DNA of 64,000 bases from positions 3,162,001-3,226,000 of the forward strand of contig NZ_CP031123.2 in the NCBI RefSeq assembly GCF_002843235.3, in the 5' to 3' direction. How positions within the stretch are numbered: the stretch's first letter is position 1; every line of letters begins with the position of its first letter. Positions 1 through 64,000 of the stretch are shown in pieces. Origin of the DNA: Providencia huaxiensis (GTDB lineage: Bacteria > Pseudomonadota > Gammaproteobacteria > Enterobacterales > Enterobacteriaceae). A program made the position numbers and the translations under genes. Under the pieces are notes generated by a model. It was not told the DNA's origin. It did not search any database and worked only from the letters and a program-made list of their open reading frames with translations.

Positions 1-196
1 TACTGGCGATCACTTCAATGCCATGGTCAACTGCGGTGCGAACGGCACTGATTTCGCCTTGAAAACAAACGGATACCAGTCCAGAGCCGATTTTTCGATA
101 ACCTACAATTTCTACACTGGCGGCTTTACAGGCTGCGTCTGCAGCCTGTATGGCGGATGTCAGCCCCCGAGTTTCAATTACGCCTAAACTTTTCAT
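1..196 (-). CDS. cmcE: BMC-H microcompartment shell protein, partial (CmcE-like)
   Basis: Only the first 65 codons are present; the gene runs off the left edge. The start ATG (194-196) opens with MKSLGVIETRGL, the usual BMC-H beginning, and continues through AADAACKAASVEIVGY and GSGLVSVCFQGEI, which match the shell-protein hexamer fold. It is more divergent from CmcA, CmcB and CmcC than those three are from each other. It sits 13 bases downstream of cutD in the same direction, so it is the last visible gene of the choline microcompartment operon. Its place after cutD fits the extra shell gene of GRM2 loci, which is the basis for the name cmcE. The C-terminal part, where this shell type may carry an extension, is not visible. 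Confidence 0.85.
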   Translation of the reverse strand, partial: MKSLGVIETRGLTSAIQAADAACKAASVEIVGYRKIGSGLVSVCFQGEISAVRTAVDHGIEVIAS

Positions 197-209
197 CTGT
201 CTCTCCTAC

Positions 210-1157
210 TTAATGACGAACCAGTCGAATATCGAAATCAAATTGTTTGAAGAATGCTTCAAGTTGATCTAACTCTTCTGCGCTATAGGTTGGGTCTTGT
301 TTAACGGGATAAATCATATCCAGTTTGTCGTATTTGCCGCGTCCCAACTGGTGATAAGGCAGAATATCAATACGTTTTACATTGCCACGTTTGGATAATT
401 CCATCGCATAGTGAATCGCCCCCGTGATGGCATCAAAAGAGTCGTTATAGCCGCGAACCAATGGCATTCTCACTACAACGTTGGCACCGAGTTCAACCAA
501 CCTTTCAAGGTTGCGGCGAACATTTTCATTGCCAATACCGAACAGGTTTTTATGCTGTGTAGTATCAATATGTTTAATGTCATAGAGGAATAGGTCGACA
601 ACTTCAGCTAACTTTTCATAGTTTTCTAACGATGTAGTGCCTTGGGTTTCTATTGCGGTGTTGATCATCATTTTTTTACACTCACGCAGTAGCGCAACGG
701 CAAAATCGGTTTGTAGGCTCATTTCACCGCCACCGATTGTCACGCCACCACCGGAAGAAATATAAAAATCATAATCTTGCATGATGATTTCCATCATTTC
801 GGCTACTGTGACATCCTTCCCCATAATGTCTAACGCACCACCAATACACACTTCTTCGCATTTACGGCAACCAATGCAGTCAATACTACGATTCACGCGG
901 TGAATTTGTTCACCTTGCTCATTAATGGTTTTGTAGTGGATCCCTGTTGGGCAGACATCAACACATTTTCCGCAGTTGACGCATTTGTCATGGGAAAACA
1001 TCACTTGGAACTGGCTGCTTAGCCCTTCTGGGTTGGCGCACCATGGACAACGAATATTGCACCCTTTTAAGAAAATCAATGTGCGGATGCCATCGCCATC
1101 ATAAATCGAGTATTTTTGGATATTAAATATCCGACCTTTAATCTCTGCCGCGCTCAT
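210..1157 (-). CDS. cutD: Choline TMA-lyase activating enzyme (radical SAM)
   Basis: CutD uses S-adenosylmethionine and an iron-sulfur cluster to place the glycyl radical on CutC. Counting from MSAAEIKGR, the radical-SAM motif is Cys33-X3-Cys37-X2-Cys40. It is followed by two ferredoxin-like four-cysteine clusters (about residues 59-69 and 94-104), as in glycyl-radical activases with auxiliary clusters. GGGVTIGGGE is the conserved SAM-contact stretch. I chose the ATG at 1157 (315 aa) because an AGAGG lies 7 bases upstream; ATG 1160 directly before it is almost as good. An upstream in-frame start at 1190 would add an unrelated 11-residue leader. The gene follows cutC after about 100 bases. Confidence 0.95.
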   Translation of the reverse strand: MSAAEIKGRIFNIQKYSIYDGDGIRTLIFLKGCNIRCPWCANPEGLSSQFQVMFSHDKCVNCGKCVDVCPTGIHYKTINEQGEQIHRVNRSIDCIGCRKCEEVCIGGALDIMGKDVTVAEMMEIIMQDYDFYISSGGGVTIGGGEMSLQTDFAVALLRECKKMMINTAIETQGTTSLENYEKLAEVVDLFLYDIKHIDTTQHKNLFGIGNENVRRNLERLVELGANVVVRMPLVRGYNDSFDAITGAIHYAMELSKRGNVKRIDILPYHQLGRGKYDKLDMIYPVKQDPTYSAEELDQLEAFFKQFDFDIRLVRH

Positions 1158-1261
1158 CATTGCACCTCTAAAACTATGTTTATAAATCAAAATTTATTAT
1201 TGTTGTTATGAAATAGCCGGTATAAAATGGCAGGTATAAACTCATACCTGCCTACATGGGT

Positions 1262-4200
1262 TTAGAACTTCTCAATTACAGTACGGCTAATAATTTCATC
1301 TTGAACCTCTTTACAGAGCTCCACGAAGTAAGCACTGTATCCTGCGACACGAACGATTAAATCACGATATTTTTCAGGCTCTTGCTGGGCTTTTTTCAGC
1401 ATTTCGTTATCTACATAGCTGAACTGCATTTGCCCGTTTCCTAAGATAGACGCGGTTCTCAGCAAGGTGATTAAGCCATGACGGCCTTCTGGCGTGTCCA
1501 ATAAGCCTTTTAAGAACTTAAAGTTATGCACCATACCAATGTTCATCGTTTCAACATTCATTTTGCTGATTGATTTAATAATGGCAGTTGGGCCTTGTTT
1601 ATCCGCACCTTGTGTTGGGCTGATACCATCGGATAGCGGCATCCACGCCAAGCGACCATTGGCACTCGCGGCGGTTAACTCACCAATCGGTGTGTTGTTG
1701 GAGATAGATAAGGTTCCGTGGCTCAGTGTTGAATACAGCATGTCGTACTTACGGCACTCACGCTCTGTCCACTCCGTAATATCCAGTGCATATTGGTCAA
1801 CATAGTCATCATCGTTACCAAACTTAGGCGCATTTAAGCAGTCACGACGCAGTTCGTCGTAGCCTTCAAAGTTGGCTAGCAGGCCATCACGAATTTGCTC
1901 AAGGGTGTAGCGGCCATCTTCGTAAACTAATTTGCGAATAGCGACAATGGAGTCAACATAGGTTGCAAGACCAGAGAAAATCAGCCCTGGGCCGTGGTTG
2001 ATCATCGCCCCACCCGCTGCAACGTCTTTCCCTTTTTCCATACAGCCTTCCACCAGCAAGGACATTAATGGTTTTGGTGCCACATCGCGGTGAACGCGTT
2101 GGCTGATGACGGTACCGATAGCGGATAAGCGAACAATATGAGCAATCTGCGCTTTCACTGCATTATCAAAGTCTTCGAATGTTTTCAGGTCACGTAAGTC
2201 ACCAGTATCTAAACCTTGATAGCTATCGAATAACACCATGCGACCACGATTTAATACGAATTCAATCGCAATTGGCCATTGGGTGTAACCCGTTGAAGTC
2301 CACTGATAAATACGACCTGATTTTTGTGGCTCAACACAGCCCATCAAGCAGTAATCACGCGCATCTTCAAAGTCGAAGCCTTTACGCAGCATCATTTTGA
2401 TGTGGGAATCGTCGAAGTGACATGCAGGGAAGCCCATACCGGCTTTCACGACATCAACGATTTTTTCCATGTATTTCTGTGGTGATTGGTTATGAATACG
2501 GCATGCCAGAGAGGGCTGATACACTTTAACGAAACGAACCGCATCCATAATTAAGTAGGTCAGGTCGTTACAAGCGTCACCGCCTGAACGTTTTTGTCCA
2601 CCCACTGTTAAGTTGATAAATGGCTGATAACCGGCGAAATATTTTGCACCTAATTCGCTCGACATCCACATTAACTCAGCACATTTGATGATAAACGCCT
2701 GCATCATTTCTAGCGCTTGGTCTTGGGTCAAACGGCCTGATTTGATGTCGTTTTCATACATTGGCAAACAATATTGGTCGAGGCGTCCTAGAGAAAGACC
2801 GGTTTGGTTCTCTTCGATTTCAAACAGTGACTCAACCGTCCAAATGCTCTGTAATGCTTCTTGTAACGTCGCCGGTGGGTTCGCTGGCACATTTTCGTTG
2901 ACTTGTGCAATAGTTAGCAATTCTTCACGACGTTTTTGGTCTGACTCCAACACTGCTAATTCACGAGCGTGAGCAGCAATTCGGTGTGAATACGCCACAA
3001 CCCCTTCACAGGTTTCAATTGACGCTTTATAGAAATAAATGCGGTCAATATCATCTGGGTTTTCCATGCTTAATTCAGCCAGTTTCGCCTGAGCATCTGC
3101 TTTAATACCATTCATTCCTTTGGTGAATAACAGCACGTCATAACCAGGGCAGGTATCGCCACCACCGTTAATTTGGTGATAAGACAAGTCACTGACAAAG
3201 GTTTCACCGCTGAATTCCCACACCCCCGCTTCGCGGTATTGAGCCTCACAAATCTCATCCAGCGAACGACCTTCCCAGAACGGAGCGATTTCCTCACGGA
3301 TCACTTTTTTGTCTTCTTCAGAGATAACAAACGGGTCTTGTGGACGCGTGCTCATGGTATCAAGTTCTTCGACTACCCAACGCCATGCGATATCCGGTGA
3401 GAAGGCACCCGCACGGGCTTTACCACATGGATGCCCCACAATCAGTTCTTCAGGTTGAATTAAGATTGGCGCGGTTTCACAAGCGCGGCGGAATGCTTTC
3501 GCACGCAATAGAATTGGCGGTAAACCCGGGTTATTTTTAACAACTTCAGTGAAGGCGAGTGCGCGATAAATAGACACACTTGGACGCGCTTCTAAGTAAC
3601 GGTTACGTAAGCGTTGTAAGCGAGGCGTTAAGCCTTCCATCACTTTGAATTCGGTTTCTACTTGTGCCGTTGGAGCAACATAATTCGCATTTGGTGCAGA
3701 ATATTGCGGCTGAGCGCTGTTTTTTCCACAATATAAGCGAACTTTCAATCCATTATTGATAGCACTGATATTTTCATGAGCGGATAACATCATGGCAGAT
3801 AATTCGTTAATGCATACACGCGGGTCATTCAGATAAATGCCATCTTTCAATGCATCGAACATTGGGTAGCCATCGACTTGCTTGGTTGAGCGAACTTCAG
3901 AGAGTTCAGCCAGTTTCAACCATAAACTTTCTACAATTTCATAAGCTTGTGCTTGGGTTAAGCGGCCTTGTTCGATATCACGTTGATAGAATGGATAAAC
4001 GGCTTTATCGAACCCCATTGGGTTCACCGCATAACTGCCATTTTCTAGATGTAAAATTAGCTGAAGCAAGTAGAAAGCTTGGCAAGCCTCTTTGAAGGTT
4101 TGCGCTGGTTTTGCCGGCACATTGCGTAAAATGGCTGCGCTTTCTTGCAATTCTGCACGACGATATTGATTAGATTCTGCTGCCGCCATGCTCTCTGCTT

Positions 4201-4693
4201 TAGACGCTAAAGCTTGTGCAAAATGAATGGCCGCATCACATGCGTAAATTGCTGAGCGGCAGTTATTCGCTTCATCAATGCTATTACGGCTAACTGCACT
4301 GCCAATGTTTCTGACTTTGTTTTCTAATTGGGCTTTGATAGCCAAGAAACCAATATTTAAAACCGCTAAGTAATCAGGCGCATCCACTGTGCTATCGCCA
4401 GCTAAAAAGGTATAAATACTGTGGCTGTTGATTTCATTTTCAGTATGGAAAATGGCACCTCGAGGGGTTGATGATTGGCTACCGATGATCAGCTCATCTT
4501 GGCCAATAAATGCAGGAAAATGCCGGATAAATTCATAAAAACGTTGTGCAGGTTTAATCGCCTGTGGTGCGCCAGACAGTTGGTTGCCAAGCGCTTCTAA
4601 AATATTCGCACGTTCAGTAATAATTGAGCTGTTGCGGGCACTTAAGCGTTCAGCCAGCATTTTTACGCGTGGGGTCAAAGCATATTTATTCAT
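1262..4693 (-). CDS. cutC: Choline trimethylamine-lyase, long GRM2-type form
   Basis: This glycyl-radical enzyme cleaves choline to trimethylamine and acetaldehyde inside the microcompartment. It is 1143 aa, about 300 residues longer than the short (GRM1) CutC. The extra N-terminal part (about residues 1-340) itself resembles a glycyl-radical-enzyme N-terminal region, and the catalytic module follows. The catalytic cysteine is Cys786 in [11 protein letters not shown], with the choline-lyase Glu788 two residues on. The glycyl-radical site is Gly1118 in RVAGYSAYF near the C-terminus. The N-terminal extension of GRM2 CutC proteins has been proposed to aid encapsulation. cutO lies upstream and cutD downstream. 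All key residues are present and the frame is intact. Confidence 0.97.
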
Positions 4694-4751
4694 GTTAGCC
4701 TATCCTGATGTTCTTTCTAGTTTGTTGTTCATCACATAAAAGCGTTAACTG

Positions 4752-5882
4752 TTAAAAAGACTGTCTATACAGCATTTCCAGTTGCACCTTGCTCACATCC
4801 CGTGGATTGGTCGGAGTGCAACTATCGCGCAGTGCTTGCCCAACCATTTCCCCTAAACGGGCGTTAAAATCGAATTCATTGGTACCGGTTGCTTGAATGC
4901 CTTTTGGCATATTCATTTCATCTTTCAATACGTTGATTGCCATAATTAAGCTTTCAACGCCTTCTCGTATTGTTGAGGCGGGTAAATTTAAGTTTTTCGC
5001 GAGATGAGCGTAACGTTTTGCAGCTTCGTTATCGCATCGCCCTTCTAAATCCGCATTGAAGGCCACAACTTGTGCCATCAATAAGGCATTTGCACGACCA
5101 TGTGGAATGTGGAATACGCCGCCTAATGCATGGGCTAAACTGTGAGTTATCCCTAGTGATGCGTTAGTAAAGGCCATTCCCGCAATGCATGAAGCGTTGT
5201 GCATTTTTTCGCGTGCCACTAAGTTGCTACCGTCGCGATAACAATCAATTAAGTGGCCGAACACTAACTGCACGGCTTTTTCTGCTAAGGCATCAGAAAA
5301 ATCAGATGCAGTACGAGAAACATAAGCTTCTAGCGCGTGGCACAGCACGTCCATACCTGTGTCAGCCGTAATAGAAGCGGGTACTGACTTCACCAGTGCA
5401 GGGTCTAAAATGGCGACATCTGGCAACATAAATTCGTCAACTAAAACCAGTTTTTCAGACTGGGACTTGATCACTGAAAATGAAGTGACCTCCGAGCCCG
5501 TCCCACTGGTAGTTGGGATCGCGATAAACTGCGGTTTAACTCGATTGACGTCTTTTTTCGTGTGCCAGAGGGAGTAAATAACAGCTTTCGCAGCATCAAT
5601 AACCGACCCACCACCGAGTGCAATCACCACATCTGGATATTGCTTATCCATGATTTTCATACCTTTAACGATGGCTGAAATGTCAGGATCTGGCTCAACA
5701 TCGTCGTAAATCGAAAATGCGATGCCACTTTGGGTTAGCCTGCGAGTGACTTCATCAGCTAAGCCAAACTTCACCATCGCTCTGTCAGTGACGATAAAGG
5801 CATGGTGAGCACTCATTTGTGAGATAAAATCCAATGCGTTAGCACCGAATTGGACTTTAGGTTTAATCAAAAACTGGTTCAT
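4752..5882 (-). CDS. cutO: Iron-type alcohol dehydrogenase of the choline microcompartment
   Basis: This group III (Fe-dependent) alcohol dehydrogenase of 376 aa is expected to reduce part of the acetaldehyde to ethanol with NADH, regenerating NAD+ for CutF. The nucleotide-binding stretch ALGGGSVIDAAKA and the metal-binding histidines in THSLAHALGG and HIPHGRANA are present. I chose ATG 5882 (MNQFLIKPKVQFG) because AAGGAG lies 10 bases upstream; a longer in-frame reading to 5924 would overlap cmcD and adds a non-conserved leader. The gene lies 7 bases downstream of cmcD. It resembles EutG and PduQ, but its position in the cluster supports the cutO name. Confidence 0.93.
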   Translation of the reverse strand: MNQFLIKPKVQFGANALDFISQMSAHHAFIVTDRAMVKFGLADEVTRRLTQSGIAFSIYDDVEPDPDISAIVKGMKIMDKQYPDVVIALGGGSVIDAAKAVIYSLWHTKKDVNRVKPQFIAIPTTSGTGSEVTSFSVIKSQSEKLVLVDEFMLPDVAILDPALVKSVPASITADTGMDVLCHALEAYVSRTASDFSDALAEKAVQLVFGHLIDCYRDGSNLVAREKMHNASCIAGMAFTNASLGITHSLAHALGGVFHIPHGRANALLMAQVVAFNADLEGRCDNEAAKRYAHLAKNLNLPASTIREGVESLIMAINVLKDEMNMPKGIQATGTNEFDFNARLGEMVGQALRDSCTPTNPRDVSKVQLEMLYRQSF

Positions 5883-5889
5883 GCTGTTT

Positions 5890-6147
5890 TTACTCCTTGG
5901 TATAAACCTTCTCAACAATGGCAACCACTGACATGGCTTTGTAATTGTCTTTATTCAAAGCGAAGTAAGCTTCAGCTAACACAATGTCGTTAATACCTGC
6001 GCCAACACTGTCGACTGCCACATACGTTTTGTTTTTCAACGGTTCAAGGTCATCCCCTAGCTTGGTAACCATTAATAAGTTACTGCCACTAAGTTCTTGG
6101 CATTTCTGCGTTGCAACAACATGTCCGACTACCTTTGCGAGGATCAT
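5890..6147 (-). CDS. cmcD: BMC-P pentameric vertex protein (EutN/CcmL family)
   Basis: An 85-residue protein of EutN/CcmL/PduN type, the pentamer that caps the vertices of the polyhedral shell. It opens with MILAKVVGHVVAT and contains VAVDSVGAGINDIVL and the C-terminal VVAIVEKV, the standard motifs and length for this family. It lies between cutF and cutO on the same strand, with short gaps on both sides. The operon normally holds one pentamer gene, and none other is seen here. Confidence 0.94.
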   Translation of the reverse strand: MILAKVVGHVVATQKCQELSGSNLLMVTKLGDDLEPLKNKTYVAVDSVGAGINDIVLAEAYFALNKDNYKAMSVVAIVEKVYTKE

Positions 6148-6173
6148 GGTTTATACCGCCTTATTCCAATGAG

Positions 6174-7802
6174 TTACTTATTTAGGCGTCCGAGAACAGC
6201 CTTGATGATTTGCTCAACATTTTCTTCAGTGATGTCGCCTTGAGAAACCACCGCTTCAGCAATCGCAGCTGTTGTTACCGCACTGCCGAATCGGTCATCG
6301 CCCGTTGGATTAACTACTGCTGTTGACACTGCCGCTGGATTACGGAAGCGGTTATCATCAAAAATGCTGACTTGCGGTTGATTTACCGTAGCCGGTGCCG
6401 TTGGCTGAGCCACTGCACAAGGCTGGGTGGGTTGCCTTAAATCATCAATGGAACGCACGCCATAACCCACTTTACGAATATTCAGTAAGTTCATTGGGCC
6501 AACGTTATCAGAGCTAGAACCGCCGCCAACCGCACCACAGCCCAGTGTTAACGCTGGCGTGATATTCGTCGTCGCACCAATTCCGCCCAATGCTGCTGGC
6601 GTATTGATCAAAATACGATTAACGGGTTTTTCTAAAGAGAACTGGCGAATGACATCTTCGTTTTGCGTGTGGATCACCAAGGTATGGCCGAGACCTTCGT
6701 TGGTCAGCAAATCAACCACGCGATGGCAAGCGGATTGCCAATCTTCCTCAATATACATCCCTAAAATTGGACATAATTTCTCGCGGGAGTATGGGTTTTT
6801 CGGTGATACGGTGTCTTGCAACGCAATCAACACACGTGTGTTAGCCGGAACAGTGAAACCTGCACGTTGGCTGAGTGTAATGGCATCTTTCCCCACCACT
6901 TCTGGGTTGATGGTGCCGTTCGCTCTAAGCAACATCGATGCCATGCGTTTCGCTTCGTCTTCATTCATGAAGTAAGCGCCTTGAGCGAGTAATTCACGAT
7001 GAACTTCGTTGTAAATACAGCGTTCTACAATGATGGATTGCTCAGAAGCACAGATCACACCGTTATCAAACGTTTTACTGGTGATGATGTCACTTACCGC
7101 CTGTTTGATATTGGCGCTACGTTCAATAAATGCAGGGCCATTACCTGGACCGCCACTAATGGTTGGTGTACCGGATGCGTAAGCTGCACGTACCATGCCT
7201 TCACCACCCGTTGCCAAGATTAAAGAGACGTCTTTGCTGTGCATCAGTTCTTTCGTTGCTTCTAAAGTCAGCATTGTGACAGCATCGACAATTCCAGCTG
7301 GAGCACCCGCTTCTAATGCGGCTTTTTTGACAATTTCTAATGTGCGGAAACTGCAGGCTTTGGCATTTGGATGAGGGGAGAAGACAATGGCATTACCCGC
7401 CTTCAAGGCAATCAACGTTTTGTAGATGATGGTAGATGTTGGATTAGTAGAAGGAACTAACGCCGTGATCACACCAAGAGGAACACCCACATCCATGACT
7501 TTGTTGATTTTGTCATCATTAATGATGCCAACGGTTTTGAGATCTTTAATGTGTTCATAAACACGCATTGAAGCAAAAGTGTTTTTCAGGACTTTATCTT
7601 GCCACTTACCAAACCCAGTTTCTTCGTTAGCCATTTTTGCCAGCTCTTCTGCATGAAGTGCGGACTCAATTGCGATGTGTTTAACAATATTATCGATTTT
7701 TTCCTGCGAAAATGTCGCAAACTCTTTCTGCGCTTGTTTCGCGTTTCTAACTAGCTCTCTTGCCAGTTGTCTGGATTGCAGATCTTTGTCTAATGCAACC
7801 AT
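6174..7802 (-). CDS. cutF: CoA-acylating aldehyde dehydrogenase of the choline microcompartment
   Basis: This 542-aa enzyme oxidises acetaldehyde to acetyl-CoA with NAD+ and CoA, and belongs to the EutE/PduP family. The catalytic cysteine is Cys251 in FDNGVICASEQS; GVPLGVITALVPSTNP and the SGGPGNGPAF region are typical of acylating enzymes. After the catalytic domain (to about residue 450) comes a Pro/Ala/Gln-rich linker, then a final helix of about 18 residues (DITEENVEQIIKAVLGRL) that looks like a microcompartment encapsulation peptide. This C-terminal placement of a short amphipathic helix differs from PduP, where it is N-terminal. The start ATG is preceded by GGGGGA. The gene follows cmcC after a strong hairpin. 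Confidence 0.94.
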   Translation of the reverse strand: MVALDKDLQSRQLARELVRNAKQAQKEFATFSQEKIDNIVKHIAIESALHAEELAKMANEETGFGKWQDKVLKNTFASMRVYEHIKDLKTVGIINDDKINKVMDVGVPLGVITALVPSTNPTSTIIYKTLIALKAGNAIVFSPHPNAKACSFRTLEIVKKAALEAGAPAGIVDAVTMLTLEATKELMHSKDVSLILATGGEGMVRAAYASGTPTISGGPGNGPAFIERSANIKQAVSDIITSKTFDNGVICASEQSIIVERCIYNEVHRELLAQGAYFMNEDEAKRMASMLLRANGTINPEVVGKDAITLSQRAGFTVPANTRVLIALQDTVSPKNPYSREKLCPILGMYIEEDWQSACHRVVDLLTNEGLGHTLVIHTQNEDVIRQFSLEKPVNRILINTPAALGGIGATTNITPALTLGCGAVGGGSSSDNVGPMNLLNIRKVGYGVRSIDDLRQPTQPCAVAQPTAPATVNQPQVSIFDDNRFRNPAAVSTAVVNPTGDDRFGSAVTTAAIAEAVVSQGDITEENVEQIIKAVLGRLNK

Positions 7803-7846
7803 GTCTTCCCCCGTATCGGAGCCAAAATTAATTCATTCGCTTGTCG

Positions 7847-7872
7847 AGTTATTGGCTTATTAGCCAATGACT
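7847..7872 (-). promoter_or_regulatory. Hairpin between cmcC and cutF
   Basis: The seven-base arms ATTGGCT and AGCCAAT face each other over a four-base loop and are extended by ACT/AGT pairs across a single mismatch. The structure begins at the stop codon of cmcC. No U-tract follows on the minus strand, so it is more likely an mRNA-stabilising or processing element, or a leaky attenuator, than a full terminator. Such an element would let shell transcripts exceed enzyme transcripts. Confidence 0.6.
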
Positions 7873-8150
7873 TAGGCTTTGTGTTGTTGTGCAATTTTGC
7901 CAATATCGTTGTGTGGTCTTGCAATCACACGTGAAGTCACCACTGTTCCGATACGTTTTGCAGCCTCAACACCTGACTCAACCGCAGCATTAACGGCACC
8001 GACATCGCCTTTAACCATCGCTGTTACCAGCCCTGAACCGACATTCTCATAACCGATTAGCTCGACATTTGCGGCTTTACACATGGCATCAGCAGCTTCA
8101 ATACAAGCCACTAAACCTTTGGTTTCAATCAGACCAAGTGCTTCTTTCAT
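7872..8150 (-). CDS. cmcC: BMC-H hexameric shell protein, third copy
   Basis: A 92-residue BMC-domain protein whose hexamers tile the facets of the choline microcompartment. It opens with [13 protein letters not shown] and carries [16 protein letters not shown], which lines the central pore region. It is nearly identical to the two preceding genes, so the three arose by tandem duplication. It differs mainly at the C-terminus (ending IAQQHKA) and at a few positions such as [16 protein letters not shown]. It lies 15 bases downstream of cmcB. The A, B, C lettering follows operon order in GRM2 loci. Confidence 0.95.
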
Positions 8151-8165
8151 AAGTAATTTCCTGTT

Positions 8166-8450
8166 TTATTCCGTGACTTTATACTGGGCGACAATTTTCT
8201 GAATATCGCTATGAGGACGAGCGATAACCAGTGATGTCACAACGGTGCCAATACGAGAGGCAGATTCAACACCTGAATCCACTGCAGCTTTCACCGCACC
8301 CACATCGCCTTTGACCATGGCGGTAACTAAACCTGACCCAACATTTTCATAACCAATCAGCACAACATTTGCGGCTTTACACATCGAGTCTGCAGCTTCA
8401 ATACAAGCCACTAACCCTTGAGTTTCAATAAGACCTAATGCGTCACCCAT
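8166..8450 (-). CDS. cmcB: BMC-H hexameric shell protein, second copy
   Basis: A 94-residue BMC-domain shell protein, almost the same as its two neighbours. Distinct features are Ser in place of Ala at EAADSMCKA, Val in [11 protein letters not shown] and the longer tail IVAQYKVTE. These changes could alter hexamer edges or permit mixed hexamers. The ribosome binding site GGAGG lies just before the ATG but inside a small hairpin, described separately. The genes before and after are cmcA and cmcC. Confidence 0.95.
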
Positions 8451-8452
8451 GT

Positions 8453-8469
8453 TTTTTCCTCCGGAAAAA
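8453..8469 (-). promoter_or_regulatory. Hairpin overlapping the cmcB ribosome binding site
   Basis: The arms TTTTTCC and GGAAAAA form a perfect 7-bp inverted repeat with a 3-base loop, immediately upstream of the cmcB ATG. The GGAGG Shine-Dalgarno sequence lies in the loop and the 3' arm. This could dampen cmcB translation unless ribosomes finishing cmcA open it. The function is inferred from position alone. Confidence 0.45.
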
Positions 8470-8470
8470 G

Positions 8471-8749
8471 TTATGCTTTATGCTTAATAACGATTTTGTT
8501 GATATCGTTGTGTGGACGCGCAATGACCAGTGAGGTCACGACTTCACCAACACGCTGTGCTGATTCAACACCTGAATCGACGGCTGCTTTGACTGCACCG
8601 ACATCGCCTTTAACCATTGCGGTAACGAGGCCTGAACCGACATTTTCGTAACCAATTAGCTCAACATTTGCCGCTTTGCACATGGCATCAGCTGCTTCGA
8701 TACAAGCCACCAGACCTTTTGTTTCAATAAGACCTAATGCATCACCCAT
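8471..8749 (-). CDS. cmcA: BMC-H hexameric shell protein, first copy
   Basis: First gene of the visible choline microcompartment operon: a 92-residue BMC-H shell protein beginning [13 protein letters not shown], with the pore-region sequence [16 protein letters not shown]. It is a near-duplicate of the next two genes. A GGAGG Shine-Dalgarno sequence lies before the ATG. Facet hexamers of this type are the most abundant proteins of a microcompartment, which suits their place at the 5' end of the operon. The promoter must lie between here and about 9300. Confidence 0.95.
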
Positions 8750-8774
8750 TGTTGTTTCCTCCGAGAAGCCTTCT

Positions 8775-8897
8775 TTATTTTTCTTTACCTTCGATATTCC
8801 AAGCTAATGTGTCCGAGTACATGTCCCTTGAAATATCTAAGTAATCATTTACGCCAATGGTGTCTGCGCGGTGATCTATTGAACGCAGCCTTTGGCT
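8775..8897 (-). pseudogene. Short protein-like open frame upstream of cmcA (leader or gene remnant)
   Basis: On the minus strand a 40-codon frame runs from just after a stop at 8898-8900 to a TAA at 8775-8777, 25 bases before cmcA. Its translation ends with [15 protein letters not shown] followed by NIEGKEK, which looks like real protein rather than low-complexity filler. No ATG with a good ribosome binding site begins it; an internal ATG would give a 15-residue peptide with AGGG only 2 bases upstream. It may be the tail of a lost upstream gene or a leader peptide. I do not recognise the family. Confidence 0.3.
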
Positions 8898-9356
8898 TCA
8901 AACCCACTATAGAACTGAAAAATAAAAACAAAATATAAATCCACAAAGCACAGATATTTAGTTTTTAAGGCTAATAATTAGAGCGAACACTCAGGTCATT
9001 TATATGTTTATGCTAAAAAAACCAAAAATTCACGTTTGAAATTTGAGGTGAAAATTGAAGGGGAAATGTATTTAGAGCTATTTATGAAGGATTGTTAATG
9101 AGGTATTACTAAGCTGCTATGCCTACGTTTTTTCTTCTCTTATAACTGTGCTCGTGATCGCTTTGCGGCATATTTTTACTTTCTGTTAATTCCTTAATTT
9201 ATATACTCAGACCACCGCACTCTTTGAAAACCATTCGCCATAACTTCCCTATCAATGGCTATCGCGTACTTAAAAATATTCCCTTCTGCTAAATAATAAA
9301 AAATAACGGCGACAACAATTTTGCTACTTTCCATCTAAAAGTGATAAAACTCATAG
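8898..9356. other. Intergenic region between the cut operon and the monooxygenase gene
   Basis: About 460 bases of AT-rich DNA separating divergent genes. The promoters of the cmc-cut operon (minus) and the monooxygenase (plus) should both lie here. I see no convincing sigma-70 promoter, operator palindrome or additional gene, and no choline-responsive regulator gene adjoins the operon inside the window. Confidence 0.5.
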
Positions 9357-9365
9357 GTGAAAAGA

Positions 9366-10505
9366 ATGACACATAAATTTACTATTGCGATTGTAGGTTG
9401 TGGCCTTGGCGGTTCAGCACTCGCCCTCCTAATGCAGAATATAGGGTTTAATATTGCTGTCTTTGAACAAGCTTCTTCGTTTGAAAAAATCGGGGCAGGG
9501 ATCCATATATCCCCGAACCTCATGTACATAATGGAAAAAATAGGTGTTTCAAAATCTATTGAAAAGCTTGGCTGGGAGCCTAACGGATTTATCAGTCGCG
9601 ATGCCTATTCAAACAAAACGCTAAATTACTTGAAATTAGGACAGGAAATGCGCGACCTATATGGCATGCCTTACCTGACTATCCATCGAGGAGACTTACA
9701 CCGTGCAATGACGGAAAAAATTAACTTAAACAATCTTCATATGGGAAAAAAGTTAATTGCGCTTAATGAGATAAAAAACAAAATTGAACTCGTTTTCAAC
9801 GATAACAGTCGTTACGAGGCCGATATTGTCATTGGTGCCGACGGGATATTTTCAAAAGTAAGAAATGCAATAACTGGCACAGATATTCAATGCTCCAGCT
9901 ATACTGGACAAGCTGTATTTAGGGGATTAGTCGAGCTTCAAGGGCTGGCACCTCAAATGAAACACAGTGTGAATAAATGGTTTGGTAAAGATAATAAATT
10001 TATCATTGGGTACTTTTTAGACAAAAATGAAACACAATTTTATTACGTAGCTGGTTTTTCCTTCCCCTACTGGCCTCGAGGTATTTCTGTTCAACCCGCT
10101 GCTTTACATGATGTTTTGAAAATATTTAATGAATTTCACGATGTACCAAAATCAATGCTGTCATTAACTAAAAGCGTGACACTTTGGCCATTACACGAAA
10201 GAACAGCTGATTCAACGTGGAATAAAGGTAGGATAGTACTTATCGGAGATGCATGTCATCCGATGCGACCTCATATGATGTCGGGTGCTTCGATGGCAAT
10301 TGAAGATGCGGCTATATTAGTTAAATGTCTACAACAGTACGGCATTGATAATTATTCATGCGCTTTTAATCAATATCAGAGTTACCGTATAGAACGCGTA
10401 GCGCTTGTACAAAAGTTATCAAGTACAAATACATGGCTAAAAAAGAAGACGGATACAGACTGGTTATTTAAATATAACGCGATAAGCCCCGAGCTACGCC
10501 TTTAA
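9366..10505 (+). CDS. FAD-dependent aromatic-ring monooxygenase, NicC-like
   Basis: A 379-aa flavoprotein hydroxylase of the salicylate/6-hydroxynicotinate monooxygenase family. It has the N-terminal dinucleotide fold VGCGLGGSALALLM (GXGXXG), the middle motif IVIGADGIFSKVR (DG) and the FAD-ribityl motif LIGDACHPMRPHMMSGA (GD). The region after the GD motif (ASMAIEDAA, then STNTWL) closely resembles 6-hydroxynicotinate 3-monooxygenase as I remember it. I chose ATG 9366, which has AGGTGA 5 bases upstream; a GTG at 9357 is an alternative. No other nicotinate or aromatic catabolic gene is adjacent, so the substrate is unknown. The gene stands alone. Confidence 0.85.
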   Translation: MTHKFTIAIVGCGLGGSALALLMQNIGFNIAVFEQASSFEKIGAGIHISPNLMYIMEKIGVSKSIEKLGWEPNGFISRDAYSNKTLNYLKLGQEMRDLYGMPYLTIHRGDLHRAMTEKINLNNLHMGKKLIALNEIKNKIELVFNDNSRYEADIVIGADGIFSKVRNAITGTDIQCSSYTGQAVFRGLVELQGLAPQMKHSVNKWFGKDNKFIIGYFLDKNETQFYYVAGFSFPYWPRGISVQPAALHDVLKIFNEFHDVPKSMLSLTKSVTLWPLHERTADSTWNKGRIVLIGDACHPMRPHMMSGASMAIEDAAILVKCLQQYGIDNYSCAFNQYQSYRIERVALVQKLSSTNTWLKKKTDTDWLFKYNAISPELRL

Positions 10506-10573
10506 CGCTTTTCCTTTCACCAAGTGAAACCCAGACTATTTAAATATGATATTTGTTACCACCTACAAGAAAG

Positions 10574-11092
10574 CTAATCGAACTTACTATTGGGTTTGAG
10601 TGTGCAAATATAAAGTGGGGAATTAATTGAGCTGAGTAGTAAGGCTTTGTCATTAAGCTTTTGTGCATTAAGAAATAGCCCATCATGGCTATCTGACATT
10701 TCCCGCATAAAATAGTCAAATATCACATCTGGCGATTCATCAATAGAAGAAGCGCTCGCTTCCCACTGACTAATAATATAATGACGTTCTATTGGGGAAA
10801 CTCGTTTTGTCGTGTAACTAAATTTCACATAACGCTGCAAATACAGCCAGCCCGCTTTAGAATCAGTATAGCCTTCCACCACAATTGAGCCCTTTCCATT
10901 CGCGCCAAAATTGAAGTGAATATTGCCATTAACGTTTTCATCTTGCATATTCTCAAAACGCATAATGCCTTTTGTCGAGCACACTAATAAACCATCTTGT
11001 TTATTGGAAAAGAAGACCGACTGGGTATAAATCGTAACAATAATGAATAACAAAAAACTCAGTAAGCATAATACTTTTCCTGATATCTTCAT
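10574..11092 (-). CDS. Small inner-membrane protein, ToxS/PsaF-like partner of a membrane regulator
   Basis: A 172-residue protein with a short cytoplasmic N-terminus, one membrane helix (about residues 7-27, rich in Leu, Ile and Phe) and a periplasmic domain of about 140 residues. Its ATG overlaps the stop of the upstream wHTH regulator (ATGA, 11089-11092), so the two are translationally coupled. This layout matches ToxR/ToxS and PsaE/PsaF pairs, in which the small protein protects or modulates the periplasmic part of the regulator. No sequence identity to ToxS is claimed; the role is inferred from topology and coupling. A TTG further upstream (11104) is a less likely start. Confidence 0.6.
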   Translation of the reverse strand: MKISGKVLCLLSFLLFIIVTIYTQSVFFSNKQDGLLVCSTKGIMRFENMQDENVNGNIHFNFGANGKGSIVVEGYTDSKAGWLYLQRYVKFSYTTKRVSPIERHYIISQWEASASSIDESPDVIFDYFMREMSDSHDGLFLNAQKLNDKALLLSSINSPLYICTLKPNSKFD

Positions 11093-11931
11093 GATGGTTT
11101 CCAAGAATAGTAAAAGTAGTTATCGCAATAGCTAAATGGGTTATCTTCATTGACTGCACAATGTGCAAGAAATACTCGACCCAATCCATTAGTCTGCAGT
11201 TTGTCCCCATAGAAAAAAACAAACCGTTCTTTCTCAACACACTCTAGATTTAAGTTATTTCTAACTTTATCAAAGTTTTGCACATAGTTTAGTGCGACAG
11301 TGTTATTGATCATTTTTTCATTCGATAATACATCACAACCAGAGTGCTCAAGCACCGTCATGTCAATTGGCACTGACGGTTGTTTTGATAAATAAGCCAT
11401 GATAGCTAATAAAATAGAACATAATAAAAAAGCACCACTCGCAAGATACCAACAGATCTCTTTTTTTTCTGGCGTCAGTGCTGAATCTATTTTTTTGGGA
11501 TCTGTAGGGACAGAGATAGGTTTGGAAGCTGGAGATAAAACAACCGCTGTTTCTTCTACGTCACTTAAGCTAGTTATTAATTCAGTTGGAGAAATTTTGA
11601 TATCATCAATTAATTCAAGGGAAACATCGGAATTAAACTCTAATCGACCCCGAGCGACTGTCACAATAATATTTTCAATACCATATGGACGAAATGCTTT
11701 TCGTAATAGGCTGAGATATTGATTTAAATTACTGTTTGATGAGACTAACCCATTATCATCCCAAACTGCTTTTAATACCTCATCTCGAGAAACAACACCT
11801 CTGTGCTGAATAAAGTAAAACAATAATGCATTGGCAGTTATCGACAGCTGTGTATCCACCTCATCTTCTTTTAAAGATAAAGTGCCATCAACCGCATCAT
11901 ATAGAATGAAAGCATTGATTTTATATTTCAC
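11089..11931 (-). CDS. ToxR/CadC-like membrane-bound winged-helix transcription regulator
   Basis: A 280-aa protein with a cytoplasmic OmpR/PhoB-type winged-helix domain (about residues 1-105; SRDEVLKAVWDD and NSNLNQYLSLLRKAF are the helix-turn-helix region). A linker follows, then one membrane helix (about 160-181) and a periplasmic domain of about 100 residues with three cysteines. Proteins of this type bind DNA from the membrane in response to periplasmic signals. The start is GTG 11931 with GAGG 5 bases upstream. It is coupled to the small membrane protein downstream. Targets are unknown; a fimbrial operon lies about 10 kb away but nothing here proves a link. Confidence 0.8.
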   Translation of the reverse strand: MKYKINAFILYDAVDGTLSLKEDEVDTQLSITANALLFYFIQHRGVVSRDEVLKAVWDDNGLVSSNSNLNQYLSLLRKAFRPYGIENIIVTVARGRLEFNSDVSLELIDDIKISPTELITSLSDVEETAVVLSPASKPISVPTDPKKIDSALTPEKKEICWYLASGAFLLCSILLAIMAYLSKQPSVPIDMTVLEHSGCDVLSNEKMINNTVALNYVQNFDKVRNNLNLECVEKERFVFFYGDKLQTNGLGRVFLAHCAVNEDNPFSYCDNYFYYSWKPS

Positions 11932-12010
11932 TATCGCCTCATGTGCTTATTTTATGAATAAAATTGCACTACCGTTATTATTGCTATTTTTACTTATGCG
12001 TTATTTTTAC

Positions 12011-12583
12011 TTATGGAATTTGTTCAAATGATATTGTCGTTAACCGACTCACAATCGCATCACGCTCTTGCTGTGATAACGTTTCTCCCTCAGTCAATGA
12101 CGAAAGCCACAACCCATCAGCCGCATAACGCACTAACGCGCCTAAATAACTGTTATCGAACTCATCCCCCTTTTCCAAATGGTTAATTACCCAATCTCGC
12201 CAGCACTGACGTAACACTGGCTCGGTTGGCATGGCTAAGGACAATAACGCGAGCTGAAAACTTTCATCAGATTCTTTTAATTCGCCAATATAGTGCAAAT
12301 AAGCACGAGAAAAACGCCCGTAGGGATTTGGGTCATTATCCATAATGGTATGTATTCGCTCATCCATAATCCCCAACAATTGCAAAAACAGCGCATGAAT
12401 AAGCTCTTGCTTCGTTGGGAAGTGATGCATCAACCCACCTTTGCTAACACCCGCTTCCCTTGCCACCGCATTAAGTGAGAGTGAAGAGATCCCTTCTCTG
12501 CCAGCAATAATGCGAGCAGCTTTCAATAGCTCCACTTGAAGCTTAATAGGATCTTTTTTTCTATGCTGAGCAGACTTATTCAT
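12011..12583 (-). CDS. TetR-family transcription repressor
   Basis: About 190 residues. The N-terminal helix-turn-helix (LSLNAVAREAGVSKGGLMHHFPTK, spanning about residues 37-60) is a textbook TetR DNA-binding domain, followed by an all-helical ligand domain. I chose ATG 12583 (MNKSAQHRKKD) because the upstream in-frame extension to 12652 would translate straight through a perfect operator palindrome; neither start has a clear ribosome binding site. The gene diverges from the FMN reductase at 12887, its likely target, and probably represses itself through the operator at 12594-12611. The inducer is unknown, perhaps an electrophile or quinone given the reductase. Confidence 0.85.
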   Translation of the reverse strand: MNKSAQHRKKDPIKLQVELLKAARIIAGREGISSLSLNAVAREAGVSKGGLMHHFPTKQELIHALFLQLLGIMDERIHTIMDNDPNPYGRFSRAYLHYIGELKESDESFQLALLSLAMPTEPVLRQCWRDWVINHLEKGDEFDNSYLGALVRYAADGLWLSSLTEGETLSQQERDAIVSRLTTISFEQIP

Positions 12584-12593
12584 GCGATGAATG

Positions 12594-12611
12594 ATACCGA
12601 CCAGTCGGTAT
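12594..12611. promoter_or_regulatory. TetR-type operator palindrome
   Basis: ATACCGAC and GTCGGTAT are perfectly inverted 8-base arms around a 2-base centre. The site lies 10 bases upstream of the chosen tetR start, and on the shared side of the divergent reductase gene. TACCGACC...GTCGGTA is a common TetR-family operator form. Binding here would block the repressor's own expression and could reach the reductase promoter region. Confidence 0.75.
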
Positions 12612-12886
12612 GTTTCATTTTGACTAAAATCAAGTAACCCTGATTTGTTCATGGGTAAATCTAAATAGTGTAAGAGGACTCACAATATCGAATTATGATA
12701 AGTTGCAACTCCATAATTAATTTAAAAATATCAAATATTTTTGATGTTTAGTTATCTATATTAATTTCACTTAGTTTTGCACATCCTCAGATTATGATGT
12801 TTAATAGTGAGAGTGAAACAATGCTCTATTCAATAAATAGTGGTTTGCAGTATCCCTAATTAACTCCCCGTGAAAGAGGTTTTATC

Positions 12887-13447
12887 ATGTCAAATCAATA
12901 CAATATTGGTGTCATTGTGGGTAGTTTGCGCGCTGATTCATATAATTTAGTTGTCGCTAAGGCCATGACTAAATTATTCCCCACAAATTTCACGTTTAAA
13001 TTTATCAATATTGGTGAACTCCCTCTCTATAACCAAGATGCAGACCAAAATGTGCCTCCTGTTGTGGCTAATTTCAAATCTCAAATTAAAGCCTGTGATG
13101 GCATTATTTTCGCCACCCCAGAATATAACCGCTCGGTACCTGGTGTATTGAAAAATGCAATAGACCAAGGCTCTCGCCCATGGGGAGATAACTCGTGGAA
13201 TGCCATTCCAGCAGGTGTTCTTGGTGTTTCTATTGGCAATATCAGTACGGCAATTGCCCAACAGCACTTACGCAATAGCCTGACATTTTTAAACATGCCA
13301 ACCATGAACCAGCCTGAATGTTTCCTAAAATGGTATGACGGTATGGTGGATGAGCAAGGCAATATTTCCCCAAAAAGCAAAGATTTCTTACAGCCGTGGG
13401 CCGATACCTTTGCCAAATTTGTTGCCCATAATGCAGTGAGTAAATAA
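12887..13447 (+). CDS. NAD(P)H-dependent FMN reductase (ChrR/YieF-type quinone reductase)
   Basis: A 186-residue flavodoxin-like reductase. GSLRADSYN near the N-terminus is the FMN phosphate-binding loop (family form GSLRxxS), and TPEYNRSVPGVLKNAID is the second FMN-binding motif shared with ChrR/YieF and azoreductases. Members reduce quinones, azo dyes or chromate by two electrons and protect against oxidative stress. AGAGG stands 7 bases before the ATG. It is divergent from a TetR gene with an operator between them, so it is probably induced by a toxic substrate. It ends at a strong hairpin shared with potD. Confidence 0.88.
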   Translation: MSNQYNIGVIVGSLRADSYNLVVAKAMTKLFPTNFTFKFINIGELPLYNQDADQNVPPVVANFKSQIKACDGIIFATPEYNRSVPGVLKNAIDQGSRPWGDNSWNAIPAGVLGVSIGNISTAIAQQHLRNSLTFLNMPTMNQPECFLKWYDGMVDEQGNISPKSKDFLQPWADTFAKFVAHNAVSK

Positions 13448-13475
13448 GTCGCTGAGCAATAATGACGCGTATAAA

Positions 13476-13510
13476 AAAGGGCACTTCATTCTCAATCAGT
13501 GCCCTTTCTA
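13476..13510. terminator. Bidirectional terminator between the FMN reductase gene and potD
   Basis: The arms AAAGGGCACT and AGTGCCCTTT form a perfect 10-bp stem around a 12-base loop, with an A-run on one side and T-rich sequence on the other. It lies between two convergent genes and can serve both. Confidence 0.85.
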
Positions 13511-13537
13511 GGAAACGTAAACGTAATGCTCAAGTCA

Positions 13538-14587
13538 TTAACGCCCGGCTTTTAGCTTCTGAAAATACTCTTCGTACAAAATATTCGTGTTCCCAACATC
13601 GCTTTGCCATTCGCCTTTTTGGAGAACTTCTTCACTTGGGTAAAGTGATGGGTCGTTAGCAATTTCAGCCGGCAATAATTTTTTAGCTTCTAAGTTTGGA
13701 GTTGGGTAGCCAATAGATTCAGCTACTTGAGCCGCAATTTCTGGACGCAATAAGAAATTAATTAACTTATGGGCCCCTTCCACATTTTTGGCATTAGCAG
13801 GAATGGCTAAGCTGTCCATCCAGAAAATTCCGCCTTCTTTAGGCCACACCACTTCAATCGGCAAGCCAGCTTGCCTTGCAACGAATGCGGAGCCATTCCA
13901 TAACATACCGACATCCACTTCCCCTTCAATAAAAGGTGTCGCTGGGTTGTCAGAGTTAAAGGCCAAAATATTTGGGCGTAATTTTTGTAGTTCTTTATAC
14001 GCCTCTTCAATTTGTTTCGGGTCAGTGGTATTGCCTGAATAACCTAATTTATTGAGGGCCACTTGGAAAACTTCCCGTGCGTCATCCATCATCAGCAGGC
14101 TATTTTTATATTCAGGTTTCCAGAAATCAGCCCATGAAGTAACAGATTGTGGGTCAATCGCTTCACCATTAATACCAATCCCTGTCGCCCCCCAAATATA
14201 AGGCACTGAATAATCATTATTCGGGTCAAATTCTTTATGAATTAAATTTGGGTCAAGGTTTTTAAAATTGGTTAATTTACTTTGATCAATCTTTTGTAGC
14301 ATCCCTTCTTTACTCATTTTGGCAATAAAGTAAGTAGAAGGCACCACCAAATCATAAGCACCGTCTTTATAGGTCTTTAGCTTGGTATACATGCTTTCGT
14401 TTGATTCATAGGTGGAGTAAATCACCTTGATGCCAGTTTCTTTGGTAAATTGCTCTAATAAACCGGGGGGAACATATTCTGTCCAGTTATAGAAATACAG
14501 TACGTCTTTGTTATCGTCAGCGGCAGTCGCCGTGCCAATACTTGCAGCCATTAAACCCGCTGCCAGTAGATAGGACCATTTTTTCAT
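13538..14587 (-). CDS. potD: Spermidine/putrescine-binding periplasmic protein
   Basis: PotD captures polyamines in the periplasm for the PotABC importer. It is 349 aa (E. coli 348). A signal peptide (MKKWSYLLAAGLMAASIGTA, cleaved near TATA-AD) precedes the mature protein. The mature part begins with LYFYNWTEYVPPGLL and contains STYESNESMYTKL and the WGATGIGING region typical of PotD, with aromatic and acidic ligand residues such as the WNGSAF loop. GAGGGA lies before the ATG. It is the last gene of potABCD, separated from potC by about 170 bases rather than the tight junction seen in E. coli. Confidence 0.96.
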   Translation of the reverse strand: MKKWSYLLAAGLMAASIGTATAADDNKDVLYFYNWTEYVPPGLLEQFTKETGIKVIYSTYESNESMYTKLKTYKDGAYDLVVPSTYFIAKMSKEGMLQKIDQSKLTNFKNLDPNLIHKEFDPNNDYSVPYIWGATGIGINGEAIDPQSVTSWADFWKPEYKNSLLMMDDAREVFQVALNKLGYSGNTTDPKQIEEAYKELQKLRPNILAFNSDNPATPFIEGEVDVGMLWNGSAFVARQAGLPIEVVWPKEGGIFWMDSLAIPANAKNVEGAHKLINFLLRPEIAAQVAESIGYPTPNLEAKKLLPAEIANDPSLYPSEEVLQKGEWQSDVGNTNILYEEYFQKLKAGR

Positions 14588-14717
14588 TACTGAGATTCCC
14601 TCAACAAAGTGTTTTTTATCCCTTAATGCACCAAGCAGCCGCTTGAATGATTTCGGGGTTATATCTAATAGGCTCAGTTGGAGCCCACCCTCTCGCCGAA
14701 TGGCACTGAAAAAAGAT

Positions 14718-14740
14718 GTTGCCCGATAAAAATGGGCAGC
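14718..14740 (-). promoter_or_regulatory. Small hairpin in the potC-potD gap
   Basis: TGCCC and GGGCA form a short stem (extended by a G-T wobble and a G-C pair) with a 9-base A/T loop, just downstream of potC. It may stabilise the upstream message or partly end transcription, so that potD expression differs from potABC. The stem is short and the call is tentative. Confidence 0.3.
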
Positions 14741-14756
14741 ACCGTCGTTTAACGTA

Positions 14757-15542
14757 TTACTTAGTTTTTTTTGAGTATTTATCCCGCATCACCCACTGGC
14801 TTAAACACACCAGTAAGAGGGACATAATCAACAGCACCGTTGCCAATGCGTTAACTTCTGGGGAAACCCCAACTTTTACCATGGAATATATTTTCAATGG
14901 CAAAATTTCATAACTTGGCCCCGTGACAAATGAGGAAACCACCACATCATCCATCGACAAGGTAAAACTGAGTAGCCAGCCGGCAACAACCGCAGGTAAT
15001 GCCAAAGGTAAAATAATTTTACGCAAAATGGTAAATTCACCCGCTCCAAGGTCGCGCGCTGCTTCTAACATCTTCACATCAAAATCTTTCAGCCTTGCAT
15101 AGACCGTCACCACGACAAACGGCAGGCAAAAGGTAATGTGCGAAAATAATAACGACCAAAAACCGAGCGAAACCCCAAGGATCATAAATAGAACCAATAA
15201 CGAAATCGCCATAACGATATCCGGGGACATCATGACCACAAATAACATGCCACCGACGAAAGGTTTTCCTCTAAAACGATAGCGAAATAATGCGACGGCA
15301 GTGAGTGTGCCAATGGCTGTCGCGAAAGTCGCTGACAAAACCGCCATAGTTAATGAATGCCCCGCAGCTTCTAATAGGCTATCGTTATTACTCAGTAATT
15401 CATACCATTTAGTTGAAAACCCTTGCCACTGAATACCAAAACGTGACTCATTAAAGGAATTAACAATCAAAATAATGATTGGAATATAAAGATAAGCGTA
15501 GATGATGGCCATAAAGCCACCACGGAGAGTACGTCCGATCAT
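14757..15542 (-). CDS. potC: Spermidine/putrescine ABC transporter permease PotC
   Basis: A 261-aa inner-membrane permease (E. coli 264). It starts [20 protein letters not shown], nearly as in E. coli, and has six predicted membrane helices. The EAA loop that contacts the ATPase is at EAARDLGAGEFTILRKI. It forms a heterodimer with PotB. It overlaps potB by 4 bases (15539-15542), showing translational coupling. Confidence 0.96.
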   Translation of the reverse strand: MIGRTLRGGFMAIIYAYLYIPIIILIVNSFNESRFGIQWQGFSTKWYELLSNNDSLLEAAGHSLTMAVLSATFATAIGTLTAVALFRYRFRGKPFVGGMLFVVMMSPDIVMAISLLVLFMILGVSLGFWSLLFSHITFCLPFVVVTVYARLKDFDVKMLEAARDLGAGEFTILRKIILPLALPAVVAGWLLSFTLSMDDVVVSSFVTGPSYEILPLKIYSMVKVGVSPEVNALATVLLIMSLLLVCLSQWVMRDKYSKKTK

Positions 15543-16402
15543 TCTTCATATGCCTTTTTATTCAGAAGCTTAGCTGCTCGGTAATAGACATACAGCAATA
15601 ACCCCATCATCGCTGTGAGGAAAATGCTGGTTGCGGCCCCGAATGGCCAATCACGAATATTTAAGAACTGGCTCTTAATCACGTTACCGATCAGTAGATT
15701 TTTCGCACCGCCCATTAAATCCGCTACATAAAACAGCCCCATTGCGGGTAATAAAACCAGCAAACAGCCTGCAATAATTCCTGGCATCGTTAACGGAATG
15801 ATGATTTTCACAAACCGCTGAAATTTATTCGCACCGAGGTCTTTTGCAGCCTCTATATATGACTTATCCAATTTTTCAATACTTGAATACAGCGGCATCA
15901 CCATAAATGGCAGCAATATATAGATAAGGCCTAATATGACGGCCTCCGGTGTATACATAATTTTCAACGGTTTATCGATAACACCAACCCACAGTAAAAA
16001 GTCATTTAAGTACCCTTTGGTACTGAGAAAAACTTTTAACCCGTAGATACGGATCAATGAATTGGTCCAAAATGGCACAATTAACAGAAACAGCATCAAA
16101 GGTTGTACCCGTTTAGGTAACCTTGCCAATATAAAGGCAAATGGATAGCCAATTACTAAACAGAAAAAAGTTGCGATCACCGCCATGTTGAGTGAGTGCA
16201 ACATCACTTCTGCATACATCGGGTCAGACAAGCGAATGTAGTTATCCCACGTAAAAACTAAGTCAACTAAGTTGGTGTCGCTACGCGTCAAAAAGCTGGT
16301 GCCGATAATCATAATATTAGGCAAAAAGACGAATAGCAGCAGCCAGGCGACTACCCCGGTGATAATAACGTTCTGCAAAATTTTATGTTTACGAATGATC
16401 AT
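15539..16402 (-). CDS. potB: Spermidine/putrescine ABC transporter permease PotB
   Basis: A 287-aa permease with six membrane helices, partner of PotC. The EAA loop is at [31 protein letters not shown] is a typical PotB stretch. The protein begins about 12 residues before the E. coli start with a basic leader (MIIRKHKIL). The 14-base overlap with the end of potA (16389-16402) argues for coupling and for this start. Confidence 0.95.
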
Positions 16403-17498
16403 CCAGAACTACCTCCCAGCTTTCAACCCAAGTCACAGCAACTTTTTGGTTAAGGGAGTGGTCGACATCGGGGTCATCTTCATTGAAGAATTCGCTCACC
16501 ATGACAATTTTGCCATCTTCCATTTCAACCACTGAGTCTAACGTCATGCCTTTATAGTTACGTTCACGAACGTAGCCAATCAGCCCTGGATGGTTATCTG
16601 CATCATTTACTTCTTCAACGCGCAAGTCTTCAGGACGTAATAACACACTAACGTGTTGCCCTTCGTTGACAGAGAGCTCAGTGAAAATATCACATTCATG
16701 ACCTTCAACATTGGCACGAATACGTTTATCATCAATGCGATACAATACTTTCGCATCAAAAATATTAATTTCACCAATGAATTGAGCAACAAATAGGTTT
16801 TTCGGTTCCTCATAGATTTCACGAGGTGTGCCGTCTTGCTCAATTCGCCCTTCACGCATCACAATGATCCGATCAGACATGGCTAAGGCTTCTTCTTGAT
16901 CGTGAGTCACAAAAATAAACGTGATCCCCAGTTTTCGTTGAAGGGCTTTTAGCTCATTTTGCATTTGTTTGCGCAGTTTATAATCAAGCGCAGACAATGA
17001 TTCATCCAGCAGTAGGACTTTCGGGCGATTCACTACCGCACGGGCTATCGCCACACGCTGTTGTTGGCCACCAGACAGTTGGTTGGGTCTACGCTCAGCA
17101 AAATCTTCTAGCTGCACCATACGTAAGGCTTGGTCGACACGCTTTTGAATTTCAGCCGCAGGCGTTTTTTGCATGCGTAGGCCAAAAGCAACGTTATCGA
17201 AAACCGTCATATGAGGAAATAAAGCGTAGCTCTGGAACACAGTGTTCACAAAACGCTGTTCTGCAGGAATATCTGTAATATCTTGACCATCAAGAATAAT
17301 TTGACCGTCATCGGCATCTTCTAACCCAGCAATAAGACGTAAAACCGTCGTTTTGCCGCAACCAGAAGGCCCAAGAATGGTCAAAAACTCACCGTTCTGA
17401 ATGGTTAAGTCAAGCTCAGAAATAATTTGTTTGCCATCAAAACCTTTACTTAAAGATTTTAATTCAATGAGTGGTGTCAGAGAGGTTGTCTCAGTCAT
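16389..17498 (-). CDS. potA: Spermidine/putrescine ABC transporter ATPase PotA
   Basis: A 369-aa ATPase that powers polyamine import. It shows Walker [10 protein letters not shown] (about residues 43-51), the Q-loop region [12 protein letters not shown], signature [14 protein letters not shown], Walker [13 protein letters not shown] and the H-loop [10 protein letters not shown]. The C-terminal regulatory TOBE domain (about 240-360) includes [12 protein letters not shown]. It is first in the potABCD operon; the long AT-rich region upstream should hold its promoter. Confidence 0.96.
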
Positions 17499-18402
17499 TT
17501 ATTTATACACTCTATCCCTAGGAATAATGCAGATAGAACCGCCACCGTTAAAGACTGTATAAGCTTGTCGGAGGTTTACTCTGTCGACTTAACGTGACAT
17601 AAGCAAATTATTTTCCCCAGCAAAGCCCAAAACCAGTAGCGCCATTTAAACTTCATAAGGCATGCATGATAAACACTGTTTTTGTAAATTGAAAGCCATT
17701 TTCACAACTTCGTTTGCCTTTCATTATGAATTCTCAATAAATAAAACAGATTTTTGAGAAAAATAAGCAACATAGCGATATATAGAATTAATCCGCCTAT
17801 ATCTATAGATTTACATGATGCATTAGAGGGTGAAACTTAAGTCAAATACACTAAAATTCATAGGGTTATTACAATTCACAATAAAAATAATAATTATAAA
17901 ATTAATAGTTTTTATTATTTTAAATTTTTTAATTAATGTATTCAGTGATATAAATCTTACTATTAGATGCACAAGAAAAATACAATAAAAACCGTATAAC
18001 AAAATTATCAAGTTATGATGGTAATTATATTCAATAGGTATATATCGTGATTACACATGAAAAAATCAAATAACCGGTAACATCTATAACAAATAATTAA
18101 AGTTGCAGTTAATAATATTATTATGTGATTTAAATCTAATTTTCATTAATCCTTATCTTTTATCTCAATAAATTTAACCAACATCATATTATCCCCTGCA
18201 TCCCTTTGAATATAATAATCAAATTAGTATAATCCCAAGCTGAACTGTAACTTTTAGTGATTTATTTTGTGATTTTTGTTTCATTATTGCACCTATAAAT
18301 TTTACTTTGTATCTTTCGCGTTAAACCAATTAAAGAATAAACATAAGCCTGCGGGTGACTATTTTTGGAAATTCCACTGAAATTAATATGTGAGTGAGCA
18401 AA
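17499..18402. other. Long AT-rich intergenic region between potA and the fumarase gene
   Basis: About 900 bases, very AT-rich, between divergent genes. Short open frames here have no ribosome binding sites and consist of Ile/Asn/Phe-rich filler, so I call no gene. The promoters of potA and fumA must lie inside it. No clear FNR, ArcA or CRP site stood out by eye. Confidence 0.5.
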
Positions 18403-20049
18403 ATGGCTAATAAAGAGTTTTTTTACCAAGAACCTTATCCATTATCTGAGGATAAAACCGAGTATTTCCAAGTCTCTGATAAATATGTTTCTGTAGAACA
18501 ATTTGCGGGAAAGCAAATTTTAAAAGTTGAACCTGAAGCATTAACCCTCCTTGCCGAACACGCAATTTATGAATCTCAGTTTTTTTTAAGAGCCGCGCAC
18601 CAGAAACAAGTCGCTGCTATCTTACATGACCCAGAAGCCAGCGAAAACGACAGATATGTTGCATTGCAGTTACTTCGCAATGCTGAAATTTCGGCAAAAG
18701 GTATATTACCAAACTGCCAAGATACGGGCACTGTCGCGGTTGTTGGGAAAAAAGGTCAACAAGTTTGGACAGACTGCGACGACGAAGAGTACCTCTCTCG
18801 AGGGATTTATAACGTCTTCCAACACGAAAACCTACGTTTTTCTCAAAATGCCCCGCTAGATATGTTTAATGAAGTCAATACTGGCACAAACCTACCTGCT
18901 CAGTTTGACATTTTTGCGACCACTGGCGATGAATATCATTTCCTGTTTGTTAACAAAGGCGGCGGTTCAGCAAATAAATCAGCACTTTACCAAGAAACAA
19001 AAGCAACATTAACTCCAGCTAAGTTAAAAAATTTCTTAATTGAAAAAATGCGGAATCTAGGCACAACAGCTTGCCCGCCTTATCATATTGCCTTTGTTAT
19101 CGGTGGTACTTCTGCAGAAACAACCCTGAAAACCGCCAAACTTGCCTCTGCAAAATACTACGATAATCTGCCAACCACAGGTAATGAGTATGGCCGTGCC
19201 TTCCGTGATATAGAGCTAGAAAATGAGTTATTAGAAGCTTCACGTCATCTTGGTTTTGGCGCACAATTTGGTGGTAAATATTTTGCTCACGATGTTCGTG
19301 TTGTTCGTTTACCTCGCCACGGTGCCTCTTGCCCAATCGGCTTAGCTATTTCTTGCTCTGCTGATAGAAACATTAAAGCCAAAATAACCAAAAGCGGTTT
19401 ATGGCTTGAAAAAATGGAGCACAACCCAGCCCAATACATTCCTGAGTCTATGCGTAATCAAGCTGAAGGAAAAGTAGTACATATTGACCTCAACCGCCCA
19501 ATGAAAGACATTTTGGCTGAGCTGAGTAAACACCCTGTATCAACACGTGTTTCCCTCAGTGGGCCACTTATTATTGCTCGGGATATTGCGCATACGAAAT
19601 TGAAAGAGCGTTTAGATAGCGGCGAAGAACTGCCTCAATACTTTAAAGATCACATGGTGTATTACGCAGGCCCAGCGAAGAAACCTGAAGATATGGTTTC
19701 CGGTTCTTTGGGCCCAACAACCGGTAATCGGATGGATCCTTATGTCGATCTATTCCAGTCCCACGGTGGCAGCATGCTAATGTTGGCGAAAGGTAACCGA
19801 ACTCAATTGGTGACAGATGCCTGTAAAAAGCATGGTGGGTTCTATTTAGGCAGTATTGGTGGGTCCGCAGCAATACTTGCTCAAGAATATGTGAAAAGCC
19901 TAAATTGCCTTGAATATCCAGAACTTGGAATGGAAGCAATTTGGAAAATGGAAGTTGAAGGGTTACCTGCGTTCATTTTGGTTGATGACAAAGGAAATAA
20001 CTTCTTTGAGCAAGTGCAAAATGAAACTTGCGGCAAATGTGTTAAATAG
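18403..20049 (+). CDS. fumA: Class I fumarate hydratase (iron-sulfur)
   Basis: Interconverts fumarate and malate using an oxygen-sensitive [4Fe-4S] cluster. From the ATG at 18403 the protein is 548 aa, the same length as E. coli FumA, and its start ([14 protein letters not shown]) aligns with FumA's. The cluster cysteines lie in LPNCQDTGT (Cys105), GTTACPPYH and [21 protein letters not shown] is another conserved stretch. An upstream GTG at 18394 is possible but less likely. It could equally be named fumB; the two E. coli paralogues are nearly identical and cannot be told apart here. It is monocistronic, ended by the terminator at 20180. Confidence 0.93.
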
Positions 20050-20122
20050 AGTTAGCCACTCTAGCGCAAAGGAGTGCGCTAACTTTCGTTAGCCGGTATG
20101 ACGATGTAGCATAGCCATGCTG

Positions 20123-20179
20123 TTACACAATCATACAGTTACATAATCGCACAGTTATATAATCACACAGTTATATAAT
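20123..20179. repeat. 16-bp tandem repeat, about 3.6 copies
   Basis: Units begin at 20123, 20139, 20155 and 20171 (the last is partial). Each resembles TTACATAATCNCACAG, with 1-4 differences between copies. It lies just after fumA and before the terminator. Repeats of this type change copy number by slippage. No protein or regulator is associated with it. Confidence 0.8.
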
Positions 20180-20209
20180 AAAAGAGTGGGCCAAAAGCCC
20201 ACTCTTTTA
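20180..20209. terminator. Bidirectional terminator between fumA and the fimbrial operon
   Basis: The arms AAAAGAGTGGGC and GCCCACTCTTTT form a 12-bp perfect stem with a 5-base loop, and there are A- and T-runs at the base. It sits between convergent genes. Just beyond it, TACTATCATTTTA is repeated directly (about 20209-20234). Confidence 0.9.
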
Positions 20210-20263
20210 CTATCATTTTATACTATCATTTTAACTATCACTCACATCGATATATTACTGATA

Positions 20264-21229
20264 TCAATAATAGTTAATTCGAACAATGGTTGAGGCGTTA
20301 AATCCACCCGTTTTCACCGTCCCCGCCTTTTTAATTGTTGCACTGTAATCACGGGTTACTGAAGTACTTCCTTGCGGTAGGCTACCAAAAAACTGGAAGT
20401 AATTGAATTTTATATTATTACTTTTATCGTCCATAATTATTAAGTTGGTGCCATTTTTTAAATCAATCGCATATTCACCATTCAGTGGATCAGTCGTTTC
20501 AAAATTGATATTCATAGAGAAATTATCAAGACAACCTCTTTTCACCGCTTGAACTTGAAAATCCTTTTTAAACTCTTTCCCTTGATTCAAGTCTGTAATC
20601 ATTAGCTGGCCAAAATCAATTTGCTGTGACTCAGGGAAAACTTTAATATCTGCGCCGCACTTTAAGAAACGGATCCCCCGTAATCCAGATATCGAGTAGC
20701 GTAAGTTTTTCGCCCCTGGTGTCGTATTGATCCCACCGCTCCCATCAAATTGGAAAACTGTAAATTGATTATCACCCTCATAGTTACCTGATGGCGGTAC
20801 AGTCCCTGTCACTTTGATATACAGTGTAAATGTCACCGTCACTGTCACGTTTTCGTTGCCACTGATTGGTTTTGTACCTAAACTCACTTTTTGTTTATCT
20901 CTCTCAAGCTGTTGGCCTTGATAGTTCGCACCGAGTAGTAAGCCAGTACCTAACTTTTGAGATGTTGGGTTAAAATACATATGAACAACGTCAACCATAT
21001 TTCCAAGCACGTTGTCGCAAAAAACGGTGACTGTCAGTGGGTCAGATTGCCAAATAATTGTTCCGTCTGGTGTATCTGCCGGAATAGCTAATTGGCCAAC
21101 AGGTACTGCAGGTTTAATAACCACTCCGGTTCCGGCTTCCACACAATCTAATGCAAAGGTTTTTGGGCTAATAAAAACGAATAGAAATACAATATAAAAA
21201 CCATATTTTTGAATAAACCTGTGTATCAT
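20264..21229 (-). CDS. Fimbrial tip adhesin
   Basis: A 321-residue secreted protein at the end of a chaperone-usher operon. An N-terminal signal peptide (basic start, hydrophobic core, cut near KTFA) is followed by a lectin-like N-terminal region (about 25-190) with cysteine pairs. A C-terminal pilin domain (about 200-321) starts CGADIKVFPESQQIDFG and ends with the alternating strand TIVRINYY, used for donor-strand exchange. This two-domain form, about twice the length of a pilin, marks an adhesin. The receptor cannot be told from sequence. It follows the minor pilin by 12 bases. Confidence 0.85.
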   Translation of the reverse strand: MIHRFIQKYGFYIVFLFVFISPKTFALDCVEAGTGVVIKPAVPVGQLAIPADTPDGTIIWQSDPLTVTVFCDNVLGNMVDVVHMYFNPTSQKLGTGLLLGANYQGQQLERDKQKVSLGTKPISGNENVTVTVTFTLYIKVTGTVPPSGNYEGDNQFTVFQFDGSGGINTTPGAKNLRYSISGLRGIRFLKCGADIKVFPESQQIDFGQLMITDLNQGKEFKKDFQVQAVKRGCLDNFSMNINFETTDPLNGEYAIDLKNGTNLIIMDDKSNNIKFNYFQFFGSLPQGSTSVTRDYSATIKKAGTVKTGGFNASTIVRINYY

Positions 21230-21241
21230 GATTTATACACC

Positions 21242-21793
21242 TTATAGGTAAGTAATATTTAAGGTAATTTGCGTTTTAATATTACCCACTGTTAATTCAT
21301 TTCTGGGTAGATAACTCTCTAGCATGGAATAAATCGTAATTTGCTGGTTATCATCAAAATAGATTGGATAACTACGATATTCGCCATTAGGAACAATATT
21401 GCTATCTTTATCCATTAAGCGAATGCCGTAGCCATTTAGAATGGTTTTACCACCAAATAAATTGCGGTCTGTACTTGCAGTTGGCTCTGAAATAAACATG
21501 ATCCTGACAACTGGATCCCTATCATCGCGATCGCGTTTTGGGAAAATGCAGTCATCAAATTTTAATTTGATTTCATGCTTAGGGCTTCTATCCCCAATTT
21601 CATTAAAATAATTCAGAGATATTGGGCCTAATTCAATATTTTGATCTATAGAGTAAAATGAAATTTTACAAGGCAATGCCACTACATTACCTGTAAAATT
21701 AAGATCACCTCTCATCATGCTACTATCTGCATAGCTTTGGCTTCCACATAGAGATAGCATGAAAAGACATATTGAAAAGTAGCAATTTCTCAT
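21242..21793 (-). CDS. Minor fimbrial subunit
   Basis: A 183-residue pilin-domain protein with a signal peptide ending near SQSYA-DS and the typical N-terminal stretch GDLNFTGNVVALPCKI. The conserved cysteine pair is Cys in LPCKI and Cys in FDDCIFP. It ends TQITLNITYL, a donor strand for chaperone and usher handling. Placed between chaperone and adhesin, it probably serves as the adaptor that joins the tip adhesin to the shaft. Confidence 0.85.
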   Translation of the reverse strand: MRNCYFSICLFMLSLCGSQSYADSSMMRGDLNFTGNVVALPCKISFYSIDQNIELGPISLNYFNEIGDRSPKHEIKLKFDDCIFPKRDRDDRDPVVRIMFISEPTASTDRNLFGGKTILNGYGIRLMDKDSNIVPNGEYRSYPIYFDDNQQITIYSMLESYLPRNELTVGNIKTQITLNITYL

Positions 21794-21803
21794 ATCTAAA
21801 ATC

Positions 21804-22532
21804 CTATTGGCTCTCTTTTGACAGCTGGCAGGTCGACGCAGCGCATTGGTAAGTCAACATTTTCATCCCACCGTAATCATCCATATAGCCGGTATATAAT
21901 TGATTAAAACCGCTTGTCGGCACGGAGACACTTTCCTTAGAAAGCGGAGCAATCATCACACTTTCAAAACCAGGGAAATTTTTCTGGTTGTTGTTACTAA
22001 GGTAACCCAGTGTCACGTAATATTTAGTTGGGTTTTCAATTAATAATTGTCCACCTGTATGCGTATATTTCAGCTCTTTAGCCCATACTTTGTCGCTATT
22101 ATTTTCGATTTGAGGTGGCCGATAAAACATTTTTAGACGGCTTTGAATCGCAATCTGAACAACATTTTCTTTATCTGCAACAGGGGGAATTTCGCGTACA
22201 TTTAAATAGAACAGCGATTCTCTATCTTGTGGAAGAGCATCAATTCCCTCTGTTTTAATAATTTTTATTTGGTTTTTAGCATTAGGCTCAACACGTTGCA
22301 TCGGTGGTAAAACCGTAAAAGGTTCAGAAACCTTATTCCCTTTTTCATCTTCCATCCAAGATTGAGCTAAATAAGGCATTGTTTTACTTTGATTATTAAT
22401 AACCAGACTTATTGATTTATCTTTGCCTGGAAAAATAATTCGTGTACGGTCAATATTGATCGCAGCAGACGCAACTTGCATGCCGACAAAAACTAATGAA
22501 AATCCTAAAGCTACTACATACTTTTTACTCAT
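21804..22532 (-). CDS. Periplasmic fimbrial chaperone
   Basis: A 242-residue PapD-like chaperone that folds subunits by donor-strand complementation and delivers them to the usher. A signal peptide ends at ASA. The first immunoglobulin-like domain begins INIDRTRIIFPG with the anchoring Arg. SLFYLNVREIPP is the family signature around the G1/F1 strands, and the anchoring Lys lies shortly after it. The second domain contains YVTLGYLSNN. The short F1-G1 loop suggests the FGS class. The gene is 12 bases downstream of the usher. Confidence 0.92.
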   Translation of the reverse strand: MSKKYVVALGFSLVFVGMQVASAAINIDRTRIIFPGKDKSISLVINNQSKTMPYLAQSWMEDEKGNKVSEPFTVLPPMQRVEPNAKNQIKIIKTEGIDALPQDRESLFYLNVREIPPVADKENVVQIAIQSRLKMFYRPPQIENNSDKVWAKELKYTHTGGQLLIENPTKYYVTLGYLSNNNQKNFPGFESVMIAPLSKESVSVPTSGFNQLYTGYMDDYGGMKMLTYQCAASTCQLSKESQ

Positions 22533-22543
22533 ACATCATTCCT

Positions 22544-25039
22544 TTATTGGCAAGGGATCAGGACTTTACCCTGATTTTTTTCGGCAATATTAGGTAAATT
22601 CAAACTACATTGGTTTGCGCCCGCAGCCCATTTCACTATGTAGCTTTCTTCTGGATCCACACCCGTTAAATACGCAACGCCGCTATCAGCAATAATTCCA
22701 ACTTCTCTTCCTGTGCTTGATTCAATCACACTGGTGCCAAGCGGTGGATAATTTCCATTATTCAAACGGATAATTGCTAAAATACGTTTTCCTTGATTCG
22801 CTTTTATTCTCTGATAACCAATTGACCCCTCAGTCAGGGTTTTACCAATAATGTTGTCATTGACATCTACATCATCAGGTAGTGTATTCATATCAATGTA
22901 AACATCTGAATTAGAAAAACTATTTAAGCTTGTCGCTACACCAATCCCAAATCGGTTTGTGACTGATTCGCCATTATCAATCGAAATCCCTGCAACATTG
23001 TCACTATCAATCATCACACGAGGCTCGTTGTTAGTCCCGTTGCGGTGCATGGCCGCACCGTATTTCGTTGCTGTCATGGAACCATACCAACTACCACCGA
23101 CAGCACGATATGAGTTCACATTTTCAGTCGCATTAACATTTAATACGCCATAAGGTGATGAATATTGATAACTACCACTGATATTTGGTTCTGCGCGTCC
23201 AAGTTTGTGCTGATCACCACCAACACGCATACTCCAATAGTTGTTATTCTCGTTTGCACTGTAATAACCCACAGATTGACCAAAGCTATGGTCATTGTCT
23301 GCATACTGAGCGTCATAACTCACTGAAGCGCCATTTTCGAGTGGCACGGAGAAAGATAGATAAATTTGATTATCATCCGTCTCTTCATATTTAATTTTAT
23401 TGAGTGATAATGTGCCGGAAATATTTTTAATTTGCCCAATACTAAATAACTTACTAAAACTCATCCCAAAGTTTGTTGTTGATTCACTATTCCAAAATTG
23501 GCGATGAGAAGCATTAAAATAGACAGTTAAATCCAGTGGGCTAATGTATTGATTAAAAGACGCGGTATAGACGTTTTTGTCACGTCTAAAATCAAGCACA
23601 CCGTTAGCTGCATCAATGTATTGAGGCATCGTTAAGAATTCTTTTTCAGAAAATTTATAGCCTGCGAATGTTATCTGTGAATTAGTAGATTCAAAACGTT
23701 TAGAATAATTTAAACGATAGCTATTACCTGAATAAGATCCAAAATTATCTAAATTTGCATGGGTGCGAGTGATATCAACAGAGATAGCACCAAACATATT
23801 CATGTTTTGCCCTATCCCCAAGTTCATCGCTTGATAATTGTTATTATCTACCGTTGCAATTAACCCACCAAAGATGGATGTATCACCAAATAAACCATAG
23901 GAAACTTCTCCTACAATAAACTTAGGATCAATTTTCTGTGAGCGACCAAATGGGTCGGATTGCCCCATGGTAAATTTATAAAGTAGCTGCCCCTGACGCG
24001 TTAAAAATGGCAACGATGCCGCTGTCACTTGATAAGTGGTTTTTGAACCATCTTCTTCCTCAATGGTTACATCTAAAGTACCTTGTACCGCTTCAGTGAT
24101 ATCTTGAACATTAAATGGCCCTGGAGCGACTTTAACTTGCTTAATCACACGCCCATTCTGTGAAATAATCACCATCGCATTCGTTTTCGCAATACCGGTA
24201 ACCTGAGGTGCATAACCGCGTAATGAAGGTGGAAGCATCCTGTTATCACTAAAAATAGACGCCCCTATAAAGCGAAAACTATCAAATAAGTCAGTCTTCA
24301 AATAAGACTCACCAAGTAAAACCTTTGCACCCATTTGAGGTAAAGCACGAAAAGCGTATAACTGAGTCCAATCAAACCGCTCATTCGTTTTACCTTGAGA
24401 ACGATTATATTGATATTGATAGTCAGCACGAAAACGCCAAGCTCCTAAGTTAACACCAGCGGTACCGTTACTACTACCACTGAATGTTTCACTGTTATTT
24501 TTAGGCGCTGAGTAATTGACAAACAGGTTATAGTCGAGAAATGCGCCCGTAATCCCATTTTCCCATTGGGAAGGTGGAACCCAATACGGGTCATCATATT
24601 CAAGCCAAGCTTGAGGGATAGAAAATAAGATATTCTGATTCGCTTTATCAAAGCGATAGGTAATATCTAAATTTTTAGATAGTTCAACACACTGGCCATT
24701 ATTATTTTGCAGAAGTTCTTCCTTTACCTTCTTTTTTAATGCAAAAATATTTACCATCTCTGGTGTAATACAGAGTGTTGAAGTATCTTTACTCTCTTCA
24801 ATGAATTTAATTAAATACTGCCCAAATAACTTTCTACCATTCAATGTAATATCTGTTAAATATTCACCAGCAGGAATAAAATCGGGATTAGAAAACTGAC
24901 TCAAATCAATATTATCTCTGTCCTTAGCATCAATAATATTCATATTAAATTCCACTGCATTCGCTATTCCCGAAACGGAAAATGCCAAAGCAATTGAAAA
25001 TAATATTTTATTTATTTTAAACTGAGGCAATAGAGACAT
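22544..25039 (-). CDS. Outer-membrane fimbrial usher
   Basis: An 831-residue usher, the pore and assembly platform for the fimbria. It has a signal peptide (cut near IANA-VEF) and an N-terminal domain beginning EFNMNIIDAKDRDNIDLSQF. The 24-strand barrel includes the plug domain (around TGIAKTNAMVIISQNG), and two C-terminal domains end in CSLNLPN. Its length fits the family. I chose ATG 25039 with AGGGA just upstream; the longer frame uses a TTG. It lies about 70 bases after the major pilin gene. Confidence 0.93.
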   Translation of the reverse strand: MSLLPQFKINKILFSIALAFSVSGIANAVEFNMNIIDAKDRDNIDLSQFSNPDFIPAGEYLTDITLNGRKLFGQYLIKFIEESKDTSTLCITPEMVNIFALKKKVKEELLQNNNGQCVELSKNLDITYRFDKANQNILFSIPQAWLEYDDPYWVPPSQWENGITGAFLDYNLFVNYSAPKNNSETFSGSSNGTAGVNLGAWRFRADYQYQYNRSQGKTNERFDWTQLYAFRALPQMGAKVLLGESYLKTDLFDSFRFIGASIFSDNRMLPPSLRGYAPQVTGIAKTNAMVIISQNGRVIKQVKVAPGPFNVQDITEAVQGTLDVTIEEEDGSKTTYQVTAASLPFLTRQGQLLYKFTMGQSDPFGRSQKIDPKFIVGEVSYGLFGDTSIFGGLIATVDNNNYQAMNLGIGQNMNMFGAISVDITRTHANLDNFGSYSGNSYRLNYSKRFESTNSQITFAGYKFSEKEFLTMPQYIDAANGVLDFRRDKNVYTASFNQYISPLDLTVYFNASHRQFWNSESTTNFGMSFSKLFSIGQIKNISGTLSLNKIKYEETDDNQIYLSFSVPLENGASVSYDAQYADNDHSFGQSVGYYSANENNNYWSMRVGGDQHKLGRAEPNISGSYQYSSPYGVLNVNATENVNSYRAVGGSWYGSMTATKYGAAMHRNGTNNEPRVMIDSDNVAGISIDNGESVTNRFGIGVATSLNSFSNSDVYIDMNTLPDDVDVNDNIIGKTLTEGSIGYQRIKANQGKRILAIIRLNNGNYPPLGTSVIESSTGREVGIIADSGVAYLTGVDPEESYIVKWAAGANQCSLNLPNIAEKNQGKVLIPCQ

Positions 25040-25110
25040 GATGTTCCCTGTCAAAAAATAAAAAAAGGAAAATAACAGGCAAATATATGCCTGTTATTTA
25101 AAATAAAAAA

Positions 25111-25668
25111 TTACAGGTAGTTTAAAGCGTAAGTTGCTTGAGAAATAATGCTACCAGTTTCAACTTTGCTACCATTTGCTTCAACACGTGCACTGAATGC
25201 TAATTTATTTGGACCATCCGCTAATGGCATCTCAACGCTGGTATCACCAACTTTCATTGTTGCGCCATCTGCGTTGATTAAACGAACACCCACACCTTTA
25301 GAAGTACCAGTATTTGCCAGCAATTCTTTAGCTGTAGTATCTGGAGTACCAGTGAACGTTACTTTAACTTTGCTAACCGCAGGGAAGATAACTTTGTTGT
25401 CAGCATCTGTCACTGCACCTAAATCACAGTTTTCTAACTGGATATTGTATTGAACGCTTTGGCTATATTTGTTACCAGTTTCCAATACTTTATTTGCAAC
25501 TTGGCCAAGGTCAACGTTGATTGTACCATCACCAGGGATTGAGCAAGGTGCATTAATCACTTTACCAGTAAAGTTGATGATGCCACTTCCTTGATCTACA
25601 GGTGCTGCGTGTGCAATACCAAATGAAGAAGCGATAATTGTAGCTAATGCAATTTTAGTTAATTTCAT
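25111..25668 (-). CDS. Major fimbrial subunit (type 1 / MrpA-like pilin)
   Basis: A 185-residue pilin. A signal peptide ends AHA, and the mature protein starts APVDQGSGIINFTGKV. The conserved disulfide joins Cys in APCSIP with Cys in LENCDLG. The alternating hydrophobic C-terminus (ISQATYALNYL) is the chaperone-recognition strand. AGGA lies before the ATG. It is first in the operon and so should be the most abundant product. Closest by eye to Proteus/Providencia MR/P-type major subunits. Confidence 0.92.
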   Translation of the reverse strand: MKLTKIALATIIASSFGIAHAAPVDQGSGIINFTGKVINAPCSIPGDGTINVDLGQVANKVLETGNKYSQSVQYNIQLENCDLGAVTDADNKVIFPAVSKVKVTFTGTPDTTAKELLANTGTSKGVGVRLINADGATMKVGDTSVEMPLADGPNKLAFSARVEANGSKVETGSIISQATYALNYL

Positions 25669-25781
25669 TTATATTTTCCTATAAAAAGACGACAGATGTA
25701 CCAATCACCTAATAATCAATAAATTATTAAGTTGATATTTATTTACTGAGAGTGTAATGATAAATAAAATACAAGATCTAG

Positions 25782-25806
25782 GTTTTTACTAGATAAAAGT
25801 AAAAAC
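25782..25806. promoter_or_regulatory. Inverted repeat upstream of the pilin gene
   Basis: GTTTTTACT and AGTAAAAAC are perfect 9-base arms around a 7-base spacer, about 115 bases upstream of the pilin ATG. It could be an operator for the adjacent HTH protein or a transcript hairpin. Only one copy of the pair is present, so it is not an invertible promoter boundary by itself. Confidence 0.4.
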
Positions 25807-25899
25807 ACTACACCTTTATTAATTTAAATTATTAATTAATTTAAAAACATATAACTTTATTAATTTAATCTTGTAACCAGATTATTCTTATTTTTTAAA

Positions 25900-26136
25900 T
25901 TAATTATTTTCTTTATTGATAAAAACATCATCGATAAAAAAACAAATCATTTCAGTTTCTAACGCATTAGCAAGCACGTGCAAATTCTCAATATTAATAT
26001 TACACTCGCCTCTTTCATAGCGGGAAATTTGCTGCTGACTAACGCCAACAAGATTCGCTAATTCAATACCTGAAAGCCCTAAGTGCTTTCTTCTTTTTCT
26101 AATCTCTCTGCCTACTATCCGATTTACATTTATCAT
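25900..26136 (-). CDS. XRE/MrpJ-like helix-turn-helix regulator
   Basis: A 78-residue DNA-binding protein made almost entirely of one Cro/CI-type helix-turn-helix (about residues 8-65). The recognition region VSQQQISRYERGECNI carries the SQQQxSRYERG motif of MrpJ. MrpJ-family proteins are linked to fimbrial operons in Proteus and Providencia and reciprocally repress flagella. Unlike mrpJ, which ends its operon, this gene lies upstream of the pilin in the same direction. The ATG at 26136 lacks a strong ribosome binding site; an in-frame TTG lies 6 bases upstream. Confidence 0.8.
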   Translation of the reverse strand: MINVNRIVGREIRKRRKHLGLSGIELANLVGVSQQQISRYERGECNINIENLHVLANALETEMICFFIDDVFINKENN

Positions 26137-27402
26137 TAACAATAGCCCAAAATAACCTAAAATATTAAATGGCTAAATTATATTACAGATCAAAATCTTT
26201 AACATAATAAACTGCACTGATTATACACCGCTTATATATCCAAATCAAAATAGCAAGAACCAATTAAAACACGAAATTTGAGTTAATTATAGTTTTCAAT
26301 ATATAAAAGTAAAACTGTTTATAACGATCAATATAATAAATTAAAGCCATTGAAACCTATCAATATTTCATTATTTAAGCTTTGATTATCTTATAAGATA
26401 AAAATCACATTGTTCATATTAGTTACTATTTTTTATAAAACGAATTACACCATCTCAAGGTGTTGATTTTAAATCAAAAAAAATAATAACCATCACCAAT
26501 GGTAACATCGGGAAATATGCCGTAAATTTAATTTCCAATAAAATAAAGGCATTTACTGTTGATTTAATATGGTATTCATTGATTAATAAGTATTTTTATG
26601 TATTTATTTTTATAAATTAATTTAATTTTTACATTTTTAATGTTTACTTCAAAAAAACAACTGACAATGGTTTTTTTTATTTTTATCATTTATTATGATT
26701 AGATTAATAGCAATTTTAACTTACTCACATTAAGGGTTTAGAATATAAAAAACTGAAATACCCTTTAAATTACTACTATTTAATCATGAATAGAGCAAGT
26801 TACTCATAATTAAAGTAAAAAAATGTCGATAGCCTTCATTAACACATATTTAGAGTAAAATAAAACAATTTATGACATAAATAACCTTTAAATAACAACA
26901 AGTTACATTTATTTCAAATTGTAACAAATCACAAATGTATATTGCAATTTTATAGAGTTAAAATGGAAAATAACAAAAATAAAACATAATAATATTAGCC
27001 TGGAGCATTACAAAATGAGTAATACAAGCATTTCACTTCGCAATTTCCCCAATAAATAGTCAAAATGACAAGAAAGACACCTATCATTATTACATTTTGC
27101 GCTCATAGCTTAAGTTAGTTTCTTGCCTTTAATGCTAAGAATAAAGGTTACTTACATGGCTAATTCACTAAATAAAGACACTTATTAAGATAAAATCACC
27201 CAAGCACCTTTAAGCAAAGTTGATAATATAAGAATATTAAAGCTAAATTAAAGATTTTTTTCGCATAATGTAACTATGAATCATCTTTTTAAGTTAACTT
27301 ACCCGAAAAAAACACCTGTAACGAGTTAGTTAAACATTATATTCAACAACTTATAATAATAAAATACAAAAATAACTCATTATTTTTTGTTCGAACGACA
27401 TA
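26137..27402. other. Gene-poor AT-rich region with possible decayed sequence
   Basis: About 1.3 kb, very AT-rich. The only translation-like signals are two tiny frames. The first, at 27015-27059 (14 codons, starting MSNTSISL), has GGAG 9 bases upstream. The second starts at 27156 (MANSLNKDTY); after its stop the frame continues with DKITQAPLSKVDN. Neither is recognisable. Together with the broken nitrilase just downstream they suggest a decayed ancestral locus or the breakpoint of an insertion or deletion. Confidence 0.45.
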
Positions 27403-27433
27403 TTTTTATCTCCTTAACCTAAGGAGATAAAAA
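27403..27433 (+). promoter_or_regulatory. Perfect hairpin overlapping a ribosome binding site
   Basis: The arms TTTTTATCTCCTTA and TAAGGAGATAAAAA make a perfect 14-bp stem with a 3-base loop. The 3' arm contains the strong TAAGGAG ribosome binding site of the truncated nitrilase frame, whose ATG is at 27436. Folded, it would hide that site. With no live gene following, it may be a relic. Confidence 0.6.
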
Positions 27434-27435
27434 GA

Positions 27436-27678
27436 ATGCAAAGATACCCCCTACTTCACGCTGCAACAGTTCAGTTTCGACATCGCCCTAATGATAAGAC
27501 CTATAACCTAGACCGTATTCATAACTTTATTACCCAAGTCGAACAACAAGACGTGAAAATAGTGGTGTTGCCTGAGATATGTATTACTGGTTATTGGCAT
27601 GTGCCAAAGTTACCAGATGAGGCTTTTTCATGCCTTAAGTGAAACTTTAAGCTCAAATGACACTCGCTCAACATTGTG
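27436..27678 (+). pseudogene. Truncated, frameshifted nitrilase / carbon-nitrogen hydrolase
   Basis: The N-terminus of a nitrilase-superfamily enzyme is readable: ATVQFRHRPNDKTYNLDRI, then VKIVVLPEICITGYWHVP, which is the family start including the catalytic-Glu-bearing strand pattern. The frame stops after 68 codons at 27640. Removing one T from the T-run at 27624-27628 restores reading into FHALSETLSSNDTRSTL up to a stop at 27678, as expected for the continuing enzyme. The remaining two thirds, with the catalytic Lys and Cys, are absent. So this is a frameshift plus a large deletion. Confidence 0.75.
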
Positions 27679-27797
27679 AACAAGCCCAATGGTGTATTGA
27701 TGTGGTATGGCAGACTTCATTGCCTAAATTATGGCAAAACACCATCAATGAATTGATTGATGAAGTTTATAAAACATTTTCAAGAGAGAGCGAATAA
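27657..27797 (+). pseudogene. C-terminal coding remnant of an unrecognised protein
   Basis: A 46-codon frame beginning at an ATG without a ribosome binding site. Its later part (QWCIDVVWQTSLPKLWQNTI, then NELIDEVYKTF) is amphipathic and helix-like and looks like the tail of a real protein, possibly the C-terminal helices of a TetR-type regulator. It partly overlaps the nitrilase remnant in another frame, marking the deletion junction. Family unknown. Confidence 0.4.
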
Positions 27798-27894
27798 GAA
27801 TAATTCCGTAATTCCTCTCCGTAATTCCTATATATTAAATATTTGAACTCTGATATTTATTGTCATTATCATCGCAAGATAGGCACATATTGAT

Positions 27895-28893
27895 ATGTCT
27901 GGTAACCAGTCAATAACCCCCCTAAAAATCATTGCTTCTGGAGTTGCACTTCCTGAGCATAAAATTTACTCATCCATGTTGGATGAAAAATTAAATAAAC
28001 CAAAAGGGTTTGTCGAAAAACATTCAGGTATCGAATACCGCTTCCATGCAACTCATACCGATTCACAAGCAGTATTAGCCGCACTAGCGATTCAAAATGC
28101 ATTGCATGCGAACCATATCGCACCAAGCAGTATTGATATGCTAATCAATGCTTCAGCTATCCCAGTGCAAGCGCTACCGTGTTCAGCTGCGCATATCCTT
28201 GAACAATCGAATTTAAACCAAGGTATTGCCTGCTTTGATGTCAACTCCAGTTGCATCAGCTTCATCACTGCACTTCAGGTCGCGGCTGGGTTATTAGCCA
28301 CCAGTACTTACCAACGCATCGCAATTGTTTCTGCAGATATCGCCTCGCGCGGTATTGACTGGCAAGATAAAGAATCATCGCTGATTTTTGGTGATGGCGC
28401 AGCTTGTGTTGTTGTGGAAAAAGGAGATGGAAATAGCGGAATTATTTCTTACACCCATACCACCTATACTGCAGGGATCGATTTTTGCGAAATTCGCGCA
28501 GGTGGCACAAGATGCAACCCGCGCTCAGGTATGACTGACGATGATTTTCTTTTTCATATGCAAGGGAAAAAACTGTTTCGCCTCGCGTCTTCTTTGATTG
28601 AAGATTTTATGCAACAGGTTTTCAGTGAATCGGGTTTACAGCTCAAACAAATTGGTACCGTTATTCCACACCAAGCCAGCCACCTTTCTTTAGAACATAT
28701 GCGCCAACGTGTAGGCGTGACGACTGACCAACTGATTGATATTTACCGTCACCGCGGGAACCAAGTCGCGGCATCGATTCCTTCAGCACTGCACGAAGCG
28801 ATTATCACAGGCCGTTTCTATGAACAACAAAGTGCGATGCTGATTGGTACTGCCGCCGGTTTAGCGTTGTGCGCCATGGTGTTGGTGCCATGA
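27895..28893 (+). CDS. Beta-ketoacyl-ACP synthase III-like condensing enzyme
   Basis: A 332-residue thiolase-fold enzyme. The full catalytic triad is visible: Cys120 in DVNSSCISF, His259 in IPHQAS and Asn289 in HRGNQVAAS. The central LIFGDGAACVVVE is also typical. It should condense an activated acyl group with a second acyl or malonyl unit. It starts a seven-gene operon of lipid-type enzymes and is not near fab genes, so it is unlikely to be the housekeeping FabH. The ribosome binding site is weak. Its stop overlaps the next start. The chain substrate is unknown; an OleA-like head-to-head condensation is possible. Confidence 0.85.
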   Translation: MSGNQSITPLKIIASGVALPEHKIYSSMLDEKLNKPKGFVEKHSGIEYRFHATHTDSQAVLAALAIQNALHANHIAPSSIDMLINASAIPVQALPCSAAHILEQSNLNQGIACFDVNSSCISFITALQVAAGLLATSTYQRIAIVSADIASRGIDWQDKESSLIFGDGAACVVVEKGDGNSGIISYTHTTYTAGIDFCEIRAGGTRCNPRSGMTDDDFLFHMQGKKLFRLASSLIEDFMQQVFSESGLQLKQIGTVIPHQASHLSLEHMRQRVGVTTDQLIDIYRHRGNQVAASIPSALHEAIITGRFYEQQSAMLIGTAAGLALCAMVLVP

Positions 28894-29897
28894 AGATCTT
28901 GGTAACAGGCGCAACAAGTGGCCTGGGACGTAATGCTAGCGAGTACTTACTTCAAAGAGGCATTAATGTCATCGCTTGTGGCCGAAACCTCCAGGCAGGG
29001 GAACAGTTAAGCCAATTAGGTGCAACATTTATTGCCTGTGAATTATCTGAACTTACCGTTCAAGAAGCAAAAATACTCATGGTGGGCTGTGATGCAATTT
29101 GGCATTGCGCTGCCCTTTCCTCGCCTTGGGGAAAACGCCAAGATTTTGAGAAAACAAACGTTCATGCAACTCAAATATTGGCTACCGCTGCGGGGGAAGC
29201 CAAAGTTTCACGCTTTATCCATATTTCCACCCCTGCCATCTATTTTAATTTCACCCACCAGCAAAATATTCCTGAGTCTACGGTTAATAAACATTTCGCT
29301 AACCAATACGCTAGAACAAAATATTTAGCCGAGACTATGATAGAACAGTGTGTTAGGCAGTTTCCAACAACGCGTTACACTATTTTGCGCCCTCGAGGCT
29401 TATTTGGCCCTCATGATCGCGTTTTGCTACCGCGTTTGCTTGCCCAAATAAAATCACGAAAAGGAAAGTTGGTCTTACCTAATGGGGGAAATAACCATTT
29501 TGACCTCACCTATGTGGGAAATGTGGTTCACAGCATGCAGCTGGCGACGTTCAAAGAAACACTCCCCAGTGGCGCCATTTATAATATTACGAACCAACAG
29601 CCTCAAGCACTTAAACAAACATTAAATCAGCTATTTAGTGAACTTAACTTAGATTGTGAAATTCGTTCAGCCCCTTACCCTTTACTGTATGCTATTGCCT
29701 GTCTATTAGAGACCATTGGCTATTTAACGGGAAAAGAGCCATTACTGACACGCTATAGCCTTGGAGCTGCCTATTTCACCATGACATTAGATAACCAAAA
29801 AGCCCAACAAGAGCTGGGTTACTATCCTTTATATAGCATGCAACAAGGCGTTCATTTAACTGCGAAATGGCTGAAACAACAGGAGAACCCATGCTAA
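28890..29897 (+). CDS. Extended SDR / NAD-dependent epimerase-3beta-HSD family oxidoreductase
   Basis: A 335-residue Rossmann-fold reductase. ILVTGATSGLGRNASEYL is the nucleotide-binding motif, and the catalytic Tyr140 and Lys144 are in YARTK, after STPAIYF. YTILRPRGLFGPHDRV is typical of the 3beta-HSD/OleD branch. The start ATG overlaps the condensing-enzyme stop as ATGA (28890-28893). In context it would reduce the 3-keto group made by the first enzyme, as OleD does in long-chain olefin synthesis. Confidence 0.85.
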   Translation: MKILVTGATSGLGRNASEYLLQRGINVIACGRNLQAGEQLSQLGATFIACELSELTVQEAKILMVGCDAIWHCAALSSPWGKRQDFEKTNVHATQILATAAGEAKVSRFIHISTPAIYFNFTHQQNIPESTVNKHFANQYARTKYLAETMIEQCVRQFPTTRYTILRPRGLFGPHDRVLLPRLLAQIKSRKGKLVLPNGGNNHFDLTYVGNVVHSMQLATFKETLPSGAIYNITNQQPQALKQTLNQLFSELNLDCEIRSAPYPLLYAIACLLETIGYLTGKEPLLTRYSLGAAYFTMTLDNQKAQQELGYYPLYSMQQGVHLTAKWLKQQENPC

Positions 29898-30694
29898 CTA
29901 TTCATCAATATGAGGTGGGTTATTGCACACATCCAGGCTGTGTCGCATTAAAAGGTGCTAGTTTTAAATCCTGTAAATTCCCAGCAAGAGCATGGCTGAT
30001 TGAAGATGAACACCAACGTTGGCTGTTTGATACCGGTTATGCCACCCATTTTTATGATCATACGCGCCATGGCATTATGCGGCTATACCGAACAGTTACC
30101 CCTGTGTATTTCGACAGCAAAGACGCCCTTGTCAATCAATTGGCTAGTGATGGCCTAAAACCTAATGATATCAATGGTGTGATTTTGTCCCATTTTCATG
30201 GCGACCATATCGCAGGGCTACGTGACTTCCCCATCATACCCATTATTTGTTCAGGGGATGGTTGGGCTAAAACTCGCCCTTTAACTGGGTTTGCTGCATT
30301 GAAAAATGCCTTTGTCAGTGGTCTATTACCTGACGACTTCGAACAACGTACTGTATTTTATGAAGGTTTCCCCAAGGTCGCGTTACCCAATGAATTGCAA
30401 GTTTTAGGCGAAGGCTATGCCGTCAATCAGCAGAAAACGTTACTCATTGTCCCTCTCCCTGGGCATGCTGCAGGACATATTGGTTTGTGTGTACTAACTA
30501 ACTCAGGCTGGATATTGCTCGCAGGCGATGCGGCTTGGTCTCCCACTAATTATCGTGAATTACGCGGCCCTATGGCAATTGCCAATATCATCATGGATGA
30601 TAAGCAAGCTTATTATGAAACACTAAATAAATTGCATGAGATTGATAAACGCAATGTGGTTATCCAACTGTGCCATGAAGGGGATTTATTGTGA
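29891..30694 (+). CDS. Metallo-beta-lactamase-fold hydrolase
   Basis: A 267-residue zinc hydrolase. The metal motif HFHGDH is at residues 101-106, followed by LPGHAAGHIGL and LLAGDAAW, giving the usual two-metal site. The shape is close to lactonase-like members of the superfamily. ATG 29891 has AGGAG 5 bases before it and overlaps the previous gene by 7 bases. In this operon it may cleave an acyl thioester or lactone, the part an alpha/beta hydrolase plays in ole clusters. Substrate unknown. Confidence 0.82.
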   Translation: MLTIHQYEVGYCTHPGCVALKGASFKSCKFPARAWLIEDEHQRWLFDTGYATHFYDHTRHGIMRLYRTVTPVYFDSKDALVNQLASDGLKPNDINGVILSHFHGDHIAGLRDFPIIPIICSGDGWAKTRPLTGFAALKNAFVSGLLPDDFEQRTVFYEGFPKVALPNELQVLGEGYAVNQQKTLLIVPLPGHAAGHIGLCVLTNSGWILLAGDAAWSPTNYRELRGPMAIANIIMDDKQAYYETLNKLHEIDKRNVVIQLCHEGDLL

Positions 30695-31968
30695 TCCTCT
30701 CGATGCTCTGGCATTACTGGCGCGCACGCCGTTTAAAATTTAAAACTCGGGATGAACTAGAAGCCCATCAACAACGACATTTGGCACAATTCAAGCGCAA
30801 CGTATTAACCAAAAGCCCCTATTTTCAGCCTTATATTCATCAAGAGTTACATGATTTCCCCATTATGAATAAGCAAATCATGATGGATAATTTTGATGAA
30901 ATGAATACCGCCGGGCTTTCTAGTCAAAAACTTCTAGAATGTGCGCAAAAAAGTGAGCAATCTCGGGATTTTGCCCCTAAAGTGGGGCGCTACAGTGTCG
31001 GGTTATCCTCTGGAACTTCAGGCCGTCGAGGTCTGTTCGTTGTTAGCCCAGAAGAACAAAATGTCTGGTCTGGCAGTATGTTAGCTAAAATGTTACCTAA
31101 AGGCTTGTTTAGTGGTGAACGCGTTGCACTGTTTTTACGTGCCAATAATAACCTGTATGAAAGTGTCAATAACCGTTGGATTTCACTACGTTTTTATGAC
31201 CTTTTTGCAGATTTTGACCTACAACTCGCTGCGCTTGAACAATATCAACCTTCCATCATCGTTGCGCCAGCCCAAGTGTTATGCGCGATTGCTGATGCCA
31301 TCAGCCAACAAAAAATTCAATTAAATACACAAAAAGTGATTTCTGTCGCTGAGGTATTAGAGCCTCATGACAAACAAAAATTACAAGGGTGCTTCCCCAA
31401 TGTCGGGGAAGTCTACCAAGCAACGGAAGGGTTTTTAGGCTGTACTTGTTCCCATGGTACTTTGCACTTAAATGAAGCGTTTGTGCATATTGAGCCTAAT
31501 TGGCTTGATAATGACCGTTTTTCGCCGATTATCACGGATTTCACCCGTAAAACACAGCCTATTGTTCGCTATCAACTGGATGATGTGTTAGTGGTGAAAA
31601 AAAATGCCTGCCCCTGTGGCTCTCCTGAAATGGCGATTGAACGCATTGAGGGCCGCTGTGATGACTTGCTGCAACTTCCAGGCTATAACGGCAAAATTGT
31701 GACGATTTTCGCTGATCCCTGTGCTCGGGTTATTGTGAATCACTTACCTGTTACTGCCGATTTCCGCTTAACACAGCAAGGAAACTCATTATATTTACAG
31801 GCTGAATGTTCTCCTACGGAGCTGTCCCATTGCCAACAACAACTGGTAAGCTATTTTGCAAACCAACACGTTGATATTACTCAATTAGATTGGCAATTAT
31901 CATCAGCTGCTATTATGCAAACACTCTCGGTTAAAAAGCGACGCATAACCCGTAAGGAAGCGAAATGA
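30691..31968 (+). CDS. F390-synthetase-like adenylate-forming enzyme
   Basis: A 425-residue member of the adenylating superfamily, of the branch related to coenzyme F390 synthetase and phenylacetate-CoA ligase. The phosphate-binding loop SSGTSGRRG is near residues 106-114. The adenine-pocket motif YQATEGFLG is near 242-250, and RYQLDDVL supplies the ribose-binding acid. A cysteine cluster (KNACPCGSPE) follows. It starts with GTG overlapping the previous stop (GTGA, 30691-30694). It probably activates a carboxylic acid as the acyl-AMP; the acceptor is not known. Confidence 0.8.
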   Translation: MILSMLWHYWRARRLKFKTRDELEAHQQRHLAQFKRNVLTKSPYFQPYIHQELHDFPIMNKQIMMDNFDEMNTAGLSSQKLLECAQKSEQSRDFAPKVGRYSVGLSSGTSGRRGLFVVSPEEQNVWSGSMLAKMLPKGLFSGERVALFLRANNNLYESVNNRWISLRFYDLFADFDLQLAALEQYQPSIIVAPAQVLCAIADAISQQKIQLNTQKVISVAEVLEPHDKQKLQGCFPNVGEVYQATEGFLGCTCSHGTLHLNEAFVHIEPNWLDNDRFSPIITDFTRKTQPIVRYQLDDVLVVKKNACPCGSPEMAIERIEGRCDDLLQLPGYNGKIVTIFADPCARVIVNHLPVTADFRLTQQGNSLYLQAECSPTELSHCQQQLVSYFANQHVDITQLDWQLSSAAIMQTLSVKKRRITRKEAK

Positions 31969-32579
31969 GTAGCAAAGAATTATTCACTCGCTTTATTTAT
32001 TGCCTGCTCGGCTGGGGAACCGTTGGTATTGTTTATCAATATACCGGGCAAATAACGGGGCAGGCTCATATTTTGTCCCCCAGTGAGATTGATAATGCCG
32101 TGCCATTTTCACCCGACGCCATCTGGCTTTATCTCTCATTTTTCCTGTTTATCCCACTTGGGTATTTTCTCAGCCCTCTAAGAAAGGCTCGCTCACTCAT
32201 GTATGCCATGCAGCTCTGTGCGCTGGTTTCTGGGGCGGTCTATCTGTGGTATCCCACGACCATGCTGTACCACGATTACGACTTTTCAACCTTATCTGGG
32301 CGGGTTTTGTCTGCATTGATTGATATTGATAGCCCACAAAATTTACTCCCTTCTCTACATGTCTCATTGACTCTCGTCGTACTGAATGCATTATGGTCAA
32401 CACAACAAAAATTTCGCACGGTTCTCGCCGTGATTTGGGCCATTGCTATTTGTGTCTCTGTATTGGTGTTAAAACGCCATTTATTTATTGATGTTGTCAC
32501 TGGCGCACTCACCGCTTGTGGAGCATTAGTGATTGTTCACACTGCGAAGTTTGTCTTAAAGAGAAACACTAATGAATGA
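31965..32579 (+). CDS. PAP2-family membrane phosphatase
   Basis: A 204-residue membrane protein with about five or six helices. The phosphatase motifs PSLHVSL (about residues 128-134) and KRHLFIDVV (about 169-177) carry the two catalytic His residues, as in PAP2_3/IPC-synthase-like lipid phosphatases; the first KX6RP motif is not obvious. It should act on a lipid phosphate or transfer a phospho-headgroup in the membrane. It overlaps the previous gene by 4 bases (ATGA) and the next by 8. Confidence 0.82.
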   Translation: MSSKELFTRFIYCLLGWGTVGIVYQYTGQITGQAHILSPSEIDNAVPFSPDAIWLYLSFFLFIPLGYFLSPLRKARSLMYAMQLCALVSGAVYLWYPTTMLYHDYDFSTLSGRVLSALIDIDSPQNLLPSLHVSLTLVVLNALWSTQQKFRTVLAVIWAIAICVSVLVLKRHLFIDVVTGALTACGALVIVHTAKFVLKRNTNE

Positions 32580-33696
32580 ATTAACCTTTCCGATTGTTTT
32601 CATGTTAGCGGTCGTAGTCGCAGAAGGTTTAGTGATCGCTAAAACACAAAAAGGCACCGTTAGCTGGCAAGAATTGGTATTCAACCTCAATTCCGGCCAT
32701 ATCATGTTATGGTTATTCAGAGGGTTAGAGATTTTCTGTTACGGCTTTGTCGTGACCCACTACTCATTCAACCTCGTTGAAAACTGGCCAACCGCACTGG
32801 TGTGGGTGTTTGCGATTTTGGCTTGGGACTTTGGTTTTTACTGGCTACACCGTTTGCACCATACCTACCGTGTTTTATGGGCCGTTCATGTGGTACATCA
32901 CCAAGGGGAACACTATAATCTATCATTAGGTGTGCGTAATTCTTGGTACTCATCACTGACATCAATCCCATTCTTTATGTTACTGGCGCTAATGGGGATC
33001 CCCTTAGAGGTGTTTATCACCGTTTCAATATTGCACTATACCATTCAGTTTTTTAACCACAGTGCGCTGATCCCTCGTTTGGGTTGGTTAGAGAAATTCA
33101 TGGTAACGCCACAACACCACCGAGTTCATCATGTCAAGGAAGGGCATTATTCCAACCGTAATTTTGGTGGCAGTTTTATTTTTTGGGACAAACTGTTTGG
33201 TACATTTTCCAAATTGCCTGAAACTGAGCACCATTTTGGTATCAAAGGGGCTCCCGCATCTGAAAACCCGTTTATTGATAGTAATTTACCTTTTTGGCGT
33301 ATCATTAAACGCCGCAGTCAGCCCAAGGCAAAACCCGCGCCATTATTTCGTGTAAACCAAATCGCATTAGTAATGGGAACGCTCCTCCTATTTAGCCTAG
33401 TTATTGGTTATGTCTATATTTATGGCTATGGTTACCAAGGGACGACTCAACAACAAGTAATTTTATTTATCTTATTAGCCTTAGGTACCGTGGCACTATC
33501 CGGTATTTCAGATGGCCGTAAAATTGGCCTGTTGAGCTGGTTTTTCATCGCTTGCTTGCTATTAATTTGCATTTTATTTATTTGGCAATGGACAACCCCA
33601 TTTTGGGTTATTTTTACCAGTGCTCTGTGGTTGCATAGTTTATTAATGTTAATCGGTATAGGCCGAAAACCCATACAGGTGAGTGATGTCTTCTGA
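32572..33696 (+). CDS. Sterol-desaturase / alkylglycerol-monooxygenase-like membrane hydroxylase
   Basis: A 374-residue di-iron membrane enzyme of the fatty-acid hydroxylase superfamily. The histidine boxes are WLHRLHH, HVVHHQGEHYN and HHRVHHVKEGHYSNRNFGG. The HxxHH...EHYN arrangement and the following NSW are close to alkylglycerol monooxygenase. The last third (about 255-370) adds several further membrane helices. It overlaps both neighbours. It likely hydroxylates or oxidises the lipid made by the operon. Confidence 0.85.
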   Translation: MNELTFPIVFMLAVVVAEGLVIAKTQKGTVSWQELVFNLNSGHIMLWLFRGLEIFCYGFVVTHYSFNLVENWPTALVWVFAILAWDFGFYWLHRLHHTYRVLWAVHVVHHQGEHYNLSLGVRNSWYSSLTSIPFFMLLALMGIPLEVFITVSILHYTIQFFNHSALIPRLGWLEKFMVTPQHHRVHHVKEGHYSNRNFGGSFIFWDKLFGTFSKLPETEHHFGIKGAPASENPFIDSNLPFWRIIKRRSQPKAKPAPLFRVNQIALVMGTLLLFSLVIGYVYIYGYGYQGTTQQQVILFILLALGTVALSGISDGRKIGLLSWFFIACLLLICILFIWQWTTPFWVIFTSALWLHSLLMLIGIGRKPIQVSDVF

Positions 33697-34789
33697 GCCG
33701 CTAAGGCCGTTAGGCTACCAACATCGCCATGACCAAGCGTTCCAAAAAGCATTGAACATGGCGGCCAAACACTATTTACAACAGCGGGCTGATCACCGAT
33801 TCGCTGACACACGTTTTTATTTAAAAAGTCTGGTTTTAATCTTGTGCTGCTTAGGCAGCTACGGCATAGCGTTATGTGTTAATGTGTCTTGGGCGTTTTT
33901 TATTTTTTACCCTCTATTTATTTGCTTCGCATTGTTATTGGCGATTAATTTAGTTCACGATGCTTCCCATAATGCGATTTTTAAACAGGCCAAAGCCAAT
34001 TATTGGCTCAATTTTTGGGTCACTATTCCGTTGGGTTTAGACCCTGAATGTTGGCGAGTCAGGCATATTATTTTTCACCATGCGCACACCAATATTCGCC
34101 ATTATGATTTAGATATCGAAGAAAATTTCGTCTTACGCCAAACCCCTTATCAGCGCTGGTACCCGTTTATGCGAGCTCAGCATCTGTATTGGCCATTAAT
34201 TGCCGCAATGACTTTCCCTGCACTGATTTGGTTCTTTGATTGGATGGACAGATTTCATTTGACGCGCGTCGCCCCTCATATGCGCCATCAAGGCCGTCGT
34301 GGTATTGGGGCATTTTTATTGGCTAAGTTACTGCATTTGATTGTTGCAATAGTCATACCTGCGTTTGTTATTACTGATATCAGTTTAGGGACCTTGCTGC
34401 TCACTTACTTATTTAGCCAAATGTTTGCCTCTCTCATATTTGTTGTATTGATACTTGGCACCCATTGGGCGAAAGCAACTTTTTATACGCCTCCCAAAGA
34501 AGGCAATATGCCACATGGTTTTTATACTCACACGTTTTCAACCACTTATGATTGGCAAACCACGCCTCGTTGGCTAACCTATTGGTTAGGCGGGTTAAAC
34601 TTACATCTTACACACCATTTATTTCCCAATTGGAACCACCGCCATTACCCTGCCCTTGCTAAGATTATTGAGCAAACCGCCAAACAGTTTTCGATGGATT
34701 ATCATTGTATTAGCGCAAAAGAATTGTTTGTTTACCAACAGCAGTTTTTAAAAGAGATGGGAACGGGCAAGAAAGCGGATGAGCACTGA
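33686..34789 (+). CDS. Fatty-acid desaturase-like membrane di-iron enzyme
   Basis: A 367-residue desaturase. The three histidine boxes are HDASH (residues 91-95), HIIFHHAHTN (about 127-136) and LHLTHHLFPNWNH near residue 317. Spacing and the C-terminal box match acyl-CoA/acyl-lipid front-end-type desaturases. The ATG at 33686 lies inside the end of the previous gene (11-base overlap), with AGGTGAG upstream. It is the last gene of the seven-gene operon and would insert a double bond into the product or its precursor. Confidence 0.85.
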   Translation: MSSEPLRPLGYQHRHDQAFQKALNMAAKHYLQQRADHRFADTRFYLKSLVLILCCLGSYGIALCVNVSWAFFIFYPLFICFALLLAINLVHDASHNAIFKQAKANYWLNFWVTIPLGLDPECWRVRHIIFHHAHTNIRHYDLDIEENFVLRQTPYQRWYPFMRAQHLYWPLIAAMTFPALIWFFDWMDRFHLTRVAPHMRHQGRRGIGAFLLAKLLHLIVAIVIPAFVITDISLGTLLLTYLFSQMFASLIFVVLILGTHWAKATFYTPPKEGNMPHGFYTHTFSTTYDWQTTPRWLTYWLGGLNLHLTHHLFPNWNHRHYPALAKIIEQTAKQFSMDYHCISAKELFVYQQQFLKEMGTGKKADEH

Positions 34790-34806
34790 GCCAAAAACCC
34801 AGTGCT
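34782..34806. terminator. Possible terminator after the lipid operon
   Basis: AGCACTG and CAGTGCT form a perfect 7-bp stem around an 11-base loop, starting inside the desaturase stop region. No T-run follows on the plus strand, so termination is uncertain. It lies between convergent genes. Confidence 0.4.
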
Positions 34807-34822
34807 TAGTTCACTACATTGA

Positions 34823-36142
34823 TTATCTATCGATAATAATATTTTGATTTATCACGCTTTTTTCACTATTACCCACCATCTGAGCAAATTTCTCTAATGG
34901 GTCAGTCCGAAAAGCATACAAACGTTTGAGCGCAAAAGGGTTATCCCCCAATTTGACTTTTCCTTGAATGGTCGTGACGGCAAGGTGTAGCCCCGCATCT
35001 TTAGCCGCATCCATCGCTGATTGGTTATAACCACCAAATGGATATGCAAGGTAACGCTGCTCAGGTTCGAAACGACTTAAAACTCTTATCGACCGTTTAA
35101 AATCCAACATGATCGTATGTTCTTTCCGGCTAAATAAAATGGGTGAATTATGGTTATCTAAACGATGTAAAAAGTGAGTATGAGATTGGATATTAAAAAC
35201 GTCTCGACTATCTTTGATTTCTTGCTTATTCATAAATTGCAAGTCATGCGCTGACCATTTTTGTGGCTGTGTTTTGATGCGTGAAGAAATAATAAACAAC
35301 GTCGCCTGCTGGCGGTTATGCCTTAAAATCGGTAATGCATAGCGATAAACTGATTTTAAACCATCATCAAATGTCAGCACGACGGCTTTACCAGGTAGGT
35401 TAGCGGATTTATTCAGATAATCTTCCACATCGGCAAGCGAAAGTGTTTGGTAACCCGCCTGTTTTAAATAATTCATTTGTTCTCGAAATGCTTCTACCGA
35501 TGTCGTCGTGGATGTTTCACGGAAATGCTTATTTTCACTATCTTTGAGAATATGGTGATAAGTTAAAATTGGAATGCCTTTATCTAATGCGACATCATCT
35601 AAACGCACATAACCCAGCCTATCCCCTATACGGATGGTTAGCCAAGCACTCTTTTCTCCTGCTTTATCCGTTTTAATCATCCGAGCTAACACAGGGTAGC
35701 GCAGGTTTTCCCATAAAGAGGCAATTTGCTTACGATTACCCTGAGTTGAGTTATATACCGCTGTTTTTTGGTGTGTGACCAAATAATCATAAATAGGATT
35801 TTGTAAGTCATTTAGCCTATCTACTTCAGGGACATAACGCGGTTTTTGGTTAGAAAACGATATTGTTTTTACAAATGCGTAGTCATTGCCAAACTGCATC
35901 GCGCAATAATCCCCTGAGGGAGAATAAGCGTAAAAACCGTGTTCTGCGTTAAGTTCTGCGACAGCGCGCATTTCTCCAGCAATCATCGCAAAAATAATTT
36001 CAGGCTGTTTCGTTTGCACTAGCTTTGGTGGGATGTCTGCCAACTGCCAATCGTCAGCGTTGTTGACGGTCTCAGAAGCCAAAGATTGGGGAAGATAATT
36101 CGTAAATAAAATACAAAGCAATAAAAGAAATCGTCTAGACAT
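34823..36142 (-). CDS. Secreted polysaccharide deacetylase (NodB domain)
   Basis: A 439-residue exported protein. A signal peptide ends near SLAS. An N-terminal domain of about 165 residues of unclear fold is followed by a NodB deacetylase domain (about 190-420). This has the metal and catalytic motifs VVLTFDDG (about 254-261) and SHTH (320-323), and YLAYPFGGYN further on. Such enzymes remove N- or O-acetyl groups from surface polysaccharides. The layout recalls E. coli YadE and the PgaB deacetylase half, but no polysaccharide genes adjoin it. It is convergent with the lipid operon and probably monocistronic. Confidence 0.82.
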   Translation of the reverse strand: MSRRFLLLLCILFTNYLPQSLASETVNNADDWQLADIPPKLVQTKQPEIIFAMIAGEMRAVAELNAEHGFYAYSPSGDYCAMQFGNDYAFVKTISFSNQKPRYVPEVDRLNDLQNPIYDYLVTHQKTAVYNSTQGNRKQIASLWENLRYPVLARMIKTDKAGEKSAWLTIRIGDRLGYVRLDDVALDKGIPILTYHHILKDSENKHFRETSTTTSVEAFREQMNYLKQAGYQTLSLADVEDYLNKSANLPGKAVVLTFDDGLKSVYRYALPILRHNRQQATLFIISSRIKTQPQKWSAHDLQFMNKQEIKDSRDVFNIQSHTHFLHRLDNHNSPILFSRKEHTIMLDFKRSIRVLSRFEPEQRYLAYPFGGYNQSAMDAAKDAGLHLAVTTIQGKVKLGDNPFALKRLYAFRTDPLEKFAQMVGNSEKSVINQNIIIDR

Positions 36143-36262
36143 GTTTTATCCACTATAACGCTGGGTTTCCGTAATTATTCTAAACCGACTCTAGATTGAA
36201 CCCCATACCCTGATAAAAATTTTTATTATTCCCTGCCACCCATTATTTTCGCCCACCAAGCT

Positions 36263-36275
36263 GTTATACCAATTT
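36263..36275. promoter_or_regulatory. UxuR/ExuR-like operator upstream of the dehydratase gene
   Basis: GTTATACCAATTT here is the exact reverse complement of 40882-40894 upstream of uxaA. It resembles the hexuronate-regulator box built on ATTGGTAT/ATACCAAT. It lies 160 bases before the dehydratase ATG. The shared 13-mer suggests control by the GntR protein encoded between the two genes. Confidence 0.55.
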
Positions 36276-36435
36276 TAAAAATATGACCTAACCTATCACA
36301 CAGAATAAAGAGATCTAGCTCATATTTATCAGTAAAAAGCACCATACAGGCACAATCTGTAAATCATTTGACAGTTTAATCCATTTCCCGCTGCTAGATT
36401 GGCATTCAACCACCTTACAACACCTGGGAACAACA

Positions 36436-37548
36436 ATGAAAATAAAAGAAATTAGTACTTTTATCATGCACGTACCTGTCACTAATGACCTAATTGGTGA
36501 CTCAACTCACAGCATTACCCATTGGGGGATGCCGGGTGTCATGATCAAAACAGAATGTGGGTTAGTCGGTTATGGCCATACAGGGACACATGCCGACATC
36601 ACCACTGACCGTTTAATCACCACTATTATGGAAGATGTTTTCGGCCCAATGTTACTCGGCGAAGACCCAACAGAAGTGCGCTATTTACATCGAAAACTCA
36701 CTCGCAGCTCAACCAATATCTGGGTAGGTCGTGGTGGTTTGATGCAAATGGCGATTTCTGCCATCGATATCGCCCTTTGGGACCTTAAAGCTAAAGCCGC
36801 AGAGCAGCCACTATGGCAACTGTTTGGCGGTTCAAAACACAATAAAGTTAACGCCTATAACACTGACTGCGGTTGGTTGGTGCGTAGCCAAGAAGACTTA
36901 GTCGATGATTGTAAAAAAATGATCTTCGAAGAAGGTTTCAAAGCAATAAAAATGAAGATTGGCAAACCCGACCCACGCGAAGATCTTCAGCGTATTGAAG
37001 CAGTTCGCAACGCAATTGGCGACGATATCGACCTAATGGTCGATGCAAACGGTAAATGGGATATCAGTATTGCCAAGCAATATGGCCACCGTTTAAATGA
37101 TTTTAATATTAAGTGGTTTGAAGAACCATTATGGCATGATGATGTCGCCAGCCATAAACAGCTTGCCGCTTATATGGACACACCTATCGCATTAGGTGAA
37201 TTACTTTATCACAATGATTCATTCAAAGAATTTGTCTTGGCGGGTGCCGTTGATTATTTACAGCCTGATGCAACACGCTGTGGCGGTTTAACGGCGGTAT
37301 GGGAAATTGCTGACTTAGGTATGGCCTTTAATTTACCCGTGACACCACACCATGGCGATATGATGCAGGCACAATTGCATCTGGTAATGGCACATCCAGC
37401 TTGTTCTTTACTGGAATTTATTCCATGGACACTGGATTGCTTTGTTGACCCAGTCGAAGTCATTGATGGTGTTTATACCACACCAACCGCGCCTGGGGCA
37501 GGTACAACGTTAAAACCTGAAGCATTAGCTAAATTTAACGTGAAATAA
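36436..37548 (+). CDS. Mandelate-racemase-family sugar-acid dehydratase (enolase superfamily)
   Basis: A 370-residue enzyme with the full mandelate-racemase active site: Lys172-x-Lys174 in IKMKIG, metal ligands Asp203 (DANG), Glu229 and Glu255 (GELLYH), and the Asp278/His305 dyad (QPDATRCGG; TPHHGD). The N-terminal capping domain (1-130) sets specificity. Such enzymes dehydrate aldonic or aldaric acids to 2-keto-3-deoxy acids. The next gene is an ACS-type MFS transporter, and a hexuronate-type operator lies upstream, so a C5-C6 sugar acid is likely. The exact substrate cannot be read from sequence. Confidence 0.85.
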   Translation: MKIKEISTFIMHVPVTNDLIGDSTHSITHWGMPGVMIKTECGLVGYGHTGTHADITTDRLITTIMEDVFGPMLLGEDPTEVRYLHRKLTRSSTNIWVGRGGLMQMAISAIDIALWDLKAKAAEQPLWQLFGGSKHNKVNAYNTDCGWLVRSQEDLVDDCKKMIFEEGFKAIKMKIGKPDPREDLQRIEAVRNAIGDDIDLMVDANGKWDISIAKQYGHRLNDFNIKWFEEPLWHDDVASHKQLAAYMDTPIALGELLYHNDSFKEFVLAGAVDYLQPDATRCGGLTAVWEIADLGMAFNLPVTPHHGDMMQAQLHLVMAHPACSLLEFIPWTLDCFVDPVEVIDGVYTTPTAPGAGTTLKPEALAKFNVK

Positions 37549-37554
37549 TGATCA

Positions 37555-37598
37555 TTCCCTTTTTCAATATTTCATTTCTAACAACATGAAAAAGGGAA
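37555..37598 (+). promoter_or_regulatory. Long hairpin between dehydratase and MFS genes
   Basis: TTCCCTTTTTCA and TGAAAAAGGGAA are perfect 12-bp arms with a 20-base loop, starting 7 bases after the dehydratase stop. There is no T-run after it. It could partly terminate transcription or protect the upstream message. Confidence 0.55.
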
Positions 37599-37797
37599 AT
37601 TAATAACAAGAATTATTCATTTTAAATTACTTATTTACACTCTAAATAATTCATGGTGCAGTCAACAACACCGCAACTTGAAGTATGACGAGTACATTAG
37701 CTCTATACTCTACTCTGCTGGTTATTCAGCGGCGGGCTAAACACATAATAAAAATGAATAGATAACATTACTATCTTACAAAAAACTGGGGTGAACC

Positions 37798-39108
37798 ATG
37801 TCCACCAATACGGATCATTTATCATCGGCTACCAGCAAAGCAATACGAAAAATAATACCTATGGTGGTATTAATGTTCATATTGGCTTATTTAGACCGTT
37901 CAAATATTGGTTTTGCAAAACAAGAGTTTCAATTAACAACTGGATTAAGTGACGCTGCATACGCATTTGGTGCAGGGATCTTTTTTATCGGCTATGCACT
38001 GTTTGAAGTGCCAAGTAATATTCTGTTGTACCGCATTGGTGCTCGGGTATGGCTATCGCGCATTATGGTCACATGGGGGCTAGTCTCTGCCGCCATGATG
38101 TTTGCCCATGATGAAACCACCTTTATTGTGCTGCGTTTCTTACTCGGTGTCAGTGAAGCCGGCTTCTTCCCGGGGGTTATTCTGTATTTAACCTTCTGGT
38201 TCCCACAAAATATCCGTGCGCGGGTGACAGGCTACTTCTTATTTGGTGCACCACTGGCGTTTATCATTGGCGGCCCATTATCCGGCTCATTATTGTCGTT
38301 AGAAGGAACTTCATTTGCCTTCGGTTTATACGGCTGGCAGTTAATGTTTGTCGTAGAAGGCTTATTAGCGTCTATCGTCGGGATTTGGGTATTCTTTTAC
38401 CTTGATGACCGCCCTGAAAAAGCCAAGTGGCTGACAGCTGAGGAAAAAAGTGCACTTTCCGCTAAATTAGCCTTGGAAGAAGATGCCAAAGCAGGCCATA
38501 GCCCGAAAGGCGCCCTGAGTGCGCTATTAGATATGCGCGTTCTCTACCTGTGTCTGATTTGGTTTACCGTTCAAGTATGTGGCTATGGGATTTATTTCTT
38601 CTTACCAACCCAAATCGGTACGTTGTTGGGCAGTAAAGTCGGCATACTTGTAGGCTTTGTTACCGCCATTCCACCACTGTGCGCTGCAATTGCCGTTTAC
38701 TATGTTCCACGTATTTCAGAACGTCTCAAAGAACGTCGTAAAGTGGCCGCTATTACCTTTATGTTAGGGGCTGCGGGCATTGCGGTTTCTGGTTTATTCG
38801 ATAGCATTCCAGTCATTGCGATTATTGCCCTGTGTGTGGCAGCGGCTGGCCACTTAGCTATGCAACCGCTGTATTGGAGCTTCCCATCGGCATACTTAGG
38901 CGGCACCGCAGCTGCATCGGGTATTGCGTTGATTAACTCAGTGGGTAACTTAGGTGGTTTTGTGGCACCAAACTTACGAGTTTGGGCTGAGGCTACCTTT
39001 GAGTCTGCCCGTGCAGGGCTCTATTTTATCGCGTTAGTCGCCTTTATTGGGGGTCTGTTGATTTTGACATTAAAAAGATTAGGTATTGAAAAACGATTTG
39101 AAGATTAA
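37798..39108 (+). CDS. MFS transporter, anion:cation symporter (ACS) family
   Basis: A 436-residue 12-helix permease. LAYLDRSNIGFAKQEF near helix 1, and FLLGVSEAGFFPGVILYLTFWFP around helices 4-5, are signatures of the ACS family that imports sugar acids such as galactonate, glucarate or rhamnonate by proton symport. Directly downstream of an enolase-superfamily dehydratase, it very likely imports that enzyme's substrate. A 250-base gap with a hairpin separates the two. A strong terminator follows. Confidence 0.9.
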   Translation: MSTNTDHLSSATSKAIRKIIPMVVLMFILAYLDRSNIGFAKQEFQLTTGLSDAAYAFGAGIFFIGYALFEVPSNILLYRIGARVWLSRIMVTWGLVSAAMMFAHDETTFIVLRFLLGVSEAGFFPGVILYLTFWFPQNIRARVTGYFLFGAPLAFIIGGPLSGSLLSLEGTSFAFGLYGWQLMFVVEGLLASIVGIWVFFYLDDRPEKAKWLTAEEKSALSAKLALEEDAKAGHSPKGALSALLDMRVLYLCLIWFTVQVCGYGIYFFLPTQIGTLLGSKVGILVGFVTAIPPLCAAIAVYYVPRISERLKERRKVAAITFMLGAAGIAVSGLFDSIPVIAIIALCVAAAGHLAMQPLYWSFPSAYLGGTAAASGIALINSVGNLGGFVAPNLRVWAEATFESARAGLYFIALVAFIGGLLILTLKRLGIEKRFED

Positions 39109-39129
39109 TTAATTATCTTTTAAATCCCT

Positions 39130-39158
39130 CCCGAGCCGCATCAATGGCTCGGGTTTTC
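39130..39158 (+). terminator. Rho-independent terminator after the MFS gene
   Basis: CCCGAGCC and GGCTCGGG form an 8-bp GC-rich stem with an 8-base loop followed by TTTTCT. Confidence 0.92.
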
Positions 39159-39272
39159 TATTACCCTATTTCTTATTTATGAGGTTTACTCGAATATTAC
39201 AGCGGTTCATGATTGAACATAACCCTACCAAATGTCATGATAAAGTTAGCTAATCATGCAGGGAGCATTCAG

Positions 39273-40007
39273 ATGAACATTGCGGTACAAAACAGCCAAT
39301 TAGTTCTAACGCATGAAAATATTCTTGAAATATTAAAAACAAATAGTTGGTTTAGTAACTTACCTGATTATTTGATTTCCATCTTAATGACATGCGCCAC
39401 ATTGCGTTTTTATCCAGATGGTGAAATGGTTCACTACCAAGGTGACCCTGCCCGTGGTCTATATGCGGTGCTCCAAGGTTCAGTAAAAGTAAGTTCAATT
39501 TCCTCAGATGGCCGTGAATGTGTATTTCGCTATCTTTCACCAGGCAATTGGTTTGGCGAAATTGCCATGCTAGATAAATCAGCGCGCACCCATGATGCCA
39601 AAGCGATTAGCCCAACCATTTTACTGACGATATCACCGAAAGACTTAACCATGATCTTGGAAAAACACCCCGTTTTTTACCAATTTCTGAATATTTTGCT
39701 CTGTAAAGTGATCCGTAATGCCTTTACCATTATCAATGACAGTGCCTTATTGTCCGTTTCAGCCCGACTCGCCAAACGCTTATTGAGCTTAGCAGAAGGC
39801 TATGGTGAGCCCCATGAAAAGGGAATTCAATTGAGCCTATACCTGACACAAGATGACTTGGCGACCATCATTAATACCACACGGCAAACTATCAATAAGC
39901 GTTTAGTCGCATGGGAAAAACTAGGCTGGATTGATGCAAAATACGGGAAAATTATTTTAGTTAACCTCCCCGCGCTGAAGCAGATATCTGAAGATGATGA
40001 GGAATAA
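39273..40007 (+). CDS. Crp/Fnr-family transcription regulator
   Basis: About 244 residues. An N-terminal cyclic-nucleotide-binding-type beta-barrel (about 25-140; GDPARGLYAVLQGSVKV and SPGNWFGEIAMLD) precedes a C-terminal winged helix (about 165-235; LTQDDLATIINTTRQTINKR). No FNR-type cysteine cluster is present, and the phosphate-binding loop is altered from CRP, so the effector is unknown. ATG 39273 has AGGGAG 8 bases upstream; a longer frame from 39213 is not supported. It ends exactly where the convergent GntR gene ends. Confidence 0.85.
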   Translation: MNIAVQNSQLVLTHENILEILKTNSWFSNLPDYLISILMTCATLRFYPDGEMVHYQGDPARGLYAVLQGSVKVSSISSDGRECVFRYLSPGNWFGEIAMLDKSARTHDAKAISPTILLTISPKDLTMILEKHPVFYQFLNILLCKVIRNAFTIINDSALLSVSARLAKRLLSLAEGYGEPHEKGIQLSLYLTQDDLATIINTTRQTINKRLVAWEKLGWIDAKYGKIILVNLPALKQISEDDEE

Positions 40008-40769
40008 CTAGCTGTTATCATCCATCGTTGGGCTATCGGCAAAGAAGTAGCGATCCATGGTGAACTCGAAGTCATCACTAGTCGCGTTGAATAACATTTT
40101 TTTGGTATTTTCCAAATGTTGCCACATGGCTTGCCGCGCCCCTTTTGGGTCTCGACGCGCTAGTGCCTGCAAAATTTGGTCGTGCTCATCACACCAGCTC
40201 TCAATCGAACGGTTATCAATGTGCTCATGAAGTTTGAGCCAGTATGGGTTACGTAAGCGTTGGCTCCACATTTGCTCAACAATCACCACCATCGCACTGT
40301 TATGGGTCGACGCGGCAATTTGCATGTGAAAGGCAAGATCCCATGTTGAGTCACGAAAACGATCCTCTTTGCGAGCATGCTTTTGAATATCAACTAGTTT
40401 TAAAATATCTTCTTTAGTGGCTTGGGTCGCGGCAAACTCGGCGATATGGCTTTCAATCAGTTGCCTTGCTTGTAAGAGTTCAAATGGCCCACAACGACTA
40501 AATTCTAATCCGGTTTCTGTATTGACTGAGTTATTAGACCGATTATTGATGACATGTATGCCAGATCCTTTGCGTACATCCACATAGCCTTCCACTTCTA
40601 ACATAATGATGGCTTCGCGGATCACCGTACGGCTCACCTTCATTTCGTCAGCAAGTAACCGTTCCGCAGGTAATTTAGTGCCAACTGGGTATTCGTCATT
40701 TTCGATACGTTCTTTGACCAGAGCCGCAACTTGTTGGTATAGGCGCGGTTCACTCTCTTGTGAGCTCAT
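40008..40769 (-). CDS. GntR-family regulator, UxuR/ExuR-like (FadR subfamily)
   Basis: A 253-residue repressor. The N-terminal winged helix ([20 protein letters not shown], about residues 38-57) is followed by a FadR-type all-helical domain. [21 protein letters not shown] and the HLENTKKML stretch match E. coli UxuR and ExuR closely, so a hexuronate-derived effector is likely. AAGGAG lies 7 bases before the ATG. It diverges from uxaA (41011) and is convergent, with zero gap, with the Crp-type gene. The shared box at 40882 and 36263 is its candidate operator. Confidence 0.88.
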
Positions 40770-40881
40770 TATTTTCTCCTTTCACATAACCACCCGACTC
40801 GTTGGCCACTAATGCCTCACAGTATAACGAAATTTTTCGACGATGGGTGAAATAGAACTTCACTAATAAATAAATCGCAAT

Positions 40882-40915
40882 AAATTGGTATAACATCTTT
40901 TAAAGTTATAAACCA
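40882..40915. promoter_or_regulatory. Operator-like site between the GntR gene and uxaA
   Basis: AAATTGGTATAAC (40882-40894) is the exact complement of the site upstream of the dehydratase. It also forms an imperfect inverted repeat with GTTATAAACCA (40905-40915). Its position between divergent genes fits autoregulation and control of uxaA by the UxuR/ExuR-like protein. Confidence 0.6.
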
Positions 40916-41010
40916 GATCGTATAATGAATGAAATTTAGACAACAAAAGATCATTCATACTTTTTGTGGCTGATCACGCTTAATCCGATTTCCAGTTCAG
41001 GGAACGCAAT

Positions 41011-42504
41011 ATGATAAAAGATATAATTAAAATACATCCCAATGACAATGTCGCCATTACTTTAGTTAACCGGCAAGCAGGGGAAACCATTACTGTTGCA
41101 GAGCAATCAGTGACATTAAAACAAGATGTTGACCGAGGGCATAAAATCGCCCTGAACCCGATTGAAACCGGCAAAAATATTGTTAAATATGGCGCTCCCA
41201 TCGGCCATGCAACGACTACCATAACAGCTGGAGAACATGTTCATACTCATAATACCGCTACCAATTTAAGTGCTTTAAATGAATATGAGTACCACCCTGA
41301 GCACAACACAATTACCGCTACACGGCCGGATCCAGACGTGCAAATCTATCGCCGAACAAACGGTGATGTGGCTATCCGTAATGAAATTTGGGTGATCCCA
41401 ACGGTTGGCTGTGTTAATGCGCTGGCGAGAAAAATGATCGAACGCTTTAATAAACAACATAATGGCGCTTCTGATATTGATGGTGTTTATCTTTATAACC
41501 ATACTTTAGGCTGTTCCCAGCTCGGTGATGACCATTTAACAACCCGTACTATTTTACAAGATATGGTTAAGCACCCTAACGCAGGTGGCGTACTCGTCAT
41601 CGGTTTAGGCTGTGAAAACAATCAAGTCGCCGCTTTTAAAGAAACACTAGGTGACTATGATGATGAACGCGTCAAATTTATGGTTTGCCAACAATTAGAT
41701 GATGAAATTGAAGCCGGTGTCGAGCACCTTAATGCACTTTATCAATTCGTACAGCAGGACAAACGCGAGGCGGGTAAGCTAAGCGAAGTAAAATTTGGTC
41801 TTGAATGTGGTGGCTCTGATGGCCTTTCAGGGATCACAGCTAACCCATTGTTAGGCTGTTTTTCTGATTTTTTAGTCAGCCATAACGGAACGACGGTGTT
41901 AACCGAAGTGCCTGAAATGTTTGGTGCTGAACAAATTCTAATGAACCACTGCCATGATGAGCTGACGTTTGAGAAAACGGTCAATATGATCAATGACTTC
42001 AAACAGTATTTTATTGCTCATGACCAGCCAATTTATGAAAACCCATCTCCAGGCAATAAAGCAGGAGGAATTTCGACACTTGAAGAAAAATCCCTCGGCT
42101 GCACACAAAAGGCGGGTACTAGCCAAGTAATGGATGTTTTAAAATATGGAGAGCGCCTGACAACCCCAGGGTTCAATTTGTTAAGCGCACCGGGTAATGA
42201 TGCCATTGCCACCAGTGCCTTAGGCGCAGCTGGCTGCCACATGGTATTATTTACGACAGGTCGAGGTACGCCCTATGGGGGATTTGTTCCCACCATGAAA
42301 ATTGCGACCAATAATGAGTTAGCTGCCAAAAAACCCCATTGGATTGATTTTAATGCAGGCGCCTTATTAACAGGAAAATCCATGGATCAATTATTAGATG
42401 ACTTCATTCAGCTTGTTGTCAAAACCGTTAATGGTGAACACACTAAAAATGAAATCAATGATTTCCGTGAATTAGCGATTTTTAAAATGGGCGTCACACT
42501 TTAA
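41011..42504 (+). CDS. uxaA: Altronate dehydratase
   Basis: UxaA converts D-altronate to 2-keto-3-deoxygluconate in galacturonate breakdown. It is 497 aa (E. coli 495) and matches E. coli UxaA along its length: an N-terminal SAF-type domain (about 1-95, including GHKIALNPIETGKNIVKYG and GEHVHTHN) and a large catalytic domain with ECGGSDGLSGITANP, NPSPGNKAGGISTLE and GRGTPYGGFVPT. The usual partners uxaB and uxaC are not adjacent. It stands alone beside a UxuR-like regulator and ends at a strong hairpin. Confidence 0.96.
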   Translation: MIKDIIKIHPNDNVAITLVNRQAGETITVAEQSVTLKQDVDRGHKIALNPIETGKNIVKYGAPIGHATTTITAGEHVHTHNTATNLSALNEYEYHPEHNTITATRPDPDVQIYRRTNGDVAIRNEIWVIPTVGCVNALARKMIERFNKQHNGASDIDGVYLYNHTLGCSQLGDDHLTTRTILQDMVKHPNAGGVLVIGLGCENNQVAAFKETLGDYDDERVKFMVCQQLDDEIEAGVEHLNALYQFVQQDKREAGKLSEVKFGLECGGSDGLSGITANPLLGCFSDFLVSHNGTTVLTEVPEMFGAEQILMNHCHDELTFEKTVNMINDFKQYFIAHDQPIYENPSPGNKAGGISTLEEKSLGCTQKAGTSQVMDVLKYGERLTTPGFNLLSAPGNDAIATSALGAAGCHMVLFTTGRGTPYGGFVPTMKIATNNELAAKKPHWIDFNAGALLTGKSMDQLLDDFIQLVVKTVNGEHTKNEINDFRELAIFKMGVTL

Positions 42505-42516
42505 AAACAAACTGTC

Positions 42517-42549
42517 CCCTATTGCTTAGGTAACTATTAAGCAATAGGG
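42517..42549 (+). terminator. Hairpin terminator after uxaA
   Basis: CCCTATTGCTTA and TAAGCAATAGGG form a perfect 12-bp stem with a 9-base loop, 12 bases after the uxaA stop. The following sequence is only weakly T-rich. Confidence 0.75.
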
Positions 42550-42728
42550 ATATAGCTAACTATTTATATTTGTTAGTCTTTTCTTACTAACCTTACTTTC
42601 TCGCCTGAGCCATAACCCCATTTATCGTGACACACCCCCAATAAAGAAAAGTCACCATTTCCCTATTTTTAAGATATGGTAGGATCCGTTTCGTGATGGC
42701 GAATTTTAATTTATTAGCAGGGTAAATA

Positions 42729-43580
42729 ATGATAGACCTAAAACTTAGAGAGGCCAGAGACAGCCTTTCCACCAAAGAAAAACAAGTTGCTGAGTACATT
42801 ATTGCTAATAAGAAAAACATGCAAAGTATTAGCATTCAATCCCTCGCCCAAGAAAATAAGGTCAGTACCACCACTATTTTGCGCCTATGTCATAAATTGG
42901 GCTACCAAGGTTTTAGCGACCTAAAAATTGATTTAATTTCATCGATTAATCACAAGTCTTACGGCACCCTGCTGCAAGAAGATATTGATCTTAATGACTC
43001 AATGGAAACCGTTAATCACAAAGTAGGACTGATTGAGAAATCATCCATAGAAGAAACGTGTGCTCTGGTTAATTTAAATGCCTTTACGCAAGCAAATGAA
43101 TTAATTAGTAAGAGTAAAAAAATTGTCATTTATGGTGCAGGAAGTAGCGGATTAGTTGCAAAAGAATTTGAATATCAACTAATTAAAATAAAAAAAGATG
43201 TCAATTGCCACCTTGATTACAGCATCCAATTCAGTATTGTGAATACGTTAGATCAAAACGATCTTGTCATTGTCATTTCTCATTCCGGTGAAAACCACGA
43301 GTGCATCAAGCTACTTACCCTTGCGCGTGAATTACATGTTCCAACCATTGCTATCACTAAAATGGGACAAAGTTCGGTGTCATCGCTAGCAGAAACTATC
43401 TTGCACACTATTTCCACTGAACATGTTTCAAGGCTCATTCCTATTCGTTCAAAAATTTCACAACTGACTGTAATTAATATGCTGATTACTAATCTATTTA
43501 TTAAACAGTATGATGAAAGAATTCAAAAACAAATTAGCACTCGTGCAGAGCGCTTTTCTCGCTTAAATAGCAATAACTAG
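42729..43580 (+). CDS. MurR/RpiR-family regulator with SIS domain
   Basis: A 283-residue regulator. The N-terminal helix-turn-helix (about 1-75; VSTTTILRLCHKLGYQGFSDLK) is followed by a sugar-phosphate-binding SIS domain (about 105-240; IVIYGAGSSGLVAKEFE and LVIVISHSGENHE). Such proteins sense a phosphorylated sugar. It lies directly upstream of a mannose-family PTS operon in the same direction, so it probably controls that operon in response to the PTS product. Confidence 0.9.
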   Translation: MIDLKLREARDSLSTKEKQVAEYIIANKKNMQSISIQSLAQENKVSTTTILRLCHKLGYQGFSDLKIDLISSINHKSYGTLLQEDIDLNDSMETVNHKVGLIEKSSIEETCALVNLNAFTQANELISKSKKIVIYGAGSSGLVAKEFEYQLIKIKKDVNCHLDYSIQFSIVNTLDQNDLVIVISHSGENHECIKLLTLARELHVPTIAITKMGQSSVSSLAETILHTISTEHVSRLIPIRSKISQLTVINMLITNLFIKQYDERIQKQISTRAERFSRLNSNN

Positions 43581-43758
43581 TCCTTTTTTCTTCTTAGTAT
43601 CTTCTACGTGGCTCTAAGTAGCCACTTCGATCTTGCTCACAAAAATGATCCTTTCTAATAGGCGCCCCTTTTCATTCCTCTTTTTTGTGATATTGTTACT
43701 TTAAAATAAATATATAAAAGTAATTTTATTACTAAAAGAAGAAAGATAAGGGGAAAAA

Positions 43759-44190
43759 ATGAGCTCTCAGATACCTATCATTCTGGCCAGCCATGGGCCT
43801 TTTGCACAAGGGTTATTGGAATGTGCAGAAATGCTAATTGGCGATCAAGAAGATATCAGCGTGATTTCGATTCAAAGAGAAAGCAATATTAATGAGGTAA
43901 AAAAGCATTTATTTGAAACATATCAAAATGTTAATAAAGGTGATGGCGTTTTAATTTTAGTGGATTTATTAGGTGGATCTCCTTGCAACCTAGCCAGCGA
44001 GCTCGTTATTACCCAAAATGATGTTGTGCTGTACTGCGGGATCAATGTGCCTACTTTTCTCGAAATACTCAGTAACCGAGACCTCCCTTTACATGAACTT
44101 CATCAAATCATTAATGATGTATTCCCTGGCAGTTGCATCAATGTCGGTGAACAACTTAAACCATTAACACAAAACGATAGCGAACTTTAG
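43759..44190 (+). CDS. PTS mannose/fructose/sorbose family component IIA
   Basis: A 143-residue cytoplasmic EIIA domain. The phosphorylated histidine is His12 in ILASHGPFA, and LVDLLGGSPCN is the second family motif. It takes phosphate from HPr and passes it to the IIB protein encoded next. A GGGGA stands before the ATG. The four PTS subunits are separate genes in the order IIA, IIB, IIC, IID. Confidence 0.93.
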   Translation: MSSQIPIILASHGPFAQGLLECAEMLIGDQEDISVISIQRESNINEVKKHLFETYQNVNKGDGVLILVDLLGGSPCNLASELVITQNDVVLYCGINVPTFLEILSNRDLPLHELHQIINDVFPGSCINVGEQLKPLTQNDSEL

Positions 44191-44199
44191 GAGAACCCC

Positions 44200-44673
44200 A
44201 TGCCAATTAATGTTGCTCGGATTGATGACAGACTTATTCACGGCCAAGTTATTACCACTTGGGTTAAAAACTTTGATATTGAGCAGGTGATTATCGTTAA
44301 TGACAAAGTTGCCAATGACACCGTTCAACAATCAGTTCTGACTATGGCGGCTCCACCAGATCTCAAAGTCGTCGTTTTTGGTGTCGATAAATTCATTGAG
44401 GTCTTAAAAAAAGCAGAAATTAAACGTCGCACCATGTTGCTGTTTACTAACAGCATTGATGTAAACAAACTCGTCGAAAGTGGCTTAAAACTGGAAAAAT
44501 TGAATGTTGGTGGAATGCGTATGCAAGAAGGCCGTCGTAATTTATCCCGTGCAGTTGCCGTCACACCAGAAGAAGAACACGCCTTTAGGTCACTGATCAA
44601 CAATAACGTTGCCGTTGAAATTCAAATGGTTCCTAAAGACCCCATTGTTGAATTGAAAACATTACTCAATTAA
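44200..44673 (+). CDS. PTS mannose/fructose/sorbose family component IIB
   Basis: A 157-residue EIIB. The phospho-accepting His14 is in RIDDRLIHGQV, the invariant start of this family, and GGMRMQEGRRNLSRAV is typical. It passes phosphate to the incoming sugar bound by IIC/IID. AGGAG lies before the ATG, 10 bases after IIA. Confidence 0.94.
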   Translation: MPINVARIDDRLIHGQVITTWVKNFDIEQVIIVNDKVANDTVQQSVLTMAAPPDLKVVVFGVDKFIEVLKKAEIKRRTMLLFTNSIDVNKLVESGLKLEKLNVGGMRMQEGRRNLSRAVAVTPEEEHAFRSLINNNVAVEIQMVPKDPIVELKTLLN

Positions 44674-44719
44674 TTCATTTAGTCATGCTTATTTTCACTT
44701 AATAAGTGAGGAGCCTATT

Positions 44720-45511
44720 ATGTTGGTAGAGGCCATTTTAATTGCGATTTGGGCCGGTATTTGCTCATTGGATGATGTCGGTCCGCAAATGCTAAGACGC
44801 CCACTGCTCACCGGTACTGTGGCCGGTATTATCATGGGTGATATGGTTCAAGGACTCGCCATTAGCGCCACCTTAGAATTGATGTGGATGGGGATTGGTA
44901 ACGTTGGGGCTTATTCCGCACCCGATATCATCGCCGGTTCTATCATTGGAGTTGCACTCGGTATTGCTTCCAATGGTGGAATTGCAGCAGGTATCGCCCT
45001 TGCCGTACCTGTCTCTATTTTATGTCAGCAATTACTGATTATCTGGCGCTCTTTTGCCAGTTTCTTAAATGTTTGGGCAAGTAAATCCATTCTTGATGGA
45101 AACTACAGCGGCCTAACCAAAGTCCATTATTTCTCGACACCACTGTGGTTTTTTATTCGCGCCATTCCCTGCTTTATTGCCGTTTATTTTGGTAGTGACT
45201 TAGTCAATAGCATATTAAATGCTGTGCCTGAAAGTATTTTAACAGGTATGGGGGTTGCATCTAAGCTGATCCCTGCGGTCGGTATCTGTATTCTGTTATT
45301 AATGCTGCTGAAAGGCAGAATGTGGTTTTTCTTTCTGCTCGGCTTCATGCTTACAACCTATTTAAAACTGCCAATTATCCCAATTACATTTATCGCTCTG
45401 GCATTTGCTGTGCTTTATGACATGGCATTCGCCAGCAGTTTGCGCCAAACACCAGATGAAAAAGCTACACCAGCCGCCCATAAAAATGAAGAAGAGGAAT
45501 ATGACTTATGA
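44720..45511 (+). CDS. PTS mannose/fructose/sorbose family component IIC
   Basis: A 263-residue integral membrane subunit. It has the family stretches SLDDVGPQMLRRPLLTG and LAISATLELMWMGIGNVGAY, about eight hydrophobic segments, and an acidic cytoplasmic tail. With IID it forms the sugar channel. GAGGAG lies before the ATG. It overlaps IID by 4 bases (45508-45511). Confidence 0.94.
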   Translation: MLVEAILIAIWAGICSLDDVGPQMLRRPLLTGTVAGIIMGDMVQGLAISATLELMWMGIGNVGAYSAPDIIAGSIIGVALGIASNGGIAAGIALAVPVSILCQQLLIIWRSFASFLNVWASKSILDGNYSGLTKVHYFSTPLWFFIRAIPCFIAVYFGSDLVNSILNAVPESILTGMGVASKLIPAVGICILLLMLLKGRMWFFFLLGFMLTTYLKLPIIPITFIALAFAVLYDMAFASSLRQTPDEKATPAAHKNEEEEYDL

Positions 45512-46338
45512 GTGAAATAACCCCCTCTGAAAATAAGAAACTCACGAAAAAAGAACTCAATGGTATGTTTTGGCGAATTCAAACCATGTCATTCTCATAC
45601 AACTACGAAAAACTGCAAACTATTGGTTTTGCACATTGTATGGTACCCGTTCTCGATAAGCTTTATGAAAAAGCTGACCAAGAAACGCGTATTAAAGCCA
45701 TGCAACGCCATTTTGAATTCTTTAACACACAAATTAACGCAGGCGCATTAATTCTTGGTGTGACCGCAGCATTAGAAGAAAAAACAACAGAAGAAGAAAA
45801 AGAGGCTGTTGTTTCTGTAAAAGCTGGTTTGATGGGGCCATTTGCAGGTCTCGGTGATAGCTTATTAAAATTTACGTGGCTACCTATTTGCGGCAGCATC
45901 GGAGCTGCATTTGCACTGCAAGGTAATATTATTGGCCCAATATTAATGTTTATTTTGTTTAATATCGTCAATATCGGTACCAAATATTTCTTTATTCATT
46001 ATGGCTATAACAAAGGCGTTGATTTAATCGAACAATCGAAAAAATCAAATATTATTCAGCGAATTACTAATATGGCGAACGTTGTCGGGGTCATGGTCCT
46101 CGGCTCTTTAATTGCCACGACCGTCAAACTTTCCACACCGCTAACCATCGCCGTTGGTGAGCAATCTATCAAAGTACAAGAGATGTTTGACAAGGTAATA
46201 CCTAACTTACTCACCCTTCTCTTTGCGCTTGGTATTTTCTTCCTTGTTCGTAAATTTCAAGGGAAACATACCGTTGCATTAATTGTCGCCATTATGGTTT
46301 TAGGTGTTGTTTGTTCTGTATTCGGAATTTTAGGATGA
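45508..46338 (+). CDS. PTS mannose/fructose/sorbose family component IID
   Basis: A 276-residue subunit, the mark of the mannose PTS family. The N-terminal cytoplasmic region includes LNGMFWRIQTMSFSYNYEKLQ, and GLMGPFAGLGDSLLKFTWLP is the conserved IID motif; two or three membrane segments lie in the C-terminal part. It overlaps IIC and is followed 13 bases later by a phosphatase gene. Confidence 0.94.
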   Translation: MSEITPSENKKLTKKELNGMFWRIQTMSFSYNYEKLQTIGFAHCMVPVLDKLYEKADQETRIKAMQRHFEFFNTQINAGALILGVTAALEEKTTEEEKEAVVSVKAGLMGPFAGLGDSLLKFTWLPICGSIGAAFALQGNIIGPILMFILFNIVNIGTKYFFIHYGYNKGVDLIEQSKKSNIIQRITNMANVVGVMVLGSLIATTVKLSTPLTIAVGEQSIKVQEMFDKVIPNLLTLLFALGIFFLVRKFQGKHTVALIVAIMVLGVVCSVFGILG

Positions 46339-46351
46339 TAAAGGGAAATAT

Positions 46352-47395
46352 ATGGAAATCGAAATCAATAGAGTGAGTGAATCAACACTCGAAATAAAAT
46401 TTAGTGAAGTTCCATCCTCCCCTCTGGCATTATATTGGACGGACAAACCTGATACTCAGGTTTGTCCTGAGAATTTCATTACGGATAAAATAGAGAATAC
46501 AATTACAGTTCAAGACCCATTAAAGGCGAAACAGCGTATCTATTTTATTTTACAAAATGCCAATGGATGTAAATTATTCGCTGAAAGAACATTGCCTATT
46601 GAGGGGTTAAATAACTTCCGTGACTTTGGAGGTTATACCACAACAGACGGAAAACAGGTGAAATGGGGAATGCTATATCGTTCTAACCATCTGTTTAATC
46701 TTAGTGAACAAGCAGTAAATTACATCTCCCATTTAGGGATAAACAGTATCATCGATTACCGTACTCAAAATGAAATTAACAAATCTCCTAATTGCCATGT
46801 TGGTGAAAAGAAAACGTATCATCTCGATGCTACGGCTCAAACCGCTGAATTAGCAGCACAATTTGCCGCATCACCGGATAATGAAGACAAAGCATTAATC
46901 GAAAGTGTTATCCAACATATTCCTAAAGAGATGATTAACGGCGATGGGTTGCAAATATTGGAGCAATATCGCCAATTTGTGGTAAGTGATAAGTCAAAAG
47001 CTGCCTTCAAACAAATGATCGAAGTTTTACTCGATAGCCACAATGCCCCAAATATTCAGCATTGCCGAGGAGGAAAAGACCGAACGGGTTATGGTGCACT
47101 ACTTGTACTTGCTATGCTAGGTGTTCCAAAAAAAGCCATCGTTGACGACTATATGCTTACTCATTTTAATCGGCTTGAACGTAACGAAATTAAAATGGCG
47201 GGATATCGCAAAATAACCCAAGACCAAAATGTACTGGATTATTTACTTTCTCTAATTGATACTCAAGAATCATTTATTTTAGAGGTCTTTAATACAATGG
47301 AAGAAATATCTGGCTCTGTTGAAAGGTATATTAAAGATGAACTTAAATTCACAGATAATGATATTAATCAGCTTAGAGAAATATACTTAGTTTAA
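46352..47395 (+). CDS. Tyrosine/serine-phosphatase-like protein in the PTS operon
   Basis: A 347-residue protein. An N-terminal domain of about 80 residues (beta-rich, function unknown) precedes a dual-specificity/LipA-type phosphatase domain with NFRDFGGY (about 88-95) and the P-loop HCRGGKDRTG (catalytic Cys238, Arg244). The family acts on phosphoproteins, phosphoinositides or other phosphates. Placed directly after the four PTS genes and before a terminator, it may dephosphorylate the imported sugar phosphate or reset a PTS protein. No other catabolic enzyme is in the operon. Confidence 0.82.
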   Translation: MEIEINRVSESTLEIKFSEVPSSPLALYWTDKPDTQVCPENFITDKIENTITVQDPLKAKQRIYFILQNANGCKLFAERTLPIEGLNNFRDFGGYTTTDGKQVKWGMLYRSNHLFNLSEQAVNYISHLGINSIIDYRTQNEINKSPNCHVGEKKTYHLDATAQTAELAAQFAASPDNEDKALIESVIQHIPKEMINGDGLQILEQYRQFVVSDKSKAAFKQMIEVLLDSHNAPNIQHCRGGKDRTGYGALLVLAMLGVPKKAIVDDYMLTHFNRLERNEIKMAGYRKITQDQNVLDYLLSLIDTQESFILEVFNTMEEISGSVERYIKDELKFTDNDINQLREIYLV

Positions 47396-47423
47396 AAACA
47401 TTTAATTAATCAAAAAACAACCA

Positions 47424-47445
47424 CAGGTTTAACTAAATAAACCTG
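47424..47445. promoter_or_regulatory. Hairpin after the phosphatase gene
   Basis: CAGGTTTA and TAAACCTG form a perfect 8-bp stem with a 6-base loop, about 30 bases past the phosphatase stop. It has no T-run and precedes the stronger terminator at 47472. Confidence 0.45.
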
Positions 47446-47471
47446 AGTGATGGCTGTATTTAAAAAACAGT

Positions 47472-47507
47472 AAAATAGCCACATAGCATATTCATTGTGG
47501 CTATTTT
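47472..47507. terminator. Bidirectional terminator between the PTS operon and araD
   Basis: AAAATAGCCACA and TGTGGCTATTTT form a perfect 12-bp stem with a 12-base loop, A- and T-rich at the base, between convergent genes. Confidence 0.85.
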
Positions 47508-47590
47508 ATAAACGAAGAAATCCGTTATTGATCATAAAATCAATAATTGCTCTCGTTTGCCAATTCTATTTAATTAATTTTTTAACCGCT

Positions 47591-48289
47591 TTATTTTTGC
47601 CCGTAATACGCATTTTTACCGTGCTTACGTAAATAGTGTTTATCTAATAATACTTGTTGCATGGAACCTATTTGTGAACTTAATTGACGGGTAAATAAAT
47701 TCATATAGGCAATTTCTTCTAACACTACGGCATTATGCACCGCATTATCGGGGCTTGTTCCCCAAGCAAATGGCCCATGGCTATTCACTAATACGGCTGG
47801 AATATCTTTTGCTGACAGGCCTTTTTCCTTGAAGGTTTCAATAATCACATGACCCGTTTCTCTTTCATAATCGCCTTCAATTTCACTTGCTGTCATTTTA
47901 CGGGTACAAGGGATTTCACCATAGAAATAATCGGCATGGGTTGTCCCTAAAGCACTCAATGGCAGGCCTGCTTGAGCCCAAATAGTCGCATGGCGAGAGT
48001 GAGTATGGACAATACCGCCAATTTCAGGGAATGCTTGGTACAGCGCCAAATGCGTGTCGGTATCCGAAGAAGGCCGATATTTCCCTTCTACCACTTTTCC
48101 GCTTTCCAACGAGACCACCACCATGTCTTCTGCTTTCATGGTTTCATAATCAACGCCAGAAGGTTTTATCACCATTAACCCAGCTTCACGGTCAATACCA
48201 CTCACATTCCCCCAAGTAAAGGTCACTAGGTTATGTTTGGGTAAGGCAAGGTTTGCTTCAAAGACTTGTTGTTTCAATTTTTCTAACAT
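47591..48289 (-). CDS. araD: L-ribulose-5-phosphate 4-epimerase
   Basis: Converts L-ribulose 5-phosphate to D-xylulose 5-phosphate. It is 232 aa and matches E. coli AraD along its length: [23 protein letters not shown], the zinc-binding [14 protein letters not shown] and THADYFYG, and the C-terminal [11 protein letters not shown]. No araA or araB adjoins it. It is divergent from a DeoR gene and the L-xylulose-type cluster, where it supplies the last step. The name reflects sequence; it could equally be called ulaF or sgbE by role. Confidence 0.94.
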
Positions 48290-48744
48290 AACAACTCCCT
48301 AGCTTTATTAAATATGCTTTAATATCAACAACAAAAATTTATTATCATGATGTTTTCTGTGTGTTGATAACCTATATCTACCTATTAAGGTAAACAGATT
48401 TAGGCCATTTAAAAAGCACCTCACTTTACAAACTCGCAACAAAACAGACCAACTCGGACGCATTCGGGCATAGACAGTCAAGAAAACACATAAATAGGAT
48501 GTGGTTAGTTGACCGAATTAGCCCAATACTTTTTGTTTAATACCATAAAAGTAAAAAGATACCGCAAATATAGTGATGCAAGTCTAGTTATCGTGTAACT
48601 AAGTGGAATTGAATTCATAAAATACCGATCGCAATCACTTTAATCGGCTTTGTTTTTTTCAAAAAGAGATAACTTGAATCCAATCACGACAAAAAAAAAG
48701 CAATACGGGCAGAATAAATATCGTGGAAAGAATAGGAGTTAAAT
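48290..48744. other. Divergent promoter region between araD and the DeoR gene
   Basis: About 455 bases without a gene. It must carry promoters for araD (minus) and for the deoR-led side (plus). I could not identify a convincing operator palindrome by eye. Confidence 0.5.
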
Positions 48745-49557
48745 ATGTTACAAGCCGAACGCCATAAATTAATTTGTTCTCATGTTTCGCAGAATGGCTC
48801 GGCGCTAGTGCGTGATTTAGCTCAATTATGTCTCGTTTCTCAAGAAACTATCCGTCGTGATTTAACGGCTCTTGAACGTGAAAATAGGATCATCCGTAGT
48901 TTTGGGGGAGCAGTTGCCATCGACCAAGAAGAAATGCCGATGGTGAATGTGATGCCTTCTTCGGTCAAGCTCAGTCAAATGGTTGATGGTGCAGAGTCTT
49001 TTCGCAAAAGAACCGAAGAGCACCCTGATGCCAAGATGAAGATTTCGAAGGCTGCACTAAAATTAATTCAGCCTGGTGACTGTATTATGTTAGATAACAG
49101 CAGTACTTGCTGGTTTCTCGCACGGCAAATACCTGATATCGACATTACGGTAGTGACAAACTCGGTCAAGATTATCCAAGCGTTGGCCTGCCGTGACCGA
49201 GTACGCGTCATTGGTATTGGTGGGGAATATTCAGAACGTCATGATGATTTTCATGGCCCAATTGCAGAAAGTATTATTCGTAGCTTTCAGATAAAAACCT
49301 TATTTCTTTCATGCCAAGGATTTAATATCGAAAATGGTATTCGTGATGGCAGTGAAATAAACTCAAAATTAAAAAATATTATGTTACAGGTTTCTGAAAA
49401 TAAAGTTTTGCTCGCGGATAATAGTAAATTAGGAAAGTATGCATTTAGTCAAGTTTGTACATTTGATGATATCGACGTATTAATCACAAACAAACTAAAT
49501 GATAATAATTTTCAAAAACAATTTTCCAACCTTAGAATTATCGAGTGCGATAAATAA
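48745..49557 (+). CDS. DeoR-family transcription regulator
   Basis: A 270-residue repressor. The N-terminal DeoR helix-turn-helix (VRDLAQLCLVSQETIRRDL, about 18-36) ends with the family signature around ENRIIRSFGGAV. The C-terminal sugar-phosphate-binding domain (about 85-260) contains PGDCIMLDNSSTCW and LFLSCQGFN. AGGAG lies before the ATG. It stands between araD and the ABC transporter genes and probably represses both, responding to a pentulose phosphate. Confidence 0.9.
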   Translation: MLQAERHKLICSHVSQNGSALVRDLAQLCLVSQETIRRDLTALERENRIIRSFGGAVAIDQEEMPMVNVMPSSVKLSQMVDGAESFRKRTEEHPDAKMKISKAALKLIQPGDCIMLDNSSTCWFLARQIPDIDITVVTNSVKIIQALACRDRVRVIGIGGEYSERHDDFHGPIAESIIRSFQIKTLFLSCQGFNIENGIRDGSEINSKLKNIMLQVSENKVLLADNSKLGKYAFSQVCTFDDIDVLITNKLNDNNFQKQFSNLRIIECDK

Positions 49558-49760
49558 TTTATAAATATAAAAATCATGTAACTATGATGTAAGTAAAAAA
49601 ACAAGTTCTATTTTATTTTCTGTATTAAATAAGTGCAGGGATGTTATTTATTCATAATTCCTTGGCACTTAATTATAGGCATACCTAAATATGAGAAATT
49701 CATTATTTCTAAATAATGAATTTCTTGATTTAGTATCCATCTACACTAAGGAATACAACT

Positions 49761-50759
49761 ATGAACATGAAGAAGCTAGTTTTACCTTGTTTAATGAGCG
49801 TTGCACTATTTTCAAATGTCGCGATGGCTGAATCACAAAAAGCACAAAAGCCCTTTACCATGGGTGTCGTCGTTAAAGTCGGTGGTATTCCTTGGTTTAA
49901 TGTAATGGAACAAGGTATTACTGAAGAAGGCAAAAAACTCGGTGTAAATGCCTTCCAAGTTGGCCCAACAACGGCTGACCCAGCGGAACAAGTTCGTGCT
50001 ATCGAAGATTTAATCGCGAAAAAAGTGGATGTCATTGGCGTTGTCCCTAACGACGCTAAAGTGCTTGAGCCTGTATTAAAACGCGCCCAAGACGCTGGAA
50101 TTAAAGTTATTACCCACGAATCACCAAATCAAAAAAATGCAGATTGGGACTTTGAATTACTTGATACCCAAAGCATGGGTGCTAACCATATGAGAGATAT
50201 GGCGGCCTGTATGGGTGAAGAAGGCAAATACGCCATGTTTGTGGGAAGCCTGACAGTACCATTAGTGAATGAATGGGCCGACGCGGCAATTGCTTACCAA
50301 AAAGCGAACTACCCGAAAATGCAAATGGTCGATGACCGCTTTGGTGTTGCCGAATCCGTTGATGACTCAATGCGTACAGCTAATGACTTGTTATCTAAGC
50401 ATAAAGACTTAAAAGGCATCATGTCATTTGGTTCACAAGGCCCTATCGGTGCAGGACGAGCCATTGATAAACGCCGTAAAAATGACGAAACCTGTGTATT
50501 CGGAACGTTCACACCAGGTCAAGGCATCAAGTTACTGGAAAAAGGTGCAATTGATGGCGGCTATATTTCTAATCCAAAAGTCGCAGGACAAGTATTTGTA
50601 CAAGTCGCAACAGCCATGATGAATGGTGAAGAAATTAAAGATGGCGTGTCTATTGGTGATATGGGTGAAATCAAAGTCAGTGGTAACACGATTTTAAGTG
50701 ATAACCCTGTTAATTTGAATATTGAAAATACGAAAAAATTGGTTGAAGTCGGTCTGTAA
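49761..50759 (+). CDS. Periplasmic sugar-binding protein of an ABC importer
   Basis: A 332-residue protein with a signal peptide (MNMKKLVLPCLMSVALFSNV, cut near AMA-ES) and a type I periplasmic-binding fold (GVVVKVGGIPWFNVMEQG near the start; IGVVPNDAKVLEPVLKRA). It resembles the LsrB/RhaS branch by eye. It should bind the pentose or pentulose that the cluster degrades. AAGGA lies before the ATG. A hairpin separates it from the ATPase gene. Confidence 0.9.
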   Translation: MNMKKLVLPCLMSVALFSNVAMAESQKAQKPFTMGVVVKVGGIPWFNVMEQGITEEGKKLGVNAFQVGPTTADPAEQVRAIEDLIAKKVDVIGVVPNDAKVLEPVLKRAQDAGIKVITHESPNQKNADWDFELLDTQSMGANHMRDMAACMGEEGKYAMFVGSLTVPLVNEWADAAIAYQKANYPKMQMVDDRFGVAESVDDSMRTANDLLSKHKDLKGIMSFGSQGPIGAGRAIDKRRKNDETCVFGTFTPGQGIKLLEKGAIDGGYISNPKVAGQVFVQVATAMMNGEEIKDGVSIGDMGEIKVSGNTILSDNPVNLNIENTKKLVEVGL

Positions 50760-50836
50760 TTTCACATTATCAAAATAATGTTTAAAACAAAAATACAATA
50801 TTTATCAAGATATTAAATTTTATGTTCTTTGAGTTC

Positions 50837-50863
50837 GAGTCGCCTGCACTAGCGCAGCGGCTC
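50837..50863 (+). promoter_or_regulatory. Stem-loop between binding-protein and ATPase genes
   Basis: GAGTCG pairs with CGGCTC (one wobble), then after a bulge CTGC pairs with GCAG around a 6-base loop. It is GC-rich in an AT-rich gap and has no T-run. Such elements often raise binding-protein expression over the downstream membrane genes by protecting the message. Confidence 0.5.
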
Positions 50864-50916
50864 GCGCTCATTACGAACAAGCCAACACCAATTTATTTGC
50901 AGTAGGAATTGTACTT

Positions 50917-52434
50917 ATGACAAGCACCTCAAAAGCTGACAAATCCGATCCACTCATTACCTTGCGCGACCTTTCCAAAAGCTTCGGTGGTCACCGTGCA
51001 TTACGCAATATCGATTTGACGCTCAACAAAGGTGAAGTGCACTGTTTAGCGGGCACCAATGGGTGTGGGAAAAGCACATTAATTAAAACTATCAGTGGTG
51101 TCTATGCCCCTGATGACGGTAGTAAAATTGAAATTGATGGGAAAAGTTATCACCGATTGACGCCCGATAAAGCGCGTGAATTAGGCGTACAAGTTATCTA
51201 CCAAGATTTGTCATTATTTCCAAATTTAACCGTTGCTGAAAATATCGCCTTTGAGCTAAACCTCAAAGGCTATTTTGGCTGGTTTCGCAAAAAACAACTG
51301 CGCGAAAAAGCCTTAGAAATCCTCAATGAACTGGCTTTCACCATTGACCCCGACACACCTGTGCAATTTTTACCCATTGCTCAACGTCAACAGGTTGCTA
51401 TCTGCCGCGCCCTAGTCGCCGATGCACGTTTGGTGATTATGGATGAACCAACGGCTTCATTGACCCGTACAGAAGTCAACCAACTACTCTCAACGGTTAA
51501 TTACCTAAAAGATAAGGGAATTACCGTTGTTTTTGTGAGTCATCGACTAGAAGAAGTCAAAGAGATCTCTGACCGCATCACCGTGATCCGCGATGGTCAA
51601 AAAATTGGCACATGGCCTGCTGAAGGCTTAACTACCCGCAAAATTACTGAGTTAATGACTGGCTTAGATATTGTCCATGAACGTAAGCCACCTAATAACG
51701 CGGAAGACCGACGCACGGTACTAGAGCTAAAAAACCTCAGCCGAGCTGGGCAATATCGTGATATCAACTTAAATCTAAAACGCGGCGAAGTATTAGGCTT
51801 ATGTGGTTTACTTGGCTCAGGCCGCACTGAATTAGCGCTATCGTTGTTTGGCATTACCCACCCAGATAGTGGTGAATTACTCATCGAAGGCAAACCTGTT
51901 AAGTTAAGAAACAACACCGACGCCATTAAGCGCGGCATTGGTTATGTCTCCGAAGACCGCCTGACTTTAGGTGCAATTTTACAGCAATCCATCGCAGACA
52001 ATATGGTGATTTCGATTCTCGATCGCCTCAAAACTCCTTTACATTTAATTGATGAAAAACAGTGCCAAGAAATTGTGCAAGAGTGGATAGCCGACTTAGA
52101 TATTAAAGTCACTGACCCCAATAATGCCCTTTCAACACTTTCAGGCGGTAACCAACAAAAAGTGGTACTTGCTAAATGGATTTTAACACGTCCTAAAGTA
52201 CTCATTTTAGACTCACCGACTGTTGGCGTCGATATTGGCGCAAAAGACAGTATTTACAAACTCATTCACCGTTTGTCAGGTGTCGGTATCTCTATTCTAT
52301 TAATTACCGATGAAGCCTCCGAAGCGTATTACAATTGCGACCGAATTTTACATATGAAACAAGGCTCTATCGTCAAAGAAATTGAGACAGATTCCATCAA
52401 TGAGCAACAATTGGAGGAAATCATCAATGGCTAA
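50917..52434 (+). CDS. Sugar ABC transporter ATPase with two nucleotide-binding domains
   Basis: A 505-residue RbsA/MglA-type ATPase. The first domain has Walker A GTNGCGKSTL, signature-like LPIAQRQQVAICRAL and Walker B LVIMDEPTAS. The second has a degenerate Walker A (LLGSGRTEL), signature LSGGNQQKVVLAKW and LILDSPTVGVDIGAK, the usual pattern for this family. It energises uptake through the two permeases. Its end overlaps the first permease gene by 8 bases. Confidence 0.95.
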   Translation: MTSTSKADKSDPLITLRDLSKSFGGHRALRNIDLTLNKGEVHCLAGTNGCGKSTLIKTISGVYAPDDGSKIEIDGKSYHRLTPDKARELGVQVIYQDLSLFPNLTVAENIAFELNLKGYFGWFRKKQLREKALEILNELAFTIDPDTPVQFLPIAQRQQVAICRALVADARLVIMDEPTASLTRTEVNQLLSTVNYLKDKGITVVFVSHRLEEVKEISDRITVIRDGQKIGTWPAEGLTTRKITELMTGLDIVHERKPPNNAEDRRTVLELKNLSRAGQYRDINLNLKRGEVLGLCGLLGSGRTELALSLFGITHPDSGELLIEGKPVKLRNNTDAIKRGIGYVSEDRLTLGAILQQSIADNMVISILDRLKTPLHLIDEKQCQEIVQEWIADLDIKVTDPNNALSTLSGGNQQKVVLAKWILTRPKVLILDSPTVGVDIGAKDSIYKLIHRLSGVGISILLITDEASEAYYNCDRILHMKQGSIVKEIETDSINEQQLEEIING

Positions 52435-53416
52435 CTGGCAAAAATTACGACCACAATCTGTCGAAGGCTGGCTGACTTGGGTCATTCTTATCATGGTGGT
52501 GTTCTTCACATTGATGAGCCCGCAATTTCTAACTATTCAAAATTTACTCGACCTCAGTGAAAGCTACGCCGTTACAGGTATTTTCGCCTTAGGTTTATTT
52601 GTGGTTCTCGTCACTGGGGGCATTGATATTTCGTTTGCCGCAGTGGCTTCCGTAGTGCAATACGTGATCGCCACTTGGCTATTGCAAGGTTTTATTGCAA
52701 GCCCTGCCGTCAGTATCACATTGGCGATTATCATCGGTATCGCTTTTGGCTTAATCAACGCTATATTAATTTATTCGCTGAATGTTGTGTCAATTATCAT
52801 CACCATCAGTATGCAATCACTGCTGTTCGGAATGCTGATGTGGCTAACCAACGGACACAGTATTTATGACTTACCTGATTGGTGGGTAGACCCTGTGACT
52901 ATCCTGCCTTTTGAAGTGGATGGTGAATATTACCAAGTTGGCTTGCCGTTAATTGTGATGCTTGGCATTGCCTTCTTAACGTGGATTTTAATGAATAAAA
53001 CGCACATCGGCCGTCAGCTATATGCCGTTGGTGGCAGCCAAGAATCTGCGTCTCGTATTGGTATCCGTGTTTCAGTGATTTACCTGTTTGCTTACGGCTA
53101 CCTTGGCGCGATGGCAGCGATTGGCGGTATGTTGCAAACCTACCGAATGAGTGAAGTGGTACCGAGTGCCCTTGTGGGCGGAGAGCTAGATGTGCTTGCC
53201 GCGGCTGTACTGGGTGGCGCCAGTTTATCCGGTGGGCGAGGCTCAGTGATAGGCACACTCATGGGCGTTTTCCTGATTGGTATCTTGAAAAACGGCCTTA
53301 ACCTGATTGGTGTTTCAAACTACTTCGTCAATATCGTCATCGGGCTGGTTATTCTCATTGCGATTTGTATTACCCACTACAAAAAACGTAAAGAGACGGA
53401 CGTAGGTTTTGTTTAA
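52427..53416 (+). CDS. Sugar ABC transporter permease, first
   Basis: A 329-residue membrane permease of the RbsC/branched-chain type, with about eight or more hydrophobic helices. The conserved TGGIDISFAAVASV and LAAAVLGGASLSGGRGSVIGT match the family. ATG 52427 has GGAGGAA upstream and lies inside the end of the ATPase gene; the longer frame from 52382 is not supported. It probably pairs with the next permease as a heterodimer. Confidence 0.93.
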   Translation: MANWQKLRPQSVEGWLTWVILIMVVFFTLMSPQFLTIQNLLDLSESYAVTGIFALGLFVVLVTGGIDISFAAVASVVQYVIATWLLQGFIASPAVSITLAIIIGIAFGLINAILIYSLNVVSIIITISMQSLLFGMLMWLTNGHSIYDLPDWWVDPVTILPFEVDGEYYQVGLPLIVMLGIAFLTWILMNKTHIGRQLYAVGGSQESASRIGIRVSVIYLFAYGYLGAMAAIGGMLQTYRMSEVVPSALVGGELDVLAAAVLGGASLSGGRGSVIGTLMGVFLIGILKNGLNLIGVSNYFVNIVIGLVILIAICITHYKKRKETDVGFV

Positions 53417-53429
53417 CAGGAATATCACC

Positions 53430-54464
53430 ATGAGAAAAAATCTTTTTTTTAAAATTGATGGCTCTGTTATCGGACTGCTTTCAATCTTTGTTTTGGCTAT
53501 CGCTGCGTTTAGTATCGCCATGCCAGGGCACTTTTTTACCCAAAATACCTTTTTAAGCATCACGTTTCAGTTACCTGAGTTGGGCTTACTCACCTTTGCC
53601 ATGTTTGTTCCTATGTTAAGTGGCGGGTTAAACCTTGCCATTATTAGCACTGCTAACTTAACGGGGCTCTTTATGGCTTGGGTGTTTATCAATTACCTCC
53701 CAGTGGATGCCAGCACTGGCACACAGCTAATGTGGTTGGTCTTCGCATTAATCGGCGCAACCGTGATTGCGGTCATTATCGGTAGCTTAACAGGGCTGAT
53801 GATTTCCCATATCGGAGCCCACCCGATCTTAGTGACCCTCGGTACAATGACGATTATCAGCGGCATTGGTGTTTACCTCACCAAAGGAGCCGCACTGAGT
53901 GGCATGCCACCCATTGTTCGTGCCATTGGTTCCGATACTGTGCTTGGGGTGCCAATTGCGATGATTATCTTCATTGTTACCGCAATTCTCTTAGCGCTGT
54001 TTCTAGGCTGTACGCGCTTAGGTAAAAATATCTATATGAGTGGCAGTAATATCAATGCAACGTGGTTCAGCGGTATTCGTACCGACCGTGTCATGATTGC
54101 GATATACACCATTTCTAGCCTGTTATGTGTATTAGCTGGGCTCATCATGATGGCTCGCTTTAACTCTGCACGTATGGGCTACGGGGATTCCTATTTACTG
54201 CTCACCATTCTTGCCATCGTATTAGGTGGAACTAACCCATTTGGGGGAGTTGGTAAGGTTAGCCGAGTGTTCTGTGCCTTATTGGTTTTACAGGTCATTG
54301 CGACAGGTTTAAGTCTGCTAGGTGTAAGCCTGCACTTTAACCTCGCAGTTTGGGGGATCACGCTCATCTTGGCATTAGCATTCAAGTTCTTCAAAGAAAA
54401 ATGGAGTGCTAAACGTGCGATGAACCGTAACCAACGCCTTAATAAAGCATCGACACAAAGTTAA
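53430..54464 (+). CDS. Sugar ABC transporter permease, second
   Basis: A 344-residue permease of the same family as its neighbour. LSGGLNLAIISTANLTGL and LTILAIVLGGTNPFGGVGK are the matching conserved regions, with a basic C-terminal tail. It begins 13 bases after the first permease; I chose ATG 53430 with CAGGA upstream. Two distinct permeases resemble the LsrC/LsrD and RhaP/RhaQ arrangements. Confidence 0.93.
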   Translation: MRKNLFFKIDGSVIGLLSIFVLAIAAFSIAMPGHFFTQNTFLSITFQLPELGLLTFAMFVPMLSGGLNLAIISTANLTGLFMAWVFINYLPVDASTGTQLMWLVFALIGATVIAVIIGSLTGLMISHIGAHPILVTLGTMTIISGIGVYLTKGAALSGMPPIVRAIGSDTVLGVPIAMIIFIVTAILLALFLGCTRLGKNIYMSGSNINATWFSGIRTDRVMIAIYTISSLLCVLAGLIMMARFNSARMGYGDSYLLLTILAIVLGGTNPFGGVGKVSRVFCALLVLQVIATGLSLLGVSLHFNLAVWGITLILALAFKFFKEKWSAKRAMNRNQRLNKASTQS

Positions 54465-54482
54465 TTTTTCAAGGGGAAAACC

Positions 54483-55346
54483 ATGCGTAAGCATCCAATT
54501 GGTATTTATGAAAAAGCATTACCGAAAAACAGCAGTTGGTTAGAAAAATTAGTCATCGCAAAATCTGCGGGTTATGATTTTGTGGAAATGTCAGTAGATG
54601 AAACTGACGAACGTCTGGCTCGATTAGACTGGAGCATCGCTGAGCGTCTGGAAGTTGTGAAAGCGATACAAGAAACAGGTATTCGCATTCCAAGTATGTG
54701 TTTATCTGGTCACCGCCGCTTTCCTTTTGGTAGCCATGATGAAGCCACTCGTATGATGGCCTACTCCTTAATGGAAAAAGCCATTAAGCTCGCTCAAGAC
54801 TTAGGCATTCGCACTATTCAGCTCGCAGGATATGACGTTTACTATGAAGAGCAAGATGCCGAGACGATTGCCAATTTCGAAAAAGGCATGCAGTGGGTCA
54901 GCGAAATTGCGGCCGCTTCTCAAGTGATGTGCGCAGTGGAAATCATGGATACGCCATTTATGAATTCCATTAGCAAATGGCAAACGCTTTCCGATAAAAT
55001 TCGCTCGCCTTGGTTCAAGGTGTATCCTGATGTCGGTAACTTAACGGCATGGGGTAATGATGTCGAAAAAGAATTCACCCAAGGAATTGAACACGTCGCA
55101 GCCATTCACTTAAAAGATACATATGCGGTGACTGAAACCTGTAAAGGCCAATTTCGTGATGTCCCTTTCGGTGAAGGCTGCGTAGATTTTGTTAATTTAT
55201 TCAAATTATTAAAACGTTTAAATTACCGCGGTTCCTTCCTGATTGAAATGTGGACAGAAAAAGCCGATGAGCCACTGATTGAAATTATCAAAGCCCGTCA
55301 TTGGATGGAAGACAAAATGCAACAAGCTGGCTGGTATAACGCCTAA
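54483..55346 (+). CDS. ulaE: L-xylulose/L-ribulose-5-phosphate 3-epimerase (UlaE/SgbU-like)
   Basis: A 287-residue TIM-barrel isomerase that converts L-xylulose 5-phosphate to L-ribulose 5-phosphate. It matches UlaE closely: PIGIYEKALPKNSSWLE, FVEMSVDETDERLARLDWS, PSMCLSGHRRFPFGS and IQLAGYDVYYE, with metal and catalytic residues in VEIMDTPFMNS and LIEMWTE. AAGGGG lies before the ATG. It takes the product of the kinase encoded next and feeds AraD. The ulaE name reflects sequence; no ascorbate PTS is here. Confidence 0.92.
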   Translation: MRKHPIGIYEKALPKNSSWLEKLVIAKSAGYDFVEMSVDETDERLARLDWSIAERLEVVKAIQETGIRIPSMCLSGHRRFPFGSHDEATRMMAYSLMEKAIKLAQDLGIRTIQLAGYDVYYEEQDAETIANFEKGMQWVSEIAAASQVMCAVEIMDTPFMNSISKWQTLSDKIRSPWFKVYPDVGNLTAWGNDVEKEFTQGIEHVAAIHLKDTYAVTETCKGQFRDVPFGEGCVDFVNLFKLLKRLNYRGSFLIEMWTEKADEPLIEIIKARHWMEDKMQQAGWYNA

Positions 55347-55357
55347 AGGAGCCGATA

Positions 55358-56830
55358 ATGAATGCATTTTTTATGGGTGTTGACCTTGGTGGTACCGTCA
55401 TCAAAGCGGGTATCTATACCGCAGAAGGCCAAGAAATTACGGTTGCTGAGCACTCTTTTCCCACTGAAAGCCCACAGGCGGGTTTTAGTGAACGCAACAT
55501 GGAAATGTTATGGGAAGCGACTTGCAGCGTGATCCGCAAAGCGATTCAAAATAGCCAGCTCAGTGCCGCCCAAATTTCCGGTGTCAGTTTCTCTTCCCAC
55601 GGTAAAGGGCTTTATTTGCTCAATAGCCAAGGAAAGCCAGTTAGAAATGGGATTGTGTCATCTGATTCACGCGCTCAATCCATTGTTGATGAATGGCACC
55701 AAAACGGTACTGCGGATAAAGCTTACCCATTGAGTTTGCAGCAATTATGGGCTTCTCATCCCGTGGCACTACTGCGTTGGCTAAAACAACACGAGCCTGA
55801 TAATTATCGCGATACTCAGCATGTTTTGATGGTTCATGACTATATTCGCTATCGCTTAACCGACCAAATTGCCTGCGAAGAAACCAATATTTCTGGCAGC
55901 CAATTATTTAACCAAATCCAGTCGAGTTATGACCCTAAACTATGCCAACTGTTTGGTATTGATGAGGCAAATGACAAACTAGCTCCCGTGATTAACTCGG
56001 CCCAATTAGCGGGTACCGTAACCCACAAAGCTGCCGCAGAATCTGGACTGGTGGAAGGAACCCCTGTATTTGGTGGCTTCTTTGATGTAGTCGGCGCAGC
56101 GTTAGCATCTGGGGTGAGTCAAAAAGATAAACTCAGTGCGGTAGCAGGCACTTGGACTATTTCAACGCGTGTCTTTGATGAAATTGTGCCTTCTGATTAC
56201 CCATACGTTTGGAGTAAATACTGCATCCCAGGCACCTATTTTGTCCATGAAGGCAGCCCGACCTCAGCCAGTAACCTCGCATGGTTTACTCGGCACTTCT
56301 TCAATCAGCGTTTGCAAGATTATGACGTACTGAATCACTGCGTGGCTGAAGGGGCAACACGGCAAAATGATATTCTGTTTTTCCCTTGGCTGTACGGTTC
56401 TAACTACCACAGTAATTTGCACGGTGGCCTACTCGGTTTGAGCTCACACCATACAGATGCTGATATTGTTTATGCTATCTATCAAGGGATTGTATTCTCA
56501 CATTTGTTGCATCAAGACCGTATTGTTGGCCTTGATAATACAACCGAATCCATTCGGTTCACGGGTGGCCCAACACAATCACCACTGTGGATGCAAATGT
56601 TCTGTGATGCCAGTAACTTGCCGTTAGATGTCGTCAACGTGCAGCAATCAGGTTGCCAAGCCGCTGCACTTTGTGCCGCAGTCGGAACAGGTTATTATTC
56701 AGGTTTTGATGTCGCTATTGCGGCAAGTACCCCAAAAATCACCACTTATCAACCGAATGCAATTAGCCATCAACAGCTACGTGACAAATTTGCTCGTTTT
56801 AAAGCAGTTGCCGATGCATTGAGCCAATAA
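55358..56830 (+). CDS. lyxK: L-xylulose kinase (FGGY family)
   Basis: A 490-residue sugar kinase. It matches E. coli LyxK: the N-terminal ATP motif GVDLGGTVIKAGIY, the substrate region SSHGKGLYLL and SSDSRAQSIVDEW, LKQHEPDNY, LMVHDYIRYRL, the catalytic Asp in GGFFDVVGAA, and RFTGGPTQSPLWMQM near the C-terminus. It phosphorylates L-xylulose to L-xylulose 5-phosphate. It is the last gene of the ABC-epimerase-kinase operon and is followed by a strong terminator. Confidence 0.9.
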   Translation: MNAFFMGVDLGGTVIKAGIYTAEGQEITVAEHSFPTESPQAGFSERNMEMLWEATCSVIRKAIQNSQLSAAQISGVSFSSHGKGLYLLNSQGKPVRNGIVSSDSRAQSIVDEWHQNGTADKAYPLSLQQLWASHPVALLRWLKQHEPDNYRDTQHVLMVHDYIRYRLTDQIACEETNISGSQLFNQIQSSYDPKLCQLFGIDEANDKLAPVINSAQLAGTVTHKAAAESGLVEGTPVFGGFFDVVGAALASGVSQKDKLSAVAGTWTISTRVFDEIVPSDYPYVWSKYCIPGTYFVHEGSPTSASNLAWFTRHFFNQRLQDYDVLNHCVAEGATRQNDILFFPWLYGSNYHSNLHGGLLGLSSHHTDADIVYAIYQGIVFSHLLHQDRIVGLDNTTESIRFTGGPTQSPLWMQMFCDASNLPLDVVNVQQSGCQAAALCAAVGTGYYSGFDVAIAASTPKITTYQPNAISHQQLRDKFARFKAVADALSQ

Positions 56831-56850
56831 TTTATTGAATAAAAATAATA

Positions 56851-56887
56851 AAGGCAGAACTTATAACTCAGTTCTGCCTTACTTTTT
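56851..56887 (+). terminator. Rho-independent terminator after lyxK
   Basis: AAGGCAGAACT and AGTTCTGCCTT form a perfect 11-bp stem with an 8-base loop, followed by ACTTTTT. Confidence 0.93.
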
Positions 56888-57227
56888 CTAGACTAATAAA
56901 TTATCGTTCTTGATTGCAGTAAGAAATGAATTAGCGCCCTTTCTTTTAGCCCGTTAAAGCCCAAAACGTCCCATGAGCAAAACTATTAAAAATGATGCTT
57001 TGACGAAATCACATACTCTGTGAAAAACCTATCTGAACTTTTTATTACACCCATTACATCAAAAGTTGTGACAGTGATCGTTAATTAAACATTTATCGCC
57101 ATTTGGTTAGTGATATAGCTCTGATTTTGCTCTTTCGTCACTAGAAAGCATTATGGAACCGGTTCCATAATAAGTCATTCGCAATGACAAATGGGTTAAA
57201 TACCCTTCAATCAGACAGAGGAAAGTC
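56888..57227 (+). other. Upstream region of the kgu operon
   Basis: About 340 bases without a gene. It carries the operator palindrome at 57151-57170, and the promoter of the 2-ketogluconate operon should lie just upstream of that. I see no further strong elements. Confidence 0.5.
57151..57170. promoter_or_regulatory. PtxS-type operator, perfect 20-bp palindrome
   Basis: TTATGGAACC is followed directly by its reverse complement GGTTCCATAA. The ACCGGT centre is typical of LacI-family operators and close to the TGAAACCGGTTTCA site known for Pseudomonas PtxS. It lies about 57 bases before kguE. The repressor encoded at 61873-62913 is the expected ligand. Confidence 0.85.
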
Positions 57228-57977
57228 ATGAGCAAAGACATTATCATTGTTACTGCCGCCTACGGTGCACAAACCGTAAAACAATTAGGGGGCCAACAAG
57301 CTTTATTCGATATTATTCAAAGCAGCCACGCGGATGGTGCTGAGATCCGTCAAGAACTATTGCTACCAAGCGATAATTTTTTTGATATTGCCAAAGGACT
57401 GCAATCAAGACAGCTCACTGCGGTTTATTCCGTGCCAGACACGCTATTCCAACAGCATACCTCTATCGCAATCACTAAACTGCAAGGCTATTTTGAAGAT
57501 GCCAAACAACTTAATGCTCGCTTTTTAAAACTATCACTCGGTGAATTACCAGAAAATTATGATTTATCCGAAGTCATTAACCTTCTCAATCAATACACCA
57601 CACAGTTAGTGATCGAGAATGACCAAACCGAGGTTGGCGGTCACATTGCGCCTCTTGAACGTTTTTTTGCTGATGTAAAACACCAAAATCTACCTATAAA
57701 AATGGCATTTGATATGGCGAATTGGTATTGGCATCAAGAAGATCCGTTAAAAGCCGCACATATTTTTGCCCCCCAAGTCGCTTACATTCACGTTAAAGCC
57801 TGCCAATTACGTGGCAATAAATGCGTTGCAGTAGCACTTGATGACAGCGATGGCACATGGAAAGAAGTGCTAAACGCGCTCCCGAATGACGTTCCTTGTG
57901 GTATCGAGTTTCCACTCGAAGACCACGATTTACGCGCAGTCACTGAATACTATGTTTCTCTGTTGAAGGAGATTTAA
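57228..57977 (+). CDS. kguE: KguE-like sugar-phosphate isomerase/epimerase
   Basis: A 249-residue TIM-barrel protein of the xylose-isomerase-like superfamily. Glu and His metal ligands are visible around LVIENDQTEVGG, KMAFDMANWYWHQED and YIHVKACQ, with a C-terminal GIEFPLEDHD. It is the first gene of a kguEKTD-like operon as in Pseudomonas; the exact reaction of KguE is not settled. AGAGGAAA lies before the ATG. It is 4 bases from kguK. Confidence 0.85.
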   Translation: MSKDIIIVTAAYGAQTVKQLGGQQALFDIIQSSHADGAEIRQELLLPSDNFFDIAKGLQSRQLTAVYSVPDTLFQQHTSIAITKLQGYFEDAKQLNARFLKLSLGELPENYDLSEVINLLNQYTTQLVIENDQTEVGGHIAPLERFFADVKHQNLPIKMAFDMANWYWHQEDPLKAAHIFAPQVAYIHVKACQLRGNKCVAVALDDSDGTWKEVLNALPNDVPCGIEFPLEDHDLRAVTEYYVSLLKEI

Positions 57978-57981
57978 CATC

Positions 57982-58962
57982 ATGAAAAATCAATTAGATG
58001 TTATCACTCTTGGTGAAGCCATGATGATGTTTGTGGCAACACAAACAGGGGAATTGCACGAAGTTGAAAGTTTCGTCCGTCGCGCAGCCGGTGCTGAGCT
58101 GAATGTCGCCATCGGCCTGTCTCGCCTAGGGTTAAGAAGTGGCTGGATAAGCCGACTTGGCGATGACTCCTTCGGGCGTTTTATTCAAGCCACTTTGGAT
58201 AAAGAACAACTAGATACTCAATGCGTTACAGTGGACTCTCGTTACCCAACGGGCTTCCAACTTAAATCTAAAGCCGAAAATGGAACCGATCCCATCGTGG
58301 AGTATTTCCGTAAAGGATCAGCAGCCAGCCATTTAGATCTCACTGACTTTAATGAAGCGTATTTTCTGTCTGCCCGTCATTTACATTTAAGTGGCGTGGC
58401 AGCCGCACTTTCGCCCACCAGCTATCAACTTTCACTGTATGCAGCAAAATGGATGCGAAATGTAGGTAAAACACTGTCATTTGACCCCAATTTGCGCCCA
58501 TCCCTATGGAAAAGTGAACAGGAAATGGTCGAACAGCTCAACCAACTCGCGTTCCAAGCTAATTGGGTCTTACCCGGCTTAAAAGAAGGCAAAATCCTGA
58601 CGGGCTTCGACCAACCCGAGTCTATTGCTGATTTTTATCTCGCTCAAGGTGTCGAAGTGGTTGTGATTAAAACCGGGGAACACGGAGCATATTATAAAAC
58701 GGCAAATAACCAACAGGGCATAGCACCTGCCGTTCATGTGAAACACGTCATTGATACCGTCGGAGCTGGTGATGGTTTCGCCGTTGGCGTTATTAGCGCC
58801 TTACTTGAAGGTTTGACATTACCACAAGCTGTTGCAAGAGGTAATTTTGTTGGAGCAAGAGCCATTCAAGTTATTGGCGACAGTGAAGGTTTACCAACTC
58901 AGGCACAACTGCAGCATGAAATGGCATTACTGTCTGCAGCCACCACTAAAGCGGTATGTTAA
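57982..58962 (+). CDS. kguK: 2-ketogluconokinase (PfkB family)
   Basis: A 326-residue ribokinase-fold kinase expected to form 2-keto-6-phosphogluconate. AAGAELNVAIGLSRLGLRSG near the N-terminus is the substrate-binding PfkB region, and DTVGAGDGFAVGV is the C-terminal ATP/catalytic motif with its catalytic Asp. By sequence alone it could be a 2-keto-3-deoxygluconate kinase (KdgK-like); the surrounding kgu genes favour 2-ketogluconate. Confidence 0.87.
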   Translation: MKNQLDVITLGEAMMMFVATQTGELHEVESFVRRAAGAELNVAIGLSRLGLRSGWISRLGDDSFGRFIQATLDKEQLDTQCVTVDSRYPTGFQLKSKAENGTDPIVEYFRKGSAASHLDLTDFNEAYFLSARHLHLSGVAAALSPTSYQLSLYAAKWMRNVGKTLSFDPNLRPSLWKSEQEMVEQLNQLAFQANWVLPGLKEGKILTGFDQPESIADFYLAQGVEVVVIKTGEHGAYYKTANNQQGIAPAVHVKHVIDTVGAGDGFAVGVISALLEGLTLPQAVARGNFVGARAIQVIGDSEGLPTQAQLQHEMALLSAATTKAVC

Positions 58963-58975
58963 AAGGAAATCGATT

Positions 58976-60256
58976 ATGACAATGAATACTCCAGCAGCGT
59001 CACGTTGGTGGCGCATCATGCCAATCGTGTTTATCACCTATAGCCTTGCCTACTTAGACAGAGCCAACTACAGTTTTGCCGCTGCCGCAGGGATCAACGC
59101 GGACTTAGGGATTACCAAAGGGATGTCGTCCCTACTCGGCTCATTATTTTTCCTTGGCTATTTCTTTTTCCAAATACCGGGGGCTATTTATGCAGAAAAG
59201 CGCAGTGTCCGTAAACTCATTTTTGCTTGTATCTTCCTATGGGGCTTATTCGCTAGTTTAACTGGCATGGTGAGCAATATCCCAATGCTAGTGATTATTC
59301 GCTTTAGCCTAGGGGTCGTCGAAGCCGCGGTCATGCCTGCGATGCTTATCTATATCAGTAACTGGTTTACCCAATCAGAGCGCTCTCGCGCCAATACTTT
59401 TTTAATTCTAGGCAACCCCGTTACGGTACTGTGGATGTCCGTGCTATCCGGTTATCTCATTCAAGCCTTCGGTTGGCGTGAAATGTTTATCATTGAAGGA
59501 GTGCCTGCGATTTTATGGGCCTTTTTCTGGTGGAGAACAGCACGAGATAAGCCAAACCAAGTCAATTGGTTAAGCCAATCAGAAAAAGAGACATTAGATA
59601 AGATCCTGAGTGACGAACAGAAAAACATCAAACCCGTTCGTAATTACCGTGAAGCCTTCAAGTCTCGTAATGTGATTTTACTCTGCGCTCAATATTTCTG
59701 TTGGAGCATTGGGGTGTATGGCTTTGTGCTGTGGTTGCCATCCATTATTCGTGGCGCATCCAACCTCGGGATGGTAGAAACAGGTTGGCTTTCCGCAGTC
59801 CCATACCTTGCAGCAACGATGGCTATGATCTTAGTTTCATGGGCATCTGACCGAATGCATAACCGCAAATTATTTGTCTGGCCAATGCTTTTGCTCGGTG
59901 CGGTGTGTTTCCTCGGTTCATACTTACTCGGTAGCACGAATTTCTGGTTCTCTTATACCTTATTAGTGATTGCAGGTGCTGCAATGTACGCCCCATACGG
60001 GCCCTTCTTCGCTATCATTCCTGAAATGTTGCCAAAGAACGTTGCTGGTGGTGCAATGGCATTAATCAATAGTATGGGCGCATTAGGTTCATTCTTTGGT
60101 TCATGGTTTGTGGGTTACTTAAATGGGGCGACAGGTAGCCCAAGTGCCTCGTATATGTTTATGGGGATCGCATTGTTAGCTTCGGTTTTCTTTACCCTGA
60201 TTGTTAAACCAAACCAAGAGCAAAAGAGTGATGCCGTCATCACAGAGCATGCTTAA
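58976..60256 (+). CDS. kguT: 2-ketogluconate transporter (MFS, ACS family)
   Basis: A 426-residue 12-helix permease. YLDRANYSFAAAAGIN near helix 1 and SLGVVEAAVMPAMLIYISNWF are ACS-family signatures. The ATG at 58976 has AAAAGGA 9 bases upstream; a longer frame that runs back into kguK is not supported. The third gene of the kgu-like operon, it should import 2-ketogluconate by proton symport. Confidence 0.88.
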   Translation: MTMNTPAASRWWRIMPIVFITYSLAYLDRANYSFAAAAGINADLGITKGMSSLLGSLFFLGYFFFQIPGAIYAEKRSVRKLIFACIFLWGLFASLTGMVSNIPMLVIIRFSLGVVEAAVMPAMLIYISNWFTQSERSRANTFLILGNPVTVLWMSVLSGYLIQAFGWREMFIIEGVPAILWAFFWWRTARDKPNQVNWLSQSEKETLDKILSDEQKNIKPVRNYREAFKSRNVILLCAQYFCWSIGVYGFVLWLPSIIRGASNLGMVETGWLSAVPYLAATMAMILVSWASDRMHNRKLFVWPMLLLGAVCFLGSYLLGSTNFWFSYTLLVIAGAAMYAPYGPFFAIIPEMLPKNVAGGAMALINSMGALGSFFGSWFVGYLNGATGSPSASYMFMGIALLASVFFTLIVKPNQEQKSDAVITEHA

Positions 60257-60266
60257 AAGGGACACC

Positions 60267-61241
60267 ATGAAAAAGAATATTGTTTTATATAAATCCATTC
60301 CCGCAGATCAACTTGAGCGGCTACAGCAGCACTTTAATGTCACTGCATTTGATAGCATTACCCCTGAGAATCTCGCTTGCTTTAAACAAGCTTTGACGAG
60401 TGCTGACGGCATTATTGGTGCTAGTTACCCTATCACAGCAGATGACATTGCCAATGCACCAAATTTGAAAGCCGCGTCGACCATTTCGGTTGGTGTCGAC
60501 CAATTTGATATTGACGCCATGAATGCCAGAAAAATTGCATTGATGCATACCCCCAATGTATTAACCGAAACCACCGCGGATACCATTTTTACATTAGTGC
60601 TTTGCAGTGCGCGACGCATTATCGAAATGGCTGAGATGGTCAAAAACGGCCAATGGACCCAAAGTATTGGTGAAAATGCATACGGCAGCAATGTGCATGG
60701 TAAAACGATTGGTATACTCGGAATGGGGCGTATTGGCTATGCTGTCGCTAAACGTGCTCACTTAGGCTTCGGAATGCCAGTTCTCTATTACAATAACCAT
60801 ATCCACTCCGATGCAGAAAACCAGCTTAACGCACGCCGTTGTGACCTCGATTCATTACTCGCGGAATCTGATTTTGTCTGTGTTGTACTGCCATTATTAC
60901 CTTCAACCGAAAAATTGATCGGCAAAAATGAGTTGGAAAAAATGAAACCCAGTGCGTTTTTGATCAACGGTTCAAGAGGTCGAATTATTGATGAGGCCGC
61001 GCTGACCGATGCATTAGAAATGGGCATAATTCGTGGAGCGGGTTTAGATGTGTTTGAGGTGGAGCCGCTTCCAAGCAACTCTAAGCTACTCACGCTGCCA
61101 AATGTGGTTGCTCTGCCGCATATCGGTTCTGCCACCCATGAAACCCGTTATGCTATGGTCGAATGTGCCGTTGATAACCTAATAGCGGCTTTAAAGGGTG
61201 ACCTAAGCCAAAACTGTGTTAACCCTGAAACAGCAAAATAA
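60267..61241 (+). CDS. kguD: 2-keto-6-phosphogluconate reductase (D-2-hydroxyacid dehydrogenase family)
   Basis: A 324-residue NAD(P)H-dependent reductase that would turn 2-keto-6-phosphogluconate into 6-phosphogluconate. The cofactor motif is IGILGMGRIGYAVAKRA; the catalytic Arg, Glu and His are in NGSRGRIID, DVFEVEP and LPHIGSATHETR. It also resembles GhrB/TkrA. ATG 60267 follows AAAAGGG and starts 10 bases after kguT. The operon ends at the hairpin at 61252. Confidence 0.9.
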   Translation: MKKNIVLYKSIPADQLERLQQHFNVTAFDSITPENLACFKQALTSADGIIGASYPITADDIANAPNLKAASTISVGVDQFDIDAMNARKIALMHTPNVLTETTADTIFTLVLCSARRIIEMAEMVKNGQWTQSIGENAYGSNVHGKTIGILGMGRIGYAVAKRAHLGFGMPVLYYNNHIHSDAENQLNARRCDLDSLLAESDFVCVVLPLLPSTEKLIGKNELEKMKPSAFLINGSRGRIIDEAALTDALEMGIIRGAGLDVFEVEPLPSNSKLLTLPNVVALPHIGSATHETRYAMVECAVDNLIAALKGDLSQNCVNPETAK

Positions 61242-61251
61242 CTCAGAACCT

Positions 61252-61279
61252 AAAGAACCCTAATTTGTTAGGGTTCTTT
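61252..61279. terminator. Bidirectional terminator after kguD
   Basis: AAAGAACCCTAA and TTAGGGTTCTTT form a perfect 12-bp stem with a 4-base loop, between convergent genes. Confidence 0.92.
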
Positions 61280-61292
61280 GCCTATTTACCCA

Positions 61293-61760
61293 TCAATGCT
61301 CATGAGCACGTCCCGGTCGAGCAACACTGCTTCGTTCACACTCCGTCAGAAATTGGATAGAATTCAGTTTACTGGTCGATGGCGCTAAATAATATAACCC
61401 CACTGTTTTTTGAGTTGGTGAGTAAATTTCCAACATGCCATTGACATCAGAATAATAATCACCTTTATTTATCACGATGTTAAAGTCTTTTATTTTCTCA
61501 ACACGTCGCTGCTCTGTACTTTTCACTAGCGGATAACTCATATACTCATAGCCAACAAAATCAACAATATTGACCTGACCATTATTGAAAAAGACTTGTA
61601 CCTTACTTGCCCCTGTTGGAAAGGTAAATTTGCCGTTACGTTCTAATGTGATGTGATTATAACTTTGGTCTACTTGGCAGGTATACTCTTTGACCTGACT
61701 TCTGGTGCTACAACCCGCTAAAACAAGGCTAGCTAGCAATAATATCCCTATCTTTTTCAT
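61293..61760 (-). CDS. Small predicted lipoprotein of unknown function
   Basis: A 155-residue protein with a lipoprotein signal peptide: hydrophobic core, then lipobox LAGC with the lipidated Cys17. The mature part is beta-rich, contains a second Cys soon after (YTCQVDQSYNH) and one near the C-terminus (TECERS), and ends in a basic tail (ARPGRAHEH). I do not recognise the family. It lies between kguD and ptxS but is on the opposite strand to kgu, so the neighbourhood may not be meaningful. Confidence 0.75.
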   Translation of the reverse strand: MKKIGILLLASLVLAGCSTRSQVKEYTCQVDQSYNHITLERNGKFTFPTGASKVQVFFNNGQVNIVDFVGYEYMSYPLVKSTEQRRVEKIKDFNIVINKGDYYSDVNGMLEIYSPTQKTVGLYYLAPSTSKLNSIQFLTECERSSVARPGRAHEH

Positions 61761-61872
61761 ATGTTCCCTATGCTCTCAAAATGGTTATAATTTAGTCTAC
61801 ACACCAGTATACATGTAATAAACCTTAAGCTAAATTGGTAAATGGTAACCAAATTTTAAGAGCCGTTAAAAA

Positions 61873-62913
61873 CTACAATGTCGTTGATTTACGGATCAGT
61901 AGTTCCCCATTAAATAAGTATTGCACTGGGGGTTTATCTGGGTCTTCCAGCTTTTCTAGCAAGCACTCCACCGCCTTGTGCCCCATTTCCGCTGTCGGTT
62001 GTGACACCGAAGTCACCCCTTGCCCAGCTAATGCAGCCCATTCGAGGTTATCGAAACTTAAAAAACCAATATCTGTCCCCCAACGTAGCCCTTGCTTATT
62101 CATGACATATGCCAACTGCAAGGTCAGCACGCCATTGGCGGCGACAATCACTTTGCGCATACCACGATGTGCCGTACAAAAATCAGCAACGATGGCTTCT
62201 AATTTTGCCGGGTCAGGCAAGGTCACTTCATGAAATTCGCTTTGAATATGTTGATGGCTCTGCGATAACGCTTGGAATGTCTGTAAACGCTCCTGACGTG
62301 CGCTGTTATACACAATGGGCTCAGTCACGAAGCAAATCGCTTCAAATCCTTGTTCAATCAGATGATTAAAGGCCATTTGTGCAGAAGCGGGGTTATCTAA
62401 CCCAACCATATCACTGGGAAAGTTATCGATTTTTCTATCTAATAAGACAAAAGGAAGCGTGGTTTCTTTCAACACATCAATGAATTGCTCATTAACACCC
62501 GCTGAATTTATAATAAGCCCATCCACGCGGTAACCTTTTAGTAGCTGAATAAATTGGCATTCACGCTCAATGCTATTATTGGCATTGCAAACCACTGTCA
62601 TAAAACCTTGTTTGATTGACTCGGCTTCCACCCCTTTTAGGACTTCAACAGAGAATGGGTTACCGATATCGGCAATAATCAAGCCAATCAAGCCTGTCCG
62701 CCCATGTTTCAAGCTACGTGCCATTTGGTTGGGGCGATAGTTTAATTCACGGATGGCACTTTCAATACGTTGACGCAAATTATCTGAAAGCAAATGGAAT
62801 TCACCATTCAAATAACGTGAGATACTGGTTTTCCCTGCCTGAGCTTTGGCAGCGACATCTTTGATCGTGGCAACTTTTTGCGTTTTCGGGGCCATAGCTT
62901 GCGGTTTTCCCAT
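61873..62913 (-). CDS. ptxS: PtxS-like LacI-family repressor of 2-ketogluconate use
   Basis: A 346-residue LacI-type repressor. The N-terminal helix-turn-helix and hinge (ATIKDVAAKAQAGKTSISRY, then RPNQMARSLKHGRTGLIG) are followed by a ribose-binding-like ligand domain (ADIGNPFSVEVLKGVEAE; FVTEPIVYNSARQERLQTF). These stretches match Pseudomonas PtxS closely by eye, and the kguEKTD genes just upstream support the role. It should bind the palindrome at 57151. The start could be ATG 62913 or ATG 62895; neither has an ideal ribosome binding site. Confidence 0.85.
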   Translation of the reverse strand: MGKPQAMAPKTQKVATIKDVAAKAQAGKTSISRYLNGEFHLLSDNLRQRIESAIRELNYRPNQMARSLKHGRTGLIGLIIADIGNPFSVEVLKGVEAESIKQGFMTVVCNANNSIERECQFIQLLKGYRVDGLIINSAGVNEQFIDVLKETTLPFVLLDRKIDNFPSDMVGLDNPASAQMAFNHLIEQGFEAICFVTEPIVYNSARQERLQTFQALSQSHQHIQSEFHEVTLPDPAKLEAIVADFCTAHRGMRKVIVAANGVLTLQLAYVMNKQGLRWGTDIGFLSFDNLEWAALAGQGVTSVSQPTAEMGHKAVECLLEKLEDPDKPPVQYLFNGELLIRKSTTL

Positions 62914-62956
62914 TCTCTAAAAACATCACCAAGTGGTTATCTTACTCGAGTAAGCG

Positions 62957-63928
62957 TCATTTTACTTGTGATATTGCGTTAACTTGCTGTTTTAACCATT
63001 GAATAAAAATATCTGCCTTCGGATTACGTTTATCATTAAGCATCGCAAAATAGTGGCGTTGTTCGCACTTCAGCGAAATGTCGCCAAATGGCATTACTAG
63101 TTCTTGCCGCTTAAGACGTTTTTCAACCAATTGTTTACGCCCCATGGCTACACCTGCATGGTTCATGGCGGCAACAATCGCTAGATCAGAACGATCAAAA
63201 CATAAGTTTCGGCGATGAGGAAACAACGTTAATTGGTAATACTCACTCCACGCCTTCCATTCATCATAGTCAGAGTTACTGCTCCATGCTTGCCTATCAT
63301 GCAATAAAGTACAATTTTTCAATTGGTGCATATTATTAAGTAAATCATGCTGTTCTGCATATTGTGGGCTACAAACTGGGACAATTGATTCTGACATTAA
63401 ATCTTCACAATATAAGTTTGGCCGAGTGATATCATCATAATAAATAGCAACATCAATACCATAACCTCGAAAATTAACGTCATCGTTCCCTGTTAATAGA
63501 TTCAATTGAATCGAGGGGTATTGATGAGCAAAATCCGCAATTTTGGGAATTAACCAGCACTGAGCGATGGATGGTCGCGAATATACCGTAAGTTCACCCG
63601 AGATTTCTTGGTTCTTGATATCAATGATTTCTTGGTTAATATCATCCAAATTTTTGCGTAAAGCCCAGTAAATCCGCTCACCATCAACCGTCAATTCAAT
63701 GCGCCGATGAAAACGTTCAAATAATTTAAACCCCAATTCCCCTTCTAGGGTGTTAATTCGGTGGCTAACTGCACTAGGCGTTAACGCCAGTTCCTGTGCC
63801 GCCAATGCAAAAGAGCAGTGCCGTGCCGCCGCTTCAAAGGTATGTAGACGCGATAGCTGATAACTTGATAACCGTTTATTCCACTGAATAAATCCAGATT
63901 GCTCAAATTGATTGAAATGTGCTGACAC
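62957..63928 (-). CDS. dsdC: LysR-family activator DsdC of D-serine utilisation
   Basis: A 323-residue LysR regulator that in E. coli activates the D-serine permease and deaminase genes dsdXA. The helix-turn-helix (SFALAAQELALTPSAVSHRI) and the effector domain (LTVYSRPSIAQCWLIPKI, LLTGNDDVNFRGYGIDVAIYYDD in two parts, CTLLHDRQAWS, FDRSDLAIVAAMNHAGVAMG) match E. coli DsdC closely. I chose GTG 63928 with GGAGG upstream; ATG 63958 is an alternative. dsdX and dsdA would be expected beyond the right edge. Confidence 0.92.
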   Translation of the reverse strand: MSAHFNQFEQSGFIQWNKRLSSYQLSRLHTFEAAARHCSFALAAQELALTPSAVSHRINTLEGELGFKLFERFHRRIELTVDGERIYWALRKNLDDINQEIIDIKNQEISGELTVYSRPSIAQCWLIPKIADFAHQYPSIQLNLLTGNDDVNFRGYGIDVAIYYDDITRPNLYCEDLMSESIVPVCSPQYAEQHDLLNNMHQLKNCTLLHDRQAWSSNSDYDEWKAWSEYYQLTLFPHRRNLCFDRSDLAIVAAMNHAGVAMGRKQLVEKRLKRQELVMPFGDISLKCEQRHYFAMLNDKRNPKADIFIQWLKQQVNAISQVK

Positions 63929-64000
63929 AACGCCTCCGATAAAAACAATGACCCCCAATGATCTCTACAATACCCATTTTAAGATGAATTAGGGTGACTC

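Follow-up and report, generated by a model that had tools for sequence, protein, structure and literature searches.

Positions 27895–34789 of the window (the whole stretch of 64,000 nucleotides of Providencia huaxiensis DNA that was analysed) hold seven complete open reading frames, all on the plus strand. Each overlaps the next, by 4, 7, 4, 4, 8 and 11 bases in succession; the start codon of genes 2, 3 and 7 was taken to be an ATG internal to the listed frame. Genes 1–4 are called the core and genes 5–7 the tail:

27436..27797, plus strand: remnants of two genes, one for a carbon-nitrogen hydrolase and one for a LysR regulator; in P. rettgeri YPR31 (L015) both lie intact upstream of the operon
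27895..28893, plus strand: core gene 1, KAS III-type condensing enzyme (KAS), triad C120/H259/N289; Pfam ACP_syn_III and ACP_syn_III_C; closest solved structures MxnB (4v2p) and CorB (4yuc)
28890..29897, plus strand: core gene 2, extended SDR; Pfam Epimerase/3Beta_HSD; best NCBIfam model OleD 2-alkyl-3-oxoalkanoate reductase, below cut-off
29891..30694, plus strand: core gene 3, MBL-fold hydrolase (MBL), closest to the lactonase branch, metal site intact; Pfam Lactamase_B
30691..31968, plus strand: core gene 4, F390-synthetase-related adenylate-forming enzyme with a PaaK-like fold; NCBIfam TIGR02304
31965..32579, plus strand: tail gene 5, divergent PAP2-superfamily membrane phosphatase or phosphotransferase (PAP2); Pfam PAP2_3
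32572..33696, plus strand: tail gene 6, membrane protein of the FA_hydroxylase / sterol desaturase family (FAH), di-iron type, with an extra C-terminal region; Pfam FA_hydroxylase
33686..34789, plus strand: tail gene 7, membrane fatty-acid desaturase (DES) with three histidine boxes; Pfam FA_desaturase

These frames and overlaps confirm the initial annotation, which had described seven plus-strand genes overlapping by 4–11 bases, and Pfam and NCBIfam agree with its family assignments for all seven. The triad Cys120/His259/Asn289 that it had recognised in gene 1 is near-invariant across 86 KAS proteins (C120 in 85/86, H259 and N289 each in 86/86), and Pfam detected no carrier-protein gene among the seven, as it had also stated. 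Compared with P. rettgeri YPR31, all seven genes had dN/dS values of 0.035–0.109; in the comparison with locus L016, two genes were saturated. The seven-gene operon is real and intact. No tRNA gene was found in the 64-kb window. The promoter and terminator scan returned numbers near chance (13 found vs. 16.7 expected, and 9 found vs. 7.4 expected), and was therefore uninformative.

A genome scan with gene 4, each species being represented by one genome, gave at least 565 confirmed relatives, of which the best 80 were kept (the conservation counts exclude the duplicates L001, L002 and L013). The order KAS–SDR–MBL–F390 was found within operon distance in 77 of these best 80 of at least 565 loci. 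In the three exceptions, no KAS was found (L057), a desaturase occupies the place of the KAS (L072), or the contig ends (L082). Among the same 80 loci, 55 had PAP2, FAH and DES, four had PAP2 and FAH, six had PAP2 only and 15 had none; three of the latter (L030, L071 and L075) stop at most about 0.7 kb past gene 4, so a tail may have been missed there. The initial annotation had taken the genes for a conserved unit, while allowing that comparative genomics might find them not to travel together; the gene orders show that they do.

In a plasmid collection, 13 records were chosen by hand from 58 and 79 records with a match; they cover Pseudomonadota, Bacillota and Fusobacteriota. The four core genes were clustered in 11 of the 13 (L005, L006, L008–L012, L116, L117, L137 and L138), Bacillota and Fusobacteriota included, with an ATP-grasp gene between KAS and SDR in L012 and L117, and with KAS last in L116. 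In the other two records, the four genes were spread over about 10 kb (L118), or gene 4 had no recognisable partners (L007). The gene-4 family is rare in even samples: at E 1e-40 it was present in three of 369 genomes of the window's class (two above the cut-off), and at E 1e-50 in five of 299 genomes of the phylum, own genome counted in both. Of 23 further genomes in the genus, 19 had it, and of 14 control genomes one, that of Deinobacterium chartae. A scan of viral contigs gave 36 pattern matches and no relative, and viral carriage was rejected on this result.

A DNA search detected the E. coli form of the operon in 672 of 5426 complete E. coli genomes, with at least 80% covered in 671 (about one in eight), ST131 included; this count reflects DNA coverage in an unevenly sampled collection, the annotation having been read in two copies. 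The operon is chromosomal at 671 of 673 places. All seven genes are present in the annotation of the two E. coli copies and of one copy from the plasmid collection. Both opened E. coli copies (clone D i2 and an ST131 strain) sit between narI and tRNA-Tyr, and in a Serratia locus (L020) blastp places four frames upstream of the operon together with those of narGHJI in E. coli. The dN/dS of single genes, calculated from few substitutions between the two E. coli copies, ranged from 0 to 0.31.

Behind the core, the tail varies. A second DES accompanies the PAP2–FAH–DES tail in many loci. Five of the 15 loci devoid of PAP2, FAH and DES (two Mangrovibacter, one Buttiauxella, one Leminorella and one Citrobacter) carry a glycosyltransferase tail, in which a second SDR, closest to the OleD model, is followed by a GT21 glycosyltransferase closest to HpnI, a matchless protein of roughly 190 residues and a glycosyltransferase of macrolide type; the NCBIfam matches of this tail are all below cut-off, and the families were read in L049 and L050 and carried over by blastp grouping. 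Elements of both tails occur together in Klebsiella sp. BIGb0407 (L049), where the ~190-residue protein was not called, and in a Leclercia (L060). A large AMP-ligase, a desaturase and PAP2 were found in an uncultured proteobacterium (L080, by Pfam) and in Noviherbaspirillum (L086, by blastp). ATP-grasp, GNAT and/or Rieske genes lie beside the core in Paraburkholderia, Uliginosibacterium, Paenibacillus, Pontibacillus, Rhizobium and further genomes of the class and phylum; Ketogulonicigenium and Paracoccus combine the core with a divergent sulfotransferase and a TetR gene. In Xenorhabdus and Snodgrassella, no tail directly follows the core where the contig continues, and PAP2 is upstream in some Xenorhabdus.

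The locus is made of a constant four-gene core and a variable tail (4+3). The initial annotation had proposed one pathway leading to a hydroxylated or desaturated product. The conserved unit stands, but the locus is not one indivisible seven-gene pathway, since the core occurs without the last three genes or with other tails; 'hydroxylated or desaturated' therefore fits one tail only. On a gene-4 tree of 86 of 111 sequences (L003, L004, L007, L040, L075, L082 and L095–L113 left out), nine tail labels, set by hand, required 15 changes, vs. a minimum of 8 and vs. 29.1 with shuffled labels. In this tree, Snodgrassella and an uncultured Neisseriaceae have Serratia (L045, 100/99) and Gilliamella (L071 and L079, 100/100) as neighbours, and Serratia copies surround those of Pseudomonas (98/95 and 100/97). 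Read from the gene-4 tree alone, where contig mislabelling is possible, these positions suggest transfer of the locus between lineages.

For the condensing enzyme, the best NCBIfam models, all below cut-off, are PRK07204 (338 bits), PRK09352 (207) and fabH (186), all named beta-ketoacyl-ACP synthase III; it missed the housekeeping FabH cut-off (TIGR00747, 185.5 vs. 292.1 bits) and scored 20 bits with the DarB model. Two Bacillota members pass the PRK07204 cut-off. Both the sequence and the model of gene 1 are closest, among solved KAS III enzymes, to MxnB and CorB, the chain-joining ketosynthases of myxopyronin and corallopyronin, with which it shares the KAS III fold, the Cys-His-Asn triad, 32% identity (vs. 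19% to OleA) and an insert. The triad is also present in FabH, and so is not specific for MxnB/CorB; the insert motif is only partial in some distant core members, and in the KAS model the insert (residues 203–208) is the worst-modelled stretch besides the N-terminus. Five diagnostic residues of the core KAS match MxnB/CorB only and seven match FabH only. Because these counts are split, we do not call the enzyme a proven MxnB-type KAS. At the position of OleA E117, the catalytic Glu supplied by the partner subunit, the 86 KAS have Leu (83), Ile (2) or a gap (1). According to PMC4578411, MxnB and CorB likewise lack a Glu there and have Val at this OleA/PpyS position. As only FabH and MxnB/CorB served as references, the root of the KAS tree is free. 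A PF08541 search found one further KAS III locus in the genome, which groups with FabH in this tree. The closeness to MxnB and CorB suggests that the KAS III may join two chains, on residue-level evidence that is split. The MxnB chains come from modular-PKS carrier proteins (PMC5724707), whereas here the KAS sits with an SDR, an MBL and a ligase, and without a carrier gene.

The SDR scored 161 bits with the NCBIfam OleD model and did not reach its cut-off of 580; this model also matches, below cut-off, in 13 of 14 control genomes. In the SDR tree, the operon SDRs form a group separate from four OleD-type proteins. The residues kept in 88/88 SDRs (K144 of YxxxK, G7 and G13) are general SDR features, identical in the four OleD-type proteins, and the best solved relative is a sterol-4-alpha-carboxylate 3-dehydrogenase. 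The OleD likeness of gene 2, judged by these comparisons, is weak. In the SDR homologue search, names were generic wherever given, among 120 of 1939 matches listed.

The metal site of the MBL is preserved (HxHxDH in 107/107, remaining metal ligands in 106/107). Its nearest relatives are AHL lactonases and 4-pyridoxolactonase, and its nearest solved relatives are lactonases; scores with the AHL lactonase equivalogs AiiA and AttM (53 and 51 bits) lie below their cut-offs (375 and 390). No entry named PqsE was present among 60 of the 69 MBL profile matches listed; with lactonases found instead, a PqsE-like MBL was rejected.

Gene 4 had no match in Pfam, and belongs to TIGR02304 ('F390 synthetase-related') by the curated cut-off (557.5 bits vs. 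251.9), a model whose name carries no reaction. Twelve motif residues are kept in 110–111 of 111 relatives, and the structural model fits PaaK structures moderately (TM 0.53–0.63), several of which are aryl-acid ligases. In the loci examined, this TIGR02304 member gains a constant gene context. The reduced-virulence mutants of a kiwifruit pathogen listed in PMC9823363 include one with Tn5 in a gene named 'Coenzyme F390 synthetase'.

As for the tail enzymes, gene 5 passes the gathering score of PAP2_3 (32.6 vs. 27) and falls just under that of the PAP2 model (26 vs. 27.2). Residues S130, H132, R171, H172 and D176 of PAP2 are conserved in 82/82, and eight histidines in 63/63 FAH and in 59/59 DES. 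None of the three proteins had a solved sequence relative up to E 1.

It is quite probable that the locus makes a lipid-type product. The best overall explanation, to which we give slightly less than an even chance, is a modular lipid-biosynthesis locus with joining by the KAS, release by the MBL, reduction by the SDR, activation by the ligase and modification by the tail. The KAS III would load an acyl chain of the host fatty-acid pool on C120 and condense this chain with another thioester, either acyl or beta-ketoacyl, in the manner of MxnB/CorB. The MBL hydrolase would open the resulting lactone or thioester to a free carboxylate and the OleD-like SDR would convert the 3-oxo group to 3-hydroxy, in either order. 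The F390/PaaK-type enzyme would then adenylate the acid for transfer to an acceptor (CoA, amine or hydroxyl), and the membrane tail would finish the product, PAP2 acting on a phosphate while FAH and DES add a hydroxyl and a double bond. The joining of two chains, taken by itself, is a serious possibility short of an even chance.

Its direct rival is the extension of a single chain, which we regard as possible and somewhat doubtful: a FabH-like KAS III would extend one acyl chain with malonyl-ACP, the SDR would reduce it, the MBL would act as a thioesterase, gene 4 would re-activate the 3-hydroxy acid for a head group and the tail would oxidise it. The names of the top KAS models, below cut-off except in the two Bacillota, the seven FabH-type vs. 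five MxnB-type residues and the lack of a Glu base all accord with one chain; the closeness to MxnB/CorB by sequence and by model, together with the common insert, and, weakly, a best SDR model taken from a head-to-head pathway argue against it.

Two schemes modelled on other systems are less likely. PqsABCDE, the alkylquinolone pathway, combines a ligase, a KAS III and an MBL-fold hydrolase, as this operon does. On that model, which we consider improbable here, the PaaK-type enzyme would activate an aromatic acid, a PqsD-like KAS III would extend it, a PqsE-like MBL would cleave the thioester and the tail would add lipid character. However, the operon MBL and KAS have other nearest relatives: the MBL profile leads to lactonases, and the KAS scores 71 bits to PqsD vs. 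161 to MxnB. Furthermore, none of the seven genes resembles an aromatic-acid supply gene, and the tails are of lipid type. Most improbable is that the operon degrades a lactone or a signal, in quorum quenching or detoxification, instead of serving biosynthesis: the lactonase relatives of the MBL and the lactonase and acyl-CoA-ligase pair known from the rhodococcal qsd operon (PMC6262395) fit it, but the intact-triad KAS III, the desaturase and the hydroxylase are synthetic or modifying enzymes, and the KAS accompanies the SDR, MBL and gene 4 in almost all of the best 80 loci.

Returning to the joining of two chains, the bacterial head-to-head pathway to olefins and beta-lactones is OleABCD, in which an adenylate-forming enzyme and a hydrolase (OleB) act alongside OleA and OleD. 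The operon likewise combines a condensing enzyme and a hydrolase with an adenylate-forming enzyme and an SDR for which OleD is the best model. It differs in that its KAS lacks the OleA Glu, its SDR stands apart from OleD-type proteins, its gene 4 is PaaK-like and an MBL fold takes the place of OleB. Membership in OleABCD was rejected: the Glu is absent, the SDR scores below the OleD cut-off and its tree sets it apart. The initial annotation knew of no characterised pathway with this combination of genes, and none is described in the papers searched. The literature search, whose coverage excludes most subscription papers, found no account of the locus, of the four-gene core or of its product; public annotation already carries the gene names, so the families themselves are known.

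In its widest form, which we consider rather unlikely as a whole, the proposal is of a widespread but undescribed class of two-chain lipids. A compact core (chain-joining KAS, reductase, lactonase and PaaK-type ligase) would move between lineages, and exchangeable tails particular to each lineage (hydroxylase/desaturase, glycosyltransferases, or ATP-grasp/GNAT/Rieske) would complete the lipids, the products being made by common gut, plant and insect associates, E. coli ST131 among them. By DNA coverage, at least 80% of the operon is present in roughly an eighth of the complete E. coli genomes of the collection; its core lies also in Bacillota and Fusobacteriota, and no study of its product was found in the literature searched. 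A conserved core with swappable tails frames a testable question: which acid the core makes, and how the tails convert it.

Directly upstream of the seven-gene operon lie the remains of two genes, both of which are intact in the related locus of P. rettgeri YPR31 (carbon-nitrogen hydrolase and LysR regulator genes, 5129-6127 and 6140-7114 in locus L015). Compared with that locus, about 1.6 kb is absent from the window at the remnants, and the operon of the window may have lost a local regulator. The polysaccharide deacetylase-domain gene directly 3' of the operon is in convergent orientation. The neighbouring features in the window are:

22544-25668, minus strand, genes for a fimbrial usher and for fimbrial subunits
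25900-26142, small helix-turn-helix gene accompanying the fimbrial genes
27436-27797, carbon-nitrogen hydrolase gene remnant and LysR regulator gene remnant
34823-36142, minus strand, polysaccharide deacetylase-domain protein of 439 residues

The glycosyltransferase tail, which replaces the last three genes behind the core in some related loci, includes a protein of about 190 residues (13394-13960 in locus L050, plus relatives) that matched nothing in Pfam or NCBIfam at E 0.001.

Two core clusters come from 'plasmid' records that look like chromosomal sequence: NZ_CP141085.1 (L005) carries narGHJI, purU, rssA and galU, and NZ_CP084075.1 (L116) is a Fusobacterium record of 2.1 Mb.

In the tree of gene 4, which encodes the F390 synthetase-related protein, the Snodgrassella-type copies (L045, L071 and L079; Snodgrassella/Neisseriaceae) occupy two separate positions, one adjoining Serratia and the other Gilliamella (loci L065 and L070), as if these copies had been acquired on at least two separate occasions.
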